A DNA stretch of 64,000 nucleotides from Deltaproteobacteria bacterium (GTDB lineage Bacteria > Bdellovibrionota_B > Oligoflexia > Oligoflexales > Bog-1112). Positions 1 to 64,000 of the stretch are shown here, piece by piece. Every line of letters begins with the position of its first letter. The stretch's first letter is position 1. The position numbers and the translations under genes were made by a program. Under the pieces are notes generated by a model, which was not told the DNA's origin, searched no databases, and saw only the letters and a list, made by a program, of their open reading frames with translations. The DNA lies in NCBI GenBank assembly GCA_016186945.1, contig JACPKR010000008.1, forward strand, positions 1 through 64,000, in the 5' to 3' direction.

Positions 1-47
1 AAAAATCGAAGGAGGACGTTTCTTTGCTTGTGGGATATTCACATAAC

Positions 48-141
48 AGGGAACCGTCGCTCCCCCAAGGCATTTCTTGGAGGAACCAGCTGCGCAGTTT
101 CCTCCAAACCACCTCCTTGCCCCAAGTGGCTTACGCATTAC
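48..141 (+). repeat. Family A palindromic element, copy 1
   Basis: Core at 74-121 has GGAGGAA/TTCCTCC arms around CTGCGCAG and ends in CCACCTCCTTGCC. It is preceded by the C-rich arm (gtcgctcccccaagg) and followed by the terminal motif ccaagtggc. It lies 75 nt upstream of the lipoprotein start at 197. One of 13 cores in the window. Confidence 0.9.
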
Positions 142-196
142 AGAATTCGCATTTCTGCCTTTGGCCTTTTTTCAGATTTCTCGTATAATTATTTCT

Positions 197-1714
197 ATGA
201 AAACAATACATTCTACTCTCCTCTCGTTGACATTACTCTCTTGTAAACCAGAGACTCCTTCCGCAACGCGTCCAAAGGAGACGTCAAAGGCGCCAGAAAC
301 ACAACTTTCAAAGGAAATTCCTAAAGAGGCTTCAGAATGTCAAGAGTTAGCCCTAGGTTTAGATATCGCAACGATCGATCCCCCTGTGAAGGTGAGTGCA
401 CAAGCCGCAACTATTGAAACAGCAAGTATATTCAAAAGCGTAAACAGCAAAGGTTACCCTATCTTCAAAATCGAAGTCACGACATCGGTACCTGTCACCC
501 ATATCGAATGGCGCGCCTGTGTTCAAGGGGACTGCTACCCCTCAGAGGATAGTTTCGAGATTGCGGTGGGAGTCAGTCTGCTTCCTCCTTTTCCCACCTG
601 GGCTGGTCAAGACGTGACGTTTGAAGTCCGAGGATGCGTGGGGGATAATTATAGATTGGATCAGCCCTGCGGGGAGGCAAAAGAATTTGGCTATTCCTTT
701 CCGAGCCAAAGTGAAACATGGCCAAAGGAAGACCGACAGCTCCAAGAACTTTACGATGTGCGCAAAACACTATGGCAAAAAGGTTATAGACTCCATTTCT
801 TAAGTAGTAGCTTGGTTGAAATTGCCGAAACGACCCCTCCCCAATCAAAAGGTCGACAACTGTTGTTGGCCCTTGTAAAAAACATAAGCAATCGCTCCCC
901 AGACGAACTCGCATTGGCTGTTGAGTTATTGTACGATGACATAAAATCCCAAATCCAATCTTCACAGCCCGACGGTCTAAACTTAGCATCTAGTTCTTGC
1001 ACTACAGACAGTCCGCCCACTGCATCCGAGCCAAGTGTGGCAGCCTCCCCCCAATCCCCGACACCTGGCACCGACGTTGATACCGACTTCGCTATACGCA
1101 ATCAGACCGAAACCGCTGTCAATATAGGCACGAATAATAAGAAAAAGAGTGACAAAACCGAAAAAAGACCTCGAAAACCCAACGAAGGCCTCCTGGTAGG
1201 AGGCCTCTTTCTGGTGGGGTTTGGGATAAGCGGACTAATAAGCGGGACGGCACTCCGAGTCTTTAGGGGAGGAGGTGGATTTCTGGTGGCAGGATTTAAT
1301 ACTGCAGGCTTCGTAGGTCTGATAGGCGGACAATTTTTTCGAGACCGCATCCAAAAAAAAATAACCACAGAAGCTATCGGGGATTACATTAAAAAAAACC
1401 CGCAAAGCCAGGACCTTGCCAAAGGTTGGATCGAAGAAGTTAAAAAGGGAACCGCGATGGGCGAAATTAAGGATATCCCGGAAGCTTTGAAAGCAGAGAC
1501 CAAAACGAAAATCGAGGCATACTCCACCAAAATTGGCAAAAGATTCCAAGTCGGTTCACTTTTCTCCCTCTTGGCAGGAGGCGCATTGATGGCTGCGGCA
1601 CTTTCTTTAACAGACGACCCCTATCTCGCGTATAGGTCTTCGCTAGACACCCTTCAACAGGAAATAGAGACGTTACAAACGACACGAAAAAATGGCCTCG
1701 CTGCTTTAGAGTAA
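197..1714 (+). CDS. Exported lipoprotein with C-terminal glycine-rich membrane hairpins (paralogue 1 of 3)
   Basis: Function unknown. A 505-residue protein with a short signal peptide and a lipobox ending LLSC at about residue 15. The mature N-terminus is rich in Thr, Pro, Glu and Lys. Next comes a Cys-containing domain of about 120 residues (pairs such as CVQGDC and CVGDNY..QPC). A helical stretch, a low-complexity Ser/Thr/Pro linker and two glycine-rich hydrophobic segments (around residues 335-385 and 465-485) follow, and a short C-terminal coiled coil ends it. The open frame extends upstream into the repeat, but ATG at 197 gives a proper lipoprotein signal and is preferred. The same layout (lipobox, Cys domain with R/G-x-C, hydrophobic segment, C-terminal coiled coil) recurs in the genes at 29909 and 32939, so this is a local paralogous family. 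No enzyme motif is visible. Confidence 0.75.
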   Translation: MKTIHSTLLSLTLLSCKPETPSATRPKETSKAPETQLSKEIPKEASECQELALGLDIATIDPPVKVSAQAATIETASIFKSVNSKGYPIFKIEVTTSVPVTHIEWRACVQGDCYPSEDSFEIAVGVSLLPPFPTWAGQDVTFEVRGCVGDNYRLDQPCGEAKEFGYSFPSQSETWPKEDRQLQELYDVRKTLWQKGYRLHFLSSSLVEIAETTPPQSKGRQLLLALVKNISNRSPDELALAVELLYDDIKSQIQSSQPDGLNLASSSCTTDSPPTASEPSVAASPQSPTPGTDVDTDFAIRNQTETAVNIGTNNKKKSDKTEKRPRKPNEGLLVGGLFLVGFGISGLISGTALRVFRGGGGFLVAGFNTAGFVGLIGGQFFRDRIQKKITTEAIGDYIKKNPQSQDLAKGWIEEVKKGTAMGEIKDIPEALKAETKTKIEAYSTKIGKRFQVGSLFSLLAGGALMAAALSLTDDPYLAYRSSLDTLQQEIETLQTTRKNGLAALE

Positions 1715-1780
1715 GCTAGGGCATAGTATTGGGTTTGAAGTCTATCTCGACAATTGGTTGGAGGTAGTTCATTAACCTTT

Positions 1781-3073
1781 TCAGATCATGCTTTGAGGCC
1801 CGGAAAATTGTTCCTCTTCTGTCGAACCGGAAAGAGCAGCGGTGCTCGCTTGCCCTCCGCTTACCGACACGAGAATCTGATCGAAGTAAGCTGTGCCTGC
1901 CTCCCTCTGATGCCTGACAGCGGTATAGCCCTTGTCAGCTTTTGCAAATTCTTTTTCCTGAAGATCGGCGTATGCTGTCATGCCGCTTTTAAGAAAGTGG
2001 GACGCAAGGTCAAAGGAATGGTAGTTGACGAGGTGCCAACCGGCCAGGGTGATGAACTGAAATTTGTAGCCAAGTTGGTTGAGGTCCTTGTGAAAGCTTG
2101 CGATGGAAGCATCGTCAAGGTGACGTTTCCAGTTAAACGAGGGAGAACAGTTATAAGCCAGGGGCATGTCGGGATAATAACGATGGATTGCTTCCGCGAA
2201 AGTCTGAGCTTCTTTAATGTCAGGAACAGAGGTTTCGCACCAGATGGCGTCCGCATAGGGTGCGTAGGCAAGCCCTCGGGCAATGGCGGATTCAATGCCG
2301 GGGCGAATCATGTAGTAACCTTCGGAGCTTCGTTCTCCCGTTAGGAAGTCCTTGTCGTACTCATCGCAGTCATTCGTCAGAAGCTTGGCAGAGAGCGCAT
2401 CAGTTCGTGCAACAATCACCGTTGGCACGCCACAGACATCAGACGCCAGGCGAGCAGCAGTCAGGGTTTTTATGAACTGACTGGAAGGCACGAGAACTTT
2501 ACCACCAAGGTGTCCGCACTTCTTCTCCGAGGCCAGCTGGTCTTCAAAATGGACAGCACCTGCACCGGCTTCGATCATGGCTTTCATAAGTTCGAAGGCA
2601 TGAAGCGGTCCACCAAAACCGGCTTCGGCGTCAGCTAATATGGGGACAAACCAGTCGATTTCCCCCTTACCCTCACTACGCTCGATTTGATCAGCTCGGG
2701 TAAGTGCGTTTTGTACACGCTTCACAAGTTGGGGCACGCTGTTGCAAGGGTAGAGGCTCTGGTCGGGATAGGTGTGTCCGCTCGTATTTGCATCTGCGGC
2801 AACTTGCCACCCACTAATGTAGATCGCTTTTAACCCAGCACGCACCATGTTAACTGCTTGTGCACCGGTGAGTGCGCCTAGAGCAATCGTATGTTGTCTT
2901 TGGTGCAAGAGATTCCAGAACTTCTCTGCCCCTACCCGAGCGAGTGTGTATTCGATGGGCAGCGAAGGTCTTAGTTTGTCCACATCCTGGGGCGAGTATG
3001 GGCGCTTCACCCCGTCCCATCGGGGATTTTGTTCCCATTCAGATGCAAGGTTCTTCGTCAAATCGTGGTGCAT
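1781..3073 (-). CDS. aceA: Isocitrate lyase
   Basis: Cleaves isocitrate to glyoxylate and succinate in the glyoxylate shunt, in the cytoplasm. The 430-residue length matches the short bacterial form. Visible signatures are the catalytic loop KKCGHLGGK with the active-site Cys, the metal-site region ADAEAGFGG, and the NCSPSFNW motif near the C-terminal end of the barrel. The open frame runs further upstream, but the ATG at 3073 has a GAGGTAA ribosome site and lies 7 nt after the aceB stop. That gives an aceB-aceA operon, so growth on acetate or fatty acids is likely. No aceK kinase gene is seen nearby. Confidence 0.96.
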
Positions 3074-3080
3074 GGTTACC

Positions 3081-4670
3081 TCAAGGAAAGTTGTGATCAA
3101 GGTAGTGATACGCAGGAAGCGTAAGAAACTCCGTAAACTCGCTTCCCACGACAAGTTCATCCAATAACCTTGCCGCATCATCGTAACGTTGGGTTCCTCC
3201 CGCTTGTTTAAGGTGGGAAAGTTCCTCGCGACGTACGGTTTCATACATGCTCTGTACGAATGTCTTCCCGTTGCTCAGCACACAGTTCTGTTTCAGCCAC
3301 TGCCAGAGTTGAGCACGGGAGATTTCTGCGGTTGCTGCATCTTCCATGAGGTTGTTGATGGCAACAGCTCCCTGCCCTACAAGCCATTGGTTGAGGTATT
3401 GAAGGGCAACGCTGATATTCGTACGCACCCCTTCTTCTGAGACAAAGGATCCTTCGATTGTCGTGTTTAAAAGGTCGGTATCTTGAACCTTGACATCTTC
3501 ACGCAGGCGTTCCTTTTGATGGGGTTTTCCACCAAGGAAGCGGTTGAAAACTTCCATCGCAACGGGGAGCAGGTCAGGGTGGGCAATCCAGGTTCCGTCG
3601 AATCCGTCATTGGCCTCGCGTTCCTTATCTTTCTTCACCGCTGCGATTGCTTTTTCTGTAACTCCGGGATCGCGTCGGTTGGGAATAAAAGCGGCCATCC
3701 CACCGATAGCATGTGCTCCCCGTCGGTGGCACGTACGGACTAAGAGTTCCGTATAAGCCCGCATGAAGGGGACTGTCATTGCCACCTGTTGTCGGTCAGG
3801 AAGGACGTGATCCGGTCGACGCCCGAATTTCTTGATCATGCTGAAGATGTAATCCCAGCGTCCCGCATTGAGTCCGACGATCGAATCTTTCAGCTCCCAC
3901 AGGATCTCGTCCATCTCAAAGGCGGCAGTGATCGTTTCAATCAAAACAGTTGCTCGAACTGACCCTCGTGGGACATTCAAATAAATCTCGCCTTCCTTGA
4001 AGACATCAGCCCACAGACGAGCTTCATTATGGTTCTCCAACTTGGGAAGGTAGAAGTAGGGGCCACTTCTGCGGCTTAGCAACTCCTGCGCGTTGTTGAA
4101 GAAATACACCGCGAAATCGAATAGACTTGCGGAAACAGGTTCGTTATCGACGAGCAGGTTTTTCTCGATAAGGTGCCAACCACGCGGTCGAACAAGGAGG
4201 GTCGCTGTCTTTTCGTTCAACGTGTAAGCTTTCCCATCCTCGTTCACAAAGTCGATCGTCCGCCGAACAGCACGGTTGAGGTTGTCATGACCTCGCAAGA
4301 TATTGGCCCAGCGGGGGGAGCAGGAATCTTCAAGATCCGCCATAAACACCTTGGCCCCGCAGTTGAGCGCATTTATCATCATCTTACGCTCAACGGGACC
4401 TGTGATTTCCACCCGCCTGTCTTGCAGGTCATGGGGAACTGAGGCGACTCGCCATTCTGAGTTACGGATGTCTTGTGTGGTTGAAAGAAAGCAGGGCTTT
4501 GTGCCCCGATCCCATTCCTTCTGTCGTTCAACACGGTCCTGTAGGAGCTTTTTTCTCCTCTCATGGAAGGTTTTATGGAGGTGGATAACAAAATCAAGAG
4601 CGCCCGGGGTTAAGACAAAGTCTCTGTAATACGCATCCACGGGGCCCAAAAGTTTCGCACTTGAAGGCAT
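3081..4670 (-). CDS. aceB: Malate synthase A
   Basis: Condenses glyoxylate with acetyl-CoA to malate, the second step of the glyoxylate shunt. At about 529 residues it fits the malate synthase A family rather than the larger G form. Recognisable segments include [10 protein letters not shown] (metal/substrate region), [31 protein letters not shown] and the conserved [17 protein letters not shown] at 4676 is a possible earlier start. ATG at 4670, preceded by AAAAGG, was chosen. First gene of the aceB-aceA pair. Confidence 0.96.
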
Positions 4671-4778
4671 AAGCAAGTTACCTTTTAAGTTAAAGTTTCG
4701 ATGTTATCTATTTTATAAAAAGATTATAGAACTTGATTGGGGTGGTCAAACTTTTTTTCGCAAAAAAAGAGAAGGGAG

Positions 4779-4845
4779 TTCTTGGAGGAAGCAGCTGCGC
4801 AGTTTCCTCCAAACCACCTCCTTGCCAAGGCGGCTTACGCCGCAA
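4779..4845 (+). repeat. Family A palindromic element, copy 2
   Basis: Core 4779-4826 with one substitution (ggaagcagctg). It is followed by ggcggcttacgccgc, the diverged terminal part, which is itself hairpin-forming. It ends about 40 nt before the nadE start. Confidence 0.88.
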
Positions 4846-4864
4846 CGAATAAAAGGAAGGGTCC

Positions 4865-6502
4865 GTGCCGCATTCACAGATTAAAATCGCACTCGCACAG
4901 GTCAATTTCCTCATGGGCGACATAGAAGGAAACATGAGGCGCATGATTAAGTTTGCAGGGGAAGCAAAACGCGCTGGTGCCGCTCTTATTGCCTTTCCCG
5001 AGTTGGGTATTACAGGATACCCCCCGCAAGACCTGCTTCTGCGTCAGGAATTGTACGAACGCGTAAATAAAGCACTAAGCCAATTAAAGGAAGAGTGTCG
5101 AGGGATCGACCTTCTGGTGGGCTATCCCGAGCAGGAAGGAAAGGTGCGGTATAATGCCGCAGCATTCATTAGAGATGGCAAAATTCTTGCTAATTACCGA
5201 AAGCAGTGTCTCCCCAACTATGGGGTTTTTGACGACCGTCGCTATTTCACACCCGGGAGCGCCCCCTGTGTGGTTGAAGTTAAGGGAGTCTTCGTGGGAG
5301 TGCTGATTTGCGAAGATATCTGGTACCCCGAACCCATCCAACAAAGTAAAAAAGCAGGTGCAGAACTTTGCATCTGTTTGAACGCGTCGCCTTTCGATCG
5401 AGACAAGGCACAGTCGCGTAAACAAACACTGAAAAGCCGTGTGCAAGAAAGCGGACTGCCTGTCGCCTACGTTCAGTGGGTGGGTGGACATGATGATCTG
5501 GTTTATGACGGTGGGTCAATGGTGCTTGATCAGGCCGGGACGCTCTGCCAAGATGCTGGGTTTTTCAAAGAATCGCTCCTGATAGCTCCATTCAAACGGA
5601 CGAAGGAAGGGCTGCGGGTTGTTTCGGGACCGCTTCCTCCAGAAATGCCGACAGAAGCAAGAATTTACAACGCTCTTGTTCTCGGTGTCCGTGATTACAT
5701 TCAAAAGTCAAGCTTTGATCGCGCCCTCATCGGCCTGTCTGGTGGGATTGACTCTGCTCTCACTCTTGCCATCGCCGTCGATGCGTTGGGAAAAGATAAC
5801 GTGACCGCCGTGATGATGCCCTCTCGCTTTACCTCGGACTTGAGCATTCAAGCAGCCGATGAACAGGCAAGACTGTTGGGCGTGAAATTGCTCCAGATTT
5901 CGATCGAGCCAACGTTCCAGGCGTTCCTCTCAAGCTTGGGAATCGAGGAAAAAGACATAACGAGTGTCCCCTCGCAAAATATCCAGGCGCGGTGCCGTGG
6001 CGTTATCCTCATGGCCCTCTCCAATCAGACGGGAGCCATTGTGTTAGCCACCGGGAACAAAAGCGAACTCGCAGTCGGTTACTCAACTCTCTACGGAGAC
6101 TTGGTAGGTGGATTCTGTGTGCTAAAGGACGTTCTGAAAACGTTTGTATATAAACTGGCACACTACAGAAACTCGCTCTCCCCAGCCATTCTAAAAAACA
6201 TTATAGATCGCGAGCCAACCGCTGAACTTGCACCGGGACAGAAAGATCAGGACACCCTTCCTCCCTATCCGGTCCTTGATAAGATTATCGAAGGCTACAT
6301 TGAAAACAACAAAAGTATCGAAGATCTAGTGGCGGAAGGTCTCGACGAAGCTACCGTGAGAAAGACGACAAGGTCTATCGACCAGAATGAATATAAGCGC
6401 AGACAGTCGGCAACAGGTTTGCGGGTGACTAGCTGCGCTTTTGAGAGAGAGCGACGTTATCCAATCGTCTCAGGATTTCGAAAGGTTATCTATAGTATTT
6501 AA
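4865..6502 (+). CDS. nadE: Glutamine-dependent NAD+ synthetase
   Basis: Last step of NAD synthesis: amidates nicotinate adenine dinucleotide using ammonia from glutamine. The N-terminal nitrilase-type amidase domain (about residues 1-260) shows the Glu-Lys-Cys set in AFPELGITGYPP, YRKQCLPNYGVFDDRRYF and VLICEDIWYP. The C-terminal synthetase domain has the PP-loop LSGGIDSALT, then ATGNKSELAVGY and the ELAPGQKDQDTLPPY segment. The 545-residue length is normal for the two-domain form. The start is GTG at 4865 behind AAGGAAGGG. nadC in this window (54525) belongs to the same pathway. Confidence 0.97.
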   Translation: MPHSQIKIALAQVNFLMGDIEGNMRRMIKFAGEAKRAGAALIAFPELGITGYPPQDLLLRQELYERVNKALSQLKEECRGIDLLVGYPEQEGKVRYNAAAFIRDGKILANYRKQCLPNYGVFDDRRYFTPGSAPCVVEVKGVFVGVLICEDIWYPEPIQQSKKAGAELCICLNASPFDRDKAQSRKQTLKSRVQESGLPVAYVQWVGGHDDLVYDGGSMVLDQAGTLCQDAGFFKESLLIAPFKRTKEGLRVVSGPLPPEMPTEARIYNALVLGVRDYIQKSSFDRALIGLSGGIDSALTLAIAVDALGKDNVTAVMMPSRFTSDLSIQAADEQARLLGVKLLQISIEPTFQAFLSSLGIEEKDITSVPSQNIQARCRGVILMALSNQTGAIVLATGNKSELAVGYSTLYGDLVGGFCVLKDVLKTFVYKLAHYRNSLSPAILKNIIDREPTAELAPGQKDQDTLPPYPVLDKIIEGYIENNKSIEDLVAEGLDEATVRKTTRSIDQNEYKRRQSATGLRVTSCAFERERRYPIVSGFRKVIYSI

Positions 6503-6544
6503 GAGAATCAATTTTGGGAAAAACTTTTTGAAAAAAGTTCCCCT

Positions 6545-6583
6545 CCACTGTCATCCCGCGGCTTGACCGCGGGATGACAGTGG
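6545..6583. repeat. REP-like perfect palindrome
   Basis: A 17-bp arm (6545-6561, ccactgtcatcccgcgg) is exactly repeated in inverse at 6567-6583 around the loop cttga. It probably acts as a strong transcript hairpin between the convergent nadE and 6656 genes. Confidence 0.9.
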
Positions 6584-6605
6584 CAGCCTCTCTCGAAAAA
6601 GTTGG

Positions 6606-6628
6606 ATCCCGCGGCTTGACCGCGGGAT
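6606..6628. repeat. REP-like palindrome, second shorter copy
   Basis: The same atcccgcgg-cttga-ccgcgggat unit as in the preceding palindrome, with 9-bp arms. The two lie in tandem inside a family B element. Confidence 0.88.
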
Positions 6629-6655
6629 GACACGTAGAATTTTTTCCCAAATTGC

Positions 6656-8416
6656 TTATCTTGTAGCACTATAGTCGAACCAGCGTTTCCAAAATGGCTT
6701 GGAAAGATCCTCTAATTTAGCCTGCTCGTACTGGTTCAGAACAATGCCTTTGCTTTTCACATAGCGACCCAGGTGTCGGAAGAAGCGGTCTGACTTGCCG
6801 AAATTCCACTGTCTGTGAAGAAGGTGGGGAATGTTGCGCTCAATCGCAGTTCTGACCTCAGTCTCCGACAAGCTCGTTCCTCGACCGTAGGCCTGTAAAT
6901 TACCTGACAGGAACTTGTCCAACTTGCTTGTGTGGCGTATGTCACGAACGACTCCATCCACGAATGAACTATCGCTCATTGTATCGCTGTACGTTTCTTT
7001 AAACTTCTTTAAGGCTTTGATCACCACGTCATTGCTGGGTAGGTAAGCCACGATTCCTTCTTCTTCAGTGACCATAAGGCGCTTCATGAGAGCCATACTT
7101 TGCAAGGCGGAGTGGAGCGCACGGTTCATTTTCAACTCAGCGTCGACCAACTTAGAAAAGGATGAAACAAACAGCCCGTCGATTTCACCCCCTTCGTCAA
7201 GAACATGACGGAGGTTGTCTTTGAAAGCCTGACGATTGAACGCCAAACTGCGGGTAGACTCGACGAAGAGTCCGAGGCTATTCGTGTACAAGTCATGTGC
7301 ACGTCGTCCCGTGTTGAGAAGGTTGAGATATTCTTCGTCAACCTTGATTTTGCTGGAACGGTAAGAAGATGTGGACGTCAAGATTGTCGGTAACGTTCCG
7401 TAGCCGAGATTGACGGCAAAACGGGGGTCGTAAATTCCGGGTGTTTCAATAGTGGCCAATGTGCTACCAGTCGCTGCAATACCGATATTCAGTTTAGCGA
7501 TTTCGTTCAAAACGGCTACGATACGAAGTTCCACGGAACGTTCAACAACCTTACTGAGGAACGTTTCTTTGTTGGCGTACCGTTCTTCAAGGTCTTCTAA
7601 TTGACGAACGATTGTGGGAAATTCTTCAAGGTTGCGAATGTTGACGCGCGTAGCTCCCAGGTTACCATGTTCATCCATTTTCAGAGCCATTGTATATGCC
7701 AGTTCATCGAAGAGCAGTTTGAGTTCTCCACGGTTCAGCGCCATTTCTGTCGCAACATCTCCCGTAAAGGCCAACATCGTATTGATGTGACGCTCGGATT
7801 GAGGAAACAAGCGTTTCAATAAAAGCGCATGCACCATGTAGAAGTTGCGAATTTCAAAATCTTGAATACCCTTATGTACGGCAATGAACAAATTCTCAGC
7901 TCGGTAATATTCGTCCAATGCCATTTTCATGAAGAGCAGGCGTGAGGCATCGTAAGCCTTGTAACTGTTTACAAGGTTTAACCACGTCTGAGGGAGAACA
8001 AATCCGAAGAGGTTTCTAAACAAGTTATGCACATTGGGGGAAATTCCGTCTCCGAATTTAATGCTGACTGAAGGAAACACAGCTCCCCAACTTGTATGAC
8101 GCCCCATCCCTGACCTGTATAATTCTTCGATCTTATGTCGAACGGGGATCCCCTGGCCGAGCACTCGCTCGATGACGTCCTTCATGCTGTAGAATTCGTC
8201 CCGTGTTCCCAGTAAATGACTGCCGTATTGCCGTTTCGTTCTGTCCCACGTCGGGTTCTCATACGCATCCCGGAAAAAAAAGAGATTCTTTTCCCCAAGA
8301 ACCGTGGAAATTTCTCCGTCAGACATGACGAGCTCCGGTTCAATGGGGGTAATCCGTGCCCATGAAAGCGACGCTGACGTCAACAACACAATGGGGATAA
8401 AATGCTTCATCTTCAT
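6656..8416 (-). CDS. Exported mostly helical protein, unknown function
   Basis: A 586-residue protein with a Sec signal peptide (hydrophobic core IPIVLLTSASLSW, cleavage likely after SWA near residue 20). The rest is largely amphipathic and helix-rich, with heptad-like stretches (for example RQLEDLEERYANKETF). Two stretches repeat a pattern of long helices followed by Ser/Thr-rich turns (LPTILTSTSSYRSSK). This is faintly like outer-membrane TolC-type efflux proteins, but the usual family signatures are not visible, so no function is assigned. The ATG at 8416 has AAGGGTG 4 nt upstream. It stands alone, with divergent spacing to the molybdoenzyme operon, and its 3' end touches a repeat. Confidence 0.7.
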   Translation of the reverse strand: MKMKHFIPIVLLTSASLSWARITPIEPELVMSDGEISTVLGEKNLFFFRDAYENPTWDRTKRQYGSHLLGTRDEFYSMKDVIERVLGQGIPVRHKIEELYRSGMGRHTSWGAVFPSVSIKFGDGISPNVHNLFRNLFGFVLPQTWLNLVNSYKAYDASRLLFMKMALDEYYRAENLFIAVHKGIQDFEIRNFYMVHALLLKRLFPQSERHINTMLAFTGDVATEMALNRGELKLLFDELAYTMALKMDEHGNLGATRVNIRNLEEFPTIVRQLEDLEERYANKETFLSKVVERSVELRIVAVLNEIAKLNIGIAATGSTLATIETPGIYDPRFAVNLGYGTLPTILTSTSSYRSSKIKVDEEYLNLLNTGRRAHDLYTNSLGLFVESTRSLAFNRQAFKDNLRHVLDEGGEIDGLFVSSFSKLVDAELKMNRALHSALQSMALMKRLMVTEEEGIVAYLPSNDVVIKALKKFKETYSDTMSDSSFVDGVVRDIRHTSKLDKFLSGNLQAYGRGTSLSETEVRTAIERNIPHLLHRQWNFGKSDRFFRHLGRYVKSKGIVLNQYEQAKLEDLSKPFWKRWFDYSATR

Positions 8417-8722
8417 AATTCACCCTTAAAGATGATTAACAAGCAGACACCCAACGAAACAATTGGTTAAAGGAAAGTCAAAGTTTTTTCAAATCTTATT
8501 TTCAGAAAAAAAATTGCCCGTCCTGATTTTCAAATCATTCTTGATATCTGAAAATCAGACCAAGACGCGAACGTGCATACACACGGACGCTTGCTCGGTT
8601 ATTGAAAACAATTCCCATTTATACCAAAAAATATCTCACAATTTTGTTTTACAAAGAAATATTTTTCTGTTTCACTGTAGGGGCTTTATACGCCTTGGAG
8701 GCCTTGAATATCATGTGTTTCA

Positions 8723-8766
8723 GTCGACATTAACTTGAGAAAGTTAAGCGATACGGTCGACATTAA
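8723..8766 (+). promoter_or_regulatory. Candidate operator region of the molybdoenzyme operon
   Basis: gtcgacattaa occurs at 8723-8733 and again at 8756-8766, 33 bp apart (about three helical turns). Between them lies a perfect inverted repeat, TTAACTT-gaga-AAGTTAA (8730-8747). The second motif is 24 nt from the alpha-subunit ATG, and AAAAGGGG lies between. The remainder of the 374-bp gene-free stretch 8417-8790 is AT-rich with no other clear feature. gtcgacatt also precedes the narK-like gene. Confidence 0.5.
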
Positions 8767-8790
8767 TTTGTAATTTGAAAAGGGGTCGGT

Positions 8791-11700
8791 ATGCAAGAAG
8801 ATGAAAACAAATTGAGTTTTAAAAGACGAGATTTTGTTCGAGGTCTAGCAGCAACCGGTGCATTTGTTTCTGCACAGGCTGCTTTTGGTGCACCCATACG
8901 TTACTTTAAACCCACGCATGTAGAAAACCCACTCGCCTTCTATCCAAACAGGGACTGGGAAAAAATTTACAGGAATCTGTTTGAGCCTGACTCTTCGTTT
9001 GTCTTTTTGTGTGCTCCGAACGACACACATAATTGTTTGTTGAGAACCTATGTCAAGAACGGTGTCGCTGTACGCATCGGACCCACGTACGGTTATGGAA
9101 AAGCGACTGATCTCGACGGCAATAAGGCATCCTCACGATGGGATCCCAGAATTTGCCAGAAGGGTTTGGCAATGGTTCGTCGCTTCTACGGAGACCGTCG
9201 TGTTAAAGCTGCTATGGTGCGGAGGGGTTACAGACAGTGGGTCAACGATGGATTCCCGAGAGATGCGAAGACAGGAAAGCCAGACGCTAAGTACTTCGAA
9301 AGGGGGAAGGATAAATGGGTGAGAGTCGAGTGGGATGAGGCCTACGACATTACCGCACGCGCCCTCGACAATATTACTCGTACCTATTCGGGAAAGCAGG
9401 GAGAGTCCTACCTCCGTGAGCAAGGCTATGATCCTGCCATGATTGAAGCCACGGAGGGTGCAGGAACCCAGACTATAAAATTTCGTGGTGGCATGGCGTT
9501 TCTTGGCTCCACCCGCATCTTCGGCCTTTACCGTTTTTGTAACATGCTTGCTTTGCTCGACTCGAAAATACGAGGGGTGGATGAAAGCAAGGCGGTTGGC
9601 GCTCGTGGTTGGGATAGTTATAGTTGGCATACAGACCTGCCTCCCGGCCATCCAATGGTAACAGGGGCACAGACGAACGATTTCGACCTCTTCGCGGCCG
9701 ACCATGCGAATCTTATTCTTGCATGGGGTATGAATTGGATTACCACCAAAATGCCCGATTCGCATTGGATGACGGAAGCGCGTCTCAAAGGTGCAAAAAC
9801 TGTTGCCATCACCGTGGAATACAGCGCCACCGCTTCAAAAACCGATGAAGTTGTTATTATCCGCCCAGGGACCGACCCGGCTTTCGCCCTGGGTCTGGCC
9901 CAGGTCATCATTGACAGGAAGCTCTACGACGAAGAGTTCGTGATGAACAACACCGACCTGCCGTTCCTTGTTCGCACCGATACTCTTCAACCGCTTCGCC
10001 CTGAAGAAGTGATAGAGGGATACAAAGCCCCTGAATTGAAAAGTTTGAAAGTCTTGAAAAAAGGCGACAAACCAAACAATCTTCAAGACAATATCCAGTC
10101 AATTCCTGAAGCCATGCTGGGCGAATTCAAGCCTTTCGTAGTCTTCGACAAGAAATCAAAGAAATTAGTCGCCGTCACGCGTGATGAGTACGGTGCCCAC
10201 TTCATGAAGACGGGAGTCAAGCCAGATCTGAAAGCCAGTCAGAAGGTAAAAACTGTCGATGGCAAGACGGTGGAAGTCAGGACAATCTTCGATCTTACCG
10301 TCGAATACCTGAACAAGAATTTCACGCCCAAGCAAACTTCCAAACTTACCAACGCTCCTGAAAAGGCCATCATCTCCCTTGCCACACAGATTGCGAAGAA
10401 CAAGGAAAAGACACTCTTTGCTTGTGGGATGGGTCCCAATCAGTTCTTCAACTCGGATTTGAAGGATCGAGCTATTTTCCTCGTCGCAGCGTTGACGCGC
10501 AACATCGGCTTTCCAGGAGGTAACGTCGGCAGCTATGCAGGCAATTACAGGGCAGCATTGATAGGTGGTGAGCCTGTTTATGCGATGGAGGATCCCTTCC
10601 ACCCGCAACTGGAAAAGGGAGGAAAGGTCAAGCTCGGCAAATTCCTTCATTACGAGTCCCTTCACTACTTCAACTACGGTGACAGACCTTTGCGTATAGG
10701 CAAAACCCTTTTCACGGGCAAAGGGCATGTACCGACACCGACGAAGGCCATGTGGCTTAACAATTCCAACTCCGTCATCGGTAACATCAAGTGGCATTTC
10801 GATGTTGTTAACAATACGCTTCCCAAGTTGGAAATGATCGCCTATGCCGACTGGTGGTGGACAGGATCTTGCGAGTATTCGGACATCGTTTTTGGTGTCG
10901 ACAGTTGGGGTGAATTCAAGGCCCCCGACATGTGTGGCTCATGCACGAACCCGTTCGTGTCCATTTGGCCACAGACTCCCCTACCTCGTATTTTTGACAC
11001 AAAGACTGACATGGACATACTTGCTGGTGTGGCTAAGCGTTTGGGAGAAATCATCGAAGAGCCACGAATGGAGCAAATGTGGAAATTTGTGTTCGACAAC
11101 GACGTCCATGAGTACCTTCAACGCATCATCGATCATTCCTTCACGTTGAAAGGTTACAATATTCACGATCTTGAGAAAAAAGCACAGGAAGGCATTCCCG
11201 CTCTGATGCAAAACCGCACCTACCCACGCATTTCATCTTACGAACAAGCGAAGTCGGAACAACCCTGGCATACGAAATCGGGACGTCTGGAATTCTACAG
11301 ACCGGAGCAGGAATTCCTCGATAACGGAGAAAACCTGATCATCTATCGCGAGCCAATCGACTCGACACCGTACGAACCCAATGTGATTGTCGCCCACGAG
11401 CACATCGCCATCAGACCGAAGAGTCCCAAAGACTTGGGTCTTGATCCGAACGATTTGTCGGTGGAAGTTAGGCAGGTTCGTAACGTCCTCAAAACACCGG
11501 ACGAAGTCGTCAACTCAAAACACCCGCTGCGGCTGAAACTTTACACCCACGTCTACCACACTCCCAAGTACCGGCACGGGGCGCACTCTACACCTGTTGA
11601 CACGGACTATACGTCTGTCTGGTTCGGACCCTTTGGTGACGTTTACCGTCATGACAAACGGATGCCCTCCTGCACAGAAGGCTTTGTCGACATCAACCCA

Positions 11701-12267
11701 CTCGATGCCAAGGAACTGAAGCTGGAAGACGGGGACTACGTTTATGTCGACGCGGATCCGGAAGATCGTCCCTACAGGAATTTCAAGAAAGATACGGAGG
11801 AATATAAGGTCGCTCGCCTGATGTTACGTGTCCGCTACTACCCTGGCACACCACGAGGGATTGCACGCACTTGGCACAACATGTATGGCGCAACGTTCGG
11901 AAGCGTTCGCGCTCACGAAAGTCGCGCTGACGGTTTGGCGAAAAGTGCGGAAACAGGGTACCAATCGATGTACCGATACGGAAGCCATCAAAGCGCCACC
12001 CGTGCCTGGCTGCGTCCCGTTCACATGACGGAAACACTGGTACACAAAGGTATGTTTGGTCAGGAAATTGGCAAAGGCTTTGCCCCAGATATTCACTGTC
12101 CGGTTGGTGCGCCACGAGAAGCATTCGTCAAGTTCACCAAAGCAGAAGATGGTGGAATGGGTGGCCAAGGAAAATGGCGTCCTGCATCGCTCGGTTTCCG
12201 TCCGACTTACGAAAATGTGGCAATGAAAGAATATTTGAAAGGCAGCTTTCTTAAAGTGAAAGCTTAA
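8791..12267 (+). CDS. Tat-exported molybdopterin oxidoreductase, nitrate reductase / nitrite oxidoreductase-type alpha subunit (NarG/NxrA-like)
   Basis: Catalytic Mo-bisMGD subunit of a type II DMSO-reductase-family enzyme, predicted to face the periplasm. The N-terminus carries a twin-arginine signal (KRRDFVRG, then a hydrophobic stretch to about residue 33). The FS0 iron-sulphur site reads C74-x3-D78-x3-C82-x39-C122, with Asp at a position that is Cys in cytoplasmic NarG. The probable Mo ligand is Asp282 in WHTDLPPG, aligned with the CDLPP Asp of Nar[16 protein letters not shown] and [15 protein letters not shown] follow. Size (1158) and segments resemble the outward-facing pNar/NXR clade more than NarGHI. 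The ATG has AAAAGGGG upstream. Beta, gamma and chaperone genes follow with gaps of 10-14 nt. Nitrate is the likeliest substrate or product. Chlorate, selenate or another relative of this family cannot be excluded. Confidence 0.88.
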
Positions 12268-12281
12268 GGGGAGAAACGAAC

Positions 12282-13412
12282 ATGGCAAAAGTTAAAAATT
12301 GGCAAATCAATCGTGAGATGGAATACCCTTACGAGGAACATAGGCCGAAAAAACAGTGGGCGATCGTTTTCGACCTCAACAAATGTATCGCCTGTCAAAC
12401 CTGCTCTATCGCATGTAAGACGACTTGGACCAGCGGCAAGGGCCAGGAGTACATGTTCTGGAACAACGTCGAAACAAAGCCTTACGGAAGTTACCCTCTG
12501 GCTTATGACCTTCGCGTCCTGGAACAGCTCGGCGCGCAGGAGTGGGAGAAACAGAAACCCTACCAAGGGAAAACTATTTTCGAAGCTGCACCCCCCAATG
12601 AGCGGGTTGTCCATTTTCATCCGAAAGATGAAGACTGGATGTATCCAAACATAGGTGAGGATGACTGCACGAAAAATGTGCCCGCTGGCGATCATTTGGA
12701 ACTTCCGCACGACAAGTGGTTTTTCTACCTGCCGAGGACTTGCGCTCACTGCACCTACCCCGCTTGCCTTTCCGCCTGTCCCCGGAAGGCAATCTACAAA
12801 CGGGAGGAAGATGGAATCGTCCTGATCGACCAGTCCAGGTGCAAAGGTTACGGGGAATGCGTACGAGCTTGCCCCTATAAAAAGTCGATGTACAACCCTT
12901 ACACTAGGGTCAGTGAGAAGTGCGTAGGCTGCTACCCCGCAGTGGAGCAAGGAAAACAACCTATGTGCGTGCAGAACTGCATCGGTAAAATTCGCGTCAT
13001 GGGCTTCATCAACCCGCCGTGGAAAGCAAGGGAAGACAACCCGATCGACTACCTCGTACATAAAAAACAGATTGCTCTCCCTTACTACCCGCAACTTGGG
13101 CTGGAGCCAAACATTTACTACGTTCCCCCCATTCATGCAGACCGTAAATATCTGCGTCAGATGTTTGGTCCCCATGTTGATGACGCGATTGAACGTTACA
13201 AGAAACTAAAGGAAGATACGAAAACACAGGGTCTGCTCGTCCTCATGGGCGGCACAGACAAAATCATGCACAGCTTCAAAGTCAACGACAGAACAGCGTT
13301 CGGCTACGACGAAAAAGGGGAGGAAGTGGTAAGCAGTCCTCTCGTCGAACCTTTGATTGAACGCCCCGCCTTTGATACGAAGGTCGGTGCCATCCGTAAC
13401 AATACACCGTAA
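12282..13412 (+). CDS. Four-cluster iron-sulphur beta subunit (NarH/NxrB-like)
   Basis: Transfers electrons between the Mo subunit and the haem-b subunit. Cys groups: C35/C38/C41/C45, C154/C157/C162/C166, C187-Y190-C193-C197 and C214/C217/C229/C233. In the third group Tyr190 stands where a fourth Cys would be, as Trp does in NarH, which suggests one [3Fe-4S] cluster. The phrases KGQEYMFWNNVETKPYG, CPRKAIYKREEDGIVLIDQ and RQMFGPHVDDAIERY match what I know of NxrB/pNarH proteins of the NXR clade. It has no signal peptide of its own, so export with the Tat-bearing alpha subunit is inferred. Ribosome site GGGGAG lies 14 nt after the alpha stop. Length is 376 residues. Confidence 0.92.
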   Translation: MAKVKNWQINREMEYPYEEHRPKKQWAIVFDLNKCIACQTCSIACKTTWTSGKGQEYMFWNNVETKPYGSYPLAYDLRVLEQLGAQEWEKQKPYQGKTIFEAAPPNERVVHFHPKDEDWMYPNIGEDDCTKNVPAGDHLELPHDKWFFYLPRTCAHCTYPACLSACPRKAIYKREEDGIVLIDQSRCKGYGECVRACPYKKSMYNPYTRVSEKCVGCYPAVEQGKQPMCVQNCIGKIRVMGFINPPWKAREDNPIDYLVHKKQIALPYYPQLGLEPNIYYVPPIHADRKYLRQMFGPHVDDAIERYKKLKEDTKTQGLLVLMGGTDKIMHSFKVNDRTAFGYDEKGEEVVSSPLVEPLIERPAFDTKVGAIRNNTP

Positions 13413-13422
13413 GGAGGCTGAT

Positions 13423-14271
13423 ATGAAATTTCTCGATAGAAAATTGGTAATAGGTCTAAGTGTCTTTTACTCACTCAACGTAACAGCAATCGTAGCTCCC
13501 TCCGTAAAAGGGGATTTAAGCAAGCCAAGTTTGGATGAGACAATCTGGGCGACAGCTAAAGAAGAAACCGTTACGCTCATGGCGCAGCCCATGGCTATAC
13601 CTCGACCCGCAGAGACAGCAACAGCACAGGTTAAGGTAAAGGCGGTGCATAACGATTCGTGGATTGCCTTCCGTCTTAGCTGGGAGGATAAAGAGAAAAG
13701 TGAAGCGGGCAAACTGGGCGAGTTTTCCGATGCTGTTGCTGTGCAATTTCCTGTAAAGGACAACAAAAGCCCTCCGCCTGTTTTCATGGGGATGAAAGAT
13801 AACCCCGTGCATATTTTCCACTGGCGTGCGCAATACCAGATCGATAAGGAAAAAGGCAAGAGGGAGATGAAGGATATTTACCCCAACATGAATCCAGACA
13901 TGTACCCGATGGAATTCAAAGACGAGGGCCATCTGACAGGTTTGACGGATGAAAAGCGGGAAATATTCTCACACGGCCGAGCCGCAGGAAACCCACAGTC
14001 GTACGCAAAAGCAGGTGTGGATGAAATCTTCGCAGAAGGGTTTGGCACTAGCTCGGTGATCAAGAATGTCGAAGCCGTTGCACATGGAGAATGGCAGAAG
14101 AGCGGCTGGACCGTCGTCATTTCCCGTCCTCTGGTGAGAGAAGAAGGCTCACACCTTAAAGTTGGTGAGGACACCTTTGTCGGGTTCGCTGTCTGGCAGG
14201 GTGGCAAAGATGAAGTCGGTTCACGTAAGTCTGTAACCATGCAATGGACCCCACTGTCCATCGCAAAATAA
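13423..14271 (+). CDS. Haem-b gamma subunit of type II DMSO-reductase-family enzyme (EbdC/SerC/ClrC-like)
   Basis: A 282-residue exported subunit, predicted to carry one haem b and pass electrons to or from soluble periplasmic cytochrome c. It has a Sec-type signal peptide (residues 1 to about 24). The body is the beta-sandwich seen in the ethylbenzene/selenate/chlorate enzymes. The axial ligands there are Met and Lys. Candidates here are Met122 or Met124 (FMGMKDNP) and Lys269 (SRKSVTMQW). ATG 13423 has AAGGAGG just upstream. The open frame begins earlier inside the beta gene, but that start is not credible. No NarI-like membrane subunit follows. Confidence 0.85.
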   Translation: MKFLDRKLVIGLSVFYSLNVTAIVAPSVKGDLSKPSLDETIWATAKEETVTLMAQPMAIPRPAETATAQVKVKAVHNDSWIAFRLSWEDKEKSEAGKLGEFSDAVAVQFPVKDNKSPPPVFMGMKDNPVHIFHWRAQYQIDKEKGKREMKDIYPNMNPDMYPMEFKDEGHLTGLTDEKREIFSHGRAAGNPQSYAKAGVDEIFAEGFGTSSVIKNVEAVAHGEWQKSGWTVVISRPLVREEGSHLKVGEDTFVGFAVWQGGKDEVGSRKSVTMQWTPLSIAK

Positions 14272-14281
14272 AGGAACTTCC

Positions 14282-14968
14282 ATGAAAACAGAAGCTAGGG
14301 AATTTCTGACCGCTTCGTTGTTGTCTTCTTACCCAGACGCTCAATTCGGAGACTACGTAGCTGAATTATTGAAAGATGAGCTTTTGGAACTCCCAGAGAG
14401 CTTGAGAGCTATGGTGGAGGAATTCATCGCTAGCGAAGACAGCCTGGACAACCTTCGTTCGGAATATATCGACCTTTTCGATCGTGGGCGCTCGTCTAAC
14501 CCCCTGTACGAGACAGAGTATGGTCGGGCAAGAGCGATGGTCAAGGGACACGAACTAGCAGACATCAGTGGATTCTACAAGGCGTTCGGCTTGGAGTTCG
14601 GGGTTGACGGCACTCAAAAAGACATGGTCGACCACGTTGCAATCGAACTTGAGTTCTACGCTCTTCTTCTGCTGAAACAGGATCATCTCGTCAAGGATTC
14701 CGAAGGCTCGTCCGTTGTCCTCGATGCGCGCAAGAAATTCCTGCAGGAACATCTGGGACGTTTCGTGGGAGCCATCACCCAGCGCCCAGGGGTCAAGGAA
14801 AGTCCGTTCTATTCAACGCTTTTCAACTGGTGCCATGATCTGATCCAAGAGGAATGCAGGGAATTGAGTGTGGAAGTCATCCCAGCAGATTGGATTACCG
14901 GTCAGCAGGAGCCTGAAATGACGGACTGCATGTTACGAGGGCCACAGCTCAATTCGTCAGTAGGGTAG
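14282..14968 (+). CDS. TorD/NarJ-family molybdoenzyme assembly chaperone
   Basis: A 228-residue all-helical cytoplasmic protein in the position of a delta subunit or private chaperone. It would bind the alpha-subunit signal and guide Mo-cofactor insertion before Tat export. Typical TorD-family features are the YIDLFDRG segment, the acidic Y(E)TEYGR stretch, DISGFYKAFGLE and DHVAIELEFYALLLLK. It starts 10 nt after the gamma gene with AAGGAAC upstream. It is probably absent from the mature enzyme. The gene ends at the border of a family B repeat, which may end the operon transcript. Confidence 0.88.
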   Translation: MKTEAREFLTASLLSSYPDAQFGDYVAELLKDELLELPESLRAMVEEFIASEDSLDNLRSEYIDLFDRGRSSNPLYETEYGRARAMVKGHELADISGFYKAFGLEFGVDGTQKDMVDHVAIELEFYALLLLKQDHLVKDSEGSSVVLDARKKFLQEHLGRFVGAITQRPGVKESPFYSTLFNWCHDLIQEECRELSVEVIPADWITGQQEPEMTDCMLRGPQLNSSVG

Positions 14969-15082
14969 CTATAGTCTTTGGGAAAAGGAATTTGTGGAGA
15001 GGACCTTTTTTTCAAAAAAGTTCCCCTCCACGCCTCCCCCCAAAAAACTTTAGATATTGAAGTTTTTGAAAAGGGGCTAGGG
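14969..15082. repeat. Family B element, copy 2
   Basis: Runs from ctatagtctttggg through two poly-T/A and C-rich blocks to an aaaactttagatattgaagtttt hairpin and gggg. It spans the convergent ends of the chaperone gene and pdxH, and its last bases contain the pdxH stop codon. Confidence 0.85.
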
Positions 15083-15661
15083 GAAAAGCCGTTGCTTGGT
15101 CCACTGCTTTTCCCAACCCTCGCCTGTAAGTCGAAAGCACTCCCGAAAGTGTAGACGAAACTTCCTCACTTCCCAGAATTCAAGATAGTCTGGCACCACC
15201 CTAAAACCACCCCAGAAAGGGGGCCGAGGCACGGGGCCGCTTCCGAATTTTGCAGTGAAATAGGCAACTCGTTTCTCCAGCTCCAACTCCGAAGCGGGAG
15301 ACGACTGCTTCGATGCCCAGGCACCGATCTGGCTCATCCGCGGTCTTGATGCAAAATAGGCATCAGCTTCTGCATCTGACACAAGCTCCACCCGACCTTC
15401 CACTCGAATTTGACGGTTAAGAGAAGACCAATGGAAACATAACGATACGTAAGGTTGTAAATCCAATTCCCTTGCTTTTCGACTGCGCAGATTTGTGTAA
15501 AACACAAGTCCCGAGCTGTCGTAGTTCTTCACCAGGACAACCCGGGAACTTGGTCGCCCATTCTCACCGACAGTGGATAAAACCATCCGTGCTCCCTCCT
15601 CCTCAGGCAAACCTTTCGCATCTTCCAACCATCGGCAAAGTTGTTCCATCGGATTTTCCAT
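15077..15661 (-). CDS. pdxH: Pyridoxamine/pyridoxine 5'-phosphate oxidase
   Basis: FMN enzyme making pyridoxal 5'-phosphate from PNP or PMP. The 194-residue protein shows the family order: MVLSTVGENGRPSSRVVLVK (FMN contact strand), FYTNLRSRKARE, FHWSSLNRQIRVEGRV, and SQIGAWASKQSS. The C-terminal PPFWGGFRV, LEFWE and RLHFRE segments bind substrate. The usual C-terminal RLSP is RLFP here, and the stop codon lies in a repeat, so the extreme C-terminus may have been reshaped. pdxJ, which makes its substrate, is at 28254. Start ATG at 15661. Confidence 0.94.
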   Translation of the reverse strand: MENPMEQLCRWLEDAKGLPEEEGARMVLSTVGENGRPSSRVVLVKNYDSSGLVFYTNLRSRKARELDLQPYVSLCFHWSSLNRQIRVEGRVELVSDAEADAYFASRPRMSQIGAWASKQSSPASELELEKRVAYFTAKFGSGPVPRPPFWGGFRVVPDYLEFWEVRKFRLHFRECFRLTGEGWEKQWTKQRLFP

Positions 15662-15683
15662 TTCATTTTCTTTCTAAAAAAAA

Positions 15684-15803
15684 AAGGGAGAGGGGGGTTT
15701 TGGGGGGCGAGGGAACCGTCGCTCCCCCAAGGGATTTCTTGGAGGAACCAGCTGCGCAGTTTCCTCCAAACCACCTCCTTGCCCCGATTAGCTTACGCTA
15801 TAT
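15684..15803 (+). repeat. Family A palindromic element, copy 3 (long form)
   Basis: Long form with the G-rich arm (agggagagggggg) from 15684, core 15736-15783 and the tail gattagcttacgc. It lies 155 nt upstream of the narK-like start. Confidence 0.9.
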
Positions 15804-15907
15804 CAAAAACTGTGAAAACGATTTCCGTTATTATTTAAGCATCTGTAAATATTGGGCTATTCATTTTTTTTCTCGTTGATTTCCGTCCACCCTAGGAGTA
15901 GCTTATT

Positions 15908-15938
15908 GTCGACATTTGTCCACAGGAAAGGGGTCATT
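15908..15938 (+). promoter_or_regulatory. Leader motif shared with the molybdoenzyme operon
   Basis: gtcgacatt at 15908-15916, then gaaaggggtc just before the ATG at 15939. The molybdoenzyme alpha subunit has gtcgacatt 35 nt and gaaaaggggtc immediately before its ATG. The shared sequence suggests common control. The factor is unknown. Confidence 0.45.
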
Positions 15939-17576
15939 ATGAAAAGGCATTGCGTTCATCTTCTGTCTTTGTGTTTGTTTTTCTTCACCTTTATCGTCCC
16001 TCACGCTCGTGCTGCCGGTGATGTTGAGTTGGGGGAGGTGAATGCACAGGTTGCCGAAGTTCTTAAAACGGTTGTGGAACATGGGGCAGATGCGTTGCAT
16101 GACATGGGCATACAAGCCGACCCAAAGGCTGTAGCTACGGCCGTTCAGACTCTAGGTGCTGTAATCATCAAGTATCTACTAGGCGGCAACAAGTTGACAA
16201 AAGAGTGGTTAAGTCCTGAGGTTGATACGGCTTTTGGTAATTTCTTTCCTGCAGACACGAAAACCACCCAACTTGATAAAGCGACACAGATTATTTTGGG
16301 AGGATTACAGTGGAAGTCTCCCTACACTGCGTTGGCTGCGGATACTGCCATTTTCGGGGGTGGATTTCTCGGTATCTTGTCCTACACATTTGTAATCAAG
16401 AAGATGGAGAAATTGAACGGATTTGCAAAGACCGTTCTGGTCAATGCCCCCCTTATTACAGGTGCGCTCCCTCGTCTCCCCCTTGGATGGTATGCAAACA
16501 GAGCTGATGGTGGAGTGCTTTCCCTGCGAGTGGCCACTGGACTTGCGGCAGCAGGTTTGGCTGCCATTGCCGTACTTTCTCATTTTACAGATATCGAAAC
16601 AATTGAGGGGGCAGGCGACCCCCTTTACTGGGCATGGTTGGGTGCAGGTCTGCTGATAGGTGCAGGTATCTCAACTTATTCTCCCGGGGTAATAAACGCC
16701 AAGAACTGGTTTCTCAAAGAACAGGCTGGAGTGGCCCAAGGTATTTTTGGTGGTCTGGGGAACATGCTCCCAGCTGTCTTAGCAGCAACACTTGCTCATG
16801 TAATTTCTGGTCTGGGGTACACGTGGACCTATGCATTATGGACGGGCGTCTTGGGTGTTTTCGCACTAGTGACGTTCCCCTTCCTCGCAACACCTCCCGC
16901 ACAGGTCGCTGGAAGAGCCGCTTTGGCCACGGGTCTGAAACTACCAGCAGCAAACTTCTGGACGACTGCCGGGAAGGCTCTCATTTCTCCTGATAAGTGG
17001 ATTTACAGTTATTTGTACCTGGCTTCTTTCGGTGCTTTCATTTCCATGCCCAATATACTTGGGTTTTACAACAGTGATCCACATTACACTCCAACCCCCT
17101 ACGCCTTAGAGAGTACACATTTAGGCTACATAATCGCGGGCTATATTTTCGTATCCTCACTGACTAGGAGTCTGTCCGGTATTCTCGTCGACAAAATTGG
17201 TGGCCCGATTGTTGCTATTTCCGGACTCCTTGTAGGAACTCTGGGAACCGTGCCCTTGGCGCTTCACGCACGTCCATTCGATGGTGATCATGTCGGATCT
17301 TCTATAGCTTGGTGGTCCGGCCTAGCAGGAATGGGGTTAGGTTGGGGCGCAGCGATGGCAGCAACCTTCGGGTGGATCGCTCAGAAAACGCCAGCTGCCG
17401 AGTTTGGCATAACAGGCGGGATGGCCGGAGCTATTGGCGCGTGCGGATTTATCAACTCATGGCTGGCCTACTACATGGGGGGATGGTCTTCTACTGCTAT
17501 TTCGGGAACGGCAGTTCTAGCTGCAGCAGGGCTGGCTTCCTATCAGCGATGGTATCGACCCGCTGAGACCCACTAA
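15939..17576 (+). CDS. narK: NarK-like major facilitator transporter (nitrate/nitrite) with extra N-terminal signal region
   Basis: A 545-residue, 12-helix MFS protein. NarK-type marks are the first-half RLPLGWYANR segment and two glycine-rich helices, GIFGGLGNMLP and GGMAGAIGACGF, matching the paired nitrate-signature helices of NarK/NrtP. Before the first MFS helix sit a cleavable-looking signal peptide (ending AHARAAG) and about 110 residues of helical, probably periplasmic sequence, which is unusual for the family. The start is ATG 15939 (GAAAGGGG site). The upstream open frame is ignored because the ribosome site and shared leader favour this one. With the nearby molybdoenzyme it probably moves nitrate and/or nitrite. 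Confidence 0.8.
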   Translation: MKRHCVHLLSLCLFFFTFIVPHARAAGDVELGEVNAQVAEVLKTVVEHGADALHDMGIQADPKAVATAVQTLGAVIIKYLLGGNKLTKEWLSPEVDTAFGNFFPADTKTTQLDKATQIILGGLQWKSPYTALAADTAIFGGGFLGILSYTFVIKKMEKLNGFAKTVLVNAPLITGALPRLPLGWYANRADGGVLSLRVATGLAAAGLAAIAVLSHFTDIETIEGAGDPLYWAWLGAGLLIGAGISTYSPGVINAKNWFLKEQAGVAQGIFGGLGNMLPAVLAATLAHVISGLGYTWTYALWTGVLGVFALVTFPFLATPPAQVAGRAALATGLKLPAANFWTTAGKALISPDKWIYSYLYLASFGAFISMPNILGFYNSDPHYTPTPYALESTHLGYIIAGYIFVSSLTRSLSGILVDKIGGPIVAISGLLVGTLGTVPLALHARPFDGDHVGSSIAWWSGLAGMGLGWGAAMAATFGWIAQKTPAAEFGITGGMAGAIGACGFINSWLAYYMGGWSSTAISGTAVLAAAGLASYQRWYRPAETH

Positions 17577-17587
17577 GCGTTCTGCTT

Positions 17588-17655
17588 TTTTTGGAGGAAC
17601 CAGCTGCGCAGTTTCCTCCAAACCACCTCCTTGCCCCAAAGGGCTTATGCATGAT
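17588..17655 (+). repeat. Family A palindromic element, copy 4
   Basis: Core 17588-17635 with a C-rich junction and the tail caaagggcttatgc. It begins just after the narK-like stop and ends about 90 nt before the next start. Confidence 0.88.
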
Positions 17656-17743
17656 CCCCGTCAATTCTGCGTGTTGTGTCGCATGAAAAATTGATTAGAA
17701 TAGTAAGAAGAACTCTTGGGACATTCAAATTTAGGGAGACTGT

Positions 17744-18301
17744 ATGCGACGCATAATGCTTGCTGTTACGCCTTTTTTAATGGCAATGCCGCTCCTGGGG
17801 GGCGACCTTAACAACACAGTGGCTTCACCGCTAGATCATGAGCCTTCTCGAGGAGAAGCTGTCTACTACGCCGGCAAACTAGAGGACCTTGGCCGACTGT
17901 ATTCGAGTTCCCATGACTACCGTCTTGCGCGAGCGGCACGAGATCTTCGCTTCGCAGCGGGAGAGCTGCACGACTATCTGCTGGACGGAGATCGGGACAG
18001 AGACGACGGCGATGGAGACGGCGGCCCTGATAGAGGAGATGGCGATGATGACGGCGGCCCTGACAGAGGGGATGGCGGGGGAGTCATTGGTGGAGATGAA
18101 GGTGGCACCCTCCCCGATGACCATGATTCCCGCGGAAGACTTTATAGATTAGTGGAAGAGCTAGAGTATGCGGTCGACCATTTTGCCCGCATGTCTCCCT
18201 TAGCAGATTCGTACCGAGCACGCCGTTACCTTAGCAAGCTGAAGGAAGATTTGGGAATGGGCCGACATGGCGGCGGACGATGGTTCCCCTTCTCTTCCTA
18301 A
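17744..18301 (+). CDS. Small exported protein with Asp/Gly-rich central repeat
   Basis: A 185-residue protein with a signal peptide (hydrophobic LAVTPFLMAMPLLGG). Two similar helical halves (YAGKLEDLGRLYSSSHDYRLARAARDL and YRLVEELEYAVDHFARMSPLADSYRARRYL) flank a 45-residue acidic linker made of GDGDGGPDRGDG-type repeats, possibly Ca2+-binding but lacking a strict calcium-loop consensus. Start ATG 17744 with AGGGAG upstream. No known family recognised. The downstream interval to 18522 holds an inverted repeat (18312-18319 with 18355-18362), a weak terminator candidate. Confidence 0.65.
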   Translation: MRRIMLAVTPFLMAMPLLGGDLNNTVASPLDHEPSRGEAVYYAGKLEDLGRLYSSSHDYRLARAARDLRFAAGELHDYLLDGDRDRDDGDGDGGPDRGDGDDDGGPDRGDGGGVIGGDEGGTLPDDHDSRGRLYRLVEELEYAVDHFARMSPLADSYRARRYLSKLKEDLGMGRHGGGRWFPFSS

Positions 18302-18522
18302 GTCAAATCCCGGGAAGACCTTGCGAACCAAGCAAGCTCGCCATGAAACCTCAAGTCTTCCCAAGGGGGGTATCTGTATAATTTTATTACCCTTTCAAGA
18401 ATTTTTAAAAAAACCTAAATATATCCGCAATTTCTCCCGACGGTTTTTATAGGACAACTCGTCGCCAAGTCTTCGAGACTGCTTTAGTTTTTGGGTTTTT
18501 ATAATCCCAAGAAGGAAGGGGT

Positions 18523-20628
18523 ATGACTCCTCTTTTGGAGAAAAAAAACGCCGTGTTAGTGGTACATCCTGTTCCTGCTTTAAGGCAGATGATCAAGGAA
18601 GTCTTGAGAAAAAACCACTTTCAGTCGGTCATAGCGCTTGAAAATTGCCAGGATGCTTTGGCGTTCTGCGAAATCGAAACGCCGTCCTGGATCATTATGG
18701 CGCCCATGATGGAAGATGACGTGAATTGCACGTCCCTGCTTTTGACAGTGCTGCAGAAACAACATTTGCGACAAACGCGGACCTCTATCATCTTTGACAA
18801 GTCAAAGGATCTATTTTGCCTTCCTCTTGAGTTCGAACTAGGGCTTTTCTCCTGGCATGTGGACTGTACTACGTCCTTGCTTTTTGAAAGAGAACTAGAA
18901 ACGCTTTATTCCAGGATTGAAGCAGCAAACCATGACCCGGTGCTGGTTTCCGCTGAATATATCAGGGACTATCTCGACAGAAACATGTACTCACAGTCCC
19001 GTGTTGACCTCGAAAAGCGCCTTCTTGACCTTTACCAGGGCGACTCAAGGTTGAAAGTCAGACTTGCCGAAGCGTATTTTCTCAACCATCAACCAGATGA
19101 AGCGAAAAGGGTTCTCAAACAGGCGATGTTTTTCGACAAAAAAACGACTCCAGTTTGCAAAGAACTTGTAGAAAAATTCCTGGGACTTGAAGATCCTCTG
19201 GACTCTAATGAGCCAGCTGGCCCCAACCTTGGGGTTGAAAATTGTTTCATTATCGACTCAGACCGTCATGCTTTAAATGCGGCAAAGGCTTTGACCGACA
19301 AGCTGGGGATCAAGAATGTTAAGCTGTTTGAGGACGGCGCCACAGCCTGGGAGGAACTCAAGAGTTCTAAGGAGACCCCCCCCCAGCTCATTATTTCTGA
19401 GTGGCGCGTCCGTGGTGTTTCCGGTTCCGCTTTCATTCAGCGGATGAAAGATATGGGGTTGGGAGATTCCACAATTTTTGTCACCAGTTCCCTGATCACT
19501 CAGAAAGAACTACCCCTCCTTGAAGAAATAGGTGTGGACCATGTTGTGGATAAACCAGTCGATGAGCAAAGTTTCTCCGAACATCTCATCCGCACGGTTC
19601 GAGACAACGTCTATCCCAGAGACAGCCGAGCGATCGAAAGAAAAGTCAGGAAACTCCTTTGGGCTAACAAGGTCGATCAGGCAAGTTTCCTGCTGAAAAG
19701 CCTGATGGACGATGAAGAAACACCCCCGCAAATCAAGCAACTTCTCCAATCAGAGGTGGAGTTCTATCAGGGCAACTATGAAGTGGCAAAAAATCTGGCT
19801 TATCAATGTTTGGAACAATACAATGATTCCCCCTACTTTCTGAACTTGCTTGGAAAGATTCTCATGAAGATAGCCGCTTTTAAGGAAGCGTTAATCTGCC
19901 TGGAAAAAGCTCATAAAAAATGCCCCTACAATATCGAGCGCATCTCTAATATGGCGGTTGCAAACATCCAATTAGGCTGGCTTGACAAGGCTCTGGAATT
20001 CATAGAAGAAGCCAAGCAACTTGATAAGGATGCAGCGTCCGTAAAGGAAATAGAATGCAGGTATGCATGGGAAATGGGAGATGAAGAGAGAGCGCGTACG
20101 CTCTTCGCCCAAATCGATAATTCAAAAGCCATAATTTCCTATATGAACAACCGAGCTATTTCATTCGTAAAGGCAGGAAGGAAGGAAGACGGCATCAGTC
20201 TGTACCAAAGAACCTTGAATATAATCCCCCCAGAGAGGAGAGATCTTTTCGGTGCCGTATCCTATAACCTCAGTCTTGCCTACGCACGCACTGGTCAACG
20301 ACAAAAAGCTCTGGATCAAATCCGCACAATTACCGTGGAAGACAAAGAACTTAGGCTCAAGCTGCAATCCCTGAAAAGCAGGCTCACGAAATCAATAGAA
20401 AAAAACGAGTCTCTAGTCTTCGCGAACACCTTAGAGTCGGCAGATACTCACTCCCAGCAAAAGGATGAGGATGCATTCGCATCCCTGCTCAACGCCCTTC
20501 ACCTGCATAGTGGTGAGGTATGTTGCTGCAAGATTTTCTATTTCCAGGAAGAGTCCGCGAATCGGTCGAGAGACTTACTTGTCAGCGCGATGAGTCACTC
20601 GTTCCTTCAGATGAAGAAGGCCGGGTAA
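18523..20628 (+). CDS. Tandem degenerate receiver domains plus TPR protein
   Basis: A cytoplasmic 701-residue scaffold-like protein. The first receiver-like domain (about 8-130) has Ala60 at the phospho-acceptor position. The second (about 240-365) keeps the acidic pair (D245, D247) and the Lys-Pro switch (K344-P345) but has Glu293 (IISEWRV) where Asp is expected, a change that may mimic constant phosphorylation. A short helical segment between them and the region from about 370 to 620 form TPR-like helix pairs (NLLGKILMKIAAFKEALICLEKA, NRAISFVKAGRKEDGISLYQR). There is no output DNA-binding or enzyme domain. Start ATG has GAAGGAAGGGG upstream. The 3' end overlaps the convergent SCO gene by 47 bp. 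Confidence 0.8.
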   Translation: MTPLLEKKNAVLVVHPVPALRQMIKEVLRKNHFQSVIALENCQDALAFCEIETPSWIIMAPMMEDDVNCTSLLLTVLQKQHLRQTRTSIIFDKSKDLFCLPLEFELGLFSWHVDCTTSLLFERELETLYSRIEAANHDPVLVSAEYIRDYLDRNMYSQSRVDLEKRLLDLYQGDSRLKVRLAEAYFLNHQPDEAKRVLKQAMFFDKKTTPVCKELVEKFLGLEDPLDSNEPAGPNLGVENCFIIDSDRHALNAAKALTDKLGIKNVKLFEDGATAWEELKSSKETPPQLIISEWRVRGVSGSAFIQRMKDMGLGDSTIFVTSSLITQKELPLLEEIGVDHVVDKPVDEQSFSEHLIRTVRDNVYPRDSRAIERKVRKLLWANKVDQASFLLKSLMDDEETPPQIKQLLQSEVEFYQGNYEVAKNLAYQCLEQYNDSPYFLNLLGKILMKIAAFKEALICLEKAHKKCPYNIERISNMAVANIQLGWLDKALEFIEEAKQLDKDAASVKEIECRYAWEMGDEERARTLFAQIDNSKAIISYMNNRAISFVKAGRKEDGISLYQRTLNIIPPERRDLFGAVSYNLSLAYARTGQRQKALDQIRTITVEDKELRLKLQSLKSRLTKSIEKNESLVFANTLESADTHSQQKDEDAFASLLNALHLHSGEVCCCKIFYFQEESANRSRDLLVSAMSHSFLQMKKAG

Positions 20629-21457
20629 CCCGCTTCTTGGAGGAACCAGCTGCGCAGTTTCCTCCAAACCACCTCCTTGCAACGTTGATTTCGGAACGCC
20701 AGAAGAGCCAGAGATAAAACAAAAGACCGAGGACAGTGAGAAGACCTCCAATTTTCATAAGATTGACGACAGCGACAGAGTAAGTTCCGAGATTAGGGTC
20801 AAACTGGTAACAGTAGAGGAGGAAACGCTCAATGACAGTCCCCACTTTTCCCTCAGAGCCTTCGATCAGGGCTAGCTTGAGGTCCTTCGCGCGAAAATCA
20901 ATGCCGTAGATATAGCGGGTGATGAGGCCCCCTGGAGAGAGGACAACGAGAACTGCGGGGTGGGCGAACTGCTCGATCCGTTCATCATACTTGAAATGAA
21001 AGCCAATCTCGTCAGCAAGTTTGCCAATATTCTCCTGCGTTGCTGTGAGAAAATGAATACCTCTCTCGGATCCTGTACGGCCATAATATTTGACGTAGTT
21101 TGCTTTTTTCTTTGCCGCGATCTCAGGCGTTTCCCGCGTGTCGATGCTAACCATGACAAGGTCATATTCGTTGCCCAGGGTCCAGTGAACTGCTTTCGCC
21201 GCAGAGATGAAGCCGCTCAGTATCAAACTGCAAAGCTTGGGGCATTTATAGTAACCCATCATGAGGACGACGGGCTTCTCCCCACGCACGAAATCTTTCA
21301 AGAGCACGGGCTGACTAGCCTCATCGACGAAGGCAAGGGAACGGATACTGACTTGATACCCGAGTTTTTCATCTACACCCGCTCCCTGCATGGCCTCAGG
21401 CATCTGCTGATTGGCCCAGCACAGTGAACTGATGAAGAAGAAAAGAAGGCTTCTCAT
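20582..21457 (-). CDS. SCO1/SenC copper chaperone with repeat-derived C-terminus
   Basis: Delivers copper to the CuA site of cytochrome oxidase or maintains its thiols. Periplasmic thioredoxin fold. It has a signal peptide (to CWA), the copper motif C-P-K-L-C in MGYYKCPKLCS, the distal His in QFAHPAVLV, and a C-terminal membrane helix around residues 230-255. Residues about 260-275 (ARRWFGGNCAAG) are translated from a family A repeat. The last 16 are read antisense to the neighbouring TPR gene, so the element appears to have replaced the original end. Its start overlaps the cox4 stop by 4 nt. Last gene of the coxBACD-SCO set. Confidence 0.92.
   Translation of the reverse strand: MRSLLFFFISSLCWANQQMPEAMQGAGVDEKLGYQVSIRSLAFVDEASQPVLLKDFVRGEKPVVLMMGYYKCPKLCSLILSGFISAAKAVHWTLGNEYDLVMVSIDTRETPEIAAKKKANYVKYYGRTGSERGIHFLTATQENIGKLADEIGFHFKYDERIEQFAHPAVLVVLSPGGLITRYIYGIDFRAKDLKLALIEGSEGKVGTVIERFLLYCYQFDPNLGTYSVAVVNLMKIGGLLTVLGLLFYLWLFWRSEINVARRWFGGNCAAGSSKKRVTRPSSSEGTSDSSR
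20634..20680 (+). repeat. Family A palindromic element, copy 5 (inside coding sequence)
   Basis: Core only, without arms. It lies within the 3' end of the SCO gene read on the minus strand and starts 5 bp after the stop of the receiver/TPR gene. Confidence 0.9.
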
Positions 21458-21786
21458 TTCATCACCAATTCCCTAAAGAGAACGTCGGAGTATGTAAGGA
21501 AAATAAAGATGAACAGAAAGATAAACGAAGAAAAAAAGATAATACGGTTCTCATTCGTGTCGTATTTCATCCCCATGAAAAAGAGGACGACAAGGAAAGC
21601 TTTGATCGTCGCAATCGCCATGGCGACTGTAAAGTTCACATTGCCCATATCGAATCTTGCCGCAGCAACAGTGATGGCAGTGAAGATGAGCAGTGCGATC
21701 CAAACTTTCGCCCCGGTTAAGACAGGAAGGATGTGATGACCTTTGTGTTCTGCATGTTCGGGGGGGTGCTCTTTATGTTGCGACAT
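21454..21786 (-). CDS. Cytochrome c oxidase subunit IV-type small membrane protein (CtaF/CoxD-like)
   Basis: A 110-residue membrane protein with a His/Glu-rich N-terminus (SQHKEHPPEHAEHKGHH) and three predicted membrane helices. Helix 2 contains FLVVLFFMGMKYD, typical of the caa3-type subunit IV / CyoD-like family. It stabilises the oxidase and has no redox group. ATG 21786 with AAAGGAGAG upstream. It follows coxC and overlaps SCO by 4 nt. Confidence 0.85.
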   Translation of the reverse strand: MSQHKEHPPEHAEHKGHHILPVLTGAKVWIALLIFTAITVAAARFDMGNVNFTVAMAIATIKAFLVVLFFMGMKYDTNENRIIFFSSFIFLFIFIFLTYSDVLFRELVMK

Positions 21787-21803
21787 TGGGAACTCTCCTT
21801 TGT

Positions 21804-22454
21804 TTAGCCAACCAAATAAAGAAGGGGGAAAAGGTAAATCCACACAAGATCAACGAAGTGCCAATAAAGGCCAGTAAGTTCGACCGGGGTATAATAGTCC
21901 GGGCCAAAATCTCCCCTGCGCGCCCGCGACCAGATCCAACCCAAGACCGCAATTCCTATAAGAACGTGCAATCCGTGAAGTCCAGTCATCATGAAATAGA
22001 GAGAGAAGAACAATGGGCTTTTCGCGTGTTGCAGCCCCTCATAGGTGAACATACCCGCAGGAAGCAGGCCGACATGAACTTTGTGACTGTATTCAAAGTA
22101 TTTGACCACAAGAAAACAACACGCCAACAAGATTGTAAGGCCGAGGTTGAGGACAATCTTGTTTTTTCGTCCGGTCTGGGCAGCATGCACACCCATGGCC
22201 ATCGTGAAGCTGCTACAGATGAGTACGACGGTGTTGAGCGCTCCCAACTTCCAGTCCAAAAGATGGCTCGCCTCATGCCAAGCTTCCGGATAAAGAGCCC
22301 TATATACTGCGTAACCAACGAAAAGAGGGGCAAAGAATAATACCTCCTGAAGGAGAAACAACCACATCCCCACCTTGCAAGCGTCAAACTCGTGAAAGGC
22401 ACTCTTAAAGTGATGGGCAAAATGACGGACGCCTTCAGTTCTTGTTTCGCTCAT
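21804..22454 (-). CDS. coxC: Cytochrome c oxidase subunit III
   Basis: A 216-residue inner-membrane protein with five helices, the short form without the first two helices of mitochondrial COX3. Signature segments are [46 protein letters not shown] and [23 protein letters not shown] 22454 with GGAG upstream is preferred over an earlier in-frame GTG. It is the third gene of the oxidase cluster, 20 nt after coxA. Confidence 0.95.
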
Positions 22455-22474
22455 TGTTGACTCCACTGTGGCTT

Positions 22475-24076
22475 CTATATCTGATACTCATAGGGTCCAT
22501 GCGTAACAACTGGCTCACGAATGAAATTCTCATGCGGAGGAGGAGAGGAAGTCTTCCATTCCAAAGTTTCAGCACCCCAAGGATTGTCGGGAGCCTTTTT
22601 GCCCCAGAGCAATCCATAAATTAGGTAAAAGAGAGCAAGCACAAACCCAAGAGCAATCAAATAGGAACCGACCGTCGATATTTGATTAAGATTTGTGAAA
22701 CGCTCAGGATACGAATAATACCTCCGAGGCATACCCTGCATCCCCAAGATGAACTGAGGGAAAAAAGTCACATTGAATCCAAGGAAAATAAGAAACCAGG
22801 AGATTTTAGCCGGAAATTCCGCATACATCCTCCCTGAAAACTTGGGAAACCAATAGTGAAGTCCAGCCATGAACGCCATGATGGCCCCACCCACCATGGT
22901 GTAATGAAAATGAGCCACGACAAAATAGGTGTCCGTTAAATGAACGTTGATGGACACCGTCGCTAGGAAAACGCCTGTCAACCCACCCACCAGAAACACA
23001 AATATGAAGGCCATGGCGTACAACATGGGGGTCGTCAATCGAATGGACCCCTGGTACATCGTGGCCACCCAGTTGAAAATCTTAATCCCCGTTGGCACCG
23101 CAACAAACATCGTTAGAAGTGAGAACACAAAGTTAGCTGTCTCAGACTGTCCAGAGACAAACATATGATGGCCCCAGACTATGAACGATACAACCGCAAT
23201 TCCAAAGACGGCACCAGCCATGCCCCAGTAACTGAAAACGTTTTTGCGAGAAAAAACGGGGATCACTTCGTTGATAATCCCCATCGCCGGTAAAATCATA
23301 ATGTATACAGCGGGATGTGAGTAAAACCAAAAAAAATGCTGAAAAAGAACTGGGTCACCCCCCAACTTCGCATCGAAAATCCCGATCCCCATCAGGCGCT
23401 CGAAGACAAGGAGCATGAGCGTCAGCGCAATGACTGGCGTTGCCAACATCTGAATGATGTTCGTCGCATAGATACACCACACAAATAACGGCAAGCGCCC
23501 GAATGTTAAACCCGGCGCCCTGAGCTTATGCACCGTTGTGATGAAATTCAACGCGGTCAGAATCGCTGCAAAACCCATGAAAAACGCACCCGTCACAACC
23601 ATGATGGTCGCGGTACTTGTACGTATGGAATAGGGAGCATAAAAGGTCCAACCTGTGTCGATTCCCGAAGTAAACAGCGTCGCCACGGCCAAGATGACAC
23701 CGAAGAGGAACACATAATAAGAAAGCAAATTAAGCTTGGGAAAAGCAACGTCCTTCGCTCCCACCTGCATAGGAAGGATCAGGTTACCAAGAGCAGAGGG
23801 AATCAGAGGCAGGATCACCATAAAAACCATGATAGAACCGTGATAGGTAAACGCCTGATTGAATCCATCGGGGTCAAGGAAAACCTTCCCGGGCTTCCAC
23901 AGTTCCGTTCTCACCATCAGCGCAGCAATCCCCCCAACCAGAAAAGCTGAAAGGATCGTAAAAAGATATAACAACCCAATTCGCTTATGATCGAGCGTAT
24001 AAAGCCATGACCACAAACCCCGCTTGTGGGTTAAATAGTTATCATGACTTCCATGGGCAGGTGCATCGTGAGACAT
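22475..24076 (-). CDS. coxA: Cytochrome c oxidase subunit I, A2-type haem-copper oxidase
   Basis: Catalytic subunit with the low-spin haem, the haem-CuB centre and proton channels. 12 membrane helices, 533 residues. Visible sites are the cross-linked His-Tyr in [16 protein letters not shown], the CuB pair in [10 protein letters not shown], and the haem ligands in VAHFHYTM. The YS before HPAVY, with no Glu in the HPEVY position, is the mark of the A2 subfamily. ATG 24076 with AAGGAG upstream, 22 nt from coxB. As coxB carries a cytochrome c domain, this is a caa3-like terminal oxidase. Confidence 0.97.
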
Positions 24077-24098
24077 AATTGCTCCTTGTCAGGGAAAA

Positions 24099-25073
24099 CT
24101 ATTCTTTTAAATTCTTAATGAATGCGATTAAGGCGTTCAACTCTTCTTCTGCAATGAGACCTTTGAATGTCGGCATAACGGGTGGGAAGCCTTTTACAAG
24201 TTTATCTTTTGTTGTCCCAGGGTATTCAATAGACTCGCGGACATAATTCTCATCAACAAGGATATGAGACCCGTCTGACATTTCCTCTTGCTTACCCCAA
24301 ATCCCCTTAAAGGATGGACCGATCCCTTTTACCCCGTCAACACTGTGGCAAGCAAAGCAACCTTTGTCCGTGTAAAGCTGCTGGCCCCATTCGACAAGAC
24401 TGGCAGGGCGCTCCTTGGGTGCACCCTTCCCCTTCTGGAACGTCTCCCACTCACTGAGGGAGACAACCTTAACCGTTCCCATCATTTTGGAATGTGCATT
24501 ACCACAATATTCCGCACAGAAAATAGTATGCTCACCTTGCTCGTTAGCTTGGAACCATACTTTTGTATACATGCCGGGGACGACATCATTTTTGATACGG
24601 AAATCGGGAAGGAAAAAACTGTGGATGACGTCATCGGAAGTCATAATAAGTCGGACGGGAATTTTTTCAGGAACGATAAGCTCCCCGATCGTTGTTTTGC
24701 CGTTGTCATATTGAAACTGCCACAGCCATTGCTTGCCTATGACCTTAATGTCATAGGCACTTTCCGGTGCATCGACCATCCGTTTGTAGACGATCCAGCC
24801 CCATGCAAAAATAATCATGACAAGGATGGTGGGAATCGTGATCCAGAGGAATTCCAGCTTATCATTATGAACAATATTACCTACTTTTTGCCCCGGCTCC
24901 TTTTCTCTATATTTAATGAGAAACCAGAGCATCGAACCGACAACGATCACAAAAAAGACAACGCTGACTCCAACCAGGAAGAGAAACAAAGTATCCCAAT
25001 TGCCAGCAACGTCGGATGCTACGGGGGGCAACATTTGTGCGAAAGCGGTCTCCATCGCGTGTCGATCCTTCAT
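24099..25073 (-). CDS. coxB: Cytochrome c oxidase subunit II with fused cytochrome c domain
   Basis: Accepts electrons from cytochrome c at the CuA centre. Two membrane helices (about 27-55 and 75-97) precede the CuA domain with its ligands in HSFFLPDFRIK and CAEYCGNAHSKMMG. A C-terminal cytochrome c domain (about 230-324) has GCFACH and the distal Met in PPVMPTFKGL. 324 residues. The start is either ATG 25073 or ATG 25055. The second has AAGGA in front, the first keeps more sequence and was kept. First gene of the cluster. Confidence 0.95.
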   Translation of the reverse strand: MKDRHAMETAFAQMLPPVASDVAGNWDTLFLFLVGVSVVFFVIVVGSMLWFLIKYREKEPGQKVGNIVHNDKLEFLWITIPTILVMIIFAWGWIVYKRMVDAPESAYDIKVIGKQWLWQFQYDNGKTTIGELIVPEKIPVRLIMTSDDVIHSFFLPDFRIKNDVVPGMYTKVWFQANEQGEHTIFCAEYCGNAHSKMMGTVKVVSLSEWETFQKGKGAPKERPASLVEWGQQLYTDKGCFACHSVDGVKGIGPSFKGIWGKQEEMSDGSHILVDENYVRESIEYPGTTKDKLVKGFPPVMPTFKGLIAEEELNALIAFIKNLKE

Positions 25074-25159
25074 TCAACTCAAGGGCGTGATCGCATAACC
25101 TTCCGAGGGTTCAAAACTAACGGAATCATGAATCGTAGGCAAGCTGACTTTTGTGTCGT

Positions 25160-25190
25160 GTGTAATGCGTAAGCCGCTGGGGGCAAGGAG
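25160..25190 (-). repeat. Family A fragment (terminal part)
   Basis: gtaatgcgtaagccgctggg followed by ggcaaggagg is the terminal part of family A in minus orientation. The palindromic core is missing. It lies between the E2-like gene and coxB. Confidence 0.6.
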
Positions 25191-25209
25191 GCGTGTCGAC
25201 GCGATTTGA

Positions 25210-26022
25210 CTACTGCGGATTTTCGATGAACTTGCGAAACGCTTTTAACATATAGGAGGCTCCTTTGCCATCGACCTGCCGGTGATCGAGGGTAATGCCC
25301 AATGTTAGCATAGGGCGGATGGTGATTTGGTTATCAATGACAACCGGTCTTTGCTTGATTTCCCCGACGGCGACCAAGGCGGGACAACGTGAGTAAGGAA
25401 CAAGTGGCGCAAACCCGTTGTCAATCCCCATCATACCAACTGAAGTGACCATAACGCTTCCAAAACTGTCCCGGGGAGAGTTAAAGAGTGGCGACCAAAG
25501 GTTCAAATCATACATAAGAAAGGCCATGAGGTTCAAAAGCGGCCTGACCAAAAAACCAGGAAGGAGGTTAATGATGCTTTTCATTTTTTTGTATTGGACA
25601 TCATCACCTTTTTTAACGAGTCCTGCGCTTTCCCGGATCTCCTTCGCAATTTCGGTCAAAGATTTCTGGTCGCAGTCCCTCACAAGAACACCAGACAGAT
25701 CGTCTTTTCTCGACTCGGTTTCCGATACCTGTAAAAAAACGTCCACACTCTTGCGCTGATACAGCTTACCCCATCTTAAAACGGTGTTGAGGATGGGGTA
25801 CTCCCGTATACTAAGAGCGATCGCCTTTGCTATCGCCACTGTGGGAGTAACCTTATTGCCTGCCTCTTTTTCCCGCTTGATCTTTTCAAGCAAGGCCGTT
25901 GCGTCCACCTCCAATGTTCCATAGGCGGAAGGATCCCCGCAACTTTTCCAGGTCCCAATCGCAATTTTTCGCCACGAACTGAGCTGAGGAGCACCCGAGT
26001 ATTCGACATTTTTAGAAAACAT
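25210..26022 (-). CDS. Stand-alone 2-oxoacid dehydrogenase acyltransferase (E2) catalytic-domain protein
   Basis: A 270-residue protein corresponding only to the catalytic domain of dihydrolipoyl acyltransferases. There are no lipoyl or E1/E3-binding domains. It retains the ITLDHRQVDG active-site motif (normally DHRVVDG), FGSVMVTSVGMMGIDNGFAPL and TPTVAIAKAIALSIREYP. A hydrophobic insertion around residues 155-175 (LLPGFLVRPLLNLMAFLMYDL) is unlike classical E2 proteins and could contact membrane. An acyl-CoA-dependent transferase of unknown substrate is likelier than a dehydrogenase-complex subunit. ATG 26022 with GGGGGTGG upstream was chosen over TTG 26034. Confidence 0.8.
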   Translation of the reverse strand: MFSKNVEYSGAPQLSSWRKIAIGTWKSCGDPSAYGTLEVDATALLEKIKREKEAGNKVTPTVAIAKAIALSIREYPILNTVLRWGKLYQRKSVDVFLQVSETESRKDDLSGVLVRDCDQKSLTEIAKEIRESAGLVKKGDDVQYKKMKSIINLLPGFLVRPLLNLMAFLMYDLNLWSPLFNSPRDSFGSVMVTSVGMMGIDNGFAPLVPYSRCPALVAVGEIKQRPVVIDNQITIRPMLTLGITLDHRQVDGKGASYMLKAFRKFIENPQ

Positions 26023-26080
26023 TCCCACCCCCAATGATATCTTCGTAAAGTATTGATATAACTTATAAATATTAAATTAG

Positions 26081-26146
26081 CAAGGAGGTGGTTTGGCTAT
26101 GGCAAGGAGGTGGTTTGGAGGAAACTGCGCAGCTGGTTCCTCCAAG
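26081..26146 (-). repeat. Family A palindromic element, copy 6 with partial tandem duplication
   Basis: Full core 26101-26146, preceded by a second copy of its end (caaggaggtggtttgg, 26081-26096). It abuts the stop codon of the outer-membrane protein gene at 26147. Confidence 0.9.
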
Positions 26147-27229
26147 TCAAAAAAAGAAATGCAACTGGGAGACGACAAAACGATCATCAGTTTCCTGGAG
26201 ACTCGTCCTTTCCCTCAGTTGTTCGTAGAAAAGGCCAAGGTCAAAGTTAGTTCCTATGAAACCTCGGACGCCTAGGCGCCACTGTCGGGCTTTCCCTGCC
26301 TCCAAGGCTGACGTCGCATTCGCGTTCGCATAGTTGACGGTCCCGTACAATTTACGCCAAAAGCGGAGGAACGCTTCGATGGATTGCACCTCACCTTTCC
26401 GCAACTCAAAATTCCTGTCATCTCGTCGCGTGCTGAGTATTTCGTAACCCAAGAGGACCGGGTCCAGAAAGAAACCTCCATGCAGAGACTGCAATTTGAC
26501 ATCTTGGTTCTGGCCACCTCCCTGATTTTTATGCTGCCAGAATGAATAGTCGACGGAAGCCCCGAGCGTTTCTACATTTGCCCCCATGTTGAACGCCCAC
26601 CCTTCCGACTCGTCATTTTCAAAATTCGCATTTTTACGAATCCAGTGCAGCTTTATAAACGGAATATGGGGAGAAACGCCGACACTTACCGCACGGAAAC
26701 GCAAAGTCTGAGCGCGCGTGTTCCCCTGCAGGGCATAACTGGTTATTTTCTGCGCCAGAAGTTGATGGTCAGGTGAGGCGTTGCCAAAGAGGGGGCGGTA
26801 TATTCCTGCCTGGATGAAGGAATCGAACGGCAGATCGTCCACCAGGGCGTAGAAGCTTCTCGTCGTTGCCGTACGGAAAGTGTTATCAAACACCCGATCT
26901 TCGGGTATTCCTAAAAATCGGGCTTCGTAAACAAGGTTAAGCTTCTCATGAAATGGTCGATATCTCATACCAAGGTCAACGGTCATAAGAAACGTACGCC
27001 AGGTCTTTTGCGTATTTCCTTCTGCATGACGTATCCAGCGGGACATTAAGTAGCGGACATCTCCTCCGCCATCCACCTTTCTATCCGACGTTTCGTGTTC
27101 AGTCCGAATCCCTCCTCCGTTTGGGTTGACGTGGCAGTGAGCGCACTGTTCGTCAAAACGATTGACAAACCACGGTTCAGCGGAAAGAGCGGGGGCAAAT
27201 AAGAGAAGCAATGTTAGGAATTTTTGCAT
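26147..27229 (-). CDS. Outer-membrane beta-barrel protein with N-terminal monohaem c site
   Basis: A 360-residue protein with a signal peptide (to ALSA) followed at once by CAHCHVNPNGGG (C29, C32, H33), a c-type haem-binding motif. The remainder is made of amphipathic beta strands with Trp/Tyr girdles and a C-terminal Phe (SQLHFFF), as in outer-membrane barrels. The CxxCHxNPxGGG start is common in uncharacterised barrel proteins of deltaproteobacteria-like genomes. The layout of one haem then barrel recalls Cyc2-type porin-cytochromes, but homology is not shown. ATG 27229 is preferred because it gives a clean signal peptide. A role in electron transfer across the outer membrane is speculative. 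Confidence 0.75.
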   Translation of the reverse strand: MQKFLTLLLLFAPALSAEPWFVNRFDEQCAHCHVNPNGGGIRTEHETSDRKVDGGGDVRYLMSRWIRHAEGNTQKTWRTFLMTVDLGMRYRPFHEKLNLVYEARFLGIPEDRVFDNTFRTATTRSFYALVDDLPFDSFIQAGIYRPLFGNASPDHQLLAQKITSYALQGNTRAQTLRFRAVSVGVSPHIPFIKLHWIRKNANFENDESEGWAFNMGANVETLGASVDYSFWQHKNQGGGQNQDVKLQSLHGGFFLDPVLLGYEILSTRRDDRNFELRKGEVQSIEAFLRFWRKLYGTVNYANANATSALEAGKARQWRLGVRGFIGTNFDLGLFYEQLRERTSLQETDDRFVVSQLHFFF

Positions 27230-27294
27230 CGCATTTGATTTTACAACAAAAAATGGGGGGGATGCACATTGCAATCGCCTGAAAATATACTTCA

Positions 27295-27332
27295 TTGACA
27301 TTAATGTACACTTTTTTTAGATTTTTTGTACA
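27295..27332 (+). promoter_or_regulatory. Promoter with flanking TGTACA sites ahead of the vapB-like gene
   Basis: TTGACA (27295-27300), a 17-bp spacer and TAGATT (27318-27323) form a good sigma-70-type promoter. TGTACA palindromes at 27305-27310 and 27327-27332, 22 bp apart, bracket the -10 box and could be the binding site of the ribbon-helix-helix protein encoded just downstream. Confidence 0.55.
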
Positions 27333-27351
27333 AAAAGTAGGGAAAAACTTT

Positions 27352-27558
27352 ATGGCGAAAGCGAATTATGATTTGCCAGATGAAACGTTAAAAGAAGTTA
27401 TGAAGCTTGCCAAAGCAAGAACAAAACGAGAAGCAATCATTATTGCAATGGAAGAATATTTACGCCGCAAGAAAATCGACCGGCTGATGGAAGCGTCAGG
27501 TAAAATTTCTCTAAAATGGACGAAAAGCACCTTAGAAAAATACAGAGGAGAATCGTAG
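27352..27558 (+). CDS. VapB-like type II antitoxin, orphan
   Basis: A 68-residue protein. An N-terminal strand (NYDLPDETLKEVMKLA) plus TKREAIIIAMEEYLRRKKI matches the VapB/DUF2191 ribbon-helix-helix antitoxin pattern. The C-terminal WTKSTLEKYRGE tail would wrap the toxin. No VapC (PIN-domain) frame follows. The next sequence is a family B repeat, so the toxin is absent or lost. ATG 27352 with AGGGA upstream. The ORF's earlier in-frame start lies within the promoter and is rejected. It may act as a stand-alone autoregulator. Confidence 0.75.
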   Translation: MAKANYDLPDETLKEVMKLAKARTKREAIIIAMEEYLRRKKIDRLMEASGKISLKWTKSTLEKYRGES

Positions 27559-27560
27559 TG

Positions 27561-27708
27561 GTTTGGGGACAAACTTATTGAAGAAAGTTATTTCCTCAAG
27601 CCCCTTTTTAAAAACTTCAATATTTGAAGTTTTTTGGGGGGAGGCGTGGAGGGGAACTTTTTTTCAAAAAAGGTCCCCTCCACAAATTTGTTTTCCCAAA
27701 TACTATAA
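27561..27708. repeat. Family B element, copy 3 (inverted)
   Basis: The longest B copy, with the hairpin aaaaacttcaatatttgaag, C-rich and G-rich arms and the end cccaaatactata. It separates vapB from the next gene, where the toxin gene would be expected. Confidence 0.88.
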
Positions 27709-28149
27709 TCACCCGGCAGAGCGATGACCGTGAGGATAACCCCGCTCCAACATCTCGACTTCATACTCAAAGTAATCGGACATACTATCCAGGAAACTTA
27801 AAAGATAGCAGGCCTGCTTCATATATTCCTGCTTATCTGAGAAGAGACTCTCTTGTTGCGGGGTCAAATGAATTTCCTTCGGCATCGTTCGGCTAAGAAT
27901 TTGCTGAACGAAAGCGTTGCGTTTTAATTTTCTGGCCATTTCATAGAAAGGTTCCCACACGTTGATAAAGTCATCCACAGTTTGCCAATGATTGTCTAAA
28001 GGAAGGGGGTCGTCCGTCTCCAACATGTCCTCGGCAGCATCTACGGTGCTCCGTTTACCGTAATAAAGAAGAGCATCGTATAAATCGCTCGCCTCTTCTT
28101 TCTTCAAGATTAAATCTTTGAGATAGTCTTGGTGAATGAGGTGGTTCAT
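27709..28149 (-). CDS. Hypothetical helical protein
   Basis: A 146-residue, strongly charged helical protein, not exported. Leu-rich stretches (LIHQDYLKDLILKKEEASDLYDALLYY) and an internal NVWEPFYEMARKLKR segment. No family recognised. ATG 28149 with AGGAAA upstream. Its stop is one base from the edge of a family B repeat. It could be cotranscribed after pdxJ, about 100 bp away, but this is not certain. Confidence 0.55.
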   Translation of the reverse strand: MNHLIHQDYLKDLILKKEEASDLYDALLYYGKRSTVDAAEDMLETDDPLPLDNHWQTVDDFINVWEPFYEMARKLKRNAFVQQILSRTMPKEIHLTPQQESLFSDKQEYMKQACYLLSFLDSMSDYFEYEVEMLERGYPHGHRSAG

Positions 28150-28253
28150 AAATTTCCTATAACAAAGATAAAGTCCTCTCCTGACTTCTCTTTTAACGGC
28201 TAAAAGGGGGGGCAAACTTGAGGGGTTGGCTTAAGGTTTGAACATAACAAGCA

Positions 28254-28979
28254 TTATCGGAGACAGGTGAGGTAACGCTGGATCGTTCGATCCAGTCCCC
28301 AATAGAGGGCATCAGCAATAAGCGCGTGCCCTATAGACACCTCGGCGAGGAAGGGGATCTGCGAAACGAGAAAGTTTAGGTTGTCTGTGTTGAGGTCATG
28401 ACCTGCGTTTACGCCGAGTCCCGCTTCATGCGCGGCACAGGCTGTCTTTTTATACAAAGCCGTCACGGCATCACGTTCCGAGCTAGAGAAAGAACGGGCA
28501 TAAGCTTCCGTATAAAGCTCGATACGGTCGACTCCCAGACGTTTCATGAGGGAAAACGCTCGCTCACTCACTTCCGCAGGGTCGATGAAAAGGGAGACCC
28601 GCATACCGTGTTCCTTAAGACGAGACGTTGCGGATTGCAGAAGCTCCTTGTTTTCCTCAACTCGCCAACCTGCGTTCGAGGTAAGCACCTCAGGAGGGTC
28701 TGGGACTAGAGTAACCTGTGCAGGCCTGACTTCACACACCAGCTTTAAGAAGAACTCCGACGGATAACCTTCGATATTGAACTCTGTCGACAACTTGGGG
28801 GCAAGGGCGTACACATCGCTCACGCGGATGTGCCTCTCGTCGGGCCGAGGATGTACGGTTATCCCCTGCGCACCGAAGCGTTCACAGTCAAGGGCAACTT
28901 GAATAGGGTCGGGAACATTTCCTCCACGAGAATTCCTAAGCGTAGCTATTTTATTGATGTTCACACTGAGCTTGGTCAT
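28254..28979 (-). CDS. pdxJ: Pyridoxine 5'-phosphate synthase
   Basis: Makes pyridoxine 5'-phosphate from deoxyxylulose 5-phosphate and 3-amino-2-oxopropyl phosphate, the last ring-forming step of the DXP-dependent B6 route. 241 residues, TIM barrel. Conserved blocks: [59 protein letters not shown], and [14 protein letters not shown] with [12 protein letters not shown] at the C-terminus. ATG 28979 with AAGGAAA upstream. Works with pdxH (15077). Confidence 0.96.
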
Positions 28980-28990
28980 CCAGATTTCCT

Positions 28991-29695
28991 TCAAAACAAC
29001 CACTGCGTGGCCAGCCCCAGCCAAGTCATGGTTTGGACTTCCGCAAAAGACTCGCCCGCAACTTCCAAACTGTAAGTCCTCTGCTTCAATCCGACGACAA
29101 AGTCAAGAGCACTCCTTGTAATCCCTACTGTTCCCCCGAAAAAAATGTCAGTTCTGCTGCCTATAGCGGGAGCGGCATCGTCACTTTGCAAAGATTCCTT
29201 TACATTGAGGGTCGAAACGAAGGTGAGATCCAGGAAAATGCGACCACGCCTTCCGACGACTAGGACAAGCCCCCCATTGCCGCCGGCACCGGTGCCCAGC
29301 ATGTCGAGGTATTCCACATCATAGCGGTTTACCAGGAACTGGCTTTGAGAAAGCACCACCCCCAGATAAAAGAAACCAAGCCGGTAACGAAACGCTATGT
29401 CCTGGAAAGTCGACGCGATAGAGCTGGAAGTTTCGTTTTCCCCATATTCGAAATTCGTAGTGTTGGTTTCGTAACTAAGCCCCGTGCCGAACGTGTGATC
29501 TTCTCCCCCCCAAGTGCCGAGCTGAAACCCCACGGTAAAACTTGTGTCGTTACTTTTCACGATTTTGCTCTTGTAGGTAGTGAGCGCTCCCCCGAGATTG
29601 AAGGACAAAGTGGGTGCCTGACGCTCGTCCTGTGCAAGGACGAGATTTGGTAAGCATGCAAAAAATACCGCAAAAATCGTAACGAGATGAGGCAC
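28991..29695 (-). CDS. Predicted outer-membrane beta-barrel protein
   Basis: A 234-residue protein with a signal peptide (cleaved near VLAQ), then alternating amphipathic strands, Gly- and Tyr-rich, and a C-terminal ATQWLF ending in Phe, the usual outer-membrane assembly signal. Length suggests a small 8-10-strand barrel. No family recognised. The start is GTG 29695 behind AGGAAGGAA. The gene lies 11 bp upstream of pdxJ on the same strand, so the two are probably cotranscribed. Confidence 0.7.
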
Positions 29696-29778
29696 TGAGT
29701 TCCTTCCTGTTTGGCAACTGCTCTCTCTTTCGGAAGAAACAGAAGGGAATTTAGTGATACGTCTGCGCTCCCGCCTGT

Positions 29779-29826
29779 GGCAAGGAGGTGGTTTGGAGGA
29801 AACTGCGCAGCTGGTTCCTCCAAGAA
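29779..29826 (-). repeat. Family A palindromic element, copy 7
   Basis: Core only, minus orientation, in the divergent gap between the barrel gene (start 29695) and the lipoprotein gene (start 29909). Confidence 0.9.
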
Positions 29827-29908
29827 ATCCCCTCCTTCGCGCTGCACAATTCGTGGTAAAATCAACGTCGGGTGCCTTTACGGATCTTGAGAACTTGAGG
29901 ACGCAAAA

Positions 29909-32086
29909 ATGAAATCCACGACCCTCGTCCTATTGTGCATCAGCGGCTGTGCCAGTGTCGAAAGACGTGCCGATCATCGCATAGCTGCTGCCGAGCCAGC
30001 GATACAAATGGTAGGCTCAGAGTTTGACGTTATTCCCAACGCTGTCATCGACCCATCGCTTCTTAAGAGGCCCGATTTGGTGCTTGACTCCTTCGCATTG
30101 GGAAGCATCCAGGCACCCCTGGTCTATGTGACCCACGAAGGGCCTTACTCATATTTTCGGTACACGCTCTGTCCTAAGGATAAACCCGACACCTGTGCGT
30201 CCGGCACTCATGTCATGGGAGCCAAGATCTTTCCCACCCTTAAAGCGGGAAGCTACACAATCGATATCGCGACTTGCGCTCTGGGACCTGACGAAACAGA
30301 CAATTGTTCTGAAGCGGCAAGAGGAGAGTTCATAAAACAGCCCAACCCCGATGACGAATTAGCGACCTTAGTCCATGCCGAGGTCCAACGTACCTATCAA
30401 ATCAAAGGCCTTGCGAACGGAATTTACGCTGCGATGCGCCGCTACCAGGACAGTACCTTCAAAAATAAGGAGCCAAAAGATTCCTTCTCCCGCCTCATTT
30501 TGAATCAAATCAGATTGGGGCCAATCCTGATTGGGGCAATGATAAACTCTGCTCAATTCCCCAACGCGTACAAGCTCCTCTATGGGGAAACTCTGGTTGA
30601 GACCGAGGAGCCTGATCTTGATGATGAACGTGTGGCACAGCTTGAGGCGAGGGTGGCAAAGCTGTCAAAAGAAGTTCAGGAGAAAACCGGAGGGCTTTCA
30701 AAAACAGGCGCCTTTCTTGTCTATATGGGAACCCCCGTCTTCCTGACAGGTGCGATTATTAGCTGGGTATCCTGGCGTTCGAAGATGTACGCCAGAAGAG
30801 CAAGAGGATTGGTCGATACGACTTTCAACGCTCTGCGGAATATCATCTACACTCCGCTCGGCTACCAAATGGAGTTGACACGCGAAAGATTGGAGGACCT
30901 GTTGGGGGCGGAAGGCGTCACAATTCGCACGCGTCAAGAAATTGGCACGAATACAATAATCTACAGGACTTCAGACGACCGGGTTTACGTAGTCGAAAAA
31001 ATAGGAGACCGCACCTTAGTCTATAAAAAAGGGGCGGGGCTTATCGAACTTCCTGCGGAAATAAGGGCAGATCGTCAATTGTCTCCGAAGGAATTCGAAC
31101 GCCTGAAGAGAGCCTCCCCTGGAGCCGGCCCCGATTTCACGAGAGGAACCGATGGAAACTATACCTTAAACCCGGAAGCGGCAGCTAAGTATGTTGGCTT
31201 CGAAGGTCGCACCTATCGAAAGAGTTGGTTGGAGAGCGTCCCATCCTTTCCCAAACTTACAGAAGCCACTGTGATCAGCCTCTACAATAACTACGCTGAC
31301 ATGAAGCGAACAAATCCTGACATAGCCGATGCCGAGTGGGGAAAGGGGGTACCGTTGTTCATGGAGGACGCTGACGGAAGACTCGTTCTGGTTGAACCAC
31401 CCGACGCATGGAAAGTGAGGGGGAAAAACTGGTTCATAGACCCCCGAGGTAGGTATAACACAACGATCAATTTAGAGGTGCAACCGGATTCTAAGTTTGC
31501 CAGGCTGTATCCAGAGGGAACCTTTCCAAAAACGTTCGATCCCCCTGCAGGGGTCGTCCGGACGGATAGCACCTTCGGAACAGCGGAGCCATATGTTCCC
31601 ACTGCGAAATTTGGCGAATTGATGAGCAGCCTCAAAACGCAAGTTCCCATCTACACTATGTCCGACAAAGTGGCACCGCTGCGAATTCCTGGATTCGATA
31701 TAGATTCCGCGCTAGGGAGCCCCGCATGGAAAATCGAAATCGCTCTCCGTTACCAGGAAATCATGGCTAAAAAAAGCATAGCTGGTGGTGGAGACATCCA
31801 CAGAAGGCCAGGGCAGACCTCAGTTGAATTGCCACGTTGGTCGACCTCGGGAAAGTATGTGGGGGGTCTTCTCATGGTACTCGGTGCCAGTGCCTTGGTA
31901 GGTGCCGTTGCTGTGGAAATGACGCTGGCAGGATCTCCGAAGGAAACCCTTATGACAGAGCTAAAAAAGTTTGAGAAAGCTTTGACAGACTTGCATGCGG
32001 GGCGAAGCGAAGGTGTCAAGACGATCAACGATTGGCTTGGTCAACGTCTCATGGAACAGCCCGAAGGTTGGGAGTATCATTTATGA
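29909..32086 (+). CDS. Large exported lipoprotein (paralogue 2 of 3)
   Basis: A 725-residue protein. The signal peptide ends in a lipobox (CISGC at about residue 14). An N-terminal Cys-containing domain (TLCPKDKPDTCASG ... IDIATCALG...NCSEAARG) matches the pattern in the proteins at 197 and 32939. A coiled coil (about 230-260) precedes a hydrophobic segment (about 265-285). The long middle part (about 300-600) is mixed alpha/beta and specific to this member. Near residues 640-665 lies a second glycine-rich hydrophobic segment (YVGGLLMVLGASALVGAVAVE), then a short helix. Function unknown. The two membrane-like segments in a lipoprotein are unusual. Start ATG behind GAGGAC. Confidence 0.72.
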   Translation: MKSTTLVLLCISGCASVERRADHRIAAAEPAIQMVGSEFDVIPNAVIDPSLLKRPDLVLDSFALGSIQAPLVYVTHEGPYSYFRYTLCPKDKPDTCASGTHVMGAKIFPTLKAGSYTIDIATCALGPDETDNCSEAARGEFIKQPNPDDELATLVHAEVQRTYQIKGLANGIYAAMRRYQDSTFKNKEPKDSFSRLILNQIRLGPILIGAMINSAQFPNAYKLLYGETLVETEEPDLDDERVAQLEARVAKLSKEVQEKTGGLSKTGAFLVYMGTPVFLTGAIISWVSWRSKMYARRARGLVDTTFNALRNIIYTPLGYQMELTRERLEDLLGAEGVTIRTRQEIGTNTIIYRTSDDRVYVVEKIGDRTLVYKKGAGLIELPAEIRADRQLSPKEFERLKRASPGAGPDFTRGTDGNYTLNPEAAAKYVGFEGRTYRKSWLESVPSFPKLTEATVISLYNNYADMKRTNPDIADAEWGKGVPLFMEDADGRLVLVEPPDAWKVRGKNWFIDPRGRYNTTINLEVQPDSKFARLYPEGTFPKTFDPPAGVVRTDSTFGTAEPYVPTAKFGELMSSLKTQVPIYTMSDKVAPLRIPGFDIDSALGSPAWKIEIALRYQEIMAKKSIAGGGDIHRRPGQTSVELPRWSTSGKYVGGLLMVLGASALVGAVAVEMTLAGSPKETLMTELKKFEKALTDLHAGRSEGVKTINDWLGQRLMEQPEGWEYHL

Positions 32087-32101
32087 AGCTATCTCATAAA
32101 T

Positions 32102-32201
32102 AGGGAGAGGGGGGTTTGGGGGGGCGAGTGAAGCGTCGCCTCCCCCAAGGAATTTCTTGGAGGAACCAGCTGCGCAGTTTCCTCCAAACCACCTCCTTGC
32201 C
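32102..32201 (+). repeat. Family A palindromic element, copy 8
   Basis: G-rich arm from 32102 (agggagagggggg) and core 32154-32201. It starts right after the lipoprotein stop (32086) and ends 45 nt before the next ATG. Confidence 0.9.
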
Positions 32202-32246
32202 ACAAGCGCCTCCCCCAAGAAACAAACCGTAATTAAAGGAGTGAAG

Positions 32247-32915
32247 ATGAAAATCGGAATACTTGGAACAGGCCAGGTGGCACAGGGCATAGCTGCAAAG
32301 CTTTCCGAACGCGGCCATCAAATCAAGGTGGGTTCACGCACAGGTGAGCACACGAAAGGTAAGGAATGGGTGGAAAACCTGGAGAACGCCTCGCTTGCAT
32401 CGTATGAAAAGGCCACACGTTTTGGAGAGATGATTTTCAACTGCGTCGCGGGTGTGGGTGTCTTAGATGCTCTCAAACTGGCGGGCAAAGACAATTTCGA
32501 GAATAAAATTCTTGTCGACGTTAGTAACCCACTTGATTTTTCAAAGGGCATGCCTCCGTCACTGTTTGTTGGGAGTGACGACTCTCTCGCTGAGCAAATA
32601 CAACGCGCTCTGCCTTCCGCAAAGGTCGTGAAAGTCTTGAATACGTTGAATGTCGAGCTTATGGTCAATCCTTCGTCGTTGCCAGGAGAGCACAACTTGT
32701 TTATGGCTGGAGATAACGAGGACGCAAAAAAAGAAGTCTGCAGACTTCTCACGAAAGACTTCGGGTGGCCTGATAAAGCGATTCTCGACCTAGGAGACAT
32801 TTCCGCAGCTCGCGGGACAGAAGCCGCAGTCTTGTTGTGGGTAAGACTTTGGACGAAATTTCAAAACCACAAATTCAACTTCCACATCGTCGTCGATCCC
32901 AAAACAAAACGGTAG
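32247..32915 (+). CDS. NADP oxidoreductase, coenzyme F420-dependent-like (Rossmann-fold)
   Basis: A 222-residue cytoplasmic protein with an N-terminal dinucleotide motif, ILGTGQVAQGIAAKL, then VGSRTGE, which favours NADP. The VVKVLNTLNVELMVNP and FMAGDNEDAKKEV segments are as in F420-dependent NADP reductase-like and metalloreductase-like proteins. Nothing here shows that F420 is used. A general NADPH reductase is as likely. ATG 32247 with AAAGGAG upstream. The longer frame begins in the repeat and is not used. It is followed 23 nt later by a lipoprotein gene. Confidence 0.82.
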   Translation: MKIGILGTGQVAQGIAAKLSERGHQIKVGSRTGEHTKGKEWVENLENASLASYEKATRFGEMIFNCVAGVGVLDALKLAGKDNFENKILVDVSNPLDFSKGMPPSLFVGSDDSLAEQIQRALPSAKVVKVLNTLNVELMVNPSSLPGEHNLFMAGDNEDAKKEVCRLLTKDFGWPDKAILDLGDISAARGTEAAVLLWVRLWTKFQNHKFNFHIVVDPKTKR

Positions 32916-32938
32916 GACAATAGCAAGGAGATAATGCG

Positions 32939-34582
32939 ATGATAAGTAGGATTACGGCCTTCTCTCTGGCATTGCTGTTGCCATTGTCATGCAAGGAGCG
33001 GGAAAGCACTCCGGTTGAGTTAAAGATAGAACCTGTTGAAAAACAAACAGTCGAAGTGGCCCGGGGAAAAATTGGCGGCCTCGCCCTAGTAGACGCGAAT
33101 AGCCTGACAGTACCGAAGCTCCAAGTCAGTAAAGTGCAGGTTTGCGACAGCGAAGCTATGAAGATCATGATCACCGGACATGACCCTCGAACCGATGCCT
33201 TTCAGTTCGTTTTATGCAATTCCTCGGATCCCACGCAATGCAGCCCTAGCGAGAGTGAAAGTGTGACTTTCGCCGAAACGGAGTTAACGTTTCCCAATAC
33301 AAGTCAGGGCGACATTCCCCTTGTTCGCATTCGCCCATGTGTACGTTCCTACAATGCACAAGACCCAGCTTCACTTTGCACTCCCAATTGGGATGAAGCA
33401 AAACTTGAGATGGCAATCGCCAAGGGAGGAAATGGCGCCCAGGACCTTCTGGCAGTTTTTCAGGGGGAACAGAAAATCACGAAACTATGCTGGCAACTGC
33501 GAGACAGCATTGTGACTTACCTGGCCAATGCAGACGACACCGAAAAGGGAGATCTCAGGACTCTGCTCGATAGTAATGTTGCCATAGGAGTTGATCTTTG
33601 CCGCGTCTTGATAGCGAATTACTATCTTAACATTGCCGAAGATGAACTGGCTCTTGAAGAGCAGCCAGGGAGTCGTCGATCGACGACATTCACATCGGAC
33701 AGCAAGGAGGAAGAAGATGAAGATAAGGAGAAAACTCAAAAAAAATGGCTTCTTACGGGCGTTATTGGACTTCTTACTTTGGGATCGATTGCAGCGACTG
33801 TGACAGCTGTCGGATTTACTCAAAAACGGATCAACTCAATGCAGGCGGAATTGAAAACCCTCCCGTCCGACCCTGTAAGGATGGCCACTCTAAAGGAGGA
33901 AATCGCTAAGTTGGAGGGATTGAAGGGGACAGAAACTGTCGACGATAAGATCCGATCTCTTGAAAGTCTCCTTGGTGGCAAGACCCCGGAACAGAAAATA
34001 GTGGAAATCAAAACAATGCTGGGCCCAGCGACGGAAAAGAGAGTGGGCCTATTTAACGAATTGAAGGAAAAGATAAAGGGTTCGGTAGACGGCACTTTCA
34101 GGCTAACTTATGGGCAAGTAAGAAAGCTAGGATATGGCCCAGAACTGATCGCAAAGTGGGCCGGTGTAACGGAGGATGTGGCTGGAACGACCCTTCGAGA
34201 TAAACCCAACACTGTCATAAATAGAGATTTTAGGCCCGACGATATGAGAACGCCCTCAACGACGGAAATGAAATATAATAACCGGATAGAAGCTTTTAAA
34301 AAATTTCCCGAGCTGCAGCAACTCATGAAGGCTGATACCGCTAGGGCGACAACGTCCAAAAAAATTCAACAATTTGAAACTGCTAAAAAAGCAGGGGTGG
34401 CAGGAGGAGTCGGCTTGCTTGCTGCAGGTGTAATCATTGGGGCCTTTGTTCAGAGTTATGGTCTGGCCGGATCGGCTCAAGAAGCTTTCATCAATGAACT
34501 TCAAGCGATCCGGCAAGAAATTGAGACGGTCCAAGGTGAAATTGCAGCCGCTAACTTACGCCTGGAAAGCTGTAGTGAGTAA
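32939..34582 (+). CDS. Exported lipoprotein with coiled coil and membrane segments (paralogue 3 of 3)
   Basis: A 547-residue protein. Lipobox LPLSC at about residue 18. Cys-rich N-terminal domain (VCDSE..LCNSSDPTQCSPS..IRPCVRSYNAQ..LCTPNW) equivalent to those at 197 and 29909. Then an acidic/basic linker (KEEEDEDKEK), a membrane helix (WLLTGVIGLLTLGSIAATVTA, about 262-282), a coiled coil, and a second hydrophobic segment near residue 495 (GVGGVGLLAAGVIIGAF-like). A C-terminal coiled coil (IRQEIETVQGEIAAANLRLE) closes it. The ending resembles that of the first paralogue (LQQEIETLQTTR). Start ATG 32939 with AAGGAGA upstream. Function unknown. Confidence 0.72.
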   Translation: MISRITAFSLALLLPLSCKERESTPVELKIEPVEKQTVEVARGKIGGLALVDANSLTVPKLQVSKVQVCDSEAMKIMITGHDPRTDAFQFVLCNSSDPTQCSPSESESVTFAETELTFPNTSQGDIPLVRIRPCVRSYNAQDPASLCTPNWDEAKLEMAIAKGGNGAQDLLAVFQGEQKITKLCWQLRDSIVTYLANADDTEKGDLRTLLDSNVAIGVDLCRVLIANYYLNIAEDELALEEQPGSRRSTTFTSDSKEEEDEDKEKTQKKWLLTGVIGLLTLGSIAATVTAVGFTQKRINSMQAELKTLPSDPVRMATLKEEIAKLEGLKGTETVDDKIRSLESLLGGKTPEQKIVEIKTMLGPATEKRVGLFNELKEKIKGSVDGTFRLTYGQVRKLGYGPELIAKWAGVTEDVAGTTLRDKPNTVINRDFRPDDMRTPSTTEMKYNNRIEAFKKFPELQQLMKADTARATTSKKIQQFETAKKAGVAGGVGLLAAGVIIGAFVQSYGLAGSAQEAFINELQAIRQEIETVQGEIAAANLRLESCSE

Positions 34583-34615
34583 GCTCCAGGAGGTGGAGGT
34601 AATGGGTAAACTTTG

Positions 34616-34731
34616 GGCAAGGAGGTGGTTTGGAGGAAACTGCGCAGCTGGTTCCTCCAAGAAATGCTTTGGGGGAGCGACGGTTCCCTCGCCCCCCCAA
34701 ACCCCCCTCTCCCTATTTGCCCCAAGTGGCT
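34616..34731 (-). repeat. Family A palindromic element, copy 9 (long form)
   Basis: Minus orientation: core 34616-34663, C-rich arm, and terminal tttgccccaagtggc. It fills the gap between convergent genes and supplies part of the stop codon of the gene ending at 34730. Confidence 0.9.
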
Positions 34732-35683
34732 AATCCTTGTCCTTGTCTTTCATGGAATTCTTAACTGTTTCTCCGAGATTATCCATTTGAGAGTTGATAA
34801 CCTCTTGTTTGACTTCCTGTTGTTTCATCATGACGGGGTTGGAGCGTTCTTTGGTAAGTTGGCTGATCTGCTCAACCGTCATGTTTTCCATTGTTTTCGC
34901 TTCTTTGATGAAAGTTGATTCTTCTATCATTTTGCGCGTCTGTGCCAATGCGGCGGCATCGGGGGCAGGAGCGTTTGAACCTTCGGGCGACATGAAGCCT
35001 GTCATTTTTTCTATCATTTTGACGGTGTTTTCAATATTTCCCGTCGCTTTTGAATAGTTTTCAATTGCTTTGCGTCGGTCAGGGCTGACACTTTCGGGTT
35101 TAAAGGTTTTCCAGTGTTCGATCAGTTCTTTTTGGCCTTCCTGTGACTGAAAGTAAACTTCGCGATCAGCGGCTTCTGACACGATGGGTTTGTCGTAGAT
35201 TTCCCGAAGCTGCGCAAGTTCCTCTTCGGAAAATTTCTCATTCATCAGCTGTTTATAGTTTTCCATCATTTTTTCGCCACTCACGGCGTTGCGAAGTTTC
35301 TCAATTTCTTCCTGTTCTGCCACACTAAGATCTTGTGCTGACAAAAGCTGGTCGAACTGTATGTCAAGGAGTTCATCCATCGCTTTGAATTCGTCGAAAA
35401 TTCGTGAAGCGTGAACCACTTTTTCAAGCTTTTCTTTTTTTGATGCTGAAACGGTGGATGTCGCTTTGGCAAGGGCTGAGCTGTCAATTATTTTAGGCGC
35501 GGAGAGGTCTGGCTCGGTGTCCATGTTTCCACTGGAACCCATCGGTTCATCCATCTGGTAAGCAGGCTCGACAACAGCCGATTCCTGACTGTCTTCCAAA
35601 ACGCTGCTTCTGGGCCACATCACAATTAAGAGAGTAACGGCAACAAGGCCGACAGCGAGGCCAACAAGGTACATTTTCTTCAT
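34730..35683 (-). CDS. Membrane-anchored helical protein, DUF2059-like
   Basis: A 317-residue protein with one N-terminal membrane helix (about 5-22, uncleaved or signal anchor). A Ser/Glu/Pro-rich linker and a helical, Met-rich periplasmic part follow. The stretch MNEKFSEEELAQLREIYDKP resembles the DUF2059 repeat motif seen in exported proteins, but identity is weak. A second similar helix pair follows near residue 240. A charged C-terminus (SMKDKDKD) ends at a family A element. Start ATG 35683, with GAGG and AACC upstream. No clear function. Confidence 0.65.
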   Translation of the reverse strand: MKKMYLVGLAVGLVAVTLLIVMWPRSSVLEDSQESAVVEPAYQMDEPMGSSGNMDTEPDLSAPKIIDSSALAKATSTVSASKKEKLEKVVHASRIFDEFKAMDELLDIQFDQLLSAQDLSVAEQEEIEKLRNAVSGEKMMENYKQLMNEKFSEEELAQLREIYDKPIVSEAADREVYFQSQEGQKELIEHWKTFKPESVSPDRRKAIENYSKATGNIENTVKMIEKMTGFMSPEGSNAPAPDAAALAQTRKMIEESTFIKEAKTMENMTVEQISQLTKERSNPVMMKQQEVKQEVINSQMDNLGETVKNSMKDKDKD

Positions 35684-35811
35684 AGGGGTTCCTCAATACA
35701 GAATCAAAAGTCTGGTTAAAAAAGAAATTAAGGGTTAGAAACGCACTTTTAACATAAATTTTTGCAAAAACCAAAAATTTTTACCAGTTTTTATATCATT
35801 GAGGGGTTCGC

Positions 35812-36618
35812 GTGAACAAGTTTCTATTATCACTGGCTTTACTTGCCCCCCAAGGGACTAAGGCAGACTCTTGTCCCCTTCCCCATTCTTCGGGAACAGT
35901 CCGATTCGCTGGGGGGACGGCCCACATCCCGCTTATTGAGGAACTGGGTCAGGGGCTACGGAAGAAATGCCCAGGGTTACGGTTCTTGTTGGCAGGTGGG
36001 GGTTCAGGCGTGGGCGTCCAGAAACTGAGCGCAGGTCTGGTGGATATTGCCAACACAGGGCGTCCCCTTTCGGATGCAGAGAGAAAGAAGGGCGGACTGA
36101 AATCCTATCCTCTTGCTTCAGACGCCATGGTCATGATTGTTCACCCCTCTAATGCTATTTCGGACATCTCCCTTTCGGAATTGCAAACGATGTTTGCAGC
36201 GGAGCCTCCCCGCTGGCCCACAAATACAAATCCAACCCACATCTTCGTCCGCGATGAAGCAAGCGGGACACAGGAGGTCTTCATGCAACTCGTAATGAGA
36301 GGCAAGAAAATCTCCCGCCAAGCGCACTATACGAGTTCCCATGGGGCGATGAAACTGGCGGTAAGTCGCGATCCGCAAGCGATCGGGTTTCTCAGTTTCG
36401 CCTACGTCGATGAGCAGGTCAAAGCCCTGTCGATCGGGGGAACAGCACCCACGCGGCAAAACATGGTCAATGGACTCTACCCCCTTATGAGGACTCTTTT
36501 TGTCAATGTGAAGGAAACACCCTCACCTTTGGCGAGCGATGTCATTTCTTTTTTGCTTGGACCAGAGACAAAGGCTTTGCTTGAAAAACATGGTTTCCTT
36601 CCTCCACCTCTTGGTTAA
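35812..36618 (+). CDS. pstS: Phosphate-binding periplasmic protein of ABC transporter
   Basis: A 268-residue exported solute receptor for phosphate. Signal peptide to TKA. Ligand-site elements: GTVRFAGGTAHIPLI, LAGGGSGVGVQKLSAG, VDIANTGRPLS, VRDEASGTQEVF (binding helix), and AIGFLSFAYVD. At 268 residues it is compact for PstS and resembles the shorter phosphate-binding family. ATG 35812 follows GAGGGG. Three nucleotides after its stop, pstC begins. Confidence 0.9.
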   Translation: MNKFLLSLALLAPQGTKADSCPLPHSSGTVRFAGGTAHIPLIEELGQGLRKKCPGLRFLLAGGGSGVGVQKLSAGLVDIANTGRPLSDAERKKGGLKSYPLASDAMVMIVHPSNAISDISLSELQTMFAAEPPRWPTNTNPTHIFVRDEASGTQEVFMQLVMRGKKISRQAHYTSSHGAMKLAVSRDPQAIGFLSFAYVDEQVKALSIGGTAPTRQNMVNGLYPLMRTLFVNVKETPSPLASDVISFLLGPETKALLEKHGFLPPPLG

Positions 36619-36621
36619 CAG

Positions 36622-37371
36622 ATGCTCGCAGCGAAACATTGGCAGCAATTCCTGAACTTGAACTGGGATCCAAGCTCTCAAGATTTTGGAATTCTATCGT
36701 TCGCTCTTAATTCTCTTTTTCTAGCGTTCCTTGCAACTTTGCTCTCAACTTTGTGGGTTCTTGTGTTATCCGTTTTCTTGTTTGGGGTGGAGGACAACAT
36801 GTTTCATCGTCCCCTTCGCATGTCATTGCGGATCATGCTTGCTGTTCCTACGATCGTCTATGCGCTGATGGGGGCGTTGTATCTTGTCCCAGCCGTCAGA
36901 GGTTTCACAGGAGCAAGCGGCTATTCCTTTTTAGCTGTCACCTTGACTTTGAGTGTGATGCTGGTGCCTTTTCTCATGAAGCAGTGTGAGGGGCTGTTTC
37001 AGGCAGCATTGCTTCATCAGAATTCAGCTGCCTCTAACAGTGGGTTCTCTGTGCTCCAAACGTTCCTTTGGGTTATATTTCCCCAATGCAGGACTGGATT
37101 TTTAGCACTAGTTTTCCTCGGGTTCTGTCGATCCTTGGGGGACACCATGATTGCGTTGATCGTATCTGGAAACACACCGGTTCTAGTCGAGGGATGGCTA
37201 TCTCCCTTTCGCAACCTGACTGCTCATATTGCCCTAATGGCTCCTACAGATGCCTATTCCTTAATGTATGCCTCATCGTTTGTCAGTCTGGGGCTTTTAC
37301 TGGCGTTTTCTGTCACCATAAGCAGCGTCGCATACGTCCTGATTTTTAAAAACAAAAGATGGTTATGGTAA
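36622..37371 (+). CDS. pstC: Phosphate ABC transporter permease
   Basis: A 249-residue inner-membrane permease with about six helices. The EAA-like loop is LQTFLWVIFPQCRTGFLALVFLGFCRSLGDTMIALIVSGNT, with the G-D-T segment that contacts the ATPase. It ends RWLW. The last 16 nt also encode the pstA start in a second copy (see 37356-38186), so pstC and pstA must once have overlapped. Start ATG is 3 nt after pstS. Confidence 0.88.
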   Translation: MLAAKHWQQFLNLNWDPSSQDFGILSFALNSLFLAFLATLLSTLWVLVLSVFLFGVEDNMFHRPLRMSLRIMLAVPTIVYALMGALYLVPAVRGFTGASGYSFLAVTLTLSVMLVPFLMKQCEGLFQAALLHQNSAASNSGFSVLQTFLWVIFPQCRTGFLALVFLGFCRSLGDTMIALIVSGNTPVLVEGWLSPFRNLTAHIALMAPTDAYSLMYASSFVSLGLLLAFSVTISSVAYVLIFKNKRWLW

Positions 37372-37374
37372 GCG
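37356..37374 (+). repeat. Left 19-bp direct repeat flanking the pst insertion
   Basis: aagatggttatggtaagcg, holding the pstC stop codon. It is identical to 38168-38186. Confidence 0.92.
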
Positions 37375-37403
37375 AAAGGGCCGAGTTATTGACCCGACCC
37401 TTT
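37375..37403. terminator. Possible hairpin after pstC
   Basis: AAAGGG (37375-37380) pairs with CCCTTT (37398-37403), with additional partial pairing inside. It has no U-tract, so it is a weak intrinsic terminator at best. Confidence 0.3.
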
Positions 37404-37464
37404 GGAAAGCTAGCTATGTAGAAATCGGCTGGAAAACCGTGTCAACCTCAAGCAATTGGCTCGA

Positions 37465-37977
37465 TTAGAGAGTCCCATCTCCACCAACCAATTTTTCGCC
37501 AAGATCCTGAGGTACAGCATTGTTCCAAGCATCAGTGATGAGGCGATGGAAAGCAGCTGTCGTAAGAACGGATGCAAAATGACCTGATTCCCTCAATGCA
37601 GGACCAAAACCAAAGGGGATATGCGTAACTGCACTTTGGACGACTGGAATTGATGACATTCCGTAGGCAGCAACGACCGAAAAGCCTCGAGCTGCCGCTT
37701 TACGGAGACCATCCTGATTCGTTAACCATCCAAGACCATAGACACCACCAAGGAGCGAAAACACAGCACGAACGGCAGGCGGCGTTTGCATGTAGCGCAT
37801 AGCACCTTCGCCAGCTGCTACCATCAGCCCAGCACCGAGCAACTTAATCAACGCACTGCTTCCTTCATCCTGTCTCTCAACCCGGTTTGACTCTGTTCGG
37901 CCACCCTGAGCAGCCATGGCTCCAGAACCAAGACCAAACGCAAGAAGGACGGCGCAAGATTTTTTCAACATTAACAT
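37465..37977 (-). CDS. Exported Ala/Gly-rich protein inserted in the pst operon
   Basis: A 170-residue protein with a signal peptide (MLKKSCAVLLAFGLGSGAMA). Glycine-rich hydrophobic segments follow (IKLLGAGLMVAAGEGAMRYM; AVFSLLGGVYGLGWL; GFSVVAAYGMSSIPVV), perhaps membrane-associated. No family recognised. ATG 37977 with AGGAGA upstream. It lies on the opposite strand to pst, within an 812-bp insertion bounded by 19-bp direct repeats. Nothing in it looks like a transposase. Confidence 0.6.
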   Translation of the reverse strand: MLMLKKSCAVLLAFGLGSGAMAAQGGRTESNRVERQDEGSSALIKLLGAGLMVAAGEGAMRYMQTPPAVRAVFSLLGGVYGLGWLTNQDGLRKAAARGFSVVAAYGMSSIPVVQSAVTHIPFGFGPALRESGHFASVLTTAAFHRLITDAWNNAVPQDLGEKLVGGDGTL

Positions 37978-38124
37978 TTTGTCTCCTGATAAAAGTAAAA
38001 AAATTGTTGCGAACGTGTGCAAAACACACCCTCCAATTTGTTTCCTTATAGGTTCGCCGAATAAAAAAGCAATGAAATTGGTTTGAATTTGGGGGCGATA
38101 TTCTATTGTATCACCCTAGAAATC

Positions 38125-38137
38125 TGGTTATGGTAAG
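38125..38137 (+). repeat. Third partial copy of the pst junction motif
   Basis: ggttatggtaagc, followed a little later by gttcgtcga, which also resembles the first codons of pstA (attcgtcga-like). Suggests a second, older or partial duplication of the pstC/pstA junction inside the insertion. Confidence 0.7.
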
Positions 38138-38167
38138 CATTCTCAGTTCGTCGAGCAAACAAACATT

Positions 38168-38186
38168 AAGATGGTTATGGTAAGCG
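38168..38186 (+). repeat. Right 19-bp direct repeat flanking the pst insertion
   Basis: aagatggttatggtaagcg, identical to 37356-37374, here forming the first codons of pstA. Confidence 0.92.
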
Positions 38187-39007
38187 TTGTTGAAATTTCG
38201 TCGAAAGTATTGGGTTGGCTGGGGGCCTTTCTTTTTCTGCTCCTCAGTGGCGCTTTTTTAGGCCTTCTGATGTCTCGCGGATTTTTGTGGTTCCTTGCCT
38301 CTTATTCCACCGAGACTGCCTTTGAAATCATGATCGCTGCTTTGGGTACCTTATTCGTCACGGTGCTATCCGTATTTATTGCCGCGCCTCTTGGGATGAT
38401 CGTGGGGATTGTTAAAGCTCAGAGACTGCTCCCCCGTTTTGGCCATTTCCTCGACGTTTTCATAGACAGCTTGGCGAGTCTGCCCTCCATCGCCGTTGGC
38501 TTTCTAGGATATTGGGCCATCTTGCAAATGCGAACTTACTTCGACTGGAATCTCTTCCCTGGTCTGCTACCTGCCGCATCATGTTTGGCAATCCTCAACT
38601 TGCCGATCATTGTGCGAACGACAGAATCGGCCATAATCCAAATCCCGCGCGATTTGCAAGTTACGGGAGCTTCGCTCGGGTTCACTCCCTTGCAGAATAT
38701 TTTCTACGTGCTGTTACCGCTTGCCAAGAAAGGGATCGGTGGCGGCTTATCCCTTGCTTTCTCCCGAGCTGCGGAAGATACGGCGGTCGTGATGCTGACC
38801 GGAGCTGTCGTAGACGCGATCTTGCCAAGAAATCTGTGGGATGCTTTTCCCACCCTGTCTATGCAAATCTTCTTCGGCATTACCGATGCTCGCTCTGAAA
38901 ATGACGAGGCCAAACTTTTCGTATGCACACTTGTTCTACTCGCCATGACAACACTGTCCTCTCTCTTCGGCGAGCGCCTGCTTAGAAAGAGGGAACGTTC
39001 ACCATGA
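38171..39007 (+). CDS. pstA: Phosphate ABC transporter permease
   Basis: A 278-residue inner-membrane permease with about six helices. It has GMIVGIVKAQRLL, SLPSIAVGFLGYWA and the coupling loop VTGASLGFTPLQNIFYVLLPLAKKGIGGGLSLAFSRAAEDTAVVMLTG. ATG 38171 or 38177 is possible, as both fall in the 19-bp duplication. Overlaps pstB by 4 nt. No phoU gene follows. Confidence 0.9.
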   Translation: MVMVSVVEISSKVLGWLGAFLFLLLSGAFLGLLMSRGFLWFLASYSTETAFEIMIAALGTLFVTVLSVFIAAPLGMIVGIVKAQRLLPRFGHFLDVFIDSLASLPSIAVGFLGYWAILQMRTYFDWNLFPGLLPAASCLAILNLPIIVRTTESAIIQIPRDLQVTGASLGFTPLQNIFYVLLPLAKKGIGGGLSLAFSRAAEDTAVVMLTGAVVDAILPRNLWDAFPTLSMQIFFGITDARSENDEAKLFVCTLVLLAMTTLSSLFGERLLRKRERSP

Positions 39008-39795
39008 CCGTCACAGCCCGGATCAAAGAACTGTCTCTGTCTTACGGCGAAAGCGTCGTTTTTGAGAAGATAAGTTTTTCCCTCCGAAAAGGCGAACTGA
39101 CTTTCCTAAACGGACCGTCGGGTGCTGGAAAGACCTCCTTGCTGCAAGCATTCAATCGAACCTTGCCCGCGCCCCCTGCTTGCCTGACAGGTGGTGTTGA
39201 ATTTTTTCTGTCAGAAAGATGGGTGTCGTCTCACTCTCTCCCTCTGCCCTTGCTAAGAACCAAAGTCGCTCTGATCCTGCAAACTCCTCAACTTCTCCCG
39301 GGAAGCATCAGACGTAACGTGGAACTCCCTTTGAAAGTTGTGGGCAAAATTGGAAAAAGTGAGCGAAACGAAAGGATAGAAGTCTCCTTGAAACGGACGG
39401 GTCTCTGGGAAACGGTAAAAGACAAGTTGAATCAACCGGCCTCGATTCTCTCGGGTGGGCAGAAGCAACGACTCTGTCTTGCGCGCGCCATCGCTATGAA
39501 GCCAGCATTCCTCCTCCTCGACGAACCCACGGCCTTTCTCGATCAGGCGTCTGCTGAGCAAATTCTAGTCCTCCTGCAAGAACTGAAGGACGAGTGCACG
39601 ATTCTCGTTGTTTCTCATAAGGAAAAAGAAGCCGAAGTCTTTGCAGATAAAAAACTATTTCTGCTAGAGCTTCAAGAGACCTGCCCCCAAGGGATTTCTT
39701 GGAGGAACCAGCTGCGCAGTTTCCTCCAAACCACCTCCTTGCCAAAAAACCTCCTTGCCACAATCCAAACCACCTCCTTGCCACTAGACCGGTAG
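39004..39795 (+). CDS. pstB: Phosphate ABC transporter ATP-binding protein with repeat-derived tail
   Basis: A 263-residue ATPase of the transporter. Walker A NGPSGAGKTSL, Q-loop ILQTPQLLPG, signature LSGGQKQRLCLARA, Walker B FLLLDEPTAFLD and switch His in ILVVSHKE. Residues about 227-263 (from CPQGISWRNQ onward) are read from a family A element and its partial tandem copies. They replace whatever C-terminus was there. The ATPase core stays complete, so it is probably functional. Confidence 0.9.
   Translation: MTVTARIKELSLSYGESVVFEKISFSLRKGELTFLNGPSGAGKTSLLQAFNRTLPAPPACLTGGVEFFLSERWVSSHSLPLPLLRTKVALILQTPQLLPGSIRRNVELPLKVVGKIGKSERNERIEVSLKRTGLWETVKDKLNQPASILSGGQKQRLCLARAIAMKPAFLLLDEPTAFLDQASAEQILVLLQELKDECTILVVSHKEKEAEVFADKKLFLLELQETCPQGISWRNQLRSFLQTTSLPKNLLATIQTTSLPLDR
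39683..39783 (+). repeat. Family A palindromic element, copy 10 (inside pstB, 3' end repeated)
   Basis: Core 39696-39743, preceded by a C-rich arm. Then two further partial copies of the CCTCCTTGCC end follow (to about 39760 and 39782). It supplies the last codons and stop region of pstB. Confidence 0.9.
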
Positions 39796-39876
39796 GCAAT
39801 TTTGTTGTATGGAACTACAAAATACAAGCGTGTAAATTGTAGTCAGGCATAAATTAGAGGAAAAGGTTTCCCAAGC

Positions 39877-41004
39877 ATGAAACAAAGGTATCTTTTTGAA
39901 CCCATAGAAGATTTTCTCACCAAAAAAATGGTTTTTGTTGGAGGCCCCCGTCAGGTTGGAAAGACAACCTTATGCATTCAGTTCCTCAACCCTCCTCATT
40001 TGGACAATCGAGCGTACCTAAACTGGGACGATCTTGAGAGTAAGTCGATGATCCGTAATGGCAATTTACCCCCCGACCCTCTTGTAGTCCTTGATGAAAT
40101 TCATAAATACACTTCTTGGCGAAATCTGGTTAAAGGTTTTTACGACAAGAAAAAGGAGGTTCAGAAGTTTTTAATAACCGGGTCAGCGCGTTTGGACTAT
40201 TACAGAAGAGGAGGAGATTCCTTGATGGGGCGTTACCGATACCTGCGTCTTCATCCATTTAGCCTTCCAGAATTGAAATTGGAAACTGTGAAGGACATGG
40301 AACCACTTATCAAATTTGGGGGATTTCCTGAGCCTTTATTTTCCCAAAACGAAAGGGAATGGAAACTTTGGACCAGAGAACGCCTGTACAGGGTCGTGAA
40401 TGATGATATTCGTGATTTGGAGGGCATTCGAGACTTCAACAAAATAGAGCTTCTTGCGGAACACCTTCCGGACCGTGTCGGTTCTCCCCTCTCCATTAAC
40501 AATATTGCCAACGATCTAGCGGTCAATCATCGGACAGCGGAACATTGGATCGGAATTTTAGAACGAGTTTATTACTGCTTTCGTATTCCTCCCTACGGGC
40601 CAAAGAAAATTAATGCTGTCAAGAAAGAGCAGAAGCTCTACCTCTGGGATTGGAGTGTCATCTCCCCTGAGGGGGTAAGGTTTGAAAACCTGGTCGCAAG
40701 TCATCTTCTCAAATACTGTCATTTTCACGAAGACACGCAAGGGGACAAAATGGAATTGCGTTTTCTTCGCGATGTCGAAAAGCGAGAGGTCGATTTTGTC
40801 GTTCTCAAAAACTCCAAACCGTTGTTTGCTGTTGAATGCAAGACGGGAGAGCGAGTTGTTTCCCCTCATCTCCGTTATTTCAGCGAGCGGACAACGATCC
40901 CTCTTTTTTTTCAAGTCCATCTTGGAAAAAAAGACTTCGCTCCCGACGCAAAAATCAGGGTCCTCCCTTTTCCTCGATTCTGCCAAGAATCCCTTCTTAT
41001 ATAG
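39877..41004 (+). CDS. AAA ATPase (AAA_14) with DUF4143 domain
   Basis: A 375-residue cytoplasmic protein. Walker A GGPRQVGKTTL, Walker B VVLDEIHK and sensor-like LITGSARLDYYRRGGDSLMGRY are typical of the ATPases paired with DUF4143. A winged-helix-like part (LSINNIANDLAVNHRTAEHWIGILER) and a C-terminal E..VDFVVL..AVECK block resemble the nuclease-like fold of DUF4143. These proteins are widespread, have mobile or patchy distribution, and lack settled function. ATG 39877, with AGAGGAAAAGG upstream. Flanked by family A and B repeats. Confidence 0.9.
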   Translation: MKQRYLFEPIEDFLTKKMVFVGGPRQVGKTTLCIQFLNPPHLDNRAYLNWDDLESKSMIRNGNLPPDPLVVLDEIHKYTSWRNLVKGFYDKKKEVQKFLITGSARLDYYRRGGDSLMGRYRYLRLHPFSLPELKLETVKDMEPLIKFGGFPEPLFSQNEREWKLWTRERLYRVVNDDIRDLEGIRDFNKIELLAEHLPDRVGSPLSINNIANDLAVNHRTAEHWIGILERVYYCFRIPPYGPKKINAVKKEQKLYLWDWSVISPEGVRFENLVASHLLKYCHFHEDTQGDKMELRFLRDVEKREVDFVVLKNSKPLFAVECKTGERVVSPHLRYFSERTTIPLFFQVHLGKKDFAPDAKIRVLPFPRFCQESLLI

Positions 41005-41007
41005 AAG

Positions 41008-41116
41008 CTATAGTATTTGGGAAAAAGAATTTGTGGAGAGGACCTTTTTTGAAAAAAAGTTCCCCTCCACACCTCCCCCCAAAAAACTTCAAATCTGAAG
41101 TTTTTGAAAAGGGGGT
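41008..41116. repeat. Family B element, copy 4
   Basis: ctatagtatttggg at the start, two poly-T/A plus C-rich blocks, then an aaaacttcaaatctgaagtttt hairpin and gggg. Directly after the AAA ATPase gene. Confidence 0.88.
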
Positions 41117-41188
41117 TGTCAGTCCTTTCCTCAGGCATTATCCTCCGAGCCAAGCTATTTCCGCCATTCCAGTCTAAGGACATAGATC

Positions 41189-42376
41189 ATGGACCGTAAT
41201 TTTCTCAACTTTCTCCGTGAGGAAACTCAGGGCGTCAAAAGCGCTGGCCTCTTCAAACATGAACGCGTGATAAGCTCCCCGCAAGACGCTCATATCGTGA
41301 GCGAGGGGCAGAGCGTCATCAACTTCTGCGCCAACAACTACCTCGGCCTTTGTAACAGTCCTGACCTTATTGCTACCGCGCGGGAAGCTTTGGAACGCTA
41401 CGGCTTCGGGATGTCGTCGGTAAGGTTCATCTGCGGTACGCAGACGATCCACAAACAACTGGAGCGACGCCTCAGCGAATTCCTCCAGACCGAAGACACG
41501 ATCCTCTACAGTTCATGCTTCGATGCGAACGGAGGACTCTTCGAAACCTTGCTCGGCCCCGAAGATGCCGTCATCTCTGACGAACTGAACCACGCCAGTA
41601 TTATTGACGGAATCCGCCTGTGCAAAGCCCAACGCTTCCGCTACAAAAACAACGACATGAACGACCTCGAAGCCAAGCTGCGCGAAGCACAGACCGCACG
41701 TTTTCGCCTGATTTGCACGGACGGCGTCTTCTCGATGGACGGCATCATTGCTAATTTGCCCGCCATCACTCAGCTTGCCGAAACATACAACGCCCTCGTC
41801 ATGGTCGACGACTCCCATGCGGTCGGATTCATGGGAACACATGGCCGCGGCACGCATGAACACTGGGACGTGATCGACAAGATCGACATCATCACCGGCA
41901 CCCTCGGCAAAGCTTTGGGGGGAGCCTCGGGAGGTTATACCAGTGGTCGAAAGGAAATCATCGCCTGGTTGAGGCAACGATCGCGCCCTTACCTCTTCTC
42001 TAACACTCTCGCACCGGTCATTGCAGCGACATCTCTCAAAGTCCTCGCTCTCATCGAACAAAACAGCGAACTCCGCCAGTGCCTTCACGCTAACAGTTCT
42101 TACTTCCGTAAACAAATGACCGACTTGGGCTTCCAACTCCGTCCCGGCAGCCACCCCATTATCCCCATCATGATCGGCGATGCTACACTCGCTCAAAATG
42201 CGGCAGAACAGCTGTTGAAAGAAGGTATTTACGTCATAGCCTTCTCTTACCCAGTCGTGCCCAAAGGGTCAGCAAGGATACGCACTCAAATTTCCGCTGC
42301 CCATTCTCGCAAAGACCTAGACCAGGCAATCCAAGCGTTTTCCAAAGTTGGGAGAGCGCTTAAACTTATTCCCTGA
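41189..42376 (+). CDS. kbl: 2-amino-3-ketobutyrate coenzyme A ligase (glycine C-acetyltransferase)
   Basis: PLP enzyme that converts 2-amino-3-ketobutyrate and CoA to glycine and acetyl-CoA. 395 residues, full length. [50 protein letters not shown] and the PLP-lysine motif [15 protein letters not shown]. Works with tdh, 10 nt downstream, in threonine breakdown. Confidence 0.97.
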
Positions 42377-42386
42377 GAGCAAAAAG

Positions 42387-43415
42387 ATGAAAGCACTAAT
42401 AAAAAAGGAACCTAAAGTCGGCCTTTGGATGGGTGAAGTCGACAAACCAAGCATCAGCGATCATGAACTCCTCATCCGTATCAAGAAAACAGCGGTCTGC
42501 GGAACAGACCTTCATATTTACAACTGGGACCAGTGGTCGCAGTCCACCATTAAGACTCCCCTTGTCATCGGCCATGAATTCGTCGGAGCAGTCGCTGAAA
42601 TTGGCAAAAGCGTGCAAGGCTTCCAAGTGGGCGACCGCGTGTCAGGTGAAGGGCACATTACGTGTGGTCACTGCCGCAACTGCCGCGCAGGCCGTAGGCA
42701 CTTCTGCAGAAACACCGTCGGGATCGGCATCCAACGAATGGGAGCCTTCGCTGAATATTTGACGATGCCTGCTGTCAACGCGTTCAAAATTGATGCGAGT
42801 ATTCCCGACGAGATAGCCAGTATCTTCGACCCCTATGGAAATGCTGTTCACACGGCCTTAACATTTGACCTCGTTGGTGAAGACGTCCTCATCACAGGAG
42901 CAGGGCCCATAGGTATCATGGCAACAGCCATCGCTAAACACGTCGGTGCTCGCTACGTTGTTACTACCGACGTAAATGAGAACCGTCTAAAACTTGCGAA
43001 GGACATGGGCGCTACGAGAGTTGTGAATCCATCAAAGGAAAAACTCCCGCAAGTCATGAAAGAACTTGGCATGACGGAAGGCTTCGACGTCGGTCTGGAA
43101 ATGTCCGGCAATCCATCCGCCTTCTCCTCCATGATCGACACGATGAACCACGGTGGAAACATCGCTCTACTCGGCCTTTTCTCAGAAAAAACAGCAATCG
43201 ACTGGGACAAAGTCATTTTTAAAAGCCTGACGATCAGGGGAATTTATGGGCGAGAGATGTTCGAAACCTGGTACAAAATGGCAGCAATGCTGCAAAGTGG
43301 TTTGAAAATTGACAAGGTTATCACCCACAAGTTTCCTTTCCATCAGTTTGAAAAAGCGTTTACTCTCATGAATAAAGGTGAAGCTGCGAAAGTCATCCTC
43401 GATTGGGAGGTCTGA
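42387..43415 (+). CDS. tdh: L-threonine 3-dehydrogenase
   Basis: Zn/NAD medium-chain dehydrogenase that oxidises threonine to 2-amino-3-ketobutyrate. 342 residues. Catalytic-zinc region [15 protein letters not shown] and GHEFVG. Structural-zinc Cys set [22 protein letters not shown] motif [12 protein letters not shown] 42387 is chosen over the longer frame, which starts in kbl. Forms the kbl-tdh pair. Confidence 0.97.
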
Positions 43416-43416
43416 G

Positions 43417-44421
43417 TTGAAAGCCATGGTACTGGAAGAGGACAAACGCCCCCTCATCCTGCAGGAGATCCCCCTTCCTCAACCCACTCATGAGCAGGTT
43501 CTTGTAAAAATCTCTGCCTGTGGTGTTTGCCGCACAGACTTGCACATTGTTGATGGCGACCTTCGTCCTCCCCTCCCTCTTATTCCAGGTCATCAGATTG
43601 TTGGGACGGTTGAGGCGGCAGGAAAACATGTCAAACATTATAAAATAGGCGATCGCGTCGGCATTCCTTGGTTAGGAAAGACCTGTGGTCAATGCATTTT
43701 TTGTAAAAGTGATCGGGAAAACCTTTGCGACAATGCTCTTTTCACAGGTTATCAAGTCAACGGAGGGTTTGCGGAATACTGCGTCGCTGATGCACGATAC
43801 TGCTTTCCCCTTGCGCCCCAACTCGCTGATCTGCAAGTTGCGCCACTCCTCTGTGCGGGGCTTATTGGTTACCGCGCCTATAGGATGACAGGCAATGCGC
43901 AAAGGCTCGGCTTTTATGGCTTCGGCTCATCTGCTCATATACTTACCCAACTTGCCCGCTTCGAAAAGCGAGAGGTTTTCGCGTTCACAAGAGAAGGCGA
44001 CGTGGAAACACAGTCCTTCGCCCGATCCTTGGGCGCATCCTGGGCGGGTGGCTCAGACAGCTCTCCACCTAACCCCCTTGATGCAGCGATCATCTTCGCT
44101 CCCGTCGGAGCGCTTATTCCCAAAGCTCTCAAGGTTCTCAGAAAAGGTGGCATCATTGTCAGTGCCGGTATTCACATGAGTGAAATTCCCTCGTTTCCCT
44201 ACAAAGATTTGTGGGGCGAGAGAAAAATCATGTCTGTCGCAAATCTTACGAGACGTGATGGGGAAGATCTGCTTGCTATCGCACCCAAGGTTCCCATAAA
44301 AACCATAGTTCAAACATATAGGTTGGAGGACGCCAACGAGGCGCTTAACGATATTCGCACAGGCAGATTGCAAGGGAGTGCGGTCCTTGACCTGTCGTTG
44401 TTTGGGGGCAAAAAGTTATGA
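43417..44421 (+). CDS. Zinc-dependent alcohol dehydrogenase (AdhP-like)
   Basis: A 334-residue medium-chain dehydrogenase. Catalytic zinc CGVCRTDLHIVDG, GHQIVGTVE; structural zinc CGQCIFCKSDRENLC. The NAD-binding region YGFGSSAHIL departs from GxGxxG. Likely oxidises or reduces alcohols/aldehydes, with threonine-derived products one possibility from its position. TTG 43417 is taken as start: GGGAGG lies 7 nt upstream, and it gives MKAMVLE, the usual beginning. It is coupled to tdh (stop 43415). Confidence 0.87.
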   Translation: MKAMVLEEDKRPLILQEIPLPQPTHEQVLVKISACGVCRTDLHIVDGDLRPPLPLIPGHQIVGTVEAAGKHVKHYKIGDRVGIPWLGKTCGQCIFCKSDRENLCDNALFTGYQVNGGFAEYCVADARYCFPLAPQLADLQVAPLLCAGLIGYRAYRMTGNAQRLGFYGFGSSAHILTQLARFEKREVFAFTREGDVETQSFARSLGASWAGGSDSSPPNPLDAAIIFAPVGALIPKALKVLRKGGIIVSAGIHMSEIPSFPYKDLWGERKIMSVANLTRRDGEDLLAIAPKVPIKTIVQTYRLEDANEALNDIRTGRLQGSAVLDLSLFGGKKL

Positions 44422-45533
44422 GTCTTTACCTCCGGCAGACCTTGCTTCCCGAGATAGGCACAAAAGGCCAGGAGCTTCTACGCTCAAGCAAGGTCCTCAT
44501 CGTGGGAGTCGGAGGACTCGGTTGCCCCGCTGCCCTCTATCTCGCAGGGGCAGGAGTAGGAACGCTCGGCCTTATAGATGACGACAAAGTTTCTCTCAGC
44601 AATCTTCACCGGCAGATCCTTTTCACACACGCGGATGTGGGTGCTTCCAAAGCAGTCGTTGCGCAAAAGCGCCTAGCCGCCTTCAACCCAACCCTTCGCG
44701 TGGAAGCGATCACGGAGCGTCTTACAGCCGCAAATACCCTCAATCTTATGCAAGACTTTGATCTGGTTATAGACGGCACAGACAATTTTCCTGCTAAGTT
44801 TCTAATTAACGATGGGGCTGCGAAGTTGGAAATTCCCGTCGTCTATGGGGCCATCTCTCAATTTGAAGGGCAGGTGGCAGTCTTTTCGGCAAAACGCCAT
44901 GCCTGTTACCGTTGCTTTCGTCCTAAACCACCGCTTCACTATGTTCCCAACTGTGCCGAGGCAGGAGTCCTTGGTTCTGTAGCAGGTTTGGTGGGAACGC
45001 TCCAGGCGACGGAAGCCCTCAAGTGCCTTCTGTCAGCCCACACTCCAAGTTTATGCCCACAGTTTGGGAAACTCTACATCGTAAACACGAAGACGATGGA
45101 ATTCTCAGCGTTTCAAATTTCTAAGAATCGGGAGTGTCCCGTTTGCTCTCGCCCTCCCGATCAAATTGTCATAAAGGAGGAGACTATGGATCATTGTTCA
45201 ACTGGTTGTCAGTGTAGCCAACTTGCCTCTAAGCAGGAAATAGACACCGAAGCGTTGCTGCGTGACGATTACTTCAAGCGCTGTCAGCTCATCGACGTTA
45301 GAACTCAGGAGGAATGGGACGAAGGCCATATCGCTAGTGCTCTTCACTGGCCCTTGTCACGGATTGAAGGAGGTGAGCTTCCACCGTTCGCATCAGATAA
45401 GCCCCGTATCTTATACTGTCGCAGCGGGGGTCGTTCTAGTCGAGCACTCACGCTTCTTGCTGAAAAAGGGATTAAAGATGTCTCGCACTTAAAGCAAGGT
45501 TTCCTTTCCTGGAAAGGACCGGTCGCCCTGTAG
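44418..45533 (+). CDS. MoeB/ThiF-type adenylyltransferase fused to rhodanese (MoeBR/MoeZ-like)
   Basis: A 371-residue fusion. The N-terminal E1-like domain (about 1-255) with GVGGLGCPAALYLAGAG, the Zn Cys pairs CYRCF and CPVC, and an Asp in VIDGTDNFPAKF adenylates the C-terminal Gly of MoaD or ThiS. The C-terminal rhodanese domain (about 275-371), with its active-site Cys in LYCRSGGRSS, would pass sulphur. Between them lies a Cys-rich linker, CSTGCQCSQ. Overlaps adh by 4 nt. With mo-genes on the other strand it probably thiocarboxylates MoaD at 46914. Confidence 0.9.
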   Translation: MSLYLRQTLLPEIGTKGQELLRSSKVLIVGVGGLGCPAALYLAGAGVGTLGLIDDDKVSLSNLHRQILFTHADVGASKAVVAQKRLAAFNPTLRVEAITERLTAANTLNLMQDFDLVIDGTDNFPAKFLINDGAAKLEIPVVYGAISQFEGQVAVFSAKRHACYRCFRPKPPLHYVPNCAEAGVLGSVAGLVGTLQATEALKCLLSAHTPSLCPQFGKLYIVNTKTMEFSAFQISKNRECPVCSRPPDQIVIKEETMDHCSTGCQCSQLASKQEIDTEALLRDDYFKRCQLIDVRTQEEWDEGHIASALHWPLSRIEGGELPPFASDKPRILYCRSGGRSSRALTLLAEKGIKDVSHLKQGFLSWKGPVAL

Positions 45534-45863
45534 CGGACGTTTCTGTTTCAGAGAAAAAGCATCCACTTCGAAACGAACCTTTAGAAAGGTTGCATCCTCC
45601 AAAGGAAACTGCCACTTAAGTTCGGCGTCGTGCAATGGGCCGCTTGTCGAAACTTTCTCCAGTGATTCCTTGCTCAGAACGAGGGTCAAGACGTTGTCAG
45701 CAAGGGAAACCTGTGAATCTTTGTCGGAAACCTTGACAGAAAACGTAAAAACACCATGAGGAAAATAAACGCGTTCTTCAAGCGCTTCCCCCTCCTTCAG
45801 TTTAGCAAATTCGTTTCTATGAACGCGGAACCGCACTAAACCGCGTGAAAGTCTGACGTTCAT
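45489..45863 (-). CDS. Hypothetical protein in Mo-cofactor cluster, DUF7009-like
   Basis: A 124-residue beta-rich cytoplasmic protein. Its beginning MNVRLSRGLVRFRVHRNEFAKLKEG has the strand pattern (xLRLxxxEVxxLxxG) I associate with DUF7009 proteins, often near molybdopterin genes, though this is tentative. Overlaps mobA by 4 nt (ATGA) and the convergent MoeBR gene by 45 bp. ATG 45863 with GAGGG upstream. Coupling to mobA suggests a role in cofactor supply, unproven. Confidence 0.65.
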   Translation of the reverse strand: MNVRLSRGLVRFRVHRNEFAKLKEGEALEERVYFPHGVFTFSVKVSDKDSQVSLADNVLTLVLSKESLEKVSTSGPLHDAELKWQFPLEDATFLKVRFEVDAFSLKQKRPLQGDRSFPGKETLL

Positions 45864-46462
45864 ACGGAAACCCTCCTCATCTGTTCCCATTGGACAGGCG
45901 TGTTGACGTTGTAAAAACATTCCAGATCATAAAGTGTAGCATCCAATAGGTTTACGTCCAAGCTAAGCAAAAGTTGTTTGATGGAACGCTTAGACTGAGG
46001 AACATGTTCGCGACACATCGAGGAGACGCTAGTCTTGACGCGCCGGTTAACCTGTAAGTATAGAGGAAATTCGTAACCCTGAAACATCGCAGCCTCATAG
46101 CCACTCCCTGAAACAATCAGGTTACGCAACATGTTGGACGTGATCGCAGGCATATCAATGGGGACCAGGATCAAACTTAGATGATCCCGTGGGCCGAGGT
46201 AACTTAGAACGGACTCCAGTCCCCCAATAGGCCCTATGTTTAATAGCCTGTCTGGTAAACACGGATAACCTTCAAGGTTACCACTGATAAGAATCTCCCT
46301 ATCAAGTTGTGATGTACCGAACATGAGAGTTTCACGCAAAAGAGCCAGGGAACGGTCAATAAGGCGCTGGCCTTCAAACTCTAGAAAAGCTTTATTGGTA
46401 CCCATTCTGGACGAACGCCCACCAGCCAGGACAACTCCGACCATGTCTTGTGACGAATTCAC
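45860..46462 (-). CDS. mobA: Molybdenum cofactor guanylyltransferase
   Basis: Attaches GMP to molybdopterin to form the MGD cofactor needed by the molybdoenzyme at 8791. About 200 residues. VLAGGRSSRMGTNKAFL nucleotide-binding motif near the start and VPIDMPAI metal region. GTG 46462 with GGAGGGG upstream gives a GTGA overlap with the moaE stop and is preferred to TTG 46483. Confidence 0.9.
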   Translation of the reverse strand: MNSSQDMVGVVLAGGRSSRMGTNKAFLEFEGQRLIDRSLALLRETLMFGTSQLDREILISGNLEGYPCLPDRLLNIGPIGGLESVLSYLGPRDHLSLILVPIDMPAITSNMLRNLIVSGSGYEAAMFQGYEFPLYLQVNRRVKTSVSSMCREHVPQSKRSIKQLLLSLDVNLLDATLYDLECFYNVNTPVQWEQMRRVSV

Positions 46463-46911
46463 CGACTCCCCTCCTTCCCGCAAAGAGCATGACCTTGCAA
46501 CCAGTCTGTTTCACCCGTTTCGTAATGCTCTTTTTTCCAGATCGGCGCTCTCACTTTCAACTCTTCGATGATGTAACGGGAAATCTGGTAAGCTTCCTCA
46601 CGGTGGGGAGTGCTCACGGCTATGCAAACACTCACGTCCCCAACCTTAAGTTTTCCCTCCCGGTGGACGACGATCATTTTCGCTCGCCCCTCGAAACGGT
46701 CTCTCGCCTCTTCACAAATTTGTCGCAACACTTTCACCGCCAGCGGTGCAAAGATATCATACGAAACCGCAAGAACTTTCTTCCCATGGTTATGATTCCT
46801 CACGAGACCGAGAAAATACACTTGCGCGCCATGTTCATAAGTTCCAAAATCCCTCAGGATCTCGTCCGCCTTGATTGGCTCGTCTGTGATTCTACATACA
46901 AGTTCTTCCAT
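46459..46911 (-). CDS. moaE: Molybdopterin synthase catalytic subunit
   Basis: Adds the dithiolene sulphurs to precursor Z, together with MoaD. 150 residues. FLGLVRNHNHGKKVLAVSYD and HREGKLKVGDVSVCIAVSTPHR carry the conserved Arg and His residues, and RAPIWKKEHYETGE has the catalytic Lys pair. ATG 46911 directly after the moaD stop with GGAGG in the moaD end. Confidence 0.96.
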   Translation of the reverse strand: MEELVCRITDEPIKADEILRDFGTYEHGAQVYFLGLVRNHNHGKKVLAVSYDIFAPLAVKVLRQICEEARDRFEGRAKMIVVHREGKLKVGDVSVCIAVSTPHREEAYQISRYIIEELKVRAPIWKKEHYETGETDWLQGHALCGKEGSR

Positions 46912-46913
46912 CC

Positions 46914-47177
46914 CTAGCCTCCACACACAGGTGGTAGCACCGCAATTTCACAGTCCCTACTGAATCGCGCGTCTCGTTCCAAGATCGTATCCTCGTCTGC
47001 AAACGCAGCATCTTCAAGCAACTGTGAATCGAACTCAGACGCAATCTTCCTAAGTGAAGAAGCCAGAAACGTTTTAACCGTCGTCAAATCCGATCCGCTT
47101 GGAACCTGAATTTCAAGAAAGGGATCGCTATAAAAAGACCGGAAGCGTCCAAAGAGTCTTAGTTTCACCTTGATCAT
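46914..47177 (-). CDS. moaD: Molybdopterin synthase sulphur-carrier subunit
   Basis: An 87-residue ubiquitin-fold protein whose C-terminal Gly-Gly (PPVCGG) is adenylated and thiocarboxylated by MoeB. Start ATG 47177, followed by a KVKLRLFGRFRSF strand; FxRD..IAVLPPV end is typical. Upstream frame includes repeat and is excluded. First gene downstream of the family B element 5. Confidence 0.92.
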   Translation of the reverse strand: MIKVKLRLFGRFRSFYSDPFLEIQVPSGSDLTTVKTFLASSLRKIASEFDSQLLEDAAFADEDTILERDARFSRDCEIAVLPPVCGG

Positions 47178-47185
47178 TTCCCACC

Positions 47186-47291
47186 CCCCTCCCCCCAAAA
47201 AACTTTAACTATTGAAGTTTTTAAAAAGGGGCTTGGGGAAATAACTTTTTTCAAAAAGTTTGTCCCCAAATTGATTATCTTGAATATTATA
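47186..47291. repeat. Family B element, copy 5
   Basis: Inverted copy with the aaaactttaactattgaagtttt hairpin, gggg and an extra aacttttttcaaaaagttt hairpin, ending ccccaaattgattatc and attatag. It separates moaD from moeA and could attenuate transcripts through the operon. Confidence 0.85.
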
Positions 47292-47294
47292 GGC

Positions 47295-48554
47295 TCAGAG
47301 CAAAACAAGCTCGACCACGTCTCCCTTCCTCAACTGTTTGCCTTCCTCAGGAAGAATGGCCCACGCGTTCGCATCGAGAAGCGAACTTACCATAAATGAT
47401 GCTTGGCCTGGTACGATCGTAAGTTCCGAGCCTTCCGGCGATGGGTGCCATCGGGCCTTCATAAAACACCGCAAACCTTCCGGTTTTTGAAAGTCATGAG
47501 TCAGACGAGCTTTCCATGGTGCGTTTAGGTTTTCCCCCAACATGGCCTGTAGGTAGGGCAGCACAAAAAAGCGAAACCCCACTGCTGTCGAAACAGGATT
47601 GCCGGGAAGGCCGAAACATACCGGCCCATGTTCAAATTCCGCAAAAAGAATCGGTTTCCCAGGTCGAATGGCCACCTTGTGAAAATGGATCCTTGCCTGC
47701 AGGTCGTTCAAACCTTTCAAGATGAAGTCATATTTGCCAACGGAAACTGCCCCGGTTGTTATGATAACGTCTGGCCCTTCCTCTAATAGAGACGTCATGA
47801 GACTGATGAAGCGATCGGGTTCATCGTGAACCGTCCCGTAAAATTTTGCCTCCACCCCAACTTGCTCAAGGGCAGCCATAAGGTAGGGGCCAGTCGAGTT
47901 ACGAATCATACCAGGCTCAAGCGTGACCTGGGTGTGAGGCACCAGCTCCTTTCCTGTCGAGATAACCGCGACTTTCAAACGTCTAACGGGAACGTCACTA
48001 ACCCCTAGACTGGCAAGAGCCAAAACGTCTGTCGGTACGAGTTTCCTCCCTGAGGGGATCAGGATTTGGCCCTCCTTAAAGTCTTCACCTTTCCTTCTAA
48101 TATTTGCCCCCGGTTTAACAGGGTGTCTGATAAACATTTTGTGAGTGCTCCCCTCGCAAAGAAGCACATCTTCAACCCGTACAACGGCGTCGAAACAATG
48201 GCCTTCCGGGAGGGGGGCGCCTGTCATGATTTCAACGGCATAGTTCCCAGCAGCTGGCTTCTCGATCAGAACGTCTCCCGCCGCAACACTCCCCATCACT
48301 GTGAACTCAAGCGGTGCCTCTGGTGTCGCCCCGGAACTCAGCGAAGATTGAAGAGCATAGCCATCCATAGCTGAGTTATCGAAAGAGGGGAGTGATTCCC
48401 TTGCATATAGATCGTCTGTCACAATTTTTCCTATTGCATCCCCTAACCCGAGCATCTTGGGGGAGCGACGGTTCCCTCGCCCCCCCAAACCCCCCTCTCC
48501 CTTAGAAAGAGCTACACCGCGGATTTTCTCAAAAGCTTCTCCATAGGAAATCAT
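47295..48554 (-). CDS. moeA: Molybdopterin molybdenumtransferase with in-frame repeat insert
   Basis: Inserts molybdate into adenylated molybdopterin. 419 residues: FDNSAMDGYALQ, the MTGAPLPEG loop, KPGANIRRKGEDFKEG, TTGAVSVGKYDF, and HKVAIRPGKP with the GLPGNPVST motif. Residues 18-33 (GEGGLGGRGNRRSP) are encoded by a 48-bp fragment of the family A arm, placed in the N-terminal helical region and keeping the frame. The start overlaps the moaCB stop by 4 nt. Confidence 0.95.
   Translation of the reverse strand: MISYGEAFEKIRGVALSKGEGGLGGRGNRRSPKMLGLGDAIGKIVTDDLYARESLPSFDNSAMDGYALQSSLSSGATPEAPLEFTVMGSVAAGDVLIEKPAAGNYAVEIMTGAPLPEGHCFDAVVRVEDVLLCEGSTHKMFIRHPVKPGANIRRKGEDFKEGQILIPSGRKLVPTDVLALASLGVSDVPVRRLKVAVISTGKELVPHTQVTLEPGMIRNSTGPYLMAALEQVGVEAKFYGTVHDEPDRFISLMTSLLEEGPDVIITTGAVSVGKYDFILKGLNDLQARIHFHKVAIRPGKPILFAEFEHGPVCFGLPGNPVSTAVGFRFFVLPYLQAMLGENLNAPWKARLTHDFQKPEGLRCFMKARWHPSPEGSELTIVPGQASFMVSSLLDANAWAILPEEGKQLRKGDVVELVLL
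48456..48503. repeat. Family A arm fragment inserted in-frame in moeA
   Basis: cttgggggagcgacggttcc and the following C-run match the arm of the long family A copies. 48 bp, exactly 16 codons. No core and no terminal repeats are present. Confidence 0.88.
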
Positions 48555-49534
48555 GGATGTCCTCCCCCTTTCGCAATATGGACCGCATGGGGCAATAGAG
48601 TTTCCAACGTTTCGATTCCTGCCTCAAGCGCCTGCGGCTTTCCTGGCAATGCGATCACTAAAGTTTGGCCAATGAGGCCCCCCTCACTTCCGCTAAGCCA
48701 GGATTTTTTGGTTTGTACAGCCCCTTTTTGTCGTAAAAGTTCACCGATACCCGGGACCGGTTTTGTGAAAAGTTTCGACAGCGTCACAAGTGTGACATCA
48801 CGAGGCCCCAACCCGGTACCGCCTGTTGTCACGACAAGGTCAGCCTGCTGAACCTCTACGAAATGCAAGACGGCCTCACGGATGCGTTCTCCCTCGTCGG
48901 GGACAAGCTTGGCGTCGAGAACAGCCGCACCGCGTTCTTCAAGTAGATGCCTGAGGCGAGGCCCAGAGTGATCTTCAGTCTCACCGCGTGCGCAACGGTC
49001 ACTTACCGTCAGGACACATGCGCGTATCTTTGCCAACGGATGCTCGACTTTCTTTTCAACCTTTTCAACGTTCTCGAATTTGGGATGCAGCCAGACACCT
49101 GATTTTCCCCCTTCTTTTCTCACCAGATGAATGTCTGACAGACAAAGGACAGGATCGACTCCCTTGCTAAGATCGTAAATCGCAAGAAGTGCTGCACTCA
49201 CTCCCGTCAGAGCTTCCATCTCTACACCCGTCTTTGCTGTTGTGAATGCTTCGCAGCTTACGGTGATCGAGTGATTGTCACTAAATTCGCAGCTCACCTT
49301 CACGCCGTCCAAGCCCAGAGGGTGACAGAGGGGAAGTATGTCGGAAGTCCTTTTAGCCGCTGCAATTCCGGCTAGTTCGGCCATTGCCAACACATCTCCT
49401 TTCGGCATCTGTCGCGAGCGGATACGTTGTAAAGTTTCCGCCGCCATGATGATCCTTCCCCGCGCAAGGGCACGGCGTCGTGTTGCTGTTTTTTCCGTTA
49501 CGTCTATCATGTGAAAGGAACTATGCTCGACCAT
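48551..49534 (-). CDS. Bifunctional MoaC-MoaB molybdenum cofactor protein
   Basis: A 327-residue fusion. Residues about 1-160 are MoaC (cyclic pyranopterin monophosphate synthase): HMIDVTEKTATRRRALARG, LPLCHPLGLDGVKV, KTGVEMEALTGVSAALL. Residues about 175-327 are MoaB/MogA-type: VLTVSDRCARGETEDHSGP and TTGGTGLGPRDVT, which adenylate molybdopterin. So one protein covers two steps. ATG 49534 with AAAGGA upstream. First gene of moaCB-moeA. moaA is not in the window. Confidence 0.93.
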   Translation of the reverse strand: MVEHSSFHMIDVTEKTATRRRALARGRIIMAAETLQRIRSRQMPKGDVLAMAELAGIAAAKRTSDILPLCHPLGLDGVKVSCEFSDNHSITVSCEAFTTAKTGVEMEALTGVSAALLAIYDLSKGVDPVLCLSDIHLVRKEGGKSGVWLHPKFENVEKVEKKVEHPLAKIRACVLTVSDRCARGETEDHSGPRLRHLLEERGAAVLDAKLVPDEGERIREAVLHFVEVQQADLVVTTGGTGLGPRDVTLVTLSKLFTKPVPGIGELLRQKGAVQTKKSWLSGSEGGLIGQTLVIALPGKPQALEAGIETLETLLPHAVHIAKGGGHP

Positions 49535-49595
49535 TCCCATCCTTTCTGTGTGTTTATAAGTAAGGTGGTTTAATATCACAAAGAAAGACAGATAT

Positions 49596-49772
49596 ATGTC
49601 TAAAAAATGCACGGTTCTAAATACGGAAGCATGTCCGGCGAGAGAAAGCGTCGCCTTCAGAAATTTGGAAAAACTTTCTTTGTTTAATAGCTACTTAAGA
49701 AATGTTGTGTATCCAAATCTTGCAAAGCAAGATTGTCCGAATAAAAATGATCTAACCAACGAAACATTTTAA
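49596..49772 (+). CDS. Possible small protein upstream of nrdJ
   Basis: A 58-codon frame (MSKKCTVLNT... to LTNETF) ending 19 nt before the nrdJ ATG. It contains three Cys and no signal or known motif. Ribosome site is weak (AAAGAAAG). Internal hairpin atcttgcaaagcaagat (near 49717) suggests it could instead be a regulatory leader. Low confidence. Confidence 0.3.
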   Translation: MSKKCTVLNTEACPARESVAFRNLEKLSLFNSYLRNVVYPNLAKQDCPNKNDLTNETF

Positions 49773-49791
49773 CTTTTGGAGTGGTGCCACG

Positions 49792-52083
49792 ATGTATGCG
49801 CTTGACCTATCCTATTACCCAAAAGAGATTAAAAAACGTAACGGCGAAATCGTTCCCTTCGATGAGTCAAAAATTGAAAACGCTGTGCTGAAAGCGATGC
49901 AGGCTTGCGGAGAAGGTTCGCCTCAACAGGCTCAGAAAGTTGCCAAGGGCGTGTTGAAGGAAATCATCAAAATCAAGCGGCACTTCAGAGGCTTCGTGCC
50001 TGAAGTCGAGGGGATTCAAGACCTCGTCGAAAAGACGCTTATTTTTGAACGCCTCGTCAAGACGGCGAAAGCTTATATTTTGTATCGCGACAAACGGTCA
50101 TCCTTTCGCCAACAAAAAGAACATATTCCAGAGCACATCAAAAAATTAGCTGACGAAAGTAAGACGTATTTTAAAAGCGACTTCAACGAGTTTGTCTACC
50201 TGCGCACATACTCCCGTTGGGTTGAAGATGAGAACAGGCGGGAGACTTGGGTCGAAACAGTCGACCGTTACATGAATTTCATGCGTGAGAATATCGGCAA
50301 CAAACTTACAGAAAAAGAATACAAGGAACTACGAGAAGGCATCCTCACACAGAATGTCATGCCATCTATGCGCCTCATGCAATTTTCCGGCACGGCAGCT
50401 CGGGCAACAAACGTTTGCGCTTACAACTGTTCCTACATTGCACCCGTCAAACTCGATGACTTTGCCGATGTGATGTACGTACTTATGTGCGGTACAGGTG
50501 TGGGTTTTTCCGTTGAGAACCAAAATATCCAGGCCCTTCCTCAAATTGCTATGCAGACGGGACGCAAACACCCTACCTATGTTGTGGAAGACAGTCGCGA
50601 AGGTTGGTGCGATGCCTTCAAGATCGGCCTAAAAACATGGTATGCGGGGGAAGATATCGACTTTGACTTCTCCCAATGTCGTCCAGCCGGGGCAAGGTTG
50701 AAAACACTTGGGGGTAAAAGTTCAGGTCCCCGCCCTTTGAATGACTTGCTGACTTTTTCCCGTGGGAAAATCCTGAGTCGACAAGGGGGAAGGCTATCAA
50801 CACTCGATACTCATGACATTCTGTGCAAGATTGGGGAAATCGTCGTGGCAGGAGGAGTGCGCAGAAGTGCGATGATTTCTCTGTCAGACTTGAATGATGC
50901 CGACCTCAGGAATGCAAAAAAAGGGCAATTTTACTACAACGACCCACAGAGGATCATTGCGAACAACTCAGCAGCTTATGTGCGCAAACCTTCCAGCCGT
51001 GAGTTTCTGGAAGAATGGTTAGCACTCGTCAACAGTGGCTCCGGTGAGCGAGGCATTTTCAACCGCGGAGGGCTTCTTCACACCTTGCCTGAAAGACGCC
51101 TCAAACACCTTCGGCAGAAAGAAGACATCGTTAATGGGAATATCGTAGGGTTTATCGGCACAAATCCCTGTGGTGAAATTGTCCTGCGTTCAAAACAGTT
51201 CTGCAACCTGACAGAAGTCATCGCAAAGCCGGAAGATACGAGAGAAAGTCTGCTTAACAAGGTACGCCTAGCTGCCATCCTCGGTACTTACCAGGCATCG
51301 CTCACCCACTTCCCGTACCTCTCAGAAGATTGGGTGAAAAACTGTGAGGAAGAACGCCTGCTCGGTGTTTCCATCACAGGCCAGTGGGACAGCGAAGCCG
51401 TTCGTCATGCAGACGTGTTTCGGGACTTGAAAGAAGAAAGTCTGAAAACCAACAGGGAGTATGCGAAACGCTTCGGCATCAATCCCGCAACAGCCGTTAC
51501 ATGCGTGAAACCTTCCGGAAACGTCTCCCAGGTTGTCGACTGTGCTTCGGGAATGCACCCACGCTTCGCCAAGTATTACATCCGACGTGTGCGCGTGGCC
51601 GCAACCGATGCGCTTTTCCAGATGATGAAAGCCAAGGGACTTCCCTACCATCCCGAAGTTGGACAAACCTTGGAGAATGCCACAACCTACATTCTGGAAT
51701 TCCCCATCAAGGCTCCCGAAAACGCAGTCACACGCCACGATCTCTCAGCTCTCCAGCAACTGGAATACTGGAAAGTTGTAAAAACCAACTACACCGAACA
51801 CAACCCATCCATTACCGTCTATGTAAAAGATGAAGAATGGGTTGCCGTCGCCGACTGGGTCTATGAAAACTGGGATCTGGTAGGAGGCTTAACCTTCCTT
51901 CCCCATACCGACCACGTCTACCGCCTGGCTCCCTATGAAGAGATCGACGAAGCTACCTACAACGATCTTATGAAGAAAACTCCGCACCTGGACTTTTCAG
52001 AGCTTTACCTTTTCGAAACCACTGACCCAACGGAATTGAAAAGGGAACTCGCCTGTAGTGCAGGCGTCTGCGAGATCGTTTAG
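49792..52083 (+). CDS. nrdJ: Adenosylcobalamin-dependent ribonucleotide reductase (class II)
   Basis: Reduces ribonucleotides to deoxyribonucleotides using B12, independent of oxygen. 763 residues. An ATP-cone-like part (RNGEIVPFDESKIENAVLKAM) starts it. NVCAYNCSYIAP (redox Cys), GTGVGFSVE, NPCGEIVLRSKQFCNLTEV (active-site Cys) and CVKPSGNVSQVVDCASGMHP follow, with the C-terminal CSAGVCEIV thiol pair. Size and motifs fit the monomeric Lactobacillus-type enzyme. ATG 49792 behind TTTTGGAGTGG. No cobalamin riboswitch seen upstream. Confidence 0.95.
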   Translation: MYALDLSYYPKEIKKRNGEIVPFDESKIENAVLKAMQACGEGSPQQAQKVAKGVLKEIIKIKRHFRGFVPEVEGIQDLVEKTLIFERLVKTAKAYILYRDKRSSFRQQKEHIPEHIKKLADESKTYFKSDFNEFVYLRTYSRWVEDENRRETWVETVDRYMNFMRENIGNKLTEKEYKELREGILTQNVMPSMRLMQFSGTAARATNVCAYNCSYIAPVKLDDFADVMYVLMCGTGVGFSVENQNIQALPQIAMQTGRKHPTYVVEDSREGWCDAFKIGLKTWYAGEDIDFDFSQCRPAGARLKTLGGKSSGPRPLNDLLTFSRGKILSRQGGRLSTLDTHDILCKIGEIVVAGGVRRSAMISLSDLNDADLRNAKKGQFYYNDPQRIIANNSAAYVRKPSSREFLEEWLALVNSGSGERGIFNRGGLLHTLPERRLKHLRQKEDIVNGNIVGFIGTNPCGEIVLRSKQFCNLTEVIAKPEDTRESLLNKVRLAAILGTYQASLTHFPYLSEDWVKNCEEERLLGVSITGQWDSEAVRHADVFRDLKEESLKTNREYAKRFGINPATAVTCVKPSGNVSQVVDCASGMHPRFAKYYIRRVRVAATDALFQMMKAKGLPYHPEVGQTLENATTYILEFPIKAPENAVTRHDLSALQQLEYWKVVKTNYTEHNPSITVYVKDEEWVAVADWVYENWDLVGGLTFLPHTDHVYRLAPYEEIDEATYNDLMKKTPHLDFSELYLFETTDPTELKRELACSAGVCEIV

Positions 52084-52093
52084 GCCACAAAGA

Positions 52094-52240
52094 GCCACTT
52101 GGGGCAAGGAGGTGGTTTGGAGGAAACTCCGCAGCTGGTTCCTCCAAGAAATCCCTTGGGGGAGCGACCCTTCGCTTTGCTCAGGGCAGGCTTTTCCCTC
52201 GCCCCCCCAACCCCCCCTCTCCCTATTTGCCCCAAGTGGC
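52094..52240 (-). repeat. Family A element, copy 11 with complete terminal inverted repeats
   Basis: Minus orientation. gccacttggggcaa (52094-52107) and ttgccccaagtggc (52227-52240) are perfect 14-bp inverted ends. Core 52103-52150 has one substitution (ctccgcag). The arm is interrupted by about 25 bp ending ctcagggcaggc, a fragment of some other repeat. The most complete copy. Confidence 0.92.
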
Positions 52241-52338
52241 TTACGCATTACGAGCCGATAAAATCGCCGCTTGCAAACGGCGGTGTTTTTGGCTATAAAG
52301 CCTCTAAACAACCCGCTAAAATTACATAAAGAATTTTT

Positions 52339-53319
52339 ATGAGTAAGATCAATACAATAAGACTCCTTACCTTCTTGGTCTGTCTCCACTTGCCGCTTTG
52401 TTATGCCATGCCTCCCAAGAGGCCACTCGGCTTCGAATTGTTGGAAGGAGCAAGGCTAGCCGAAAGTGATGGAGAAGATAGCGGGGATGAGGGGGCGGCA
52501 GCAGCACATCCCATCTATGCCCTGGCTGAAGATGATGAAGAAGAAGATGACGAGTTTGTTGCAGGTACTGCCTTTCCTGCACTCCCCGTAATTATAATCA
52601 CACCCGCTGACCCCCCCACAATTATAATCACACCCGCTGAAACCGAACCTGCCTTCAACGGAATCCTGCAACGATTCCTTCTCACTGTCAGGACCTATCT
52701 GGATCAAGAGCGGGACGACCTGACTCCTTACGTACCTCGATCTCTACGTGCAAACATTGCTGGAATTCGTCGATTGATGACGGCTGTGCTTGCCGACGAC
52801 CTTACGACCGCACGGCGCCTTTTGGAAGAAGGGGTGGACCCACGTGTTCCTGACTTTGAAGACTCTGCGGGTAGAGTTCCCTTGCATGCTGCCACAACAA
52901 CCGGAATGGTGGATTTATTGCTTAGGCACGGCGCAGACATAGAACAACCCGACTACGATGGGATGACCCCACTACATGTTGCGGTGATGCTGTTTCGTTT
53001 TGGTCATGTGGAGGATTTCGGGGGATATGATCGTCATTATGATGTCGTGCGACACCTTCTCGATCATGGTGCAGATATCAATGCGCGCAATATTCACGGC
53101 CATCGACCTCTCGATTTTGCGGCGCTGGAAGACTTACCAAGGAACATCTTAGATATGTTGACCCCCCCTAATCCTCAAGCGGGCGCGGCTACGGGACAAG
53201 GATTCGGGTTGGGGTTTGGCTCGGCAGAGGACAGCGGATCCCTCGATTCTCTATCAAGCATGGGCTCGCTTCACGGTGGCGAAAGAAGGGGGGGAGAGCG
53301 AGAGGGTGCCGCCGAATGA
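52339..53319 (+). CDS. Exported ankyrin-repeat protein
   Basis: A 326-residue protein with a signal peptide (to CYA). An acidic low-complexity stretch (about 45-75) and a duplicated IIITPAD/IIITPAE segment (21-bp direct repeat in the DNA, near 52591 and 52620) lie before three or four ankyrin units (VPLHAATTTGMVDLLLRHGADIE; MTPLHVAV; VVRHLLDHGADINARNIHGHRPLDFAAL). A Gly/Ser-rich tail follows. Likely binds another protein in the periplasm or outside the cell. ATG 52339 in a weak ribosome context. Confidence 0.75.
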   Translation: MSKINTIRLLTFLVCLHLPLCYAMPPKRPLGFELLEGARLAESDGEDSGDEGAAAAHPIYALAEDDEEEDDEFVAGTAFPALPVIIITPADPPTIIITPAETEPAFNGILQRFLLTVRTYLDQERDDLTPYVPRSLRANIAGIRRLMTAVLADDLTTARRLLEEGVDPRVPDFEDSAGRVPLHAATTTGMVDLLLRHGADIEQPDYDGMTPLHVAVMLFRFGHVEDFGGYDRHYDVVRHLLDHGADINARNIHGHRPLDFAALEDLPRNILDMLTPPNPQAGAATGQGFGLGFGSAEDSGSLDSLSSMGSLHGGERRGGEREGAAE

Positions 53320-53433
53320 CACGGTGTCTTTACACATACTGCACTGATGCTTACGGTAGGAAAAATTGTGCACTTAAGGTTTCTCTGCTTCTTCCGCAAA
53401 GGACTTCAGAGAGTTTTCTAACGGAGGCACGCA

Positions 53434-53763
53434 GTGTCCGCAGAAGATTACGAAACATACAAACAGATCAAGGAAGAACTCTCCCAACCCATCGACGAGA
53501 AAGACCTCGATAGGGCAACGCTCAAGAAACTATACGAAAGCAAGCTCGTCTACCTGGACTACCTCCGGATCAAATGTTTCACAGCAGTAAACCAGCAAAA
53601 GATGACCCCCTTCACTATTGACGACTACACTTACATTCTGGATGCCATCAAGCAGACAAAGGCTCAAATCACCAAGCTTGTACGCTCTGCAGTCCTCTCC
53701 TCCCTTGAACTCCCCTTTTGTGATACAGTACCTGGGATAAGAAACCCCTCAGATCGCAAATAG
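53434..53763 (+). CDS. Small helical protein, unknown
   Basis: A 109-residue charged helical protein, not exported. GTG 53434 with a strong GGAGG 7 nt upstream. Nothing recognised. The next gene (53936) is on the same strand after a dispersed repeat. Confidence 0.55.
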   Translation: MSAEDYETYKQIKEELSQPIDEKDLDRATLKKLYESKLVYLDYLRIKCFTAVNQQKMTPFTIDDYTYILDAIKQTKAQITKLVRSAVLSSLELPFCDTVPGIRNPSDRK

Positions 53764-53803
53764 GCAGGGTATGTTCATATGAGAATGGAATGAGAAAAAA
53801 TAA

Positions 53804-53911
53804 CGTCATTGCGAGAAGGGCGAAGCCCGACGAAGCAATCCAGGTTGTCTGCCGCTTACAAGGTGGGCAAATTTCAGCCTGGATTGCTTCGCATTCGCTC
53901 GCAATGAACAG
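53804..53911. repeat. Family D dispersed inverted repeat
   Basis: gtcattgcgagaagggcgaa and cgaagcaatccagg are answered by cctggattgcttcg and ctcgcaatga (arms about 53805-53844 and 53878-53908). This resembles the cattgcgag...gcaatcc palindromes scattered through many proteobacterial genomes. Only one copy was seen here. Confidence 0.85.
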
Positions 53912-53935
53912 GCCCTGGCAAATAGGAAGGTTCCC

Positions 53936-54508
53936 TTGTCTAAGTTTCACAACCCGAAAGTGTTTTACTTTGTGGCAACTCCTCCCATGAAGAAGATCAT
54001 CCAGCTTGCCCTTGAGGATTTTCCTTTAAACCTCTATGAGGGGACAAACTGGGAGGAAGCTGAACAGTTCCTCACCTTGGGTAACTTTGACCTCGTCATA
54101 TTAGACGCGACTCTCCTCGATGAAAGCCGGTCGGAGTCGTTCCTTGCTAAGGCTACGAATGTCCCCCTTCTGCTATTGGACGGAGCGGGAACCCCACGCC
54201 GAAGGATTGCGGAAAGCGGGCGTTCTGCGGTGCTCCGACGACCTTTTGAGAAGGAGGACTTTCTCGCTGCGATTCGAAACATGGGCGTGCAGTGGAAAAG
54301 GGAACAGCCCCCCGCCCCCCAAGTGGGGGCAGAAGAACTGGAAACCCTTCAACTTGGGATGAGCCTAAAAGAGGAACTCAAACTCCAAGTAAGACTATAT
54401 GTAGAAAAGTACTGCCAGGAACACTTCCCCGCCCTTGCTGAGAAAGTGTTGACGAGAGAGATTCGGCGCCTTACAGATGAACGCGCGTCCCTTCTTGACA
54501 ACGATTGA
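53936..54508 (+). CDS. Receiver-like protein with C-terminal helical region
   Basis: A 190-residue protein. The N-terminal half follows the receiver fold: an Asp in FDLVILDATLL is kept, but the usual Lys is replaced (VLRRPFEKEDF), and the N-terminal acidic pair is missing. The C-terminal half (LYVEKYCQEHFPALAEKVLTREIRRL) is a helical hairpin like that of PopZ-type/DUF2497 tails in some response-regulator proteins. Start TTG 53936 with GGAAGG upstream. Possibly an adaptor. Neighbour of nadC, which starts 17 nt after it. Confidence 0.7.
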   Translation: MSKFHNPKVFYFVATPPMKKIIQLALEDFPLNLYEGTNWEEAEQFLTLGNFDLVILDATLLDESRSESFLAKATNVPLLLLDGAGTPRRRIAESGRSAVLRRPFEKEDFLAAIRNMGVQWKREQPPAPQVGAEELETLQLGMSLKEELKLQVRLYVEKYCQEHFPALAEKVLTREIRRLTDERASLLDND

Positions 54509-54524
54509 ACGAGGAAAGCTTTCC

Positions 54525-55370
54525 ATGCCAGAAATTCATAGCCTTCAACTCCAGCCGATCATAGATCGGGCGTTGGAAGAAGATTGGGGAAACGGAGATT
54601 GGACCACCGATTTGTGCGTGCAAAAAGGGACCAAGGCCCATGCAAGCATCATAGCGAAAAAACCGACGCTGGCATCCTGTCTTGAAATCGCCCAGGCTGT
54701 GTTCTTCCGCGTCGATCCTGGACTGAACATCAAACTTCGTGCCAAGAATGGTGATCCTGTAGGGGAAAAAACTCTCCTCATGGAAATTGAAGGGGAAGCC
54801 CGCTCGATTCTAAAAGCTGAACGTGTAGCGCTTAACTTTCTCTGCAGAATGTGCGGTGTCTCACACATGACCAGCCGATACGTTGCCAAGCTGAAGGGAT
54901 TCAAAGCCAAATTGCTTGACACCCGCAAGACATCCCCAGGGCTGCGCCTTCTTGAGAAGTGGGCGACCTCGATCGGTGGCGCGCGTAACCACAGACTTTG
55001 TCTCACAGACGGTGTCCTTGTGAAGGAGAACCATATACGAGCAGCAGGCAGTATTACAAACGCAGTCAATCGTCTGTTAGAAAGCCTGCCTCCCACGCTC
55101 AAGATCGAGGTTGAAGCCAGCACCCTTGACGAAGTTCACGAAGCCCTCGACGCCGGTGCTGACCTTATCCTTCTGGACAACATGTCAATTTCCGAAATGA
55201 AACTCGCCGTTCGTACTGTAAGGGGACGTGTTTTGCTAGAAGCGTCTGGCAATATTACCCTGGATAACATCGCGGACGTTGCTGAGACGGGCGTCGATTT
55301 TATCTCCTCAAGTGCGATCATCCATTCAGCTCCCTGGGCTGACCTTAGCCTACTTTTTACAGTCCCATGA
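54525..55370 (+). CDS. nadC: Nicotinate-nucleotide pyrophosphorylase (quinolinate phosphoribosyltransferase)
   Basis: Converts quinolinate and PRPP to nicotinate mononucleotide, in the NAD pathway with nadE (4865). 281 residues. RVALNFLCRMCGVSHMTSRYV, DTRKTSPGLRLLEKWA, GGARNHRLCLTDGVLVKENHI, and KIEVEASTLDE with LLDNMS. ATG 54525 with GAGGAAAG upstream. It overlaps birA by 4 nt. Confidence 0.96.
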   Translation: MPEIHSLQLQPIIDRALEEDWGNGDWTTDLCVQKGTKAHASIIAKKPTLASCLEIAQAVFFRVDPGLNIKLRAKNGDPVGEKTLLMEIEGEARSILKAERVALNFLCRMCGVSHMTSRYVAKLKGFKAKLLDTRKTSPGLRLLEKWATSIGGARNHRLCLTDGVLVKENHIRAAGSITNAVNRLLESLPPTLKIEVEASTLDEVHEALDAGADLILLDNMSISEMKLAVRTVRGRVLLEASGNITLDNIADVAETGVDFISSSAIIHSAPWADLSLLFTVP

Positions 55371-56086
55371 AGATTTACAGGTACGAATCCATTGGGTCGA
55401 CGTCCACGGAAGCAACACAACTTCTCTTACAAGGTGTACGCCCACCATTTGTTGTCACAGCAAAAACGCAAACAGCAGGCAGGGGAAGCGGCTCGCGGAC
55501 ATGGAAAAGCCCGGCTGGTAATCTTTACCTTTCTCTCGCCCTGACTTGCAGAAAAGACGAAGTCGGCCCCCTGCCTTTAAAGGTTGCGGTACTCCTTGCC
55601 CATTGGATGCAGGAACGTGTGAAACTGACGCCAACTCTAAAATGGCCGAACGACCTACTTCTGGACGGAAAGAAACTCGCAGGAATCTTATGTGAAGCAA
55701 GCTGGCAGCCAGGAAACGTCTCATGCGACGTAATCGTGGGAATCGGAATCAATGTGAATAACACGCCAGAACTTGAGTCAGACTACCAAGCCACCTGCTT
55801 GCGGACCGCAAGTAGCAAGGAATGGGAACTCGAAAGCCTATTGGATTCTCTCTTACTTTTTTGGGAACAGAAGGAACCAAAATGGAGGAACAAAGAACTT
55901 TACCTGGCGGCTTATCGAACCCTTCATCTGCCACCAGGTCAAGTTCTTCAGGATACAGTTTACCCTCATGACTTATATAGTTTTGAGGCGATTGATAGCG
56001 AAGGATGCCTCGTGGTGCGTAACATTAACGATACGTCCTCGCGAAGCATTGTTACTGCGCAACATACCTTACGCTGGCAGCTTTAG
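55367..56086 (+). CDS. birA: Biotin-[acetyl-CoA-carboxylase] ligase
   Basis: Attaches biotin to the acetyl-CoA carboxylase carrier. 239 residues, without the N-terminal DNA-binding domain of repressor-type BirA. ESIGSTSTEA, TAKTQTAGRGSGSRTWKSP (biotinyl-AMP loop), KWPNDLLLDGKKLAGIL and VGIGINVN. Coupled to nadC. Convergent overlap of 4 bp with the next gene. Confidence 0.95.
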   Translation: MKIYRYESIGSTSTEATQLLLQGVRPPFVVTAKTQTAGRGSGSRTWKSPAGNLYLSLALTCRKDEVGPLPLKVAVLLAHWMQERVKLTPTLKWPNDLLLDGKKLAGILCEASWQPGNVSCDVIVGIGINVNNTPELESDYQATCLRTASSKEWELESLLDSLLLFWEQKEPKWRNKELYLAAYRTLHLPPGQVLQDTVYPHDLYSFEAIDSEGCLVVRNINDTSSRSIVTAQHTLRWQL

Positions 56087-56631
56087 AGGTCTTCATCCAC
56101 AGCGGCGGCTTCGACGTCCCATTCATCATTCTTGATGCCATAAGATTCCCTCTCGCCGAGGTGGTCTTTGTATTTTGCAAACAAAGCAGATTCAGCAAGC
56201 GAAGCTCTGAATTCAACGGGCAGACTTTCTAGCGATGTCAATTGGGGAATGGCAATCAGGAGAATCGTTTCTGCAAACTCAATCCGCACCTCGTCCATCT
56301 GGGAACCAGGGAAAAACTGTGAGTGAAGGATCAGGACACGATCGTCTGTTTTTTCGCGATCTTTTCCCACCAGACTGACAATCAAGGCTTTGTTGTGACG
56401 GTCGCGACAGATGTTAAGGTTGTCTCTATCGTAAGCTGTCATGTCAATGGCTGTAATCAGTTCCTTTCCCTCAACAAAAGAGAGATAGCCTTCTAATTCT
56501 TCATAGGATGGAACTATAAATTCCGCATCCTCCGCTTTCCTCCAGTCGAAGCTTTCACAAAAGTTGTTCGCGAATGCTGAACCTGTAAGGCTAGCAAAAA
56601 AGAGAGAACAGATAACAATCTTCCTAATCAT
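56083..56631 (-). CDS. Exported hypothetical protein
   Basis: A 182-residue protein with a clear signal peptide (to SAFA, cleavage near residue 21) and an acidic, mixed alpha/beta mature part. Two Cys (NFCESF, NICRDR) may form a disulphide. Unrecognised. ATG 56631 with GAGGAG upstream. Confidence 0.6.
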   Translation of the reverse strand: MIRKIVICSLFFASLTGSAFANNFCESFDWRKAEDAEFIVPSYEELEGYLSFVEGKELITAIDMTAYDRDNLNICRDRHNKALIVSLVGKDREKTDDRVLILHSQFFPGSQMDEVRIEFAETILLIAIPQLTSLESLPVEFRASLAESALFAKYKDHLGERESYGIKNDEWDVEAAAVDEDL

Positions 56632-56680
56632 TTTTTACTCCTCATGTTAGGATTGATAGGTTTGCAAGTAATGTGTAAAC

Positions 56681-56815
56681 CCTTTGGGGCAAGGAGGAGG
56701 TTTGGAGGAAACTGCGCAGCTGGTTCCTCCAAAGAAATCCCTTGAGGGAGCGACGGTTCCCTCGCCCCCCCAAACCCCCCCCTCCCTTTTTGCCCCTAGC
56801 GGCTTACGGGTTACG
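56681..56815 (-). repeat. Family A element, copy 12 (long form)
   Basis: Minus orientation. Left end ccctttggggcaagg, core 56689-56735 (gaggaggtttgg variant), arm and end tttgcccctagcggcttacgg. Between divergent genes 56631 and 56895. Confidence 0.9.
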
Positions 56816-56894
56816 TTTGTAAGTCGCGTATGGATTACCTAAGTTTCTTCATCGTGGATAGTTTTATTTTGTAGCCCCTTAATCGAGAGATAAA

Positions 56895-57386
56895 ATGAGA
56901 AGCGGAAAAAAACCTAGAGAATCTTGGGTAGAAATGACGGAAATCGTTTTGCCACAACACACGAATGGCCTCGGTACAGTTTTCGGTGGCGTTGTCGTGT
57001 CCTGGGTTGACATCGCCGCTGCAATTTGTGCGCAACGACACAGCGAGCAAATTGTAGTAACTGCATCCATTGACGCGATGCACTTCCTCGCACCCATTCG
57101 CTTGGGTTGGGTGGTCAATATCAAAGCAAGTATGAACTTCGTTGCCCACTCCAGCTGTGAAGTGGGTGTAAAAATTATGGCAGAAAATCCACTGACCCAG
57201 GAACACCACCACACTGCGAGTGCGTACGTAACTATGGTAGCGTTAGCCCGTGATGGGCACGCGTTGACGATGCCCCCTCTCCTTGCGGAGACAGACGATG
57301 AAAAAAGGCGCTTTCGCGAAGCAGCGGAAAGACGAATGACGCGATTGGAATTGCGAGACCGACTTAAAAAACGTCATAAGGGGTGA
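56895..57386 (+). CDS. Acyl-CoA thioesterase, hotdog fold (YciA/BFIT-like)
   Basis: A 163-residue hotdog protein predicted to hydrolyse acyl-CoA. PQHTNGLGTVFGGVVVSWVDIAAAICAQRH has the substrate-contact pattern (Asn..Gly..GG..hydrophobic..Asp) of the YciA/BACH group. VTASIDAMHFLAPIRLGWVV is a conserved strand, and the C-terminal arm (RRFREAAERRMTRLELRDR) fits the longer members. ATG 56895. Confidence 0.88.
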   Translation: MRSGKKPRESWVEMTEIVLPQHTNGLGTVFGGVVVSWVDIAAAICAQRHSEQIVVTASIDAMHFLAPIRLGWVVNIKASMNFVAHSSCEVGVKIMAENPLTQEHHHTASAYVTMVALARDGHALTMPPLLAETDDEKRRFREAAERRMTRLELRDRLKKRHKG

Positions 57387-57411
57387 GGTAAAAAAAACTT
57401 TAGGAGCATGT

Positions 57412-60400
57412 ATGTTGTTTCGAATGCGTTGCTTGATTCTCGTTGTCGGTTTTTTTCCTTCCCTGATTAGTTTTGCTCATATCCATGAAGACGAACTCGG
57501 TCTGGAAGATTCTCAAGACTTGCGAGAGGCTGTTGCTCAGCTCCTTCGACCAGACGGGAGTCTTTCCCTCAAGGAACTTGGACTCTTTGAAAATGAAATA
57601 CAGAATAAACGTGACGAACTGTACAAACTTCTGGTTGACACCGAAAAAGCTGGCGGCATGTCGCAAGACGAAGCGGAGGACGAAGCCCTAGGCCAAAAGC
57701 AAATCTTTGTCCTCGAGTTTATCCTCGATAGGCTAGAGGACTTAAAGCATGAAGCTGACCCTATTCAACGCTTTGCCTTAGCAAAGCAGATTTTGCGGTT
57801 GTCGTCGACTTTTTCGGCGGATGGAGCGCCTCCCAGCATTCAGCTCGCATTTGAAATAGGTAGAGTCGCTTTTCTTGAATCCCATAATGTAGCTCTGGAT
57901 GAGAGAAAGACCGGCCCAGCTGCAAATCTTGTAAACCCTGCCCACCAACAGTACTTCAGCAAGGACGAACTTAGGCAAAAAATTGAAAGGCATGAAGATA
58001 TATCCGTTTACGATCCTCCCAACTCATCTTTCTGGGCCAAGCCTGCCTCTATTGCTCAACAAAGTGTGCTGAAGCCGATGGAAATCAATAGTGCGGTGCC
58101 CCAGACTTTCACCTACAAGAAGGTTATCAAATCTGACCATCACCCGAAGATTAAAACTTTCTCACGTTCTCCCAGTGGCAAGAAGATTGAATGGAAGATG
58201 AAATTTGGCCGTGAAGTGGAAACAGAGTATTTTGCGACTCGATGGATGGAGTTGATGGGTTTCAACAGCGACGAGTCCTACTTTGTCTCAAACGCAAAGG
58301 TCTATTTTGAGAACGAGGACGAGTTCAAGAGCATGGTCAGGGAATGGGTCAAATTTTACCCAAAGGAATTGGATACACCATCGAATTTTATCGTAGAAGA
58401 AGGATCCGACTCCGACGGCTTTTTCGTCGTTTTTCACAAAACACTCATCGAAGCTCGCCCCAAAGACACGGAACGAGTCGGACCCATGCACTTAACCTTG
58501 TTGGGAAATCATGAGAGGCGAGAGGTACGTGCCCAACTTCTCCTACAAGCGTTCATAAACAACACGGATATTAAGGAATCTCATAATAACAAAACAAAGA
58601 TGGTCAAAGACAGTCAAGGGCGTTGGCATGTTCAGGAGTTGATACACGACCTTGGCAAATCATTCGGCAGCCTCCTTGTTTCTAACTTTCCGAACGGATT
58701 TTCCTGGAACTTTCTGAAAACCAGCCGGGGAAAACTTCGAATCGACTATCGACGCTACCACTACATTTCACGAGACAAAAACCCATTCATGCAAGCCAGT
58801 TATTCCGATCTTAAATGGGCCGCCCGTCTTCTTGTCCAGGTCACGCCAGAACAGATTCGCACCCTCATAAACAATTCTGGATGGCCTGAACCTGTAGGTC
58901 ATCTCTACTTCGAAAAGCTTACAACTCGCCGTAATGAAGTCGTGAGGGAATTCCATCTGGAAGGAGAGTACCTGGATGGTCAAAAAGTTAACCTATGGCC
59001 AGAGGTAAAACCAAAGGAATTCAATTTTGGTGCTGCTGTCATAGAGGGAGAGCTTTTCAAGGATTACAAGTCGCATCCTCAGGATATCAACTACGCGAAC
59101 GCCGTCGGAGTGAATTTCGATTTTAACGGCGTTCTCCTACGCCTTTTAGTCAACAGTGCCTCGATGGGTATTGAAAAGGCTCCCTTAGAGCGGATTTTTA
59201 CTTTGAGAGACGATCACGGTTCCTTCGTTCTCAAGAATTATTTGGGTGGCATGCACGTTGTGATACATCGTGAAATTACTCGCAACGAAAATACGAATGA
59301 CGATAGCAAACTTTGGGTCGTTAAAGACCGGCTAGATGTGGGTCTTGCTGTTGGACTGGGTGTAGACATCCCGGTCGGACCTGGCGGGTTCGATCTCAAA
59401 GCGAGATCAATCGTAGGCAAACGGTACACCCTCACACATTATACCGGGCAACTTGTTGGGGCCGCGAAAAGTAAATTCAACCGAGTATTTCGCCTCCCCT
59501 TCCAGCCTCAGGAAGTCATCGAAGCCCTTAGTCCTGGGGAAGAAGTTACTGATGGCTTTTTCATAAGCCTAAAGTTGCAGGAAGAATTTGAACTAGGCAA
59601 CACATGGACTGCTGCTGTGGGGCCTGGACTCGGCCAAGAAACACGTTTCCTCGTCCACACAGGGGTAAAAAACCTAGACAATGGGAAAATCGAGGTCGCC
59701 CATCAAAAGAGTAACGAACTCGAAGGCGAGTTCTACGTCTTTGCACAATTCTTCAAAATTTTGAAATTGGAATTCTTCCGGGCATCTATGATGTTGGGGC
59801 AATCGAAGGGTCAAGCATACACCTTTGATTTTTCCACGCCTCCCTCAATCGACACACAGCGTGCCTACAATCGTCTCGTTTACAACCATAAAGACGATCT
59901 AGCGGAGCAATACAAAATACCGTTCGCCACCATGCGTTCGAATTTCAAAGGGAAAGGCTGGTGGTTTGGAGTCTTAGCCGGCCTAGGATCCCAATACCAC
60001 GGAACTTATGCTTTAAGGACCGACCCGGACCACACCATGCACAGAACCTTCGAATACAAGATTGAAAAGGAACGAGAAAATCCACTCTTTCTGAGAAGGA
60101 GGGCTTACCGAGTTCTGACTTCGCTAGACTTCGGGGACAACAGCTTTACAGATCTCACACGAAGCTCCCTCGTGCTGATGATGGAATGGGAAAACGAAAA
60201 GACCGCCAGTAGCTACATGAAAAGAATGCTGGAAAAGGTGAACGCAACGGTAGGTGATACTTCCTTCGTAGAATTCACCCCTGAACGATGGGCTGAAAAG
60301 CACCTGGGGAACACATACACAATTTTCCAAGTGAGGCTAAAGGATGATGCAATCGCCTGCCTTTTGGAAGCCATCGGCTGTGCTCAAGAAAGCGAGGGAC

Positions 60401-60615
60401 ACTTGATGAAGTGGGACCTCACCCATATACGCAAGGCTCATGATCCGGCGACCCGTTACAAGCGCCTTAGCCGCTGGCTGGCACACATGTTCACACGTCC
60501 CCAGAACTGGGAAAAAGTTCGCACCTACGTCGGGGATGAGAAGTTCGCCAAGGAACTCTTCGTCCAAGGCGAATTTCTTCCTACGGGCAAGCCCATTCAC
60601 GTTTTGAAATTATAA
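57412..60615 (+). CDS. Large exported protein with kinase-fold-like motifs
   Basis: A 1067-residue protein. Signal peptide with cleavage near FAH (residue about 22). The N-terminal 200 residues are helical. A region from about 230 to 420 has a set of motifs laid out like a kinase fold: a Lys in IEWKMKFG (262-264), an αC-like Glu in VETEYFATR (270), N-N-T-D386-I-K-x3-N-N (384-393) as a catalytic-loop counterpart, and H-D413-L-G. The C-terminal ~500 residues are beta-rich with many Gly and aromatic residues, and the last 150 are helical again. Assignment to a kinase is inference. Start ATG 57412 with TTTAGGAG upstream. No named family recognised. Confidence 0.68.
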   Translation: MLFRMRCLILVVGFFPSLISFAHIHEDELGLEDSQDLREAVAQLLRPDGSLSLKELGLFENEIQNKRDELYKLLVDTEKAGGMSQDEAEDEALGQKQIFVLEFILDRLEDLKHEADPIQRFALAKQILRLSSTFSADGAPPSIQLAFEIGRVAFLESHNVALDERKTGPAANLVNPAHQQYFSKDELRQKIERHEDISVYDPPNSSFWAKPASIAQQSVLKPMEINSAVPQTFTYKKVIKSDHHPKIKTFSRSPSGKKIEWKMKFGREVETEYFATRWMELMGFNSDESYFVSNAKVYFENEDEFKSMVREWVKFYPKELDTPSNFIVEEGSDSDGFFVVFHKTLIEARPKDTERVGPMHLTLLGNHERREVRAQLLLQAFINNTDIKESHNNKTKMVKDSQGRWHVQELIHDLGKSFGSLLVSNFPNGFSWNFLKTSRGKLRIDYRRYHYISRDKNPFMQASYSDLKWAARLLVQVTPEQIRTLINNSGWPEPVGHLYFEKLTTRRNEVVREFHLEGEYLDGQKVNLWPEVKPKEFNFGAAVIEGELFKDYKSHPQDINYANAVGVNFDFNGVLLRLLVNSASMGIEKAPLERIFTLRDDHGSFVLKNYLGGMHVVIHREITRNENTNDDSKLWVVKDRLDVGLAVGLGVDIPVGPGGFDLKARSIVGKRYTLTHYTGQLVGAAKSKFNRVFRLPFQPQEVIEALSPGEEVTDGFFISLKLQEEFELGNTWTAAVGPGLGQETRFLVHTGVKNLDNGKIEVAHQKSNELEGEFYVFAQFFKILKLEFFRASMMLGQSKGQAYTFDFSTPPSIDTQRAYNRLVYNHKDDLAEQYKIPFATMRSNFKGKGWWFGVLAGLGSQYHGTYALRTDPDHTMHRTFEYKIEKERENPLFLRRRAYRVLTSLDFGDNSFTDLTRSSLVLMMEWENEKTASSYMKRMLEKVNATVGDTSFVEFTPERWAEKHLGNTYTIFQVRLKDDAIACLLEAIGCAQESEGHLMKWDLTHIRKAHDPATRYKRLSRWLAHMFTRPQNWEKVRTYVGDEKFAKELFVQGEFLPTGKPIHVLKL

Positions 60616-60624
60616 GGAGGTTGG

Positions 60625-60700
60625 AGCAAGGAGGTGGTTTGGAGGAAACTGCGCAGCTGGTTCCTCCAAGAAATCCCTATTTGCCCCAAGTGGCTTACGC
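60625..60700 (-). repeat. Family A element, copy 13 (arm deleted)
   Basis: Core 60625-60672, then aatccctatttgccccaagtggc, so the G/C-rich arm is missing and the terminal end is joined directly. It overlaps the upstream part of the next frame. Confidence 0.88.
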
Positions 60701-60738
60701 TGATATTCTGTGTCAGAACTTACGAAGAGAGGTCAGCT

Positions 60739-61338
60739 GTGGAACATCAACGTGTAGTCCGAGAATCGGAAAGTTTGGGAGAACGCCTATTCAGGTTGAG
60801 AGATTTTACGCCGATCCCCCTTCTCATCCTCTTGCTCATCTTTGAAAAACCAACCGTAGCAACCGTTACAGTAGGATGCTGCCTTGTATTTTTCGGCGAG
60901 CTGATCAGGTTATATAGCGTCTCCTTCATCGGCGGTGTATCAAGGACACGGTCAGGATCTCTCGGCGGGCAACTTGTGGTTGATGGCCCTTTCCGCTGGG
61001 TGCGGAACCCTCTGTACGTCGGAAATTTCTTCATCGCCCTGGGGATAGCCGTCTTCGCAGGAGTTTTGTGGTTGATCGCTTTGTCGCTCATCCTATTCGT
61101 TTTCCAGTACGCGTCGATTGTTAAATACGAAGAAAGCCTTCTTTTGGAAAAATTCGGCAGTGAGTACGAAGCTTACAAGACCCGCGTCCCCGCTTGGCTT
61201 CCCAAGCGCTTCCCGTCCCTCAAGGACCTGGATTGGCCCGAGTCGTTCGCCCCCGCCCTTCGGAGCGAGAAACGAACACTCACAGCAATTGCCATTGTTT
61301 TGTTCCTCCTGGTTCTTCTAACCCCCTCTCGCCACTAA
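60739..61338 (+). CDS. Isoprenylcysteine carboxyl methyltransferase-family membrane enzyme
   Basis: A 199-residue, four-helix membrane protein. DGPFRWVRNPLYVGNFFIALG and EESLLLEKFGSEYEAYKTRVPAWLP match the C-terminal AdoMet-binding signature (RHPxYxG, E.Y..Y...V) of the ICMT/phospholipid methyltransferase superfamily. Substrate unknown. The frame opens earlier inside a repeat, but GTG 60739 with GAGAGG upstream is preferred. Confidence 0.82.
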   Translation: MEHQRVVRESESLGERLFRLRDFTPIPLLILLLIFEKPTVATVTVGCCLVFFGELIRLYSVSFIGGVSRTRSGSLGGQLVVDGPFRWVRNPLYVGNFFIALGIAVFAGVLWLIALSLILFVFQYASIVKYEESLLLEKFGSEYEAYKTRVPAWLPKRFPSLKDLDWPESFAPALRSEKRTLTAIAIVLFLLVLLTPSRH

Positions 61339-61396
61339 AAAAATTTGCCTGCCTTAATCATGGTTTTTGGCATGTTAACAACAAGAGGCTGCCGTT

Positions 61397-62116
61397 ATGA
61401 ACAAAAAAAGTTTGGTCATCGTACCGACTTACAATGAAGCCAAAAATATAGGACCGTTAGTAGGGCAAATCTTCGCTATTCTGCCTTCGCTTTCTATACT
61501 CTTCGTTGATGATAACAGCCCGGACGGCACTTTGCAGCGAATCGAGGACGTTCAAAAACAGCACCCCATGCGTATCGACGTCATTTCACGGTCGGGCAAA
61601 CTCGGACTGGGAACTGCCTACATAGCAGGTTTCCGCTGGGGGCTGGAAAACGGCTTCGATTATTTTATAGAAATGGATGCCGATTTTTCGCACGACCCGC
61701 GCTACCTTCCGAGATTTTTAGAACTTCTGGAAACGAACGACGTTGTAGTGGGCAGTCGCTACATTCCGGGAGGGGGGACCAAAAACTGGAACTGGCTCCG
61801 TCGCCTCATCAGCCGGGCTGGCTCTTTTTACGCCCGCACTGTCCTTGGACTTCGCTTGATTGATTTAACCGGCGGTTTTAACGCCTGGCGTCGCAATGTA
61901 CTGGAATCCATCGGCCTCGATCGTATCAAAAGTGAAGGGTATGCCTTTCAGATCGAACTTAAGTATAGGGCCCATCTAAAGGGATTTCGCATCGTTGAGT
62001 CTCCTATAATTTTTGTAGATCGTCTTGTTGGCACATCCAAGATGTCTAAAAAAATCGTCTGGGAAGCAATTTATAGGGTGCTGATGCTCCGCTTTGGGAA
62101 ACACTCAGAAGTTTAA
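61397..62116 (+). CDS. Polyprenol-phosphate mannose synthase-type glycosyltransferase (family 2)
   Basis: A 239-residue GT2 enzyme resembling dolichol-phosphate mannosyltransferase. IVPTYNEAKNIGPLV, FVDDNSPDGTLQRI, EMDADFSHDPRYLP (DxD) and RYIPGGGTKNW, followed by GFNAWRRNVLESI and SEGYAFQIELKYRAHLKGFRI. It would make a lipid-linked sugar. Head-to-tail with the next minus-strand gene, whose 3' end it overlaps by 12 bp. Confidence 0.9.
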   Translation: MNKKSLVIVPTYNEAKNIGPLVGQIFAILPSLSILFVDDNSPDGTLQRIEDVQKQHPMRIDVISRSGKLGLGTAYIAGFRWGLENGFDYFIEMDADFSHDPRYLPRFLELLETNDVVVGSRYIPGGGTKNWNWLRRLISRAGSFYARTVLGLRLIDLTGGFNAWRRNVLESIGLDRIKSEGYAFQIELKYRAHLKGFRIVESPIIFVDRLVGTSKMSKKIVWEAIYRVLMLRFGKHSEV

Positions 62117-63460
62117 CGACGGGTTCCTTGAGGCTATCGCTATGAGCTGAGGTTTGGCTTTGTTGAGCGTCTCCTTGTATTCCCGTTCCGGAATCGCATC
62201 GAAAGTGATACCGCCTCCTGCCCACGTGTATGCTTTGTCTCTTTTGCATACGATCGACCGGATCATGATGTTGAAGTCCATGTTTCCGCACCGGCTGATA
62301 TAACCAAGAGAGCCTGTGTAAATACTGCGATTGTGAGGCTCCAGCTCATGGATGATTTCCATCGTCCGGATTTTAGGAACACCTGTAATTGTTCCGCCCG
62401 GAAAAACTGCTCGAAAGATGTCCCAAAAACTGACGTCAGATCTTAGTTTCCCGATGACATCTGACTCCGTATGGATGACATAACTGTAGGGCACAAACTC
62501 CATAAACTTGTCGACTTTGACCGTTCCAAACTCGCAAATCCTCCCCAAATCGTTTCGCGCCAAATCCACCAGCATCGCATGTTCCGCACACTCCTTGGGA
62601 TCAGAGGCAAGCTCTTTAATAAACTTCGCAAGTTCCTCAGGACTTCCCATCCTTCGCGTACCTGCAATAGGTCGTGTGTGGATGTTTCGCCCAACCTTTT
62701 TAAATAGGCGTTCGGGAGAGGCACTTAGGATAACAATGTCGTCCCACTCAAAGTAGGAAGCAAAGGGAACAGGACTTATCCTTGATAACTCTCTGTAAAT
62801 CGCAAGAGGATCGGCAATGCTAGGAAGCGTAAAACGCTGAGCCAAGTTGACTTGGTAACTGTGCCCCGATCGAATGAATTCCTGAATGCGCTTAATCGTA
62901 GCTAAATAGTGCTCAGGGGTGAAATTTGAGAAGCTCTGTAGCCTTTCTAAAGGAAAAGGAATTCCTGTCCCTTCGCGATCCTTGTGTTTGGATACTCGTG
63001 AAACGTAATGATCCAATTTGTCTATTTTGCTTTGGCACTCTTTTCTGTCGTGGCCAATGGCTATGATTTGTAAAGATTTCTCCCAAAGGTCAAATAAGAA
63101 GAAATGGTCGACGTAATAAAAAAACAGGTGAGGCAAACCTATTGAGTCCTCATGAACCGGTATATCTTCAAAAAGCTGAGACGCTTCGTAGGAAAGCCCT
63201 CCCACCCATCCCCCGCAAAATGGCAAACGAGAGTCCGGCGCCCCGCTTGATTCCAGCAATCGCGACCACTCCGTAAAAAGATCGCAAGCTCCTCCCCAAT
63301 GCGAAGATGAAAAACGACCGCTCGGGTCGAAACCAAGAAGTGCATAACGATGTTCCTTAGAAATCAAAGTACTTTCCAAAAGAAAACGCGAGCCTTTGGG
63401 AAGCACTTCCAAAAGTTCGATGGGAGAAACAAAAGGGCTTATGATTTTTTTTACAAGCAC
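62105..63460 (-). CDS. Anthranilate / aminodeoxychorismate synthase component I family
   Basis: A 451-residue chorismate-utilising enzyme. RPIAGTRRMG, MLVDLARNDLGRICEFG, and FPGGTITGVPKIRTMEII, then NRSIYTGSLGYIS with MDFNIMIRS. The Ala in PIAGT is typical of TrpE rather than E. coli-type PabB (PIKGT), but the short N-terminus and length fit PabB. It also lacks a neighbouring glutamine amidotransferase. Either tryptophan or folate synthesis. GTG 63460 is a weakly supported start. Confidence 0.85.
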   Translation of the reverse strand: MLVKKIISPFVSPIELLEVLPKGSRFLLESTLISKEHRYALLGFDPSGRFSSSHWGGACDLFTEWSRLLESSGAPDSRLPFCGGWVGGLSYEASQLFEDIPVHEDSIGLPHLFFYYVDHFFLFDLWEKSLQIIAIGHDRKECQSKIDKLDHYVSRVSKHKDREGTGIPFPLERLQSFSNFTPEHYLATIKRIQEFIRSGHSYQVNLAQRFTLPSIADPLAIYRELSRISPVPFASYFEWDDIVILSASPERLFKKVGRNIHTRPIAGTRRMGSPEELAKFIKELASDPKECAEHAMLVDLARNDLGRICEFGTVKVDKFMEFVPYSYVIHTESDVIGKLRSDVSFWDIFRAVFPGGTITGVPKIRTMEIIHELEPHNRSIYTGSLGYISRCGNMDFNIMIRSIVCKRDKAYTWAGGGITFDAIPEREYKETLNKAKPQLIAIASRNPSLNF

Positions 63461-63544
63461 TTGTTACATCTTGATTATATTGAGATTTTGTGAGAAACCA
63501 TACTTGGTGACCGACAACTTTGACTAGCAGATGATGAAGGTACA

Positions 63545-64000
63545 ATGAAGCTGATTATCTCTCTACTTATGGTTATGAATAGCTGGACGGCGTTAAAAGC
63601 GGCATCCCTAGCTGATGTAGGGGTCGCCTATTTTTCCAGATACTGGGGCTTGCTGTATAACCAGTTTCGTAAAATTCACAGTAATGGTTCCCGCCTGGAA
63701 TGGTTCAACGAGGTCGCGTTACCCAATGCTGCCTCCTTTCCCAAGAGTGCCAAGCTTTTTGTTGGTGCTCTTCCTATTCATTATGACGCGATATCGGGGA
63801 TTGACTACTACAATGAAATGTTACATGTGGGTGTGAATGCTGTCCTAAGTGTCGTGGACGAGTATGAAATTCAGTCCCGAGAGGGGCTTAGTGATTACAA
63901 GGCCTACTTTTCGCGCTTTCGACCCGTGACCAAGGAGGATTGGAGGAAAGCAAACGTCGATCAATTGCACCTTGAGTCTCCTGATTTTGACGGGGTTTCA
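63545..64000 (+). CDS. PTPMT1-like exported phosphatase, truncated by window end
   Basis: First 152 codons of an open frame. Signal peptide (MKLIISLLMVMNSWTALKA). ASFPKSAKLFVGALPIHYD, then VLSVVDEYEIQ, EDWRKANVDQLHLESPDFDG follow the layout (GALP..., VNEEYE, EW...GVEQLxLxTxDxxG) of PTPMT1-type dual-specificity phosphatases, some of which act on phosphatidylglycerophosphate. The CX5R catalytic loop would be beyond the window end. ATG 63545 with GAAGGT upstream. Not complete, so family is likely but catalysis unproven. Confidence 0.7.
   Translation, partial: MKLIISLLMVMNSWTALKAASLADVGVAYFSRYWGLLYNQFRKIHSNGSRLEWFNEVALPNAASFPKSAKLFVGALPIHYDAISGIDYYNEMLHVGVNAVLSVVDEYEIQSREGLSDYKAYFSRFRPVTKEDWRKANVDQLHLESPDFDGVS

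Follow-up and report, generated by a model that had tools for sequence, protein, structure and literature searches.

A pNar-type operon for a predicted periplasmic nitrate/nitrite oxidoreductase in a genome related to Bdellovibrionota/Oligoflexia

The window, meaning the whole 64,000-nt stretch of DNA that was analysed, contains a complete four-gene operon in the order alpha-beta-gamma-delta. The four open reading frames (ORFs) lie on one strand, with intergenic gaps of 10–14 bases, as follows.

8791..12267, + strand: alpha, NxrA/pNarG-type Mo-bisMGD catalytic subunit, 1158 aa, with a Tat signal; best PDB match 7b04_B (NxrA), 922 bits; FS0 residues C74/D78/C82/C122, N77 and D282
12282..13412, + strand: beta, NxrB/pNarH-type four-cluster Fe-S subunit, 376 aa, without a signal; best PDB match 7b04_A (NxrB), 379 bits
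13426..14271, + strand: gamma, NxrC/EbdC-type haem-b subunit, 281 aa, soluble, with an N-terminal Sec-like signal; PF09459 (E 1.5e-30) and TIGR03477
14282..14968, + strand: delta, TorD/NarJ-type chaperone for inserting the Mo cofactor ahead of export by Tat; PF02613 (E 7.8e-19) and TIGR03482 (E 7.1e-23)

The preliminary description had read this locus as a complete, outward-facing molybdoenzyme operon of the type II DMSO-reductase family with a TorD chaperone, and the present data bear it out on each point. In NCBIfam, each of the four proteins matched the corresponding type II DMSO-reductase model (alpha, beta, gamma or chaperone), in every case under the curated cut-off. The Kuenenia nitrite oxidoreductase (NXR) structure 7b04 was the top PDB match for alpha, beta and gamma alike (922, 379 and 91 bits), with next-family scores of 181, 223 and 57 bits; for alpha, NxrA at 922 bits compares with 181 for PcrA, 134 for EbdA and 123 for NarG. 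The Tat motif, read in the sequence, occupies alpha residues 9–18, and with this signal on alpha and none on beta the enzyme is predicted to be periplasmic. Gamma has a hydrophobic stretch at its N-terminus and no further membrane-like stretch. A search 5′ of alpha for an FNR-like box gave none that was convincing, promoter and terminator scans stayed near shuffle level, and Rfam and tRNA searches of the window returned no matches.

Alpha residues were mapped in a MAFFT alignment of 124 sequences, in which the Kuenenia reference is a 938-residue part. Kuenenia C67/N70/D71/C75/C115/D275, whose roles as FS0 ligands, substrate Asn and Mo ligand are described (PMC8387239), correspond to C74/N77/D78/C82/C122/D282 of the query. 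The FS0 ligand set is three Cys and one Asp, substrate Asn77 is present, and the Mo ligand is Asp282, so both the Asp-containing FS0 motif and the Mo ligand of the preliminary description map onto Kuenenia residues. Alpha has Asp78 and not the FS0 His ligand of cytoplasmic NarGHI. Beta carries 15 cluster Cys (35/38/41/45, 154/157/162/166, 187/193/197 with Tyr190, and 214/217/229/233) plus C129; in C187-x2-Y190-x2-C193 the Tyr stands at the NarH Trp position, as in Kuenenia NxrB, confirming the four-cluster beta with Tyr. The claim of a Met/Lys haem-b gamma was equally sound: in the PDB-match alignment Met121 and Lys268 stand opposite Kuenenia Met155 and Lys305, and neither varies among 65 gamma sequences.

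Four near-active-site positions have been described as setting NXR apart from NAR (PMC12300631). At these positions the query is NXR-like twice (Asp78, Lys926), NAR-like once (Thr319, Thr being the NAR residue there; PMC12300631) and neither once (Met547). Thr319 and Met547 take the place of Kuenenia Asn312 and Glu527, both in the active-site vicinity. They occur in 99/99 and 98/99 pNar-side rows, respectively, whereas Nitrospira/anammox core NXR has Asn and Glu. Thr319/Met547 on the pNar side, Asn/Glu in Nitrospira/anammox and Thr/Ala in Nitrotoga-like sequences form a simple candidate marker. The Nitrotoga NxrA motif Y-4x-D-11x-QM (PMC6050957) is absent from query alpha, which has QT instead.

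In a 53-row alpha tree, which like its 30-row companion is a quick tree without bootstrap and without Nitrospina among its rows, the query falls inside a 16-row clade (SH-aLRT 100) nested in a 44-row pNar side (100), and an 8-row core NXR side is separate from it (SH-aLRT 100). The 30-row tree, which included NarG, one Clr-like row (adjoining a chlorite dismutase gene) and one Ser/Pcr-like row, gave the same placement; the outgroup rows, whose long branches the program flags, lay outside with support of 100. Constraining the query subclade to join core NXR was 95 log-likelihood units worse (p-AU 3.8e-60, two trees compared). Identity as a Nitrospira/anammox core NXR is rejected by the SH-aLRT of 100 for both sides together with the AU test, identity as NarG by the trees and scores, as Clr or Ser/Pcr by the tree (one row each) and scores, and as Ebd on scores only (134 bits EbdA vs 922 NxrA), with Asn77 where Ebd has Ile. 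Alpha clustered with none of the NarG, Clr-like or Ser/Pcr-like rows and keeps its Mo ligand. Thirty columns split the two sides at at least 95% and, having been chosen for that property, are a description of the split and no test of it; a Nitrotoga-like locus, L148, matches the pNar side at 23 of them and the core at 2. L148 comes from our Burkholderiales-order sample and carries the Y-4x-D-11x-QM motif, and its genome holds a partial second match; we infer that it is Nitrotoga. Together these results support placing the enzyme on the pNar/Nitrotoga side of the NXR/pNar lineage, sister to Nitrospira/anammox NXR. The closeness to pNar and NXR enzymes proposed earlier therefore stands for the lineage and is narrowed to the pNar/Nitrotoga sister clade, at 37–40% identity to core NXR, union with which is rejected.

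A scan of genome contigs identified 446 encoding stretches, and 80 loci were retained. The nearest alpha relatives (66–78% identity; 65–77% on the full alignment) are from metagenome-assembled genomes (MAGs) labelled Bdellovibrionota/Oligoflexia and Myxococcota/Deltaproteobacteria, plus a few with other labels; the next (about 54–60%) are from Beggiatoa, Thioploca, Thiomargarita, Thioalkalivibrio, Rokubacteria and Planctomycetota. Nitrospirota fall into two groups, one with Nitrospira-type NXR at about 780–840 bits and 37–40% identity to query alpha, and a second at 1418–1664 bits and 54–62%. The earlier remark that the operon does not come from one of the well-known nitrifier groups holds, but with 446 relatives and like operons already published this is nothing special. 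Among eight genomes with close operon relatives, NirK was above cut-off in seven, NrfA in three and RuBisCO in none. One relatives' NorB is a cNOR (378 bits to 3o0r) and one a qNOR (565 bits to 3ayf); three more ORFs, close to the confirmed cNorB in length and in sequence at the N-terminus, probably encode cNorB too. These NirK and NOR genes favour denitrification in the relatives and are circumstantial for the query host. In 25 of the 27 clade loci with enough upstream sequence, an undescribed protein of ~265 aa with four invariant Cys is encoded directly 5′ of alpha; the gene was found in none of the other loci compared and is missing from the window. Several relatives continue from the operon into MoaA, a MoaC-MogA fusion, MoeA, MoaE, MobA and MoeB.

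Most of this cofactor set recurs elsewhere in the window, which also encodes the following.

1781–3244: isocitrate lyase, from ORF reading without a family search
3081–4676: malate synthase, from ORF reading without a family search
15852..17576, + strand: MFS transporter with weak NarK-family similarity, doubtful as a member of the system
22475..25073, − strand: caa3-type oxidase, a competing electron sink (subunit I, 22475–24076; subunit II with a cytochrome c domain, 24099–25073)
44418..45533, + strand: MoeB/ThiF-rhodanese protein, Moco/thio-carrier activation, with a homologue in relatives' operons
45860..46483, − strand: MobA-type protein, MGD synthesis
46477..46920, − strand: MoaE
47295..48554, − strand: MoeA, Mo insertion
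48551..49612, − strand: fusion of MoaC with a MogA/MoaB-type (MoCF_biosynth) domain, as also found directly 3′ of the operon in several relatives

The set at 44.4–49.6 kb equals that of the relatives minus MoaA, mostly inverted, and the host genome encodes a MoaA homologue elsewhere, on contig 20. Because only two PF00384 proteins were found in that genome, query alpha and one in an alternative complex III (ACIII)-like cluster, the Moco cluster of the window probably serves the query enzyme. As for the surroundings given in the preliminary description, the caa3-type oxidase was confirmed, and the glyoxylate shunt stands as two enzymes recognised by reading ORFs. The NarK-like transporter fared worse: its similarity to the NarK-family model is weak (71 bits, cut-off 312), it has no PDB match, and no homologue lies beside the relatives' operons, so NarK is rejected as a conserved operon partner.

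The host MAG comprises 2.66 Mb in 76 contigs (91.25% complete, 0.17% contaminated). Its one haem-copper oxidase is the caa3 enzyme of the window. A genome search detected no NirK, NrfA, RuBisCO or NOR; the check for CO2 fixation covered RuBisCO in this 91% complete genome. Besides the ACIII-like cluster, contig 54 encodes two multihaem cytochromes (an octahaem one of the HAO family and a tetrahaem one), a DsrP/NrfD protein and a Tat Fe-S protein close to DsrO/NrfC; contig 12 carries a Rieske/cytochrome b complex with two fused c haems.

We consider it likely that alpha, beta and gamma form a pNar-clade Mo-bisMGD nitrate/nitrite oxidoreductase in the periplasm and that its main work in vivo is to reduce nitrate. 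Delta would load apo-alpha with cofactor, Tat would export loaded alpha with beta as its passenger (a presumed hitchhiker), and gamma would leave through Sec. Electrons could leave quinol via ACIII or the Rieske/cytochrome b complex, reach a periplasmic cytochrome c and move on through the haem b of gamma, the Fe-S chain of beta and FS0 to Mo, where nitrate would be reduced to nitrite. The octahaem HAO-family cytochrome with its NrfCD-like partners could take nitrite further down; since NirK, NrfA and NOR were not detected in the host, the fate of nitrite rests on the putative activity of this cytochrome. Family membership alone does not fix the direction, because NXR enzymes work both ways (PMC8387239) and the same sister clade holds the NxrA of Nitrotoga, for which nitrite oxidation is proven (PMC6050957). 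Nitrate reduction is favoured because no RuBisCO was found in the host and because NirK and NOR occur in several of the nearest relatives. The pNar-side placement, the Thr319/Met547 pair, and the presence in the clade of Beggiatoa, Thioploca and Thiomargarita enzymes count for the same reading. NirK occurs in nitrite oxidisers too, Nitrotoga included.

Of the two directions that the preliminary description had offered, nitrite oxidation is the less probable, and we regard it as unlikely though worth keeping in view, because Nitrotoga NxrA lies in the same sister clade (PMC6050957). A hetero- or mixotroph would here oxidise periplasmic nitrite and pass the electrons via cytochrome c to the caa3 oxidase. 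That oxidase, the sole one, has a cytochrome c domain and lies 7.5–10 kb downstream of the operon; a search of the 91% complete genome detected no genes for the later steps of denitrification; the FS0 Asp and Lys926 in the active site match NXR; and L148, on the same side, has the QM motif. However, host RuBisCO was not found, denitrification genes occur in several of the nearest relatives, core NXR has other residues in place of Thr319 and Met547, the Nitrotoga QM motif is replaced by QT, and there is one operon copy here against two matches in most of the best-matching Nitrospira-type genomes. The broader proposal, that a non-autotroph related to Bdellovibrionota/Oligoflexia oxidises nitrite by means of this operon and forms, together with its Myxococcota/Bdellovibrionota relatives, a guild of heterotrophic nitrite oxidisers that has gone unrecognised, appears doubtful to us and distinctly improbable.

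There is a slim chance that the enzyme is reversible or detoxifying, serving nitrate/nitrite redox balancing or chlorate reduction instead of energy conservation. The family is bidirectional (PMC8387239), but the dedicated Moco cluster, ACIII and the Rieske/b complex suggest respiratory use, and chlorite dismutase was not recognised among the conserved neighbours of the relatives' operons. It is very improbable that the operon is a binning contaminant: an alpha homologue was absent from the other 57 genomes of the host phylum that were searched, but the operon sits inside a 103.9 kb contig of uniform GC, flanked by copies of a repeat found in 103 of 124 sequences searched from the host genome. 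A type II enzyme for selenate, chlorate/perchlorate or ethylbenzene shares the subunit plan, and gamma matches PF09459 (EB_dh) and TIGR03477, but this option is negligible given the alpha scores (922 bits NxrA vs 181 PcrA and 134 EbdA), the Asn77 that Ebd enzymes replace with Ile (PMC8387239) and the Clr-like and Ser/Pcr-like rows outside with support of 100.

Nitrate reduction is therefore our preferred reading, and it bears on how such genes are annotated. The nxr/nar annotation of MAGs serves to count nitrite oxidisers, and sequence alone gives no direction; this operon is a clean case, an nxr-like cluster from which an automated pipeline could call a nitrite oxidiser, although the denitrification genes of its relatives and its position in the clade point instead to nitrate respiration. 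The operon was not described in the open-licence papers searched. Nxr-like genes have been reported in heterotrophic MAGs with the direction left open (PMC9306079), and similar nxr-like operons in MAGs of organisms other than nitrite oxidisers, again with the direction unresolved (PMC9562985, PMC10732223). The enzyme is a well-preserved, ordinary member of a known, widespread family in an unusual host.

Among known systems, Kuenenia stuttgartiensis NXR-ABC (7b04) shares with the query the subunit plan, the FS0 set of three Cys and one Asp, Asn70, Asp275, the Met/Lys haem b and a gamma without a membrane anchor; it differs in alpha (39% identity; Asn312→Thr, Glu527→Met) and stands on the opposite side of the main NXR/pNar split. 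Candidatus Nitrotoga NXR, a member of the sister clade, likewise has a soluble gamma with a Sec signal, a Tat alpha and a chaperone gene in the locus (PMC6050957), but Nitrotoga-like L148 is about 49% identical to the query and has QM where the query has QT, and the query host, in which no RuBisCO was found, has a caa3 oxidase where Nitrotoga has cbb3. The nxr-like operons of Myxococcota/Bdellovibrionota MAGs (L004–L029, L038, L046, L074) have the alpha-beta-gamma-delta order of the window, with 65–78% alpha, 73–83% beta and 46–62% gamma identity; the window differs in having no four-Cys gene and in its Moco cluster, ~30 kb off and not directly 3′ as in several relatives. The pNar clade includes the nitrate reductase of Hydrogenobacter thermophilus (PMC6050957), and its Beggiatoa member has been termed a nitrate reductase (PMC8387239). 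The query host differs from these two in being a presumed heterotroph from a small phylum. The pNar-type enzyme of Beggiatoa sp. 4572_84 shares the query's clade at 57–58% alpha identity and is identical to it at all active-site positions compared.

In 25 operon loci of clade relatives (L004, L006, L007, L010-L025, L027-L029, L038, L046 and L074), the gene directly 5' of alpha encodes an undescribed four-Cys protein, as in this example:

L013 2535-3323, ~265-aa four-Cys protein, adjoining the alpha gene on its upstream side

All four Cys are invariant, and searches of Pfam and NCBIfam gave no family above threshold. The predicted structure is confident (pLDDT 90). In the model, the N-terminal part resembles TRAPP-Bet3/V4R/phenol-sensor folds, with a borderline best Z of 8.1, and the C-terminal part resembles NifU-like or CDF C-terminal domains (Z ~7). 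The window holds no counterpart of this protein. Two genes of the window are:

6656-8416, minus strand, 586-aa protein 5' of the operon
48551-49612, MoaC and a MogA/MoaB-type domain in one protein

The 586-aa protein had no match in Pfam and NCBIfam searches, and the same MoaC fusion is common to Bdellovibrionota relatives.

Genes for cytochromes, other electron-transfer proteins and CxxCH proteins were found in the window and elsewhere in the host genome:

L217 8486-12621 (contig 54), consecutive genes for an octahaem cytochrome of the HAO family, a tetrahaem cytochrome, a Tat Fe-S protein and a DsrP/NrfD membrane protein
L313 899-3108 (contig 12), genes for a Rieske protein and a cytochrome b
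Window 26147-27301, ~400-aa protein with a single N-terminal CxxCH
L253 17904-19142, ~400-aa protein with a single N-terminal CxxCH, adjoining the Rieske/b genes

The consecutive genes on contig 54 are a candidate nitrite reductase. The contig 12 cytochrome b carries a C-terminal extension with two c haems, and no cytochrome b of this family was found in the genomes of eight relatives. Neither ~400-aa CxxCH protein matched Pfam; we read both as putative monohaem porin-like proteins.

A high-copy dispersed repeat, with a unit of ~50-95 bp, is scattered over the window, and its copies include:

41-180
4772-4840
15710-15798
17584-17652
32127-32206
34599-34689
39684-39743
52093-52176
56668-56762
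60621-60678

The repeat contains a 9-bp inverted repeat (TTGGAGGAA...TTCCTCCAA) and is REP-like. Of 124 sequences searched, covering the window and 1.95 Mb of the genome, 103 contained the repeat; blastn gave 409 matches in all, possibly including split copies. The repeat also produces spurious N-termini in ORF lists, such as EEPAAQFPPNHLLA.

On Natronococcus occultus plasmid 2 (L002 6001-9485), a haloarchaeal pNar alpha match was found in two pieces and is without annotation in PLSDB's table, which is incomplete; the gene may be frameshifted, or may merely have been left out of that table. Five pNar-side alphas of Nitrospirota (L121-L125) have Cys in place of Asp at the FS0 position, and the FS0 Asp is therefore not universal in the pNar-side lineage.
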